From an uncultured Bacilli bacterium (GTDB lineage Bacteria; Bacillota_I; Bacilli_A; RF39; UBA660), in assembly GCA_947630865.1 (NCBI GenBank), contig CANRJE010000003.1, positions 1 through 32,564 of the forward strand: a stretch of 32,564 nucleotides of DNA. The letters run 5' to 3'. Both the position numbers and the translations under genes were made by a program. Positions within the stretch are counted from its first letter, which is position 1, and the number at the start of each line of letters is the position of its first letter. Shown piece by piece: positions 1-32,564 of the stretch. The notes below the pieces were generated by a model. It was not told the DNA's origin and ran no database searches. It was given only the letters and a program-made list of their open reading frames with translations.

Positions 1-806
1 TCACCATATATACCTTTTTCACCAGTTGATGGATTACGAGTAAATGCAACTCCTGTTCCAGATGTATCTCCCATATTACCAAATACCATTGATTGAACAT
101 TAACAGCAGTTCCCCAATCACCTGGAATATCATTCATACGACGATAAACGATAGCTCTTGGATTATCCCATGATCTAAATACAGCTTTAACAGCACCCAT
201 TAATTGTTCTTTAGGATCTTGAGGAAATTCTTCTCCCATAGCATCCTTATAAACTTTTTTGAATCTTTTTACTAGTTCTTTTAAATCATCAACTGTTAAT
301 TCAGTATCGTATTTAACACCTTTTTCATTTTTAATTTCATCAATAATTTTTTCAAATGATGATTTTGGTACTTCCATTACAACATCAGAATACATTTGAA
401 TAAAACGACGATATGAATCATAAGCAAATCTTGGATTGTTAGTCTTTTTAGCAAAACCTTCAACTGCCACATCATTTAGTCCTAAATTCAAAATTGTATC
501 CATCATACCTGGCATTGAAGCACGAGCTCCACTTCTTACAGATACTAGTAATGGATCATTGTTATCACCGAATTTCTTGCCTTGCTTTTCTTCAAGTTTA
601 GCTAGATATTCGAATATTTGTTTTTCAATATCTGAACTTATTACTTTACCATTTTCATAATAGTTAGTACAAGCTTCAGTTGTTACCGTAAATCCTCCAG
701 GTATAGGTAATCCTAAATTAGTCATTTCAGCTAAATTAGCACCTTTTCCACCTAAAAGATTACGCATGTCTTTGTTTCCTTCTTCAAAGGAATAAACATA
801 TTTCAT
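1..806 (-). CDS. ppdK: Pyruvate, phosphate dikinase, N-terminal part (runs off window start)
   Basis: Reverse-strand translation from ATG at 806: [50 protein letters not shown]...[24 protein letters not shown]..., typical PPDK ATP-grasp N-terminus; SD GGAGG upstream. Absent from ORF track because it is truncated. Confidence 0.95.
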
Positions 807-826
807 ATTATCCTCCCAACTCATAT

Positions 827-855
827 ATTATATAAAAAAAAAGATATTGTTTCAA
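827..855 (-). promoter_or_regulatory. Predicted sigma-A promoter for ppdK (TTGAAA-N17-TATAAT)
   Basis: Reverse strand: -35 TTGAAA at 850-855, 17-nt spacer, -10 TATAAT at 827-832. Confidence 0.65.
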
Positions 856-864
856 CATCTTTTT
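834..864 (-). terminator. Rho-independent terminator at the end of the pilus-like operon
   Basis: Reverse strand AAAAGATGTTG-AAA-CAATATCTTTTTTTT: stem with one G-T wobble followed by a T tract. Confidence 0.7.
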
Positions 865-902
865 AATCTTCTTTACATCTAACTGACAATTATTAATCTT
901 TT

Positions 903-1295
903 TTATTCATAAATATTTGAACAACCATTTGAAGAACAATAATCACCATCTTCAATTCCAACCCAACAATCAATCCAAGAAGTTAATCCATCTGGAACAT
1001 CTCCATTATTATCTTTAACCATATCTGAAACAAAAGATAATATATATTCGATTATAATAGGAACAAAAAAGATAATAACACCATATAATAATCTTTTTCC
1101 AAAAGTTTTACTTAAATCAGAACCTGATTTTTCATCATTTTTAGTCATAGCTTTAAACATATCTATAGAACCTAAAACAATTAAAATAGCTGGAACTGTA
1201 AATTGAATAATAGTTATTAATAGATGAATAATTCTTAAAAAAGGAGCCATTTCACAACACATTTGAATTGTCTCATTACAATCTAATATCAACAT
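903..1295 (-). CDS. VirB2/TrbC-like (T4SS_pilin-type) small membrane protein 1
   Basis: Two hydrophobic segments around a charged loop (FKAMTKNDEKSGSDLSKTFGKRLLYGVIIFFVPIIIEYIL), N-terminal Cys, C-terminal SWIDCW; similar to the next two ORFs. Confidence 0.6.
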   Translation of the reverse strand: MLILDCNETIQMCCEMAPFLRIIHLLITIIQFTVPAILIVLGSIDMFKAMTKNDEKSGSDLSKTFGKRLLYGVIIFFVPIIIEYILSFVSDMVKDNNGDVPDGLTSWIDCWVGIEDGDYCSSNGCSNIYE

Positions 1296-1358
1296 ATCTT
1301 TTCTCCTTTCTTTAAGTTAAAAATTGAAGCCTTTAAGCTTCAACATTTAAAGATTATT

Positions 1359-1853
1359 TTAATCAGCGCAGTAGCCTCCTGATTGAGCATCCTCACACCA
1401 ACTTCTACTTGTTGTACCCATATAAGCACTAGTTGATTTATTAATACAAACACAAGTATCAGAATTTCCCGTATTAGTATTTCCTGCTCCTCCAGTTGTT
1501 GTACTTCCTTCATAATTCCAACATTTTAAGAAAGTTGAAAATGAATTTTTAGCAGCATCACTATCATCAATTTGAACAACATTGCTTATTAAATCTAATA
1601 TTAAACTTAAAATTGGAATTAATAAGAAAATAATTACTGCATAAATTAAACGTCTAACAATTGTTTTTCTAGCCTCTTGTTGTTTCTTTTCATCACCACT
1701 AGTCATAGCTTTAAATAAATCAATTGCACATAAAATAATTAAGAAAAGTGGTACACCTATTTTAATAATATCAAATATTGTCTTTATAGTTCCTAAGACC
1801 GTTTGAATTAATGGTTGTTGACAAAGTTCATCAACACTTAATAGTATAAACAT
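1359..1853 (-). CDS. VirB2/TrbC-like (T4SS_pilin-type) small membrane protein 2
   Basis: Same architecture (IDLFKAMTSGDEKKQQEARKTIVRRLIYAVIIFLLIPILSLIL ... FLKCWNY). Start moved from 1877 to ATG at 1853 because GGAGG lies just upstream of the internal ATG. Confidence 0.6.
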   Translation of the reverse strand: MFILLSVDELCQQPLIQTVLGTIKTIFDIIKIGVPLFLIILCAIDLFKAMTSGDEKKQQEARKTIVRRLIYAVIIFLLIPILSLILDLISNVVQIDDSDAAKNSFSTFLKCWNYEGSTTTGGAGNTNTGNSDTCVCINKSTSAYMGTTSRSWCEDAQSGGYCAD

Positions 1854-1935
1854 ATAAAATCCTCCTAAAACACACACATTTATAATTATATAATACTAAA
1901 ATATTTCTAATAAATCAATACTTTTTTATTTTTTA

Positions 1936-2259
1936 TTAATTTTTTTTGCTCTCAGAAACATAATCCCAGCATTCTTTCCAACTAGCATCATAATCCATTG
2001 GAACTAATCCATTTACAATATTTAAAATAAATGGAATCAAAAATGGAATTAAATAAATAAGAACAGCATATACAATTTTCATCATAACATCTTTTCGTAA
2101 TTTCTTAATCTCGTCCTCTTTTTTGGAAACAATGATTTTAAAAATATCAATTGTACATAAGATTATTAAAACAATCGGTATTGCAAATTTGATAGCATTA
2201 AAAAGTGTCACGACAATTCCCACTATCATTTGCATGTTAGAATCACACATATCACTCAC
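1936..2259 (-). CDS. VirB2/TrbC-like (T4SS_pilin-type) small membrane protein 3
   Basis: Same architecture (IDIFKIIVSKKEDEIKKLRKDVMMKIVYAVLIYLIPFLIPFIL ... SWKECWDY). Confidence 0.6.
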   Translation of the reverse strand: MSDMCDSNMQMIVGIVVTLFNAIKFAIPIVLIILCTIDIFKIIVSKKEDEIKKLRKDVMMKIVYAVLIYLIPFLIPFILNIVNGLVPMDYDASWKECWDYVSESKKN

Positions 2260-2298
2260 CTAGTTGCACATTATATCACAATAAAGAAAAAAAAGCAA

Positions 2299-3306
2299 CT
2301 ATTTGCCAAATAAACCAAATAATCCTTTTTTATTTTCTTCACCTCTTGAAGCTTCAACTAACCCAAGTTTTGATAACAAATCATTTATTACACTGTTTAT
2401 TATTCGATCATTTAAAGGTGGTAAATTAAAATATACACTTATTCCAGCCTCTTTTGCAAAAATCTCAACATCTTTATCAGACAAAAGACTATTGTTTAAA
2501 ATAACTTTTTTACCTTTTAAACTAATAAATGCCGTTCGATTTTCCATCATTAATTGATTAACTCTATATAAAGATGGATCTACTAAATATATCATATCCG
2601 TACAAGCATCAAGTTTTTTACTATCAGCTAAATCTACAATGATAATATCCATATCTGCAAAAGCTGAAAAAAATTCTCCTAATCTACTACTTGAAATTGA
2701 ATACATATTCTTATCAGCATAATAAATAAAATCTTTTTTATCTACTTCAAGTGCAACTACTTTCTTTTTATAAATTTCTATTAAATTTTTTTTCAATAAA
2801 TAAGCTAATTCTGTACTACCAGCAGCTTTTGTTACATTTGAAATACCTAAAACTATCTGCTCAGAACCACTTGCATAATTTTCACTTGTAAAATCAATAT
2901 CATTATTCTCAATTCTTGTTGTTACTTCAGATGAAGTTACATATTGTTTAACATCATCATACGTATTACTTTTATTAACAAGTTCTACTAATCCTTTTAC
3001 ATTATCAGTAAAATTATAAATATTTAAGCTCACTAAAAAAGACAAAAACTTCTTTGGTGGCGGATCATTAGGTGGTAAAAACAAAATTAATTTTTCAGTA
3101 TCAAATGTTTTGGATAATTCTCTTAAAACATCTTCTTTAGGAAATCTTTCCAAAGCTGTTGCATCAATAATTAATTTTTTGTAAAAAATAGAATTAAAAC
3201 TGTTGGCAATTGCAGAAACTTGAAATACCCCGTTTAATTCTTTCATAATTTCAATATTAGTACTAATTATTAAATCTTTATACTGGTTTGTTACTATTAT
3301 ATTCAT
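2299..3306 (-). CDS. TadZ/CpaE-like pilus assembly protein with degenerate P-loop
   Basis: N-terminal receiver-like alpha/beta region followed by a MinD-like region (QIVLGISNVTKAAGSTELAYLLKKNL ... MDIIIVDLADS). Start moved to ATG at 3306, which overlaps the upstream TGA (ATGA). Confidence 0.5.
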   Translation of the reverse strand: MNIIVTNQYKDLIISTNIEIMKELNGVFQVSAIANSFNSIFYKKLIIDATALERFPKEDVLRELSKTFDTEKLILFLPPNDPPPKKFLSFLVSLNIYNFTDNVKGLVELVNKSNTYDDVKQYVTSSEVTTRIENNDIDFTSENYASGSEQIVLGISNVTKAAGSTELAYLLKKNLIEIYKKKVVALEVDKKDFIYYADKNMYSISSSRLGEFFSAFADMDIIIVDLADSKKLDACTDMIYLVDPSLYRVNQLMMENRTAFISLKGKKVILNNSLLSDKDVEIFAKEAGISVYFNLPPLNDRIINSVINDLLSKLGLVEASRGEENKKGLFGLFGK

Positions 3307-3704
3307 AACTGACCACCACAATTTTTTGTAACCGCATCATTACCAATCATACATTCCATACCATATATAGTTTTACTTTCGTTTTTAATAGGTAAAGTAC
3401 CTGCATAACCTATAAGCGGTATCTCAAATTTAACATTAGTAACAACAGTATAAACAGCACCATTGGAATTTTTATTACAACTTATAGTTAAACTATTATT
3501 ATAATTTCTTTTTCTTAAGCTCTCACATAAAGAATTCATGTCTTGAGTTACATATCCCTCTGTTTGTTCAATAGATGTTATAACAAAGTTGCTAGCACGA
3601 TAAGTAGCCGCATAGTTCATGATTATACCAATAAAAACTATATATACAGCTAAAAAACCTAAGATAATATAAAACAAAACTGAACCACCAATGGCTTCTC
3701 TCAT
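3303..3704 (-). CDS. TadE-like/pseudopilin-like membrane protein
   Basis: Short N-terminus then one hydrophobic helix (MREAIGGSVLFYIILGFLAVYIVFIGIIMNYAATYRASNFV), soluble C-terminal part; position within the Tad-like operon. Confidence 0.5.
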   Translation of the reverse strand: MREAIGGSVLFYIILGFLAVYIVFIGIIMNYAATYRASNFVITSIEQTEGYVTQDMNSLCESLRKRNYNNSLTISCNKNSNGAVYTVVTNVKFEIPLIGYAGTLPIKNESKTIYGMECMIGNDAVTKNCGGQL

Positions 3705-3741
3705 ACTAACATCTCCTCATATTCTTTCTTAAAATTATATT

Positions 3742-3918
3742 TTATTCAAAATTATCTGTAACTATATAAGTATATTTATCATCTGTTGTCCATTCAGTCC
3801 ATTTTGATTGGATTGCATTGATAATAGGATCTTTAAATAACATAAATACTCCTAAAATTACACCTGCTGCTACGATAACTATTAAAGTCATACTTAATTC
3901 TCCACTTGCTTCTTTCAT
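3742..3918 (-). CDS. 58-aa Flp-pilin-like peptide (below the ORF-track cut-off)
   Basis: Reverse-strand ORF MKEASGELSMTLIVIVAAGVILGVFMLFKDPIINAIQSKWTEWTTDDKYTYIVTDNFE*; AAAGGAG SD upstream; located between TadC-like and TadE-like genes. Confidence 0.7.
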   Translation of the reverse strand: MKEASGELSMTLIVIVAAGVILGVFMLFKDPIINAIQSKWTEWTTDDKYTYIVTDNFE

Positions 3919-3996
3919 TTTTTTAATTCTCCTTTCCTACTTTACTCTATTAGTATAACATTATTTGTTGGTTTTATCAATCACTTTTCATGAAGT

Positions 3997-4782
3997 TTAC
4001 ATTTCCATCATCATCATCATCATAGCTAGAAATAAAACTAGCATAGTTCCACCACCTGTCACCATAAGCATAGCTAAAGTCTTTTTTTCCATTTTATCTA
4101 GACGTTTAGCATATTTTTGCTCTCTTGCTTTATTTTGTAATGATGAAACGCTTTTAGAAAAAACTAATAATTGCTCTTGTTTATTTTCCTGAGCTCCAAT
4201 ACTTAAACGATATAGTAAACGCATCATTCTTAAGGAATCACGTACAGGATATTGTTCAGCAAAGGCAAGATATGGGTCAATAGAAGAATCACCACTATCT
4301 ATTTTTTTAATCATTTCCTGAAGACCTTCTTTAAACATATCTGGAGCTGTTTCAATTGATTTTGAAATAGCAACAGGAATTGTATAATGTTGAGCTAATA
4401 TCTCAATACTTTTTAAGTAATAAGGCAAAGTTTGATCAATTTCTGTTAAATGTTTTTTATAATGACCTTTTAAACTTGAATATTGATTTTTATATAAAAC
4501 AAGTATTATCATGATTCCTATAATCAAATTTATCCAAGTAAAGTTGAATAATAAAATTGCTAAAACTACTACTACACCTATCATTATTTTTTTAATACGT
4601 GCTTCAAAAAGTACATTTGGATCAACATCTCCACCATACTTAGCTTTAACTAAAAAGTCATAATCTTTTTCCTTTAATAACATAAAGAATTTCTTATTAT
4701 CTTCATATAATTGCTTAGTATTAATAGCACCACCATAACTTAAAACAAAGATAACAATTAATACAACTATGGCAAATTCCAT
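3997..4782 (-). CDS. TadC/GspF-like inner membrane platform protein
   Basis: TM segments flanking a cytoplasmic helical domain (LPYYLKSIEILAQHYTIPVAISKSIETAPDMFKEGLQEMIKKIDSGDSSIDPYLAFAEQYP); start overlaps upstream stop (TAATG). Confidence 0.65.
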   Translation of the reverse strand: MEFAIVVLIVIFVLSYGGAINTKQLYEDNKKFFMLLKEKDYDFLVKAKYGGDVDPNVLFEARIKKIMIGVVVVLAILLFNFTWINLIIGIMIILVLYKNQYSSLKGHYKKHLTEIDQTLPYYLKSIEILAQHYTIPVAISKSIETAPDMFKEGLQEMIKKIDSGDSSIDPYLAFAEQYPVRDSLRMMRLLYRLSIGAQENKQEQLLVFSKSVSSLQNKAREQKYAKRLDKMEKKTLAMLMVTGGGTMLVLFLAMMMMMMEM

Positions 4783-5678
4783 TATTCAGCCCCCACATTC
4801 TCGTTATAATATTTTTCTCCAGACAGAAGAAAATAACTATTAAATAAAACTACAATATGCAAACCTATTTGCATTAAAATATTTGAATTAACCATATCAA
4901 TATAGGTTTCTTTACCAATTAACCATTGAACAAGCATAACCATAAGGTACAAAAGTAATCCATATTGTACAAATGATTTATGAAAAGCTTGACGATTCAT
5001 TCTATCTTGATATACTCCTTCAACAAGTTGGTCAACGTCAAGTAACATATTATCTAATACTTCAACTGTATCATGTGCACCTTCTCTAGTTACCTGTAAG
5101 AACAATTGATGCATATTTCTTGTCATATAAAAATCGTATTTACTATTCATGTAATCAATTGATTCTCCAACATCACCATTGTGATAAGCTAAATCAATCA
5201 TTACCTTAACATCGGTTTTTACTGGATCCTCAAGAACTCCAGATTCATATACACCTTCTAAGGCTTTAACAAACGATTGAGTTGTTTGAAATTCCATTAT
5301 TGTATTAGTAACATATACCTGAATTTGTTCAAAAATAAATTCACTATATAATCTTTTACAACGTAAATATGCAAGATATGGAATAAAAGCTATAACAACT
5401 ACAACATATATAAAAGATATTACCATATTGTAAAAGTATAAATATGATATAACAAAGGCTATTGCCGCAAAAAGAATTGTTTGTATTGTATATTCTTTTT
5501 TTGTATATTCAAGTCCCATTTCTTTACATTTTTCACGAATAACCTTAAATGAATAAGGTGCATATTTATCATATACATTTCCAATACTCGTTGTAACGAA
5601 TTTATATAAAGATTCACCATTACTTTTACGATATAAAACTACAAACATAACAATGAATAATATAATTATAAATTCCAT
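4782..5678 (-). CDS. TadB/GspF-like inner membrane platform protein
   Basis: N-terminal TM, central FEQIQVYVTNTIMEFQTTQSFVKALEGVYESGVLEDPVKTDVKVMIDLAYHNGDVGESI, C-terminal TMs; directly downstream of ATPase gene. Confidence 0.65.
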   Translation of the reverse strand: MEFIIILFIVMFVVLYRKSNGESLYKFVTTSIGNVYDKYAPYSFKVIREKCKEMGLEYTKKEYTIQTILFAAIAFVISYLYFYNMVISFIYVVVVIAFIPYLAYLRCKRLYSEFIFEQIQVYVTNTIMEFQTTQSFVKALEGVYESGVLEDPVKTDVKVMIDLAYHNGDVGESIDYMNSKYDFYMTRNMHQLFLQVTREGAHDTVEVLDNMLLDVDQLVEGVYQDRMNRQAFHKSFVQYGLLLYLMVMLVQWLIGKETYIDMVNSNILMQIGLHIVVLFNSYFLLSGEKYYNENVGAE

Positions 5679-5690
5679 TTTATCACCTCG

Positions 5691-7166
5691 TTATAAAAAT
5701 TCAATTTGATTATTAGTTGTTTCTCTATTAGCACCATTAGTTGGAACTGAATTAGGTGCTCCTACATTTATATTTGGTACAACTGGAGTTACAACTGGTG
5801 TAATGTTTAAAGCATTAATACTATTATCTAAAGTATCTGTATTATTTATATTATTGTTACTAACAACATTAGGAACATTAATACTAGGAGTTGAAGGTTG
5901 CGTTTCTGGAATATTATTTGCAGAAGGCACTTTTGTTTCTAAAGAACTAGTCTGATTAGATACTGTTTCAATATTATTTTCTAAACTTTCAATATTATTA
6001 GTACCAGATTTGTTAGTATCTGCAAAAGGATCAGGTGCTACCTGTCTCATATTTTGAATTTCCTTTTTAGTCAAATCAACACCTTGAGCTTCAAGATAAT
6101 CTATTAAATATTTACTTGGTGGATTAATAACTGTTGTACCATCAATATTTTTACGATAAATTGTATTAGATTCTGGTTCGTTATTATCATTTACAAAAAA
6201 CTCTGTAACTTCACATACTTCTCTTAAAAATTTTCCACCTTTTTCATATCTTGCTCTAACATGAACACCAAGTTGAACATAACGATAAATAGTTGCCATA
6301 AACTGATTTACATCGATATTACTTTCAAGCAAACTATATAAACGATATGGAATACTAGCTGCTTTATCAGCATGGATTGTTGATAAAATATTATGTCCTG
6401 ATGAAATAGAATTACGAACAGCAGTAACAGCTTCAGCCGATCTTACTTCGGATAGTAAAATCCATTTAGGATTCTGTCTCATACAGCCAACTAATACATC
6501 ACTATATGATGCAATATTATTGGTTTTCATAGAAACAATATCACGCTCTGGAAAAATAGCATCCAAATGCAACTCCAAAGTATCCTCAATAGTTATTATT
6601 TTTTCATTTTCTTTAGTATGGCTTGCTAAATATTTAACTAACTCTGTTTTACCACTACCAGTTTCACCACTTACAATGATATTACAATGTCCTCTTACAC
6701 ATTCAATTAGAAAATCATGAATATCACTTGTAATATATTTTTCTTCAATAATTTTTTCTTTTTTTAATCGAATTTTTGCTGGCGTTTTACGAAAAACTGC
6801 AGCAATTCCATTTCTAGCAATTGAATCATGAATAAAATTCATACGTAGTTCTGATGATTCACTATCCAAAAGTGGACTAGCCATATTGAAAGTTTTTCCC
6901 ATAATATTGGCACATTGAAAAGCAATTTTTTCAATAAGTTCATTATTAACACCAGTATTTTCAACCCGATATACACCTTTATCAAGTGATTTTAACCAAA
7001 CTTGCCCATTATTACTATAAGAAATATCGGTGATGTTATCATCATCTAAGTAAGGTTTCAAAGCACCAAAATCAATATTAGAAAATAAACTAGCATTAAT
7101 TTCAGTATTAGTTTTGTTAGGATCACTATTAGGATTTAATTCATAGGCATTTATACTTGGATTCAT
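5691..7166 (-). CDS. CpaF/TadA (VirB11-like) secretion ATPase
   Basis: Walker A SGETGSGKT, ITIEDTLEL, RQNPKWILLSEVRSAEAV, SSGHNILSTIHAD: the GspE/VirB11 superfamily motif series; Asn/Thr/Val-rich C-terminal tail. Confidence 0.92.
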   Translation of the reverse strand: MNPSINAYELNPNSDPNKTNTEINASLFSNIDFGALKPYLDDDNITDISYSNNGQVWLKSLDKGVYRVENTGVNNELIEKIAFQCANIMGKTFNMASPLLDSESSELRMNFIHDSIARNGIAAVFRKTPAKIRLKKEKIIEEKYITSDIHDFLIECVRGHCNIIVSGETGSGKTELVKYLASHTKENEKIITIEDTLELHLDAIFPERDIVSMKTNNIASYSDVLVGCMRQNPKWILLSEVRSAEAVTAVRNSISSGHNILSTIHADKAASIPYRLYSLLESNIDVNQFMATIYRYVQLGVHVRARYEKGGKFLREVCEVTEFFVNDNNEPESNTIYRKNIDGTTVINPPSKYLIDYLEAQGVDLTKKEIQNMRQVAPDPFADTNKSGTNNIESLENNIETVSNQTSSLETKVPSANNIPETQPSTPSINVPNVVSNNNINNTDTLDNSINALNITPVVTPVVPNINVGAPNSVPTNGANRETTNNQIEFL

Positions 7167-7171
7167 AATAC

Positions 7172-8026
7172 CTACTCCGTTTTTTGATCAGTATTTGTAT
7201 TATCGCCATTAGTATCAGTATTAGTATCTACATCTTCTTCAGTATCAGTTGCAACAATATCCTCTAATAATGCTGCTTGAGAATTAATATATTCTTTAAT
7301 TGTCTCACTTGTAACAGCAATAATATTCTCTTCATCACCATCAACTTTTAAAGATGCATTAGTTGGCACAAGAATTATCTCTGCATTTTTAATATATTCA
7401 GCTGTTCTAAGCAATAAGTGAATTTCTCTTGTAACACCAAATATTATTTGGCTAGGTGTTCTTTCTTCACTTGTTGTTTCAAAAACTGGTCTACCACCTG
7501 AATCTTTAACAGCTAAAATTTTAACATTTTCAACAAGTTTGCCAATCATAAGTCGGCCATCATCGCCAATACCTTTAAAGTAAACATCAACATAATTTCC
7601 TGGATACATTGAATTACCATATGTAGATGTTACGTTAACTGAAAAGTTATAAGCAACTTGTCCATCTTCCATTTCTAATAGAAATGAATCTGGTAATTCT
7701 TCTTCTTTAACTACTTGTTCAGCATAAAATAAACTACCGCTTGGAATAGATGAATTAACATTAGTATACATACCTAAAATTTGTGTATTTTCGTTTGTTA
7801 ACACATTACCTTTCATTGAAGATTGAGTTATATCAACATATCCAATCATATCCTTAGTAATTTTTGTTCTTGGGGCTATTGTTTGAACAGCATATGGTAC
7901 TCTAATTGGACTAGTTGCTTGATTTACTTTCCAATTATAGAAAAAATATAGTACCAAAACAATTAAAATTGCACCTATAAATGTAACAGTATTTTTGTTT
8001 GATAAAATTTGTTTTAATTTTTTCAT
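7172..8026 (-). CDS. CpaB/RcpC-like SAF-domain pilus assembly protein
   Basis: N-terminal TM then VPYAVQTIAPRTKITKDMIGYVDITQ...IPSGSLFYAEQVV (SAF-like), Asp/Thr-rich tail. Confidence 0.75.
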   Translation of the reverse strand: MKKLKQILSNKNTVTFIGAILIVLVLYFFYNWKVNQATSPIRVPYAVQTIAPRTKITKDMIGYVDITQSSMKGNVLTNENTQILGMYTNVNSSIPSGSLFYAEQVVKEEELPDSFLLEMEDGQVAYNFSVNVTSTYGNSMYPGNYVDVYFKGIGDDGRLMIGKLVENVKILAVKDSGGRPVFETTSEERTPSQIIFGVTREIHLLLRTAEYIKNAEIILVPTNASLKVDGDEENIIAVTSETIKEYINSQAALLEDIVATDTEEDVDTNTDTNGDNTNTDQKTE

Positions 8027-8046
8027 TTTTCTCCCTCTTTCTCTTC

Positions 8047-8625
8047 TTACTTATCAATTTTTTCTTCAAAAATTGCATCTACTTGATTTCTAATATCAAA
8101 GTCTCCAGCTTCAAATTCTGCAACATCAGTATGTTCTGAACCTAGAGTGTTAAAGGTATCTATTCGAATACTAACTTTAGGTGGATATTCAATCACTTCC
8201 TGAACAGTAACAGCATAATTTTTACTATTATTGATATTATTAGAAAATCTTCTTAAAAAACTTTCTGTAAAAACATCAGCATTAATTTTTATTTCTCCAA
8301 TTAACAAATCACATTTTGCATATGTTTTTAAAATATTAGAGTTATCATCAATATTATGTTTTAAAATAATATCATAATCGTTTTTACTATCAAAAACCAT
8401 TCTATTACTACTATCTGTTGTATATGCCCCTGGTTTAGCACATAAATAAAATCCCGCTCGATATGAAGCTTTATCAATCGAATCATACATAGCAGCTTCA
8501 ACAGTATTTCTAACTAAAGTATAGTCCTGTTGATTAGTTGTCGTGATATTTCCAAACAAATTAATTAGGACTAAACCGAGAATACCCATTGCAAAGATGA
8601 AAACTGCCCACATTGCTACTTTCAA
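8047..8625 (-). CDS. TadE-like pseudopilin/membrane protein
   Basis: N-terminal TM (MKVAMWAVFIFAMGILGLVLINLFG) and extracellular domain; position in operon. Confidence 0.45.
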   Translation of the reverse strand: MKVAMWAVFIFAMGILGLVLINLFGNITTTNQQDYTLVRNTVEAAMYDSIDKASYRAGFYLCAKPGAYTTDSSNRMVFDSKNDYDIILKHNIDDNSNILKTYAKCDLLIGEIKINADVFTESFLRRFSNNINNSKNYAVTVQEVIEYPPKVSIRIDTFNTLGSEHTDVAEFEAGDFDIRNQVDAIFEEKIDK

Positions 8626-8709
8626 ATGACACCTCCTACTATAAAATTATTATATATCAATTATTTTGAATTAGCAAGAAAAAATCGCTTAAATTATTTT
8701 TATTATATT

Positions 8710-11310
8710 TTATCTATTAAACTTTGCTGTATTAAACCATCCTTTTTGATCTGATTCTCCATAATCTGTTTGATTTCTTGTAAATAAGCATATATATTTA
8801 TTATCAGTTGTAAATTCGCATTTACTTCCTAAATAACTATCAGCACCTTTATTTTTAGTATCTTTTCTTATATTTTCAATATTCTGTTTTCCCATTTCAT
8901 AGTAATAATCATAATCATATTTTGGAATATTTTTAGAATCTGTTTCCCATAAATCAGATGTTATTATATTAACAAAACTATATCTATCATTTAAATAATT
9001 TTTACCAATTTGTCTTTCAGGAGTTAAATCTTTAATAAATGGATCAGATAAAGAAATCTGTCTATATATTGGCTTACTAATAGTTTGAGTAAAAGAACAA
9101 CTATTTTCGTTTTTACCTTCTAATTTAAAATCTAAATTTCCTTTATAACCAGCATTTAAGATATTAATATCTATATAACCACTAGTAGCATTATATTTTG
9201 TATAAAACATATTTCCTCCACCTAACTGAGATTTAGTATCAGAACAACTTACAGAATCTCCTGTTTTCATTGATAAACAAGAATTAGGTAAAGTCATTTT
9301 CTTTGATAATGATAACGTACATGTTTCTGAACTAGTAACAGATTTGTTATTTACAAGTGTCTTTTTAGATATACCATAACAAGATTTAGGAGCACTTATT
9401 TCTCCACTATTTTCTAGATTTACTTTTTCTGTTTTGTTATCATTATAAGTTACTGTCATTGTCGCTTCCTGCTTTTCAAAAGAAAGCTTATAGTTATCTA
9501 AATTACTATTTGATAGCTTATTATAGTCATCAACAATCGAACTCATATTTTCAAGTTTTAATTGGTAACCTACAGCATCTTTTTCAAAAAGCTCTCTTTC
9601 AGAAGCATCATAGTTACTATTTTTAGAATTAGCTATTGCTCTTTCATAATCTTTTTGATAACTCTTATAATCTTCATTAAATTTATCAGTATCAAAACTA
9701 TATGTACATTTTATATTAGTACTTAAATCAAGATTAACAGAAAAACCTATTCCATAAGTATCAAACTCTTTTTCTCCACTTTTTAAATCTTCATATCTAA
9801 GATTATTTTTGTTATATCTATTTAAAGTTAAATTAACTTTATAACCTGAAACCATTTTTTTAGCATCATTTAAATAACCTTCACTACATCTTATTGCATA
9901 ATATTGTGTATCACTTTCATCACTCAAACTACCATTTTTAGTTAATCCAGTAATTTCAGATGAACCAGTACAAGATGGAATATTAAGATTTGGCTGTACC
10001 CAATAAACTTCAGGATTATCTATAACTGTTATAGTCTTAGGATTACCATCAGCATCAGTATATTTAAATTCAAAGTTCTCATTAGTCTTATGCCAACCTG
10101 TATTTGCTAACTCGTCAATAGTGATTTCAAAACTGTCTGTTTTTATACCGTTTTTAGTTATCTGACCAACATTAAAATGTTTAAATCTAACTCTTTCTTC
10201 TAAAAAGAAACTACTTCCAATTCTATCATTAAGCTCAGACATTACTTTTGAACCACCGCTTTCTTCAATAATTTGATTAGCAATTTGTTCAAAAATTTCT
10301 TCATATTTACTTTTATCTGGAGTTTCATAATAATTTTTTGGATATGTAAAATCTTTACATTGTGTATACTTACGACTATATGTATGCTTAGAATTCCACC
10401 AAGTATGAGTAGAACATTTACCACTCGAAGTATAAGAACTACCAAGCATAAATCTTAACATATTATTTATATTACATTGCTTTTTACTTAATTTAAAACA
10501 ATTTGCACTATTACCAGGATTAATAGCTTCTTGTGACTCGGAATCTTCACTTGATTTATAACGAAGAACAAAGAAATTAGCTCCAATTTTTCTTAAATTA
10601 TCAGCATTTGTCATAGCTGTTCCTACATTAGTATGATCAGGCCACCAATAGTATCCATCGCCTAATAAAACAACATATTTTTTTCCTTCTTTAGAACTTA
10701 ATTCATTATAAACACCTTCAAAAGCTTTATCAACAAATGATTTATGTCTATTTTTACCTGAAAAAAATCCACTATATGTTAAGAAATCTGTTTTATCAAA
10801 ATTTTTATTTTCTAACTTTTGCCTTTGATATGCATTAGTTCCAAACTGCCAAAGAGAAACATAAAAATTGGAGCCTCCATCAACTGGAACTAATGTTTTA
10901 GCAAGTTTTTTAGCAGCCGCAATAGCTTCTGTTTCTTGTCCTTTAATTGTCTGAGACATATCTAAGATAACTGATACATAAGCTGGTTCTGAAACCTTTC
11001 TTTGCTCAACATCACCTTTTACTTCAAATTCTACTTCATATGTTCCTAAATCCTCTGTTTTTCTAACATACTTTATAATTTGAATATCATTAGGATTACC
11101 ATAAATCATTCGAACTTCAACTACCACACCATTTTTTTCAACAGTTTCACATCTAACATTATCTTTATCACTAATATCTAAAGGACACCTTAAGTCTCCT
11201 ATCACAGGACTATTTGTAGCAGCATCAGTATCTGTATAAGCTAAAAATAATATAGAAATAACGATTAATCCTAAAAATACACTAAATGATTTTCCAATTT
11301 TATTTTTCAT
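8710..11310 (-). CDS. Secreted, Cys-rich von Willebrand factor A domain protein (copy 1)
   Basis: Signal peptide; MIDAS-like DMSQT in YVSVILDMSQTIKG; extensive similarity to 12042-14618. Start moved from 11370 to ATG at 11310 (GAGGTG SD). Confidence 0.8.
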   Translation of the reverse strand: MKNKIGKSFSVFLGLIVISILFLAYTDTDAATNSPVIGDLRCPLDISDKDNVRCETVEKNGVVVEVRMIYGNPNDIQIIKYVRKTEDLGTYEVEFEVKGDVEQRKVSEPAYVSVILDMSQTIKGQETEAIAAAKKLAKTLVPVDGGSNFYVSLWQFGTNAYQRQKLENKNFDKTDFLTYSGFFSGKNRHKSFVDKAFEGVYNELSSKEGKKYVVLLGDGYYWWPDHTNVGTAMTNADNLRKIGANFFVLRYKSSEDSESQEAINPGNSANCFKLSKKQCNINNMLRFMLGSSYTSSGKCSTHTWWNSKHTYSRKYTQCKDFTYPKNYYETPDKSKYEEIFEQIANQIIEESGGSKVMSELNDRIGSSFFLEERVRFKHFNVGQITKNGIKTDSFEITIDELANTGWHKTNENFEFKYTDADGNPKTITVIDNPEVYWVQPNLNIPSCTGSSEITGLTKNGSLSDESDTQYYAIRCSEGYLNDAKKMVSGYKVNLTLNRYNKNNLRYEDLKSGEKEFDTYGIGFSVNLDLSTNIKCTYSFDTDKFNEDYKSYQKDYERAIANSKNSNYDASERELFEKDAVGYQLKLENMSSIVDDYNKLSNSNLDNYKLSFEKQEATMTVTYNDNKTEKVNLENSGEISAPKSCYGISKKTLVNNKSVTSSETCTLSLSKKMTLPNSCLSMKTGDSVSCSDTKSQLGGGNMFYTKYNATSGYIDINILNAGYKGNLDFKLEGKNENSCSFTQTISKPIYRQISLSDPFIKDLTPERQIGKNYLNDRYSFVNIITSDLWETDSKNIPKYDYDYYYEMGKQNIENIRKDTKNKGADSYLGSKCEFTTDNKYICLFTRNQTDYGESDQKGWFNTAKFNR

Positions 11311-11320
11311 CAAACACCTC

Positions 11321-11998
11321 TTATAAATCATCTTTTTTATTTCGTTTATTTTTATTATTTTTAATAACAATTATAACTATACTTACAATAGCTAAAATTC
11401 CAATACCGCTTATAATGTATATAAATTTATCACTTTTTGTAATCTTATTTACAATATTATCTTCTTTTAAATAATCATCATACAATTTATCAATTTCAGA
11501 AAAAGTTATATCGGAAGTGTCCAAAAACTCTTTACAATACGTAAAATTTTGATGTTCTAAACATTTATTTTTATTATAGTAATAATAATCATTATAATAA
11601 GGTAATTCAATCGTTATAGTTTTTAATAAATTATCAGTACATTTATTAGTTGTATATGAATAAATTGAAAACTTTAATTTACTACCTTCAGATAAAGATT
11701 CCAAACTATCAGTCTTATAATTCAAAGTTTCACTTTCACCACTATTTTCATATACTATTTTTAAGTCTTTATCAAAATTTATAATATCTATACCATATAT
11801 TAAAGAAACTGATTTATATACATCTTCATCTATTTTTTCTTCATTAGTTGACATCTCATATCTTGTTTTAAGTTGAACATTATTAGCAAGTTCCTTTAAA
11901 CGATCCATTTCTGAATCAGTACAATTTTCTATAGCTGATACATCTAAGTTACTAAATATCAGAAATGTTGTAAGGATACTAAAAATAATTTTTTTCAT
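11321..11998 (-). CDS. Signal-peptide protein with C-terminal TM and basic tail ending DDL (copy 1)
   Basis: Signal peptide MKKIIFSILTTFLIFSNLDVSA; C-terminal TM FIYIISGIGILAIVSIVIIVI then KNNKNKRNKKDDL; paralog of 14630-15301. Confidence 0.75.
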   Translation of the reverse strand: MKKIIFSILTTFLIFSNLDVSAIENCTDSEMDRLKELANNVQLKTRYEMSTNEEKIDEDVYKSVSLIYGIDIINFDKDLKIVYENSGESETLNYKTDSLESLSEGSKLKFSIYSYTTNKCTDNLLKTITIELPYYNDYYYYNKNKCLEHQNFTYCKEFLDTSDITFSEIDKLYDDYLKEDNIVNKITKSDKFIYIISGIGILAIVSIVIIVIKNNKNKRNKKDDL

Positions 11999-12041
11999 TA
12001 TCTCACCTATTTTCTTAAAATAATTTATCTATAACTTTAAT

Positions 12042-14618
12042 TTAACGATTAACTCTTATTTTACTAAACCAACCATTTGATGTTCCAAGACCATTTTCTG
12101 ATGAATCTCGTACAAACAAACATACATATTTAGGAATTTCATCACTATTATTAGATGTAAATTTACAATTTCTTCCTAAATAACTAGTCTTACCTTCTTC
12201 ACTACTATCGGCCCTTATTTTAGCAACATTTTCTTTTCCAAATTCATAGTAATACTCATAATCATGCTTTAAATTTCCAGATGTATCCGTATCCCATAAA
12301 TCAGCACTTATAACTTTAACAAAATTATATTTATCATTTAAATAGTTTCTACCAATTAATCTTGAAGGATTTAATTCTTTAATAAATGGATCACTAACAG
12401 AAATTTGTCTATACATACTAGTATTAGAATCAAAAGTTGCTTTATTTTGCGTAAATTGACAGTCATCTCCTTTTAAAGTAAACTTCAAATTATTTCTAAT
12501 ACCAGCATCTTCTAATATAACTTGAATTTTTCCAGATTTTACAGTAAATGGAGGATAGAAAATATTTCCAGAATTTAATTGATTATTTTCGTTATTGCAA
12601 TCTTCTTGTTCTCCATTCTGCATTGATAAACAACTAGCTGGAAAAATAAGCGTTTTGGACATCGATAAAGTTGCTACTTTTTTCGTAATAAGATTATTAC
12701 TTCCTACAATTTTGGCAATTTCTGAATTTCCAATAGCAGTAGTTGTTAATGATGGATTAGGTAAACTATATTTAAAGTTAGTACTTTGCAAATTTATTTC
12801 TTTAGTTTTATTATTATTGTAAGATACAATAACTCTAGCATTTTGTTTCTCAAATGTATCTCTATATGTTGCCAAATCTTCATTCAAAAGTGAAAGATAG
12901 TTTTTTAAACTTTGCTTCATATCTTCAAGTTCTTGTTCGTAGATAATAATTTGATCTTTTGTATATTTTTCTTGGTCTTCAATACTCATATCAGAATCAG
13001 GATCATAATCTTTATTTGCTATCATCGTTTTTAAGTCATTTATATACTCAGAAAAACTATCCCAATCCTCTTTATAGGTTTTAAAATCAAAAGTATAGGT
13101 ACATCTTACATTAGTACTAATATTAGCTTCTACCATAAAACCTAAATTATTGGTTTCAAATCCTTTTTTTTCACTAGCTGTTAAATATTCATATTGTTTT
13201 TTGTCCATATTGTATTTTTTCATATTTAAACTAACTTTATAACCAGATGCAGATGATCTATTATTATTTAAATATCCTTCCACACAATTCTTTTTCCAAT
13301 ATTTAAATTCATCACTATCAGAAGTTCTTGATGACATTTCATTGTCACCAATGCAACCAGAAAAATCTAATCTTGGTTGTATCCAATAAACTTCAGGACT
13401 TTTTGAAATATTTATCTTTTTTTGAACAGCATTGCCCTCTTCATTTTTATAAGTATATGACAAGGTAACGTTCTCATTGGTTTCATGCCAACCATCTTTA
13501 GCATAATCATCAATTGTAATACTGAAAGGAGATGTCTTTAGCCCATCTTTAGTTATCTCTCCTATATCAAAGTTTTGATATCTTCCAGCATCTTCATCTT
13601 CAAGATAAAAACTTGAACCAATCTTATCTCTTAATTCACTTGTAACAATTTGTCCATTTGTATTTTCTTTTACATCTTTAGCAAATCCCTCTAATAAACT
13701 TGTCCAATCGCTGCCTTCTTTAAAATTCTTTTTATACATTTCGCAATTTCTTCCATTATTACCACACATAAAGAAACTCATCATTTTTTGATTGCAAACC
13801 CATTTTTTTTCTTTATAACAACCAGCATTGTTGGCTTGAGCTCTCCAATTATTATTTTCACCATCTTCTCTTGATGCATATCTTATAACATAAAAAGTTA
13901 CACCTAATTCATTTCTTAATTTATTAGCATAAGTTTTAGCATCTCCAACTCCTGTATCTCTTGTATACCAATAATATCCATCACCAATTAACACAACAAA
14001 TTTTTTACCAGTAACATTTTTAAGTTCATCATAAGCAGCTTTAAAAGCCTTATCAACAAAAGACTTTTTACCTAACCCATTTGTATTATAGCCAAAAAAT
14101 GTAACATTTGAAAAGTCTTTATTATCTAAGCTTCTTCTTTTTTTGTTATTTTGAGCAAATTGATGAAGTGATATATAATAATTTCCGCCTGAACCATTAG
14201 GAATCAAAGTAGAAGCGAATTTTTTTGATGCTTCAATAACTTTACCTACATTACCACTAATCGTATAAGACATATCTATAAGAACACTTACATAACCTTT
14301 CTCTGGAACTTCAACTTGGTCAATATCACCTTTTACTTCAAAATATACACTATATTTACCTAACTCATTAGTTTTAGAAACATGTTTTACTATTTGGACA
14401 TCGCCTTTTTTCTTTACTTCACCATAAGTAATTACAACTTCCGTTACAACTCCATTACTTTTTACTTCTCTACAACTTACATTAGGTTCTTGGTCTATTC
14501 CCTCAACAACAGGACAACGCATATCTCCTTTTTGAGGTTCAGCCGCCTCAGTATCGATCGCTAATCCAAATATAAATAGTATAAATAAACTTAAAAATAA
14601 TAATTTTTTCTTCCCCAT
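12042..14618 (-). CDS. Secreted, Cys-rich von Willebrand factor A domain protein (copy 2)
   Basis: Signal peptide; MIDAS-like DMSYT in YVSVLIDMSYTISG; conserved C-terminus (SDPFIKELNPSRLIGRNYLNDKYNFVKVISADLWDTD...). Confidence 0.8.
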   Translation of the reverse strand: MGKKKLLFLSLFILFIFGLAIDTEAAEPQKGDMRCPVVEGIDQEPNVSCREVKSNGVVTEVVITYGEVKKKGDVQIVKHVSKTNELGKYSVYFEVKGDIDQVEVPEKGYVSVLIDMSYTISGNVGKVIEASKKFASTLIPNGSGGNYYISLHQFAQNNKKRRSLDNKDFSNVTFFGYNTNGLGKKSFVDKAFKAAYDELKNVTGKKFVVLIGDGYYWYTRDTGVGDAKTYANKLRNELGVTFYVIRYASREDGENNNWRAQANNAGCYKEKKWVCNQKMMSFFMCGNNGRNCEMYKKNFKEGSDWTSLLEGFAKDVKENTNGQIVTSELRDKIGSSFYLEDEDAGRYQNFDIGEITKDGLKTSPFSITIDDYAKDGWHETNENVTLSYTYKNEEGNAVQKKINISKSPEVYWIQPRLDFSGCIGDNEMSSRTSDSDEFKYWKKNCVEGYLNNNRSSASGYKVSLNMKKYNMDKKQYEYLTASEKKGFETNNLGFMVEANISTNVRCTYTFDFKTYKEDWDSFSEYINDLKTMIANKDYDPDSDMSIEDQEKYTKDQIIIYEQELEDMKQSLKNYLSLLNEDLATYRDTFEKQNARVIVSYNNNKTKEINLQSTNFKYSLPNPSLTTTAIGNSEIAKIVGSNNLITKKVATLSMSKTLIFPASCLSMQNGEQEDCNNENNQLNSGNIFYPPFTVKSGKIQVILEDAGIRNNLKFTLKGDDCQFTQNKATFDSNTSMYRQISVSDPFIKELNPSRLIGRNYLNDKYNFVKVISADLWDTDTSGNLKHDYEYYYEFGKENVAKIRADSSEEGKTSYLGRNCKFTSNNSDEIPKYVCLFVRDSSENGLGTSNGWFSKIRVNR

Positions 14619-14629
14619 AACAACACCTC

Positions 14630-15301
14630 TTATAAATCATCAGATTTTCTACGCTTTTTAACAACAATTATTGTAATAATTGCAATAACAACAAGAAATA
14701 ATGCACTTCCAGCAATTATATAAATAGTAGTTTTATCTTTTTTTTCTTCTTTTTTTACTTCTGTAGGTTTGGTATATTCATCATACAATTTATTAAATTC
14801 TTCCTCTGATAAATCCGATGTATCTAAAAACTCTTTACAATATTTAAAATTAGGTGCTGCTTCACATTTTTCTTTATTAAAATAATAATAGTCATTGTAT
14901 ATTGGTAAATCAACAGTTACAGTTCTAAGCAGCTTATTTGTACAATAATCAGCTGTATAGGAATAAATATTAAATTTTATCTTACTGCCCTCAGCCAAAT
15001 CTTCAATCTTGTTAGTTCTATAATATAATAATTCTTCACTGCCTTCATCATCGTAAGAAATTTTCAAATCCTTTGAAAAATTAATAATATCAATACTATA
15101 AATTAACGAAATAGAATCATATACCTCATTATCAATTTTCTCACTATTAGTAGAAATTTTATAATTTGTTTTAAATTGAACATTTTTAGCTAATTCTTTT
15201 AAGCTTGTTAATTCAGAACTATCACATGCTGTTAACGCAAATACATCAGAACCAACAAAAAACAAAAAAACAAAAGTTAAAAAGTAAATTATTTTTCTCA
15301 T
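14630..15301 (-). CDS. Signal-peptide protein with C-terminal TM and basic tail ending DDL (copy 2)
   Basis: Signal peptide, C-terminal TM (IYIIAGSALFLVVIAIITIIVV) and KKRRKSDDL tail; shared YNDYYY.NK.KC......YCKEFLDTSD with 11321-11998. Confidence 0.75.
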   Translation of the reverse strand: MRKIIYFLTFVFLFFVGSDVFALTACDSSELTSLKELAKNVQFKTNYKISTNSEKIDNEVYDSISLIYSIDIINFSKDLKISYDDEGSEELLYYRTNKIEDLAEGSKIKFNIYSYTADYCTNKLLRTVTVDLPIYNDYYYFNKEKCEAAPNFKYCKEFLDTSDLSEEEFNKLYDEYTKPTEVKKEEKKDKTTIYIIAGSALFLVVIAIITIIVVKKRRKSDDL

Positions 15302-15325
15302 ATTCTTCTCCTAGCATATATAATC

Positions 15326-15354
15326 ATTATAACAAATTTATTTTTTATTTACAA
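15326..15354 (-). promoter_or_regulatory. Predicted promoter of the pilus-like operon (TTGTAA-N17-TATAAT)
   Basis: Reverse strand -35 at 15349-15354 and -10 at 15326-15331; ATG at 15301 with AGGAGA SD. Confidence 0.6.
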
Positions 15355-15376
15355 CATGATTTTATTATGTTATTAT
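15348..15376 (+). promoter_or_regulatory. Predicted promoter of the divergent lipoprotein gene (TTTACA-N17-TATTAT, TGn extended -10)
   Basis: -35 TTTACA at 15348-15353; TGT TATTAT at 15368-15376; overlaps the -35 of the opposite promoter. Confidence 0.55.
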
Positions 15377-15392
15377 AACTTTTGAGGTGAAT

Positions 15393-15791
15393 ATGAAAAA
15401 ATTTTTATTAGTTATAACCATTTTGTTTTTAGCAACTGCTTGTAATGGTTCTTTAAAACAACTTAATTTAAAAAGTTTAGAAACAAAACTTGATAACAAA
15501 GAAACATTTGTTTTATATCTAACAGATTTAAAAGATGAAGGTAAAACTTTAGAAAAAACACTTGTCAAAGTATCAAAAGAAAGTGATATTGAATTTTTCT
15601 ATTTGAATACTGATAAGTTAAATACTAATGATAAAGATAAATTAAAAACATATTTTACTTATGATGATACTAATTTTATTGCATTTGTTAAAGAAGGAAA
15701 AGAGGCAACTGTTTTATCAAGAGTCACCGATGCTTTTATAAGTGAAAAAAAATTAAAAGAAGAACTAAAAACACAAGGTTATTTAAAATAA
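15393..15791 (+). CDS. Small lipoprotein, possibly thioredoxin-like fold without CXXC
   Basis: Lipobox MKKFLLVITILFLATAC; FVLYLTD..., IEFFYLNTDKL, FIAFVKEGKE pattern resembles a thioredoxin-like beta-alpha layout (weak inference). Start moved to ATG at 15393 because the GTG at 15387 lies in the SD. Confidence 0.6.
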   Translation: MKKFLLVITILFLATACNGSLKQLNLKSLETKLDNKETFVLYLTDLKDEGKTLEKTLVKVSKESDIEFFYLNTDKLNTNDKDKLKTYFTYDDTNFIAFVKEGKEATVLSRVTDAFISEKKLKEELKTQGYLK

Positions 15792-15796
15792 GAAAA

Positions 15797-15825
15797 AGGC
15801 TTAATGTTAAACACTCATTAAGTCT
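15797..15825. terminator. Bidirectional terminator between lipoprotein gene and frr
   Basis: AGGCTTAATG...CATTAAGTCT inverted repeat flanked by A and T tracts between converging genes; overlaps frr stop region. Confidence 0.65.
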
Positions 15826-16352
15826 TTTGTTTTTTCTTCTAATATTTCATCAATTATTTTATTGTATTTATCAACTAAAGTTTGTATTCTATCTTCAGCT
15901 TTGTTAGTAATATCCTCTGGTAACTTCTCATTTTTAATCATTTCCATAGCATCTCTTCGATGATTACGAACTGCTACTTTTCCTTCTTCACAAGTAGCTT
16001 TAGCTTGTTTAACAAGTTCTTTTCTTCTATCTTCTGTTAAAGGAGGAATTGATATTCTAATATATTCGCCATCATTAGTTGGAGTATACCCAATATCCGC
16101 TTCAAATATTGCTTTTTCAATACTAGCTAAACTAGATTTATCAAATGGTTTAATAAGCAACAAACGAGCTTCAGGAACAGATATTGTAACTAAACTTTTA
16201 AGAGGAGTTGGTGTTCCATAATAATTTACCATAACTCCATCTAAAATACTAGGATTAGCACGACCTGCATTTATTTTTTTAAGTCTTCCTTCTAAACTTT
16301 CAATTGATGCTTTCAAATCATTTTCAAACTCTTTAATAATTTCTTCTTCCAT
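15807..16352 (-). CDS. frr: Ribosome recycling factor
   Basis: LKKINAGRANPSILDGVMVNYYGTPTPLKSLVTISVPEARLLLIKPFD; EDRRKELVKQAK; AVRNHRRDAME. Confidence 0.97.
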   Translation of the reverse strand: MEEEIIKEFENDLKASIESLEGRLKKINAGRANPSILDGVMVNYYGTPTPLKSLVTISVPEARLLLIKPFDKSSLASIEKAIFEADIGYTPTNDGEYIRISIPPLTEDRRKELVKQAKATCEEGKVAVRNHRRDAMEMIKNEKLPEDITNKAEDRIQTLVDKYNKIIDEILEEKTKDLMSV

Positions 16353-16372
16353 AAAAATCCTTTCTTACTTTA

Positions 16373-16401
16373 ATTGTATCTTTTTTTATATAAAATATCA
16401 A
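16373..16401 (-). promoter_or_regulatory. Predicted frr promoter (TTGATA-N17-TACAAT)
   Basis: Reverse strand -35 at 16396-16401 and -10 at 16373-16378. Confidence 0.5.
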
Positions 16402-16444
16402 GAATTTAAACAAAAAATAAAATTTTATTTATTATAATATTAAT

Positions 16445-17446
16445 TTAAATTAAATTACTTCTTAAAAAAGTCTTAACATCTTTATTTTTATAAATTCCTA
16501 TCTTGGCATTTAAAACTATTTTTATAAAACCTAAACCATAAATAACTAAATCTTCATGAAACTTAGTTGTAAATTCAGTATACGAAAATTCTTTTAAACT
16601 TGGATTCTTTAAACTGACCTTTTTAACACTAATTCCATTTGGAATATATAAAGTAAAACTATTCCTATCCCCTTCCAAATAATCAAGTCTAAAGAAGTCT
16701 CCAATAAGTAAACTTTGTCCCTTATATAATTGATATGTTTTAGGTTTAATTTCTCGTCTAGTATTTAGTTCTTTATAATATTTTGAATTTAAATGATAAA
16801 TTATATTGTATTCATCAACTACTCCTGGGGTATCTATTAAATTTAAATTTTTGTTAATAACAATCTTTATTTTATTTAAAGTTGTTTCAGGAACACTTGA
16901 AGTTGTTAAACTTGGTAATCCTTTAGAAAAACTACCAATCATTTTATTAATTAAACTACTTTTACCAGCATTCGTTTCTCCAACTAAATAAACATCATTA
17001 GATTTTTTATATTTTAAAATTCTCTTATAAAGTTCTTTTAAATTATAACCATTTAAACTACTAACAATAATATAATCTGTAAATTCATATCTTTCCATTA
17101 AATAATTTATTATTTTCTCATCTTTAATGCTCTTTGGTAAAACATCTCGTTTATTTAACACTAAAATTATATCATTATTTAAATATTCTTTAATATCATC
17201 AAGATTTTCTCTTATATTTAAAATATCAACAATATATAAAACTAAGTCTTTAGTCTTAGATACATTTTTTAATATATTTATATATTCTTCTCTATTACCT
17301 GTTATTGTTTCTATTTCTCCATAATTTTTAACTTTAAAACAACGCATACAATAATCATTATCAAGATTAGGCGTATATCCTATTTTTAAAATATTATCAT
17401 TTTGTAAAACAACACCACAACCAAGACATTTTTTATTTTTTTTCAT
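16445..17446 (-). CDS. yqeH: YqeH-type circularly permuted ribosome biogenesis GTPase
   Basis: N-terminal zinc finger KCLGCGVVLQ...YCMRCF; NKRDVLP before GETNAGKSSLINKM and LIDTPGV (permuted G motifs). Confidence 0.93.
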   Translation of the reverse strand: MKKNKKCLGCGVVLQNDNILKIGYTPNLDNDYCMRCFKVKNYGEIETITGNREEYINILKNVSKTKDLVLYIVDILNIRENLDDIKEYLNNDIILVLNKRDVLPKSIKDEKIINYLMERYEFTDYIIVSSLNGYNLKELYKRILKYKKSNDVYLVGETNAGKSSLINKMIGSFSKGLPSLTTSSVPETTLNKIKIVINKNLNLIDTPGVVDEYNIIYHLNSKYYKELNTRREIKPKTYQLYKGQSLLIGDFFRLDYLEGDRNSFTLYIPNGISVKKVSLKNPSLKEFSYTEFTTKFHEDLVIYGLGFIKIVLNAKIGIYKNKDVKTFLRSNLI

Positions 17447-17945
17447 AATAATTACCTCTTACAATTTTATTCTTTTTCATAATCAATTTTTCAAAAGTAC
17501 GATTAAATTTCGTAACTTTAAAGTCTATATCTTTAATTGGATCAACTAATATAGTTAAGATTTTTTTTCTTTTGCCAACCAATATATCTGTTAAAATCTG
17601 GTCTCCAATAATAACCATTTTAGAATATGGAATCTGATATTTCTTTTTAATTTTTCTAATAACTCTTAAAGTAGGTTTTAAACTTAAAGAAAAGTAAGAA
17701 CAATTTACTCCTTTTAAAAAAGGTTCTACTCTTTTTTTCAAACTATTACTAGCAACAATAATCTGAAAATCAGAAGCTAATTTATTTAAAAAATTTTTTG
17801 TTTCTTGACTACAAACATTTTCTTTAATACTTCCAATTGTATTATCAAGATCAAATATTAAAACTTTATAACCATCTTGTTTTAATTTTTCATAATCAAT
17901 TGTATAAATATCTTTTTGATAGATATCGGGAATAAATAACTTCAT
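17433..17945 (-). CDS. yqeG: YqeG-family HAD phosphatase
   Basis: LIFDLDNTIGS, VASNSLKKRVEPFL, VIIGDQILTDILVGKR; adjacent to yqeH. Confidence 0.92.
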   Translation of the reverse strand: MKLFIPDIYQKDIYTIDYEKLKQDGYKVLIFDLDNTIGSIKENVCSQETKNFLNKLASDFQIIVASNSLKKRVEPFLKGVNCSYFSLSLKPTLRVIRKIKKKYQIPYSKMVIIGDQILTDILVGKRKKILTILVDPIKDIDFKVTKFNRTFEKLIMKKNKIVRGNYYEKK

Positions 17946-17953
17946 ATAAACTC

Positions 17954-19708
17954 CTAAATATTTTCTTCTAAATATTTCTTTAATTCAATCGAAACATCGT
18001 TTGGTAAAATTTCACTTAATTCTTCAATACTTGCTTCTTTTATTTTTTTAAGTGACGAAAACTTTTTTAATAATTCTTTACGTCTTTTTTCACCAATTCC
18101 AGGAACCATTTCTAAAACACTTGCTAATGTTCCTTTATTTTTAATATGTCTATGATAAGTAATAGCAAACCTATGTACTTCTTCTTGAATACGTGATAAA
18201 AATAAGAATAAATGACCATGTCTATCCATTTCAATTTCTGTTAAATCTGATAAAATAATGGTATTTGTTTTATGTTTATCATTTTTTTTAAGACCAATAA
18301 CATTGATATCTAAATTTAAATCTTTAATAATTCTAACAGCAACACTTACTTGTGTTTCCCCACCATCAATTACAATTAAATCAGGCTTTTTTAAATTTTC
18401 CATTAAAACTTTATAATAACGTCTATAAATAACTTCTTCCATAGCTTTTAAATCATCTTTAACAGAAACATCTATTTTATACTTTCTATATTCATTTTTA
18501 AGAGGTATAAAGTCTTCAAAGACAACCATTCCTCCAACATAATAAGTTCCAAATAAATGCGAGTTATCAAAAGATTCAATTCGATTAACTTTAGAACCTA
18601 CTATTCCCTCTAATTCATGAATAGCCTCTCTCCGAATCTTTTCATCTTGATTTAATATTTTAATTTCTTCTTCTAGAGCAATTACAGCATTTTCATAAGC
18701 TAAATCAAGTAATTTTTTCATATCTCCTTTTTGAGGAGTACGAACTTTAATACCTAAATAATTACTTAAAATTTCTTTATCTAAATCATTTGGTACTAAT
18801 ATTTCCTTTGGTAATATTTCTTTATCATAAAATCTAATAATATACTCTAACATTGTTTCTTCAGGATTTTCTAAATAATTAATAATTTTTTTACTTCGTC
18901 CAAAAAGAGTTCCGGATCTAATAAAGAAAACTTGAATTGATAAATAATTTTCTTCAACATAATAATTAAATAAATCTAAATTTATTTCTTTATTCAAAAC
19001 AATTGTTTGATTTTTTAAGGTAATCTTTATATCTTCTATCATTTGTTTATATTCTAAAGCTTTTTCATAATTCATTTTAAGACTTGCATCTTGCATATTA
19101 TCTTCAAGTTTCTTTAAAATAAAACTAGCATCTCCATTTAAAAAAGCTGTTATTTCTTTTCGCATAATTTCAAGTTTTTCTTCATCAACTTCGTTTTTAC
19201 AATAACCAAGACATTCTCCAAGATGATAATATAAGCAATAGTCTTTCTTTAAAACTTCACATTTTCTTAACGGATAAATTCTATTTAACATAAGAACTGT
19301 TCTTCTAGCACTTCCAACATTAGGAAATGGTCCATATAAATTATTTTTATTTTTTTTCTTTTTAACATTTCTAACTACTTTTAAAAGAGGATATTTATCT
19401 TTAGTAAATTCAATATATGGATAACTTTTATCATCTTTTAGAAGGATATTATATTTGGGATTATATTTTTTAATTAAAGTAATTTCAAGGATTAAACTTT
19501 CAAGTTCGCTTTTAGTAACAATATATTCAAAATCATTTATTTCTGATACTAATTTTTTTGTTTTTCCAGTTACTCGTCCTGTAAAATAACTTTTAAGTCT
19601 TTTTTTTAAGTCTTTAGCTTTTCCAACATAAATAATGATTCCATCTTTATCTTTCATTTGATAACTTCCAGGTAAATTAGGAACTAAAGCTAATTTCTCC
19701 TTGAACAT
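17954..19708 (-). CDS. uvrC: Excinuclease ABC subunit C
   Basis: LPNLPGSYQMKDKDGIIIYVGKAKDLKKRLKSYF (GIY-YIG), central C-rich region, IESFDNSHLFGTYYVGGMVVF, C-terminal HhH VPGIGEKRRKELL. Confidence 0.98.
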   Translation of the reverse strand: MFKEKLALVPNLPGSYQMKDKDGIIIYVGKAKDLKKRLKSYFTGRVTGKTKKLVSEINDFEYIVTKSELESLILEITLIKKYNPKYNILLKDDKSYPYIEFTKDKYPLLKVVRNVKKKKNKNNLYGPFPNVGSARRTVLMLNRIYPLRKCEVLKKDYCLYYHLGECLGYCKNEVDEEKLEIMRKEITAFLNGDASFILKKLEDNMQDASLKMNYEKALEYKQMIEDIKITLKNQTIVLNKEINLDLFNYYVEENYLSIQVFFIRSGTLFGRSKKIINYLENPEETMLEYIIRFYDKEILPKEILVPNDLDKEILSNYLGIKVRTPQKGDMKKLLDLAYENAVIALEEEIKILNQDEKIRREAIHELEGIVGSKVNRIESFDNSHLFGTYYVGGMVVFEDFIPLKNEYRKYKIDVSVKDDLKAMEEVIYRRYYKVLMENLKKPDLIVIDGGETQVSVAVRIIKDLNLDINVIGLKKNDKHKTNTIILSDLTEIEMDRHGHLFLFLSRIQEEVHRFAITYHRHIKNKGTLASVLEMVPGIGEKRRKELLKKFSSLKKIKEASIEELSEILPNDVSIELKKYLEENI

Positions 19709-19727
19709 AATATCTCCCTCCTCTCTT

Positions 19728-19756
19728 ATTATATAAAATTATTTAGGTAATTGCAA
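19728..19756 (-). promoter_or_regulatory. Predicted uvrC promoter (TTGCAA-N17-TATAAT)
   Basis: Reverse strand -35 at 19751-19756 and -10 at 19728-19733. Confidence 0.6.
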
Positions 19757-19791
19757 AAGAAAATCACCTAATCCAAAATGAATTAAGTGAT
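19755..19791 (-). terminator. Terminator downstream of gmk-like gene
   Basis: Reverse strand ATCACTTAAT-loop-ATTAGGTGAT followed by TTTCTTTT. Confidence 0.6.
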
Positions 19792-19817
19792 GCTCATAAA
19801 CTTTTATATACTAATGA

Positions 19818-20417
19818 TTATTTTAAACAAGGAGTTTTTTCACCATATTGATTTTCAAGAATTTCATATATTTCCATAGCTGATTCACGAACTTTATTAT
19901 CTTCATTCACAATTTTATGTGGATAAATTGTAGATGCTGCTACTTCTTTACGAGCTGTTGCAAGTCGTGATTGAATTTTCTCTTCTGTTTCTGTTCCTCT
20001 TCCTCTTAAACGGTTTTCAAGAGTTTCAAAATCAACTGTTATAAAAAACCCAATTGTATTATTAGGATATTTATTTAAAACTTGTTTAAATCCATTGATA
20101 TCAATATCAAGTAAAACATCATAACCATTTTCTAAATGTTCTTTAACTGGCATAAGTGGTGTACCATATAATTGTCTATTACCAGAATAATCATTACTTT
20201 CAAGATAATTACCATTTTCATAATTTTTCTTAAATTCATCTTGTGTTATAAAATTGTAATGCACATGGTCGATTTCACCAGAACGAGGAGCTCTAGTGGT
20301 ATCAGATACTGATAAAAATATCTTTTTACCTTCCTCACCATAAATTTTTATTAATTCTTCGATTACTTTACCTTTTCCAACTCCACTTGGTCCAGATACT
20401 ACAATTAATTTTCCCAT
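19818..20417 (-). CDS. gmk: Guanylate kinase (divergent)
   Basis: VVSGPSGVGKGKVIEEL, SVSDTTRAPRSGEIDHVHYNFIT, LLDIDINGFKQV, RLRGRGTETEEKIQSRLATA. Confidence 0.88.
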   Translation of the reverse strand: MGKLIVVSGPSGVGKGKVIEELIKIYGEEGKKIFLSVSDTTRAPRSGEIDHVHYNFITQDEFKKNYENGNYLESNDYSGNRQLYGTPLMPVKEHLENGYDVLLDIDINGFKQVLNKYPNNTIGFFITVDFETLENRLRGRGTETEEKIQSRLATARKEVAASTIYPHKIVNEDNKVRESAMEIYEILENQYGEKTPCLK

Positions 20418-20418
20418 T

Positions 20419-20673
20419 TTAACCTCTCAAATTTAATTTTACAATTGTACATCCTGGATTCATAAAATCTCTTTTAAAGAGAGCAACATTTTTATCATGT
20501 TTTAAATAATTATGAATTGCTTCTCTTAAAATATCTTTTCCAATTCCATGAATTATACAAACATATTCATTTTTAAGTGTAATATTATCATTAATAAACT
20601 CTTTTGTCAAGATAATAGCACTTTCTTTATACTCACCATGCAAGTCAATTGTTGGTATATTACTGCTTATCAT
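20419..20673 (-). CDS. Stand-alone Smr domain protein
   Basis: TIDLHGEYKESA, VCIIHGIGKDILREAIHNYL, FMNPGCTIVKL: MutS2 C-terminal/Smr-like motifs in 84 aa. Confidence 0.7.
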   Translation of the reverse strand: MISSNIPTIDLHGEYKESAIILTKEFINDNITLKNEYVCIIHGIGKDILREAIHNYLKHDKNVALFKRDFMNPGCTIVKLNLRG

Positions 20674-21565
20674 ATTCTAAAACTTCCTTTAAATCAGGAA
20701 TTGAGTATCTCCCCCCTATTCTTTCTACAGATATAGCTGAAGTGATGTTTGCAAGTCTCATAGCTTCAAGTAATTCATAACCATGACTTAAAAAGTAAAG
20801 AAGTGCACCATGATAGATATCACCCGCTCCTGTTGAATCAAGAGCTTTAACTTTTAAACTTGGAACTAATTTATATTCATCATTGATTTTTGTAAATGAA
20901 CCATATTTTTCTAATGTCATTATCAAAATTTGGTCTTTAAAATCTTCTTTTAATTTATCATAGACAGCTTTTATACTATCTAAATCATCGTAATCTAAAT
21001 TTAATTTTGTATAATCTCTAGCAAAATCATTAGAACAAACTAAATAATCAATATTTTTAGCAAGTTCAATCGTTTCTTTAGTTGTTTTCCCAGCATCAAT
21101 CATGCTAATTGTTTTTCCTTTATTTTTTAAAATTGTTTTTAAAGAGATAGGAAGTTCATCACCATCTACTAAAATATAATCAAAGGTTTCCTCTATATCT
21201 TTAATTTTTTCAAAAGATAAATCGGGAATTTTAGATGTTAAAATCGTTCTACTTCCATTACCTTTATTAGCAATTATATAACTTGAAGTTGTTGCTTTTG
21301 AGGGATTTACTTCTAAATAAGTAATATCAACTCCAACTTCTAAAAATTCATCTTTAATTTTTTTACCATAATAATCATCACCAATAATACCAGCAAATGA
21401 AGTTTTAACACCCCATTTTGCAAGTAAATAAGCAGCAGTTGCTGCAGGTCCTCCTCCACATTCAACCTTTTTATCTTTAAGTCTTAACTTTTTATTTTCA
21501 ATTGGGAAACTTTCAACTGGTAATGTAATATCATAAGCAGCATGTCCTATACAAAGTATTTTCAT
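20660..21565 (-). CDS. PfkB-family carbohydrate kinase
   Basis: VECGGGPAATAAYLLAKWG, C-terminal ALDSTGAGDIYHGALLYFL signature. Confidence 0.92.
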   Translation of the reverse strand: MKILCIGHAAYDITLPVESFPIENKKLRLKDKKVECGGGPAATAAYLLAKWGVKTSFAGIIGDDYYGKKIKDEFLEVGVDITYLEVNPSKATTSSYIIANKGNGSRTILTSKIPDLSFEKIKDIEETFDYILVDGDELPISLKTILKNKGKTISMIDAGKTTKETIELAKNIDYLVCSNDFARDYTKLNLDYDDLDSIKAVYDKLKEDFKDQILIMTLEKYGSFTKINDEYKLVPSLKVKALDSTGAGDIYHGALLYFLSHGYELLEAMRLANITSAISVERIGGRYSIPDLKEVLEYDKQ

Positions 21566-22006
21566 TTATGCCTCCTTTTCTAATATAATTGTAATTGGCC
21601 CATCATTAATCAATTCAACTTCCATTTCTGAACCAAATATTCCCGTTTCAGTAGGTACTAATTTTCCTAATTTTTCATTAAACATATCATATAACTTTGA
21701 AGCTTTTTCTCCATTTAAAGCTTTGATATAACTAGGACGATTACCTTTTTTAGCATCACCATATAAAGTAAATTGAGAAATTGATAGAATATTTCCTTTA
21801 ATATCTAAAATACTCTTATTCATAACTCCATTATCATCATCCATAATCCTCAAATTACAAATTTTATTCACCATATAGTCAATAACTTTTTCATTATCTC
21901 CTTCTGTAAAAGATACTAGTAGCATATAACCATAATCTGATTTACCAACTATTTTACCATTTATCTTAACACTTGATTTTTTAACTCTTTGAACAACTAC
22001 TCTCAT
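21566..22006 (-). CDS. dtd: D-aminoacyl-tRNA deacylase
   Basis: MRVVVQRVKKSSVKI, ILSISQFTLYGDAKKGNRPSY, GIFGSEMEVELINDGPITIIL. Confidence 0.97.
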   Translation of the reverse strand: MRVVVQRVKKSSVKINGKIVGKSDYGYMLLVSFTEGDNEKVIDYMVNKICNLRIMDDDNGVMNKSILDIKGNILSISQFTLYGDAKKGNRPSYIKALNGEKASKLYDMFNEKLGKLVPTETGIFGSEMEVELINDGPITIILEKEA

Positions 22007-24120
22007 TTTATCACTCTTTCAACATCAACAACATAACTAAGTTTCATTAAATTCTTAAAAATATTTTCTAACTCTTCTTCACTTTTAATATAAAAAGTTA
22101 ATACATAATTATATTTTAATTCAACAATATTCGTAACTACTTTATTAACAACTATTGAAGAACTAGTTAATTTATTAATAATATCTCCTAAATTACTTTC
22201 ATTACTATTTGTATAAATTCTAATTTTGGTTAAATAATTATTTCGTGTTTTATCTTGCCATAAAACATCAATTAATCTGTTATCTAAATTAGAAACATTC
22301 ATACACTCTTTTCTATGAATTGTAATTCCATTGTTCTTAGTAATATAACCTATTACTTCATCACCTGGAATAGGAAGACAACAAGAAGCAATATTAACTT
22401 TAATGTTATCAATTCCTGAAACTTTAAGGTCTGCATTTCCTTTAACAATAATTTCTTTCTTTATTGAAGTTTCTTTTAAGTTTGGATAAACTATTTCTAC
22501 AATTGATTTTGGAGAATATTTATTGTTACCAATATTTAAATATACTTCTTCTATATCCTTACACTTTAATTCTTTAAGTATTTTTTTCGTATTTTCTACA
22601 TTCAATAATTCCTTTTTAGGAATATGTTTCTTTCTTAAATAACTATCTAATGAATCCTCTCCATATTTAATAACTTCTTCTTTTCTTTCTTTTTGAAAGT
22701 AAGCTTTAATTTTATTCTTGGTCTGAGTCATTTTAGCAATTTTTAACCATGATAGTTTAGGTCCTTTAGATGATTTACTAGTATTAATTTTTACAACATC
22801 ATTATCTTCTAAAACATAGTTTAAGGGAACTAAAACATTATTAACAACCGCTCCAACCATTTCTTCTCCAACTTTTGTATGAACTTTATAAGCAAAATCA
22901 ATTGGAGTTGCTCCATTTGGAAGTTCAAAAACATCACCTTTTGGAGTAAACACATAAATGTTACCATGCATCTTTTCATCTTTTATTTCATCATATAAGG
23001 TATTAGTATCAATTTTATTTTGATAATTATCAATAACTGTTTTAAAAAACTCTAACTTTTGGTCAGTTGATGATAAATTATCAGCTTTCCTATTTTCTTT
23101 ATAAGACCAATGAGCAGCCAGTCCATTTTCTGCTACTTCATTCATCAGAAATGTCCGAATTTGAATTTCAAAAAGCATGTTGTCAACTCCAAAAACGGTT
23201 GTATGAAGTGAACGATAACCATTACTCTTAGGCATTGCTATAAAATCTTTAAATCTTTTAGGAATAGGTCTAAACTTTGAATGAATAAGACCTAAAACCA
23301 AATAACAAGATGCCTCATCTTCAACCATTATTCTTAAAGCAAATAAATCATAGATATCATTGAATTTTCTACCTTTATCAAGTTTATTATAAATACTATA
23401 AACACTTTTACTACGTCCTTTTATTTCATATTGTATTTCATGACTATCCAAAATTTCTTTTACAGCAACCGTCATCTTTTCAATTAAATTATCACGTTCT
23501 TTTTTTGTACTATTTAATTTCTCAAGAATATCATTATAAACATCTGGTTTCAATACTTTTAAAGATAAATCTTCTAATTCACTTTTTAATTTATAAATTC
23601 CTAAATGATGAGCAATAGGTGCTACAATTTCCAAAGATTCTTTGGCTATTTTTTTAGCTTCTTCACGTTTATACTCATCAATATTACGCATTAAAGTTAC
23701 TCGACTAGCTAAATTAATCATAATAACTCTAACATCTTCTGTCATTCCAACAATAACTTTTTTATAATATTCAATTAAATACTCATTTTCTGTTGAATAA
23801 ATTATTTTATCTAATTTATAAGAACCATTAGCAATTTTTATAACGGAAGATGGAAATTTTTCACTTAATTCTTTATCACTCACCTTCTCATAAGTTAATA
23901 ATTTATATAAAAGACAAGCTGTAATTGTTTCAATATCAGCATAAACCGTTGTTAAAACAAAACAAGTTTCCATTATTTTTTCTACTTCTTTTTTATTTAG
24001 ATAATCTAATATATAATTATATGCTGAAGTTATTAAAGAGGTATCTTCCCCTAAATATTCTACTTTCTTAATAAGTTTTGAAATTGTGTGTTCTTCTTTT
24101 TCCATAATTCTCCTATTCAC
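22003..24120 (-). CDS. Long RelA/SpoT homolog with intact synthetase and degenerate HD hydrolase domain
   Basis: Synthetase motifs GRSKSVYSIYNKL, RFKDFIAMPKSNGYRSLHTTV, FEIQIRTFLMNEVAENGLAAHWSYKE; TGS domain; ASCCLPIPGDEVIGYITKNNGITIHRKEC; ACT-like end. LLHD and LADRLHN equivalents read LLYK and LASRVTL. Confidence 0.93.
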   Translation of the reverse strand: MNRRIMEKEEHTISKLIKKVEYLGEDTSLITSAYNYILDYLNKKEVEKIMETCFVLTTVYADIETITACLLYKLLTYEKVSDKELSEKFPSSVIKIANGSYKLDKIIYSTENEYLIEYYKKVIVGMTEDVRVIMINLASRVTLMRNIDEYKREEAKKIAKESLEIVAPIAHHLGIYKLKSELEDLSLKVLKPDVYNDILEKLNSTKKERDNLIEKMTVAVKEILDSHEIQYEIKGRSKSVYSIYNKLDKGRKFNDIYDLFALRIMVEDEASCYLVLGLIHSKFRPIPKRFKDFIAMPKSNGYRSLHTTVFGVDNMLFEIQIRTFLMNEVAENGLAAHWSYKENRKADNLSSTDQKLEFFKTVIDNYQNKIDTNTLYDEIKDEKMHGNIYVFTPKGDVFELPNGATPIDFAYKVHTKVGEEMVGAVVNNVLVPLNYVLEDNDVVKINTSKSSKGPKLSWLKIAKMTQTKNKIKAYFQKERKEEVIKYGEDSLDSYLRKKHIPKKELLNVENTKKILKELKCKDIEEVYLNIGNNKYSPKSIVEIVYPNLKETSIKKEIIVKGNADLKVSGIDNIKVNIASCCLPIPGDEVIGYITKNNGITIHRKECMNVSNLDNRLIDVLWQDKTRNNYLTKIRIYTNSNESNLGDIINKLTSSSIVVNKVVTNIVELKYNYVLTFYIKSEEELENIFKNLMKLSYVVDVERVIK

Positions 24121-24134
24121 TTTAATTATAACAT

Positions 24135-24170
24135 GAAAAAAAGATAAAACACGAAATTTTTATCTTTTTC
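24135..24170 (-). terminator. Terminator downstream of 24174-25115
   Basis: Reverse strand GAAAAAGATAAAAATTTCGTGTTTTATCTTTTTTTC hairpin and T tract. Confidence 0.6.
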
Positions 24171-24173
24171 TAT

Positions 24174-25115
24174 CTATTTATTTAAATTAATTATTCCCGT
24201 TGCAATCTTTTTAACAAACTCTTGAGGTTCATTTACAACTTTATTTACATTTTCTTGATGTTTTAAAAAGTAAAGATATTCGCCTAATTTTTTTAAATTA
24301 TTAACATTATCAGGATTTAAATTTTCTCTTATAATAGAACCTATTTCTCTAATCTTATCTTCAATATTAAAAGGATAATGTGTATCTATTTCCATATCTT
24401 CAAAATAACCATAAGGTTTTAAAGTTTTACTATCCGGTATACCATTAACTTTAATCTCACCATCTTGATAATAATAACCAAAATCATTAGCAATCTTTAT
24501 ACCACCATATACTTCTAAAATAAAAGTCATAATATTTAGCTTAATATCTAAACTAGGGTCCAATGGATCTAAATTTTTACCATAAAATAATTTATAAATA
24601 TAAACAATTCTCTTTATTTCTCTTGATAAATTTGCTTCATCATAATCCTTTAACCAAGTATAATTTATTCTACTAGCATCACTTAAATTAATACTTTGTC
24701 CTTCAATTTTAAATCCTCTTCGAACATCAAGATTAATTTTATAACGTGTATTAACTTCTAAAAAATTCTCTTCTTTATATATTATTAAAGCATTATTTTT
24801 AAATCCAACATAAAGACTTTCTCCTGAATCTTTTTTAAATCCAAATTTAACTCGATAATTATCAAAATTACGAAAATAATATCTAACAGTTGTTAAAAAC
24901 TCTTTAAATTCATCTAAACTTTCTATATCTGGCATTAACATGTCAAGAATGTTAAATACTTTTTCAATATTAATCCCCCTAGTTTTTTCTCCTTCAGCAA
25001 TAAAAAGCATTTTATAATCTTTTCCTTGATATTCTCTTGTAAATTTCATATAACTATCATCAATATCACTATCTAAACTACTTAAAAAATTTTCCCTATT
25101 TAATTCTTTTAACAT
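24174..25115 (-). CDS. Uncharacterised protein
   Basis: Full-length 313-aa ORF; no family recognised by eye; own terminator. Confidence 0.6.
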   Translation of the reverse strand: MLKELNRENFLSSLDSDIDDSYMKFTREYQGKDYKMLFIAEGEKTRGINIEKVFNILDMLMPDIESLDEFKEFLTTVRYYFRNFDNYRVKFGFKKDSGESLYVGFKNNALIIYKEENFLEVNTRYKINLDVRRGFKIEGQSINLSDASRINYTWLKDYDEANLSREIKRIVYIYKLFYGKNLDPLDPSLDIKLNIMTFILEVYGGIKIANDFGYYYQDGEIKVNGIPDSKTLKPYGYFEDMEIDTHYPFNIEDKIREIGSIIRENLNPDNVNNLKKLGEYLYFLKHQENVNKVVNEPQEFVKKIATGIINLNK

Positions 25116-25162
25116 AAGTATCTCCTTTTTGACTTAATATTTTAACACTTTTTTCTAAATAG

Positions 25163-25627
25163 TCAATCTGTTTTTAGTTCTTCAAGTTCTAATAAATATT
25201 TTTTAATGTCAAGACCTAAAGCATATCCTCCCAATTTATTGTTTTTATTAATTACCCGATGACAAGGTATAAAAATTGGAATGGGATTTTTATTATTTGC
25301 ACCACCTACTGCTCTTTGAGCTTTTATATTTCCAACTCTTTTAGCTAATTCTTGATAACTTATAACTTCACCATAAGGTATCTTTAAAAGTTCTTTCCAT
25401 ACTTTCTTTTGAAAAGGTGTTCCTTTTGGATTAAGTGGAATAGTAAAGTTTTTTCGTTTACCATTCAAATATTCAACTAACTCTATATAAGCCCTCTTAA
25501 TAGTTTTAGTTTCTTTTCTTACTATCTTAATATCAGTATATTCATTAAATAATAATTTAATAATCATACCTTCTTCTTCTATAAAAGTTATTTTACCTAA
25601 CTTTGTTTCATAATCATAATAATTCAT
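25163..25627 (-). CDS. ogt: Methylated-DNA--protein-cysteine methyltransferase
   Basis: GTPFQKKVWKELLKIPYGEVISYQELAKRVGNIKAQRAVGGANNKNPIPIFIPCHRVI with PCHRV active site. Confidence 0.96.
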   Translation of the reverse strand: MNYYDYETKLGKITFIEEEGMIIKLLFNEYTDIKIVRKETKTIKRAYIELVEYLNGKRKNFTIPLNPKGTPFQKKVWKELLKIPYGEVISYQELAKRVGNIKAQRAVGGANNKNPIPIFIPCHRVINKNNKLGGYALGLDIKKYLLELEELKTD

Positions 25628-26772
25628 TTTTTCTCTAAAAGTTTTTGTTCCTTATATTCCTTATAAATTCTTTTTTTATCATCTGGATCAAATACTTCAA
25701 TTCGATTTATATAATCAAAAACTCTATCTATTTCTCCATTACTTTTTAATTTAAAAATATAATTAGAATCATCAAATATAAATTCTCCTAAATTACCACT
25801 TTCAATATAACCAAAAGGATATATTGTTTTTAAATCCATAATAATTCGTCCATGAACTCTAGCTCTTGGATATTCTCTATTAGAGTCAAGTGTTAAAGAA
25901 AATAAGGTATCATCAGAAAGTCTTATAACCATCGAATTTTCTGGAATAGTTTCAAAAGAAATTAAATCTTTAACGAATAATGCAAAAACATCATCTTTTA
26001 GATTAGCTTTTGCAAATAAAATTTCCATAATATCTTTTTTAAATGGTAAAACTTTATTAGCATAAAAACGAAAACGATCAAAGGCTTCTAAACCTGCTTC
26101 ATCTTTTTTAATAGCATCTCTAATTGTAATACCTTCTTTTAAATGATTTTCTTCTCTCATAATACCAGTTGGATACTTAGAAATTAAATTTACTTGATAA
26201 ACATTTTCAGGACTAGCTTCAAAATTTAAAGAGTATGTTTTAGCATCATTTGCTTCAAGCTCTTTATTTTTAGGAGAAACTGTAAGTTGATAACTATAAC
26301 TAGTTCCAAAATATTTTTTTATATCAGAACTACTATCACCTTTAACAATAACTTGTTCACATGTTCTTTTATTTCTTGTACTTGAAGAAAAAGTTAAATC
26401 TAATGTACTATCTGATATTGTTAAACTTCTAACTCCTTCCCTATCATCCATAAAACCAAGTTTTACAGTATCACCTAAACTTAAATAAGTAGTAACAAGT
26501 TTATGATTATCTCCAATAACAAAAAATTCATAAGTTTCTAAATTATCATCTTTAACGTTTCTTTTATTATCATATAGTAAATTTGGTAATTTTATTTTCA
26601 TATGAGAATATACACAATCTGATTCCTTTTTCTCATCAATAAAACCAACCGTTTTTATAACATTTGTTTCATTAGAACTGGGCTCTACTATAGCATAACT
26701 ATCTTTGATTTTTATAGCTTTAAAACCAAGTAAATCAAGTAAGCGTTTTTCATAATTAGAAAATATTTCCAT
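25624..26772 (-). CDS. Uncharacterised protein, translationally coupled to ogt
   Basis: 382-aa ORF; TGA stop overlaps ogt ATG (ATGA); no family recognised. Confidence 0.6.
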   Translation of the reverse strand: MEIFSNYEKRLLDLLGFKAIKIKDSYAIVEPSSNETNVIKTVGFIDEKKESDCVYSHMKIKLPNLLYDNKRNVKDDNLETYEFFVIGDNHKLVTTYLSLGDTVKLGFMDDREGVRSLTISDSTLDLTFSSSTRNKRTCEQVIVKGDSSSDIKKYFGTSYSYQLTVSPKNKELEANDAKTYSLNFEASPENVYQVNLISKYPTGIMREENHLKEGITIRDAIKKDEAGLEAFDRFRFYANKVLPFKKDIMEILFAKANLKDDVFALFVKDLISFETIPENSMVIRLSDDTLFSLTLDSNREYPRARVHGRIIMDLKTIYPFGYIESGNLGEFIFDDSNYIFKLKSNGEIDRVFDYINRIEVFDPDDKKRIYKEYKEQKLLEKK

Positions 26773-26828
26773 GTTATACCCTCTTTCAATCTCATATTAT
26801 ATAACAAAATTTCTAAAATGATTACACA

Positions 26829-26855
26829 AAAAAAAGATTTTTTTAGAAATCTTTA
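26829..26855 (-). terminator. Terminator at end of phosphonate operon
   Basis: Reverse strand AAAGATTT-CTAAAA-AAATCTTTTTTTT. Confidence 0.65.
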
Positions 26856-28630
26856 ATTTTTTCATATATTTCTCTTATTTCTTCTTTAGAAAATATAACT
26901 GGACTATTTTTTAGTCTTTCCTCGTTAACACTTTCAAGAAGTATAGAGATATCTTTATCTTTTATTTCTACTTTGTCTAATTTCATATAAGAAATTATTT
27001 CACGAACTTTTAAAATACTCTCTTCAATAGTTTTAACTTTAAAGATATTTGCAATTTTAAGTAGTTTAGTTTCTAATTCTTTATCCTTTTTTGAATACTT
27101 TAATAATTTCTCCCAAACAGGTATTATAGTTAAAGCAACAGCATAACCATGTGGAATATTATAAAGTTTTGTTAATTTATAACTCATAGCATGTGGAGCT
27201 GTTGTCCTAGTTATGTTAATTGCACGACCACTTAAATTAGCTGCTGTTAAAATATCTTTATATGTTTTTTCATCTTCATTCAAATAATTTTTATAATTAT
27301 CTTCTATTAATTCTAATGACTTTTTAGCATATTCTATACTTTTTATATTTGAACCCTTTGACCATAATGACTCAATTGCTTGACAAATAGCATCTAAAAG
27401 CGTTACTTTCTTTTGATATAAAGGTAAAGTTTTTAAAATATTTTTATCTAAAATAATTTTATTAGGATAAATACTTCCATGATCAACTGAGAATTTTTCA
27501 TTTTTATAATATATTACCGCGAAAGAAGTAGATTCACTTCCTGTACCTGCTGTTGTTGGAATTGCTATTAAAGGTATATTTTGATACTTATATTTTTTAT
27601 TTAAAAAATCAAGAGCATTATCTAATCCTGAAAATAATTTTATACATTTAGCTGTATCAATAGCACTTCCACCACCAATTGCAACAACTATATTATATTT
27701 ATCTTTTTTAAATTGTTGAACACCAAGTTTTACATCTTCATAAGTTGGATTAGAACTAAAATCAGTAAATATTTTCTTATCATAATCTTTAAAACTTAAA
27801 TCTACTTCTGAACTTATTCTTTTACTACATACAAAAAATATTTTTTCATTTTTTTTTAATACCTTATGTAATGTTTTTACATAATCATCTGATTCATATA
27901 CTTCTTGTTCTCTAAAATCATAATATTTAATCTCTTCTCGAACTCTTTTATAATCATCTTCATTATCTATTTCATCAATATAATCATCACTATAGGAAAT
28001 ACCAATGATATTTAATTTATCACTTATTTCATTTAAAGCATTTTCAGCATAAACATTTGTAATTCCTTTTTCTACAAATTCATGAACTTTTTCTTTCCAC
28101 AAGTTTAAATCTTTTTTACTTAATTTATAAAGTGGTTGAAAAGCATAACAATCTGAATCAAATATATTAATAGATACTTCTTTTAATTTATTATCTTTAA
28201 ATCTTCCTTTGAAATCTTTTTCAGGTAAAGCTTTCTTTTCATTGTAAAGACAAATAGAAGGTCTTTCATCTTCTAGCATTTTTATAACTAAATTACGATT
28301 AAAAACTAAATCACCATGTAAAAGTAAAAAATCATCATCTAAATAGTCTCTTGCATTATCCATTGAAACAATATAATTTGTTTTATCATATATTGGATTA
28401 GGAACAAACGTAAAATGTAAATATGGATATTTACTTGCAATTTCATGGAGTTGTTCAGCAAAAGGTCCGGTTGTTATAACAAAATCTTTAATACCACAAC
28501 TACTAAGTATTCTAATTTGTCTTTCAAATATCGTTTCTGAATTATATAATTCAACCATACATTTTGGTCTAAATTCTGTCATTTTACCCATTCTGATACC
28601 ACGACCAGAGTTAAATATTAATGCTTTCAT
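26843..28630 (-). CDS. Fusion: N-terminal nucleotidyltransferase (LicC/PntC-like) + C-terminal iron-containing alcohol dehydrogenase (phosphonoacetaldehyde reductase-like)
   Basis: N-terminal ALIFNSGRGIRMGKMTEFRPKCMVEL; C-terminal GGGSAIDTAK, PTTAGTGSESTSF, DAICQAIESLWS, APHAMSYKLTKLYNIPHGYAVAL (Fe-ADH). Confidence 0.88.
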   Translation of the reverse strand: MKALIFNSGRGIRMGKMTEFRPKCMVELYNSETIFERQIRILSSCGIKDFVITTGPFAEQLHEIASKYPYLHFTFVPNPIYDKTNYIVSMDNARDYLDDDFLLLHGDLVFNRNLVIKMLEDERPSICLYNEKKALPEKDFKGRFKDNKLKEVSINIFDSDCYAFQPLYKLSKKDLNLWKEKVHEFVEKGITNVYAENALNEISDKLNIIGISYSDDYIDEIDNEDDYKRVREEIKYYDFREQEVYESDDYVKTLHKVLKKNEKIFFVCSKRISSEVDLSFKDYDKKIFTDFSSNPTYEDVKLGVQQFKKDKYNIVVAIGGGSAIDTAKCIKLFSGLDNALDFLNKKYKYQNIPLIAIPTTAGTGSESTSFAVIYYKNEKFSVDHGSIYPNKIILDKNILKTLPLYQKKVTLLDAICQAIESLWSKGSNIKSIEYAKKSLELIEDNYKNYLNEDEKTYKDILTAANLSGRAINITRTTAPHAMSYKLTKLYNIPHGYAVALTIIPVWEKLLKYSKKDKELETKLLKIANIFKVKTIEESILKVREIISYMKLDKVEIKDKDISILLESVNEERLKNSPVIFSKEEIREIYEKIKDF

Positions 28631-28636
28631 TCATTA

Positions 28637-29749
28637 TCACCTCAATTTATTTTGAAATTGTTCTTTATTTTCAATAGGTGTTGTTGTTGGTCTTCCTAAA
28701 TCAGCTCTTGATAATTGGTTAGTATTTATAATTAAAGCAGTTAAAGGAGTGTTCTTTAATGTTAAGGTCATTTTTTCTACTTCCTCTTTGGTACTTGCTT
28801 CTAAAACTTCTTTAAAGCCAAAAGACTTTAATATTCCTTTTATATCAATTCTTGATGCAATTGTAGGTTGAGCACCAACTGATTCATGACATCGATTGTT
28901 AATTAATATGTATTTTAAATTAGATTTGGCTTTAGAAATAGCAACAGGCACTCCTCCCATATGCATAATAAAAGCCCCATCACCATCAATACAAAAAATA
29001 TTTTTCTTGGTGTTTAAACTAATTCCAAGAGCAAGAGATAAAGCATGTCCCATTGAACCAACAGTTAAAAAATCATTACCATGACCCATATTATATTTTT
29101 CTCTTAATTCAAAAATTTCTCTTGAGGCTTTACCTGTTGTTGATACTATAAAATCATTAACATCTAATGTTTTTAAAATAGAATCTAATGCTTCTTCACG
29201 AGTTAAATTTGGATTATTTTCTTTAGTTATTCCAACTTCATACTGAGAAAATGTTCCTTTTTTAACTACTAAAGCAATACTTTTTCCTGTTTCTTCTAAA
29301 TATTTTTTACATTCCTTAATCTCTTTTTCATAATCTTCATCTAAAATAAAATATTTAACTCCTAAAGTATCTAAAAGTGGTAAAGTTAATTTGCCTTGTT
29401 TAATATGTTGAGGTTCATCTTTTATCCCTGGCTCTCCACGATAACCAATAATTAATAAAGATGGAATTTTATAAACTTCTTCATCACATAAAGATAAAAG
29501 TGGATTAACAATATTTCCTAATCCAGAATTTTGCATATAAACAACTCCAAATTTCCCAGTTGCTATATTATAACCAGATGAAATTGCTATGGCATTACCT
29601 TCATTAGCTGCAATAATATTGTTATCATCATCTGAATTATCTTTAATAGTTAAACATAATTCTTTTAATAAAGAATCAGGAACTCCTGTAAAAAAAGAAA
29701 AGTCATTTTCTTTTAAAACATCATAAAACTTTTGAGGATTAATCATCAT
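28637..29749 (-). CDS. aepY: Phosphonopyruvate decarboxylase
   Basis: SFFTGVPDSLLKELC; ThDP motif CIDGDGAFIMHMGGVPVAI...ILINNRCHESVGAQPT; next to PEP mutase. Confidence 0.94.
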   Translation of the reverse strand: MMINPQKFYDVLKENDFSFFTGVPDSLLKELCLTIKDNSDDDNNIIAANEGNAIAISSGYNIATGKFGVVYMQNSGLGNIVNPLLSLCDEEVYKIPSLLIIGYRGEPGIKDEPQHIKQGKLTLPLLDTLGVKYFILDEDYEKEIKECKKYLEETGKSIALVVKKGTFSQYEVGITKENNPNLTREEALDSILKTLDVNDFIVSTTGKASREIFELREKYNMGHGNDFLTVGSMGHALSLALGISLNTKKNIFCIDGDGAFIMHMGGVPVAISKAKSNLKYILINNRCHESVGAQPTIASRIDIKGILKSFGFKEVLEASTKEEVEKMTLTLKNTPLTALIINTNQLSRADLGRPTTTPIENKEQFQNKLR

Positions 29750-30626
29750 CTTCTCCTATTACTGTTAATATTTCTTTAACAGGAACACAATATTCTTGAC
29801 TTGCTTCAAGAGAACTTTTATCAACTAAAATCTTTTTAGCTGTTAACATCATATATTTATAAGCACTTCTTAATAAATGATTAGCATAAATAACAATATT
29901 AGCACCCTTCTCAAATAATTCAGTATCTTTTAAATAATTATAGGTTGTTGGAACTAAAACAAGTGGGATATCTGGATATTCTTTTTTAAATTTCTCCATA
30001 AATTCTAAAATTTCACTAGCATCATTTTTATAACTATGAATCATAATTCCAGAAGCTCCTGCTTTTATATAAGTTCTTGCTCTATCTAAAGCATCTTCCA
30101 TAGTCTCTCCTGCAATAAAACTTTCAATTCGAGCAATTATTAAAAAGTCATCAGTTTTTAAAGCACTCTTTCCACGTCTAATCTTTTCAGCAAAAACATT
30201 TTTATCTTCTAAAATTTGAACAGCATCTTGTCCCAATAAAGAGTTTTGTTTTAAACCAGTTTTATCTTCTATAATAACAGCTGATACTCCCATTCTTTCA
30301 AGAGTTCTAACATTATAAACAAAATGTTCAACAAGTCCTCCTGTATCACCATCAACAATAATAGGTTTGGTTGTTACTTCTAATATTTCATCAATTGTCT
30401 TTACCCTACTTGAAAAGTCAACAACTTCATTATCTGGCTTACCTTTAAAAGTTGAATCACATAGAGAACTTAACCACATAGCATCATATTCTAAATCATC
30501 TACTTTAAGATTTTCAACAATTAGCCCACTTAACCCATTAGAAGCTTCCATAACACGTATATGTTTTTTTGTTTCAAGTAATTTTTTTAATTTTCCTCGT
30601 CTTGATTCTGGCATATTGTTTTTCAT
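29739..30626 (-). CDS. pepM: Phosphoenolpyruvate phosphomutase
   Basis: Signature EDKTGLKQNS (EDKxxxxxNS) plus LKKLLETKKHIRVMEASNGLSGLI and VDGDTGG. Confidence 0.96.
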   Translation of the reverse strand: MKNNMPESRRGKLKKLLETKKHIRVMEASNGLSGLIVENLKVDDLEYDAMWLSSLCDSTFKGKPDNEVVDFSSRVKTIDEILEVTTKPIIVDGDTGGLVEHFVYNVRTLERMGVSAVIIEDKTGLKQNSLLGQDAVQILEDKNVFAEKIRRGKSALKTDDFLIIARIESFIAGETMEDALDRARTYIKAGASGIMIHSYKNDASEILEFMEKFKKEYPDIPLVLVPTTYNYLKDTELFEKGANIVIYANHLLRSAYKYMMLTAKKILVDKSSLEASQEYCVPVKEILTVIGEDDD

Positions 30627-30727
30627 ACTTTCACTCCTTTAAATTGCCGTTTTAAAATTTTAATAATGCATATAATTTTTTTATCAAATTTTTATAATCT
30701 ATACAATTAGATTCTACGACAAAATTT

Positions 30728-30736
30728 ATTATAGCA
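30728..30736 (-). promoter_or_regulatory. Extended -10 (TGCTATAAT) upstream of pepM operon
   Basis: Reverse strand TGCTATAAT; T-rich upstream, poor -35; about 100 nt before pepM ATG. Confidence 0.4.
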
Positions 30737-30785
30737 TAAAAAAATAATAAAAAAAAGATATTAGACATTTCTTTCCTCATTTTTG

Positions 30786-30794
30786 TGTTATACT
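30786..30794 (+). promoter_or_regulatory. Extended -10 (TGTTATACT) upstream of superoxide reductase gene
   Basis: Followed by AAGGAGG SD and ATG at 30812; -35 weak. Confidence 0.4.
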
Positions 30795-30811
30795 TATTTT
30801 AAGGAGGAAAA

Positions 30812-31174
30812 ATGGAAGATTTTATTATTAAAAAATGTGAAAAATGTGGCAATCTAGTTAAAGTTATAGGACCATTAAAATGTGAAATGTTATCATGTTG
30901 CAACGATGAAATGACAACAGTTAAAGAAAATTCAGAAGATGCATCTTTTGAAAAACATGTTCCAAGTTATGAAATAAAAAACGATAAACTAGAAGTTACA
31001 GTTAATCACGTAATGGATAAAGACCACTTCATCGAATGGATTTGTTTCAAAACAGAAAATCGTGAAGAATTTGTTTATTTAAAAGATGAAGCTAAAGCAA
31101 CTTTCCCTTATCAAAAAGGAACTTTATATGCTTATTGTAATAAACATGGTCTTTGGTCTAAAGAAGTTCAATAA
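30812..31174 (+). CDS. Desulfoferrodoxin / superoxide reductase
   Basis: Desulforedoxin-type cysteines CEKCG...CC; SOR site EKHVP, VNHVMDKDHFIEWI, YAYCNKHGLW. Confidence 0.95.
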   Translation: MEDFIIKKCEKCGNLVKVIGPLKCEMLSCCNDEMTTVKENSEDASFEKHVPSYEIKNDKLEVTVNHVMDKDHFIEWICFKTENREEFVYLKDEAKATFPYQKGTLYAYCNKHGLWSKEVQ

Positions 31175-31212
31175 AAAAACATAAAGTTTTAAATAGAAAC
31201 TCTATGTTTTTT
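31175..31212. terminator. Bidirectional terminator between SOR gene and cotE-like gene
   Basis: AAAAAACATAAAGTTTT...AAACTCTATGTTTTTT inverted repeat with A/T tracts between converging genes. Confidence 0.7.
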
Positions 31213-31753
31213 ATTTTTCAATATTCGTATCCTCTAAATAATTTTCGGAGACTTCTTTATCAATTTCTTCCATAGCTTTACTTTCATCAACAATTTCTTC
31301 CCAATCGTCCATATTTTCATCAACTAATATTTTAACTTTAGTATCCCCGATTAATTCAATACCAAGTTCTTCTTCAACTACATAGTTGATTTTATTACCT
31401 TCAATATTAACTTCTTTACAGGTTGGATCTTTTAAACTTCTAACGATAATGGAAGCCCCTTGATAATCTACACCTTCTTTTTCACGAATATTAACTGTTT
31501 CTTTATAATTAAACGTTTCTTTTACAACATCTGTTTTAGTATCATTATCATAAGAATACCAAATATTTATATCATAACTTCCTGATACTGTAACCTTTTC
31601 TCCTTCTTTAAGTCCTTGAAAATTATGATTAATAACCCAACAACCTAAAACATTAGATGGCGTTTTATTAACATCTATAAAATGACTATGATTAAAGACT
31701 TTTTTCCCTTTTCCTAAAACAGCTTTTGTAACTATCTCTCTATAATTAGACAT
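31211..31753 (-). CDS. cotE: CotE-like outer spore coat protein
   Basis: MSNYREIVTKAVLGKGKKVFNHSHFIDVNKTPSNVLGCWVINHNF...SGSYDINIWYSYDNDTKTDVVKETFNYKETV closely resembles remembered Bacillus CotE (SEYREIITKAVVGKGRK...ILGCWVINHKY...DINVWYSY..NTKTEVV); acidic tail. Confidence 0.88.
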   Translation of the reverse strand: MSNYREIVTKAVLGKGKKVFNHSHFIDVNKTPSNVLGCWVINHNFQGLKEGEKVTVSGSYDINIWYSYDNDTKTDVVKETFNYKETVNIREKEGVDYQGASIIVRSLKDPTCKEVNIEGNKINYVVEEELGIELIGDTKVKILVDENMDDWEEIVDESKAMEEIDKEVSENYLEDTNIEK

Positions 31754-31822
31754 AAATCCTCCTCATTTTAATGTATGCAACAAAAAGAAAATTGAATACA
31801 AAATAAAATGAGAAGTAGTAAT

Positions 31823-32557
31823 TTACATTATATTTCCATTAGTAATTGCTATATTTTGTCCTGTAATACAAGCTGCTCCATCTGATAGCAAAAATTCAAA
31901 GATTGGTATTACATCTTTAACATCTAAATTTTTTGAAGTTGGACTATTTAGTGCATTTTGTTTAACTACTAACTCTGGTATATTTTTTAAAAACTTAGTT
32001 TCAATCATTGATGGAGAAACACCATTAATTCTAATATTTTTATCAGCATATTCATTTGCAAGAGCTTTTACTAAGCCAAGTAAAGCATATTTAGACGTTA
32101 CATAATTTGCTAAATATTTAGGAGGAATATTTTTTGTATATGATGTTAACATTACAATTACTTTTCCATATTTATTTTTAGCCATGATTGGTAGGAAATT
32201 ATTTAAAATAATTACTAAAGAACGCAAAGAAATATCTATATCATTTTTAAAATCTTCCCAATTTAATTTTGAAAACTTTACATTTTGAACAAGTCCTGCT
32301 GGTAGATGAACAATATCTGTTGGTATCAAATTTAATTCTTTAATACTATTAACAAAATCATAAGTTTTATTTTCATCTTTAAAATCACCTTTTAAAGGTA
32401 TTAGTTTTTCTCCTAAATCTTTTTTTAATTCTATTAACTTTTCACTTTCTCTATTATAATGAGCAATTATGTAATCATAGCCATCCGAAATTTTTTTTAT
32501 CAAAGAAATGCCTATATCAGAAGAAGCTCCTGTTACTAATAATATTTTTTCAGTCAT
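31823..32557 (-). CDS. Short-chain dehydrogenase/reductase
   Basis: LLVTGASSDIGISLIKK, YVTSKYALLGLVKALANEYADKNIRINGVSPSMIET, C-terminal DGAACITGQNIAITNG. Confidence 0.93.
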   Translation of the reverse strand: MTEKILLVTGASSDIGISLIKKISDGYDYIIAHYNRESEKLIELKKDLGEKLIPLKGDFKDENKTYDFVNSIKELNLIPTDIVHLPAGLVQNVKFSKLNWEDFKNDIDISLRSLVIILNNFLPIMAKNKYGKVIVMLTSYTKNIPPKYLANYVTSKYALLGLVKALANEYADKNIRINGVSPSMIETKFLKNIPELVVKQNALNSPTSKNLDVKDVIPIFEFLLSDGAACITGQNIAITNGNIM

Positions 32558-32564
32558 CTAAAAC

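Follow-up and report, generated by a model that had tools for sequence, protein, structure and literature searches.

Tandem gene pairs at the head of a Tad-like pilus operon

The window, by which we mean the whole 32,564-nt stretch analysed here (contig CANRJE010000003.1 of an uncultured Bacilli bacterium), encodes two large vWA proteins. Each is preceded by the gene for a small membrane partner (defined as "MP"). The two gene pairs head a Tad-like pilus operon on the same strand. The features are as follows, in descending order of coordinates.

15387 to 15791, forward strand: divergent thioredoxin-like lipoprotein gene adjoining the operon; the CxxC of other genera is missing here
15326 to 15354, reverse strand: promoter-like TTGTAA-17-TATAAT with a TG extension, upstream of MP copy 1; a consensus match, such matches being barely commoner in the region than in shuffles
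14630 to 15301, reverse strand: MP copy 1 (223 aa), with signal peptide, FN3/Ig-like beta-sandwich ectodomain with conserved Cys, C-terminal TM and short basic tail
12042 to 14618, reverse strand: vWA adhesin-like protein copy 1 (858 aa), with a Sec-type N-terminus (judged by eye from hydrophobicity and the model), without LPxTG or C-terminal TM
13359 to 14540, reverse strand: SpaC-like head (residues ~27-420 of copy 1); the vWA core lies inside it at residues 106-255 (13854-14303)
12045 to 12413, reverse strand: C-terminal module of copy 1 (residues 736-858), with the YRQISVSDPF...R.IG.NY signature common to the family
11321 to 11998, reverse strand: MP copy 2 (225 aa), 56% identical to MP copy 1 over ~224 aa
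8710 to 11310, reverse strand: second vWA adhesin-like protein (copy 2; 866 aa), sharing 45% identity with copy 1 over ~860 aa and matching Pfam VWA at residues 114-275; the preferred start is the ATG at 11310, and a TTG-started ORF reaches 11370
8047 to 8625, reverse strand: DUF5411 protein, classed as a TadE/F-like minor pilin from the hydrophobic segment at its N-terminus, with an insert relative to most other genera
7172 to 8026, reverse strand: RcpC/CpaB-like protein (RcpC E 2.6e-6, 1 bit below the Pfam cut-off)
5691 to 7166, reverse strand: CpaF-type secretion ATPase (T2SSE E 5.6e-27)
4782 to 5678, reverse strand: TadB-like membrane protein without a Pfam match, assigned from its position, size and synteny
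3997 to 4782, reverse strand: TadC-like membrane protein without a Pfam match, assigned from its position, size and synteny
3742 to 3918, reverse strand: candidate Flp-type major pilin (58 aa), MKEASGELSMTLIVIVAAG... (MKEASGELSMT...), based on a motif with no Pfam match; other genera have the same motif in the same place
3303 to 3704, reverse strand: candidate TadE-like minor pilin, by position and N-terminal hydrophobic segment
2299 to 3321, reverse strand: CpaE-like protein by synteny; no Pfam match

The gene pairs are lineage-specific tandem duplicates, copied as a unit. MP and vWA gene are 11 nt apart in the first pair and 10 nt in the second, with 43 nt between the pairs, and these coordinates agree with a sequence-only reading of the window, which had described a duplicated two-gene module with unchanged order and 10-11 nt spacing. 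Searches within the genome itself matched the two vWA proteins with E=1.5e-123 and the two MPs with 6.7e-72, far beyond chance. In gene trees of a genus set of 17 genomes, 16 of which have homologues, the window vWA proteins are sisters (support 100/99), as are the window MPs (92/95). Because both members are sisters in their trees, we conclude that MP and vWA gene were duplicated together in the lineage of the window. The copies in genome G124 are likewise sisters in the vWA and MP trees. Several other species of the genus also have more than one copy (two or three), in part through older splits, and some members pair a vWA head with a copy bearing a non-vWA head. A check for pseudogenes found MP-linked copies without internal stops in 16 of the 17 genomes. 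Tandem pairs of MP and large protein also occur in other genera (large proteins 38% identical in G057 and 43% in G102), and in eight sampled genomes the MPs are spaced widely enough for a large gene between them. An NCBIfam search of both pairs returned nothing useful.

Three T4SS_pilin-like proteins are also encoded downstream in the operon, and all 17 genus genomes encode a prepilin peptidase (PF01478) at a separate location. The TadB-, TadC- and TadE-like genes, which have no Pfam match, are of the expected size and order in most loci. A scan for terminators between the genes found nothing. The gene order that begins here, MP followed by a large secreted protein and DUF5411, recurs across the bacterial family, and we refer to it as the slot.

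The vWA head and the divergence of the copies

Both copies match Pfam VWA (PF00092) above the curated cut-off, with E 1.6e-5 and 9.3e-6. The MIDAS-like positions of copy 1 are D115-x-S117-x-T119, S186 and D213; the DxSxT and the Asp of the canonical DxSxS/T...T...D are present, and S186 stands where the canonical motif has Thr. Among 23 genus homologues, two of them without a vWA domain, D115, S117, S186 and GDG are each at least 80% conserved. The AlphaFold model of copy 1 has a signal helix (residues 3-18) followed by beta strands, a vWA fold with pLDDT ~90 over residues 105-255, and long helices at residues 512-591. The MIDAS-like residues noticed from the letters were recovered, and the vWA fold is predicted well.

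A genus vWA profile matches SpaC with E 1e-14 over residues 70-348. With copy 1 as the query, Foldseek returned SpaC (5e-15), RrgA, PitA and Mfa5, all pilus adhesins, in the top eight; whole-model TM-scores were low, so this match is local. The profile match and the Foldseek ranking together indicate kinship to pilus-tip adhesins, as had been supposed from the sequence, and the adhesin reading of the vWA proteins is well supported.

The MP model comprises a signal-peptide helix, a seven-strand FN3/Ig-like domain and a C-terminal TM (pLDDT 88.7). A sequence search found no solved relatives of the MP, and a fold search gave weak FN3-like matches alone (best E 0.012).

The two vWA proteins differ in the Cys-rich loop after the vWA core (residues 256-320; 31% identity, 27 gap columns), which had been singled out in the sequence-only reading and is among the least conserved parts. 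Residues 601-660 are equally low (28% identity). By comparison, identity is 45-57% for the two core halves and 54% over the C-terminal module. At fourfold sites the third-position identity is 0.55, where chance alone would give 0.44; synonymous change is therefore close to saturated. The per-region dN/dS comparison proposed earlier gave no sign of positive selection: the overall ratio is below 1 and the most divergent loop reaches ~0.9. With no region clearly above 1 at near-saturated sites, we set dN/dS aside as a test for diversifying selection. The copies may have diversified for different ligands, as the sequence-only reading had suggested. In a mirror-tree comparison with 96 within-genome re-pairings the true partners ranked first (r = 0.574 versus 0.565 for the next; 19 pairs, hence a small test with a thin margin), which lends modest support to the idea that each large protein has its own cognate MP.

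Head and body of the vWA protein have different relatives. Using BLASTP, separate long vWA adhesins of sister species align to window residues ~6-420 (E to 2e-31), one of these alignments extending to 463/491, and vWA-less slot proteins of genomes G120 and G126 align to window residues ~424-859 (E to 8e-46). The junction lies directly after a PEVYW motif. One sister-species adhesin (L155, 11412-14255) ends in an LPxTG-like sorting signal, and its locus also has a backbone pilin, LPxTG proteins and sortases. By sequence, the vWA protein looks like a chimera of a SpaC/RrgA-type head of ~420 residues, a Cys-rich body and the C-terminal module of the slot. In a tree of heads, three sortase-type heads group together (95) and adjoin some slot heads, a topology that fits more than one direction and number of transfers. 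This chimeric structure suggests that adhesive heads are exchangeable between unrelated kinds of pilus in bacteria.

A slot with a common C-terminal module and variable heads

Among 117 genomes of the family, 76 have both MP and DUF5411, 20 have DUF5411 only, 3 have MP only and 18 have neither (Fisher p 3.5e-8), and the two genes are less than 7 kb apart in 66 genomes. At forty further loci, MP, large protein and DUF5411 occur in this order in most. Among 395 genomes of the class, DUF5411 matches above the cut-off are confined to this family.

The large slot protein usually combines the common C-terminal module with a variable head, and the large proteins bear Sec-type signal helices. An hhalign comparison of the genus proteins with slot proteins of other genera matched the C-terminal module with E 1.7e-10 over 120 columns, and a model of this module built from the other-genus proteins matches 32 of 46 further large ORFs (E <= 1e-3). 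The slot signature is [YF]R-x-[IV]-x-L-x-[ND]-P-F-P...G-x-N-W, for which copy 1 has YRQISVSDPFIKELNPSRLIGRNY. Modelled alone, the module is poorly folded (pLDDT ~45-55), and it may need a partner to fold.

Among the genera examined, a vWA head in the slot is found only in the genus of the window. None of the 27 other-genus slot proteins scanned has a Pfam VWA match, and the VWA matches of other genera lie on different contigs from the strong MP matches of the same genomes (compared by eye). No LPxTG was found in 32 genus slot homologues, some of them partial, and Pfam found no toxin or enzyme domain in the large slot proteins. A conserved YCxD motif raised the suspicion of thioester-domain heads in other genera; the matches were not significant (best PDB match an ancillary pilus protein, E 0.47; Pfam TED, E 2.2), and we keep such heads as a lead.

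In genomes G005 and G039 the large protein is down to 526 and 428 aa and the DUF5411 pilin bears a big variable domain, as if both belonged to one tip complex. Fusion of DUF5411 to an M15 peptidase in three further genomes (G007, G012 and G097) likewise supports a joint tip complex.

Candidate tip adhesins and their alternatives

We found no literature on this pilus in order RF39, and the window proteins share features with several known systems. Their vWA heads are homologous to those of SpaC (Lacticaseibacillus rhamnosus) and RrgA (Streptococcus pneumoniae), tip adhesins of sortase pili; however, they lack LPxTG, the window has no sortase gene, body and C-terminus are unrelated, and the operon is Tad-like. 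The TadG/CpaL minor pilins of Tad pili also combine a vWA domain with MIDAS residues and a Tad operon, and the sequence-only reading had drawn this analogy. TadG/CpaL have an N-terminal pilin module (PMC12607857), whereas the window proteins begin with a signal-peptide-like helix and then beta strands, and their vWA is unsplit by a CpaL-type beta insert (PMC12607857). Without a pilin helix, membership in the TadG/CpaL group is ruled out, and the layout is closer to PilY1.

PilY1/PilC have a type I signal peptide, a variable N-terminus (with vWA in some), a conserved C-terminus, and paralogues with different heads (PMC7541494, PMC13190605). The window proteins resemble these type IVa pilus proteins in their Sec-type signal, variable head and conserved C-terminus, but their system is Tad-like and has a dedicated single-pass membrane partner. 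Pfam did not find the PilY1 beta-propeller in them, and the C-terminal module of ~123 aa is another sequence. By analogy, the vWA protein may work most like a PilY1 with a SpaC head. The Kil pilus of Myxococcus xanthus carries several alternative tip complexes, Tip1-Tip4, on one pilus (PMC12075869); those tips are minor pilins from separate clusters, whereas the candidate tips of the window are a tandem duplicate with a membrane partner. An operon with CpaF, PilC/GspF and DUF5411 from gut Clostridia-named genomes was predicted to be secretion-related (PMC9523054). It has CpaF and DUF5411 in common with the window; neither the vWA pair nor the slot features in the sections of that paper considered here.

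The reading we favor, with a probability of roughly 0.6, is that the large proteins are adhesins at the tip of a Tad-like (type IVc) pilus (or on the surface), that they can replace one another, and that each works with its own MP. For the tip location, docking, ligand binding and MP role we infer the following arrangement. Sec would export the large protein, and the cognate single-pass MP would hold or chaperone it at the membrane via the FN3-like ectodomain. The C-terminal module would then dock it on the minor pilins (DUF5411/TadE), placing it on or near the pilus tip, where the vWA/MIDAS head would bind ligand. The two diverged copies would be two interchangeable tips. Counted against this are the low confidence of the C-terminal module, the Ser in place of the MIDAS Thr, and the assignment of TadB, TadC, TadE and CpaE by synteny.

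As the large protein has no pilin segment, it could instead remain on the MP at the cell surface, a tethered adhesin off the pilus that merely shares operon and regulation with it. The TM anchor and Ig-like ectodomain of the MP fit this, as do the lack of a pilin module or own anchor in the vWA protein and the location of some MP and vWA pairs away from pilus genes, for example G125:C13 (L104). However, the strong family-wide linkage to DUF5411/CpaB and the shift of the variable domain to DUF5411 in G005 and G039 speak for the pilus, and we consider an off-pilus adhesin unlikely, though worth keeping in mind. That the duplication increased dosage alone, leaving functionally equal copies, seems rather improbable: both copies are intact with the same layout and an overall dN/dS below 1, but they are only 45% identical with a strongly diverged Cys loop, and distinct copies, two or three per genome, are retained by many members of the genus; some members combine a vWA with a non-vWA head.

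It is more doubtful still that the vWA protein is a mechanosensor or pilus-priming factor like CpaL/PilY1 and not a ligand-binding adhesin. The vWA domains at Tad and T4a tips are tied to surface sensing and priming (PMC12607857, PMC7541494), yet the nearest solved relatives of this head are dedicated adhesins, and such roles do not exclude adhesion. We give the least credence to a secretion system that exports the large proteins as effectors, the direction in which the prediction for the related operon points (PMC9523054). Against it stand the Flp-type pilin candidate and the prepilin peptidase, the Sec-type signal helices of the large proteins, the adhesin fold of those in the window, and the Pfam search that found no toxin or enzyme domains.

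Beyond the exchangeable-adhesin reading of this locus, we tentatively suggest, at a little under even odds, that the slot represents an undescribed system, found throughout the family, by which Tad-like pili of gut Bacilli are loaded with tips. Its parts would be a single-pass partner and a large secreted tip protein that docks through an invariant C-terminus and carries an exchangeable adhesive head; some heads would have come from sortase pili, and copying the gene pair would give one pilus alternative cognate tips. Pilus tips determine what a bacterium sticks to. If the suggestion is true, adhesive heads move between two unrelated classes of pilus, sortase and Tad-like, and a large, uncultured family of gut Bacilli has a recurring tip slot that is largely unannotated and can now be named. 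The naturally duplicated tips would make partner specificity and ligand choice directly testable.

Gene order and minor-pilin variants of the pilus operon

In the second pair of genome G125 (locus L070, 9200-15474), the vWA gene precedes the gene for its single-pass membrane partner, so that the adjacency of the two genes is preserved but their order is not. DUF5411, the TadE/F-like minor pilin of the operon, is present in several forms, listed here together with a separate group of small membrane proteins.

Window 8047-8625, minus strand: DUF5411 with extra residues inserted between model positions ~57 and 59
L103 8942-10285, L105 8946-10649 and L106 7051-8577: fusions of DUF5411 with a domain resembling M15 D-Ala-D-Ala peptidases
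L101 4295-7816 and L102 7640-9991: fusions of DUF5411 with long extensions of Cys-rich or Ig-like type
Window 903-2259, minus strand, after the CpaE-like gene: a trio of small membrane proteins whose T4SS_pilin-like matches are weak

The insert is shared by the window's genus and genomes G057, G008, G060 and G085. The L105 fusion also carries SH3, and the large secreted protein is shortened next to the extended DUF5411 of L101 and L102. Other loci likewise have small T4SS_pilin-like membrane proteins at the end of the operon.

Heads of the large proteins

A [YF]C[IVLM]D motif is frequent at the N-termini of large proteins from other genera (L096, L097, L099, L105, L098, L110, L114 and L124), where hints of thioester adhesion domains were weak and non-significant. 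A sortase-pilus locus found in the window's own genus, L155, is a possible source of the SpaC-like vWA head.

L155 1539-14255: backbone pilin, LPxTG proteins and a vWA adhesin

Lipoprotein flanking the operon and genes elsewhere in the window

Window 26843-30626, minus strand: phosphonate-pathway-like genes
Window 31211-31753, minus strand: CotE outer spore coat protein (E 1.9e-49)
Window 15387-15791, plus strand: thioredoxin-like lipoprotein flanking the pilus operon
L090 9253, L092 14862, L093 4890 and L106 2212: thioredoxin-like lipoprotein flanking the operon in other loci

Judged by eye only, the first group looks like a phosphonate pathway, comprising a nucleotidyltransferase/dehydrogenase fusion, a phosphonopyruvate decarboxylase-like protein and a PEP mutase-like protein containing EDKTGLKQNS. 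The CotE gene occurs in a genome assembly of ~1.35 Mb.

The CxxC of the lipoprotein is retained in other genera and missing in the window's genus. Because of this loss, the protein may have been converted there to a non-catalytic chaperone.
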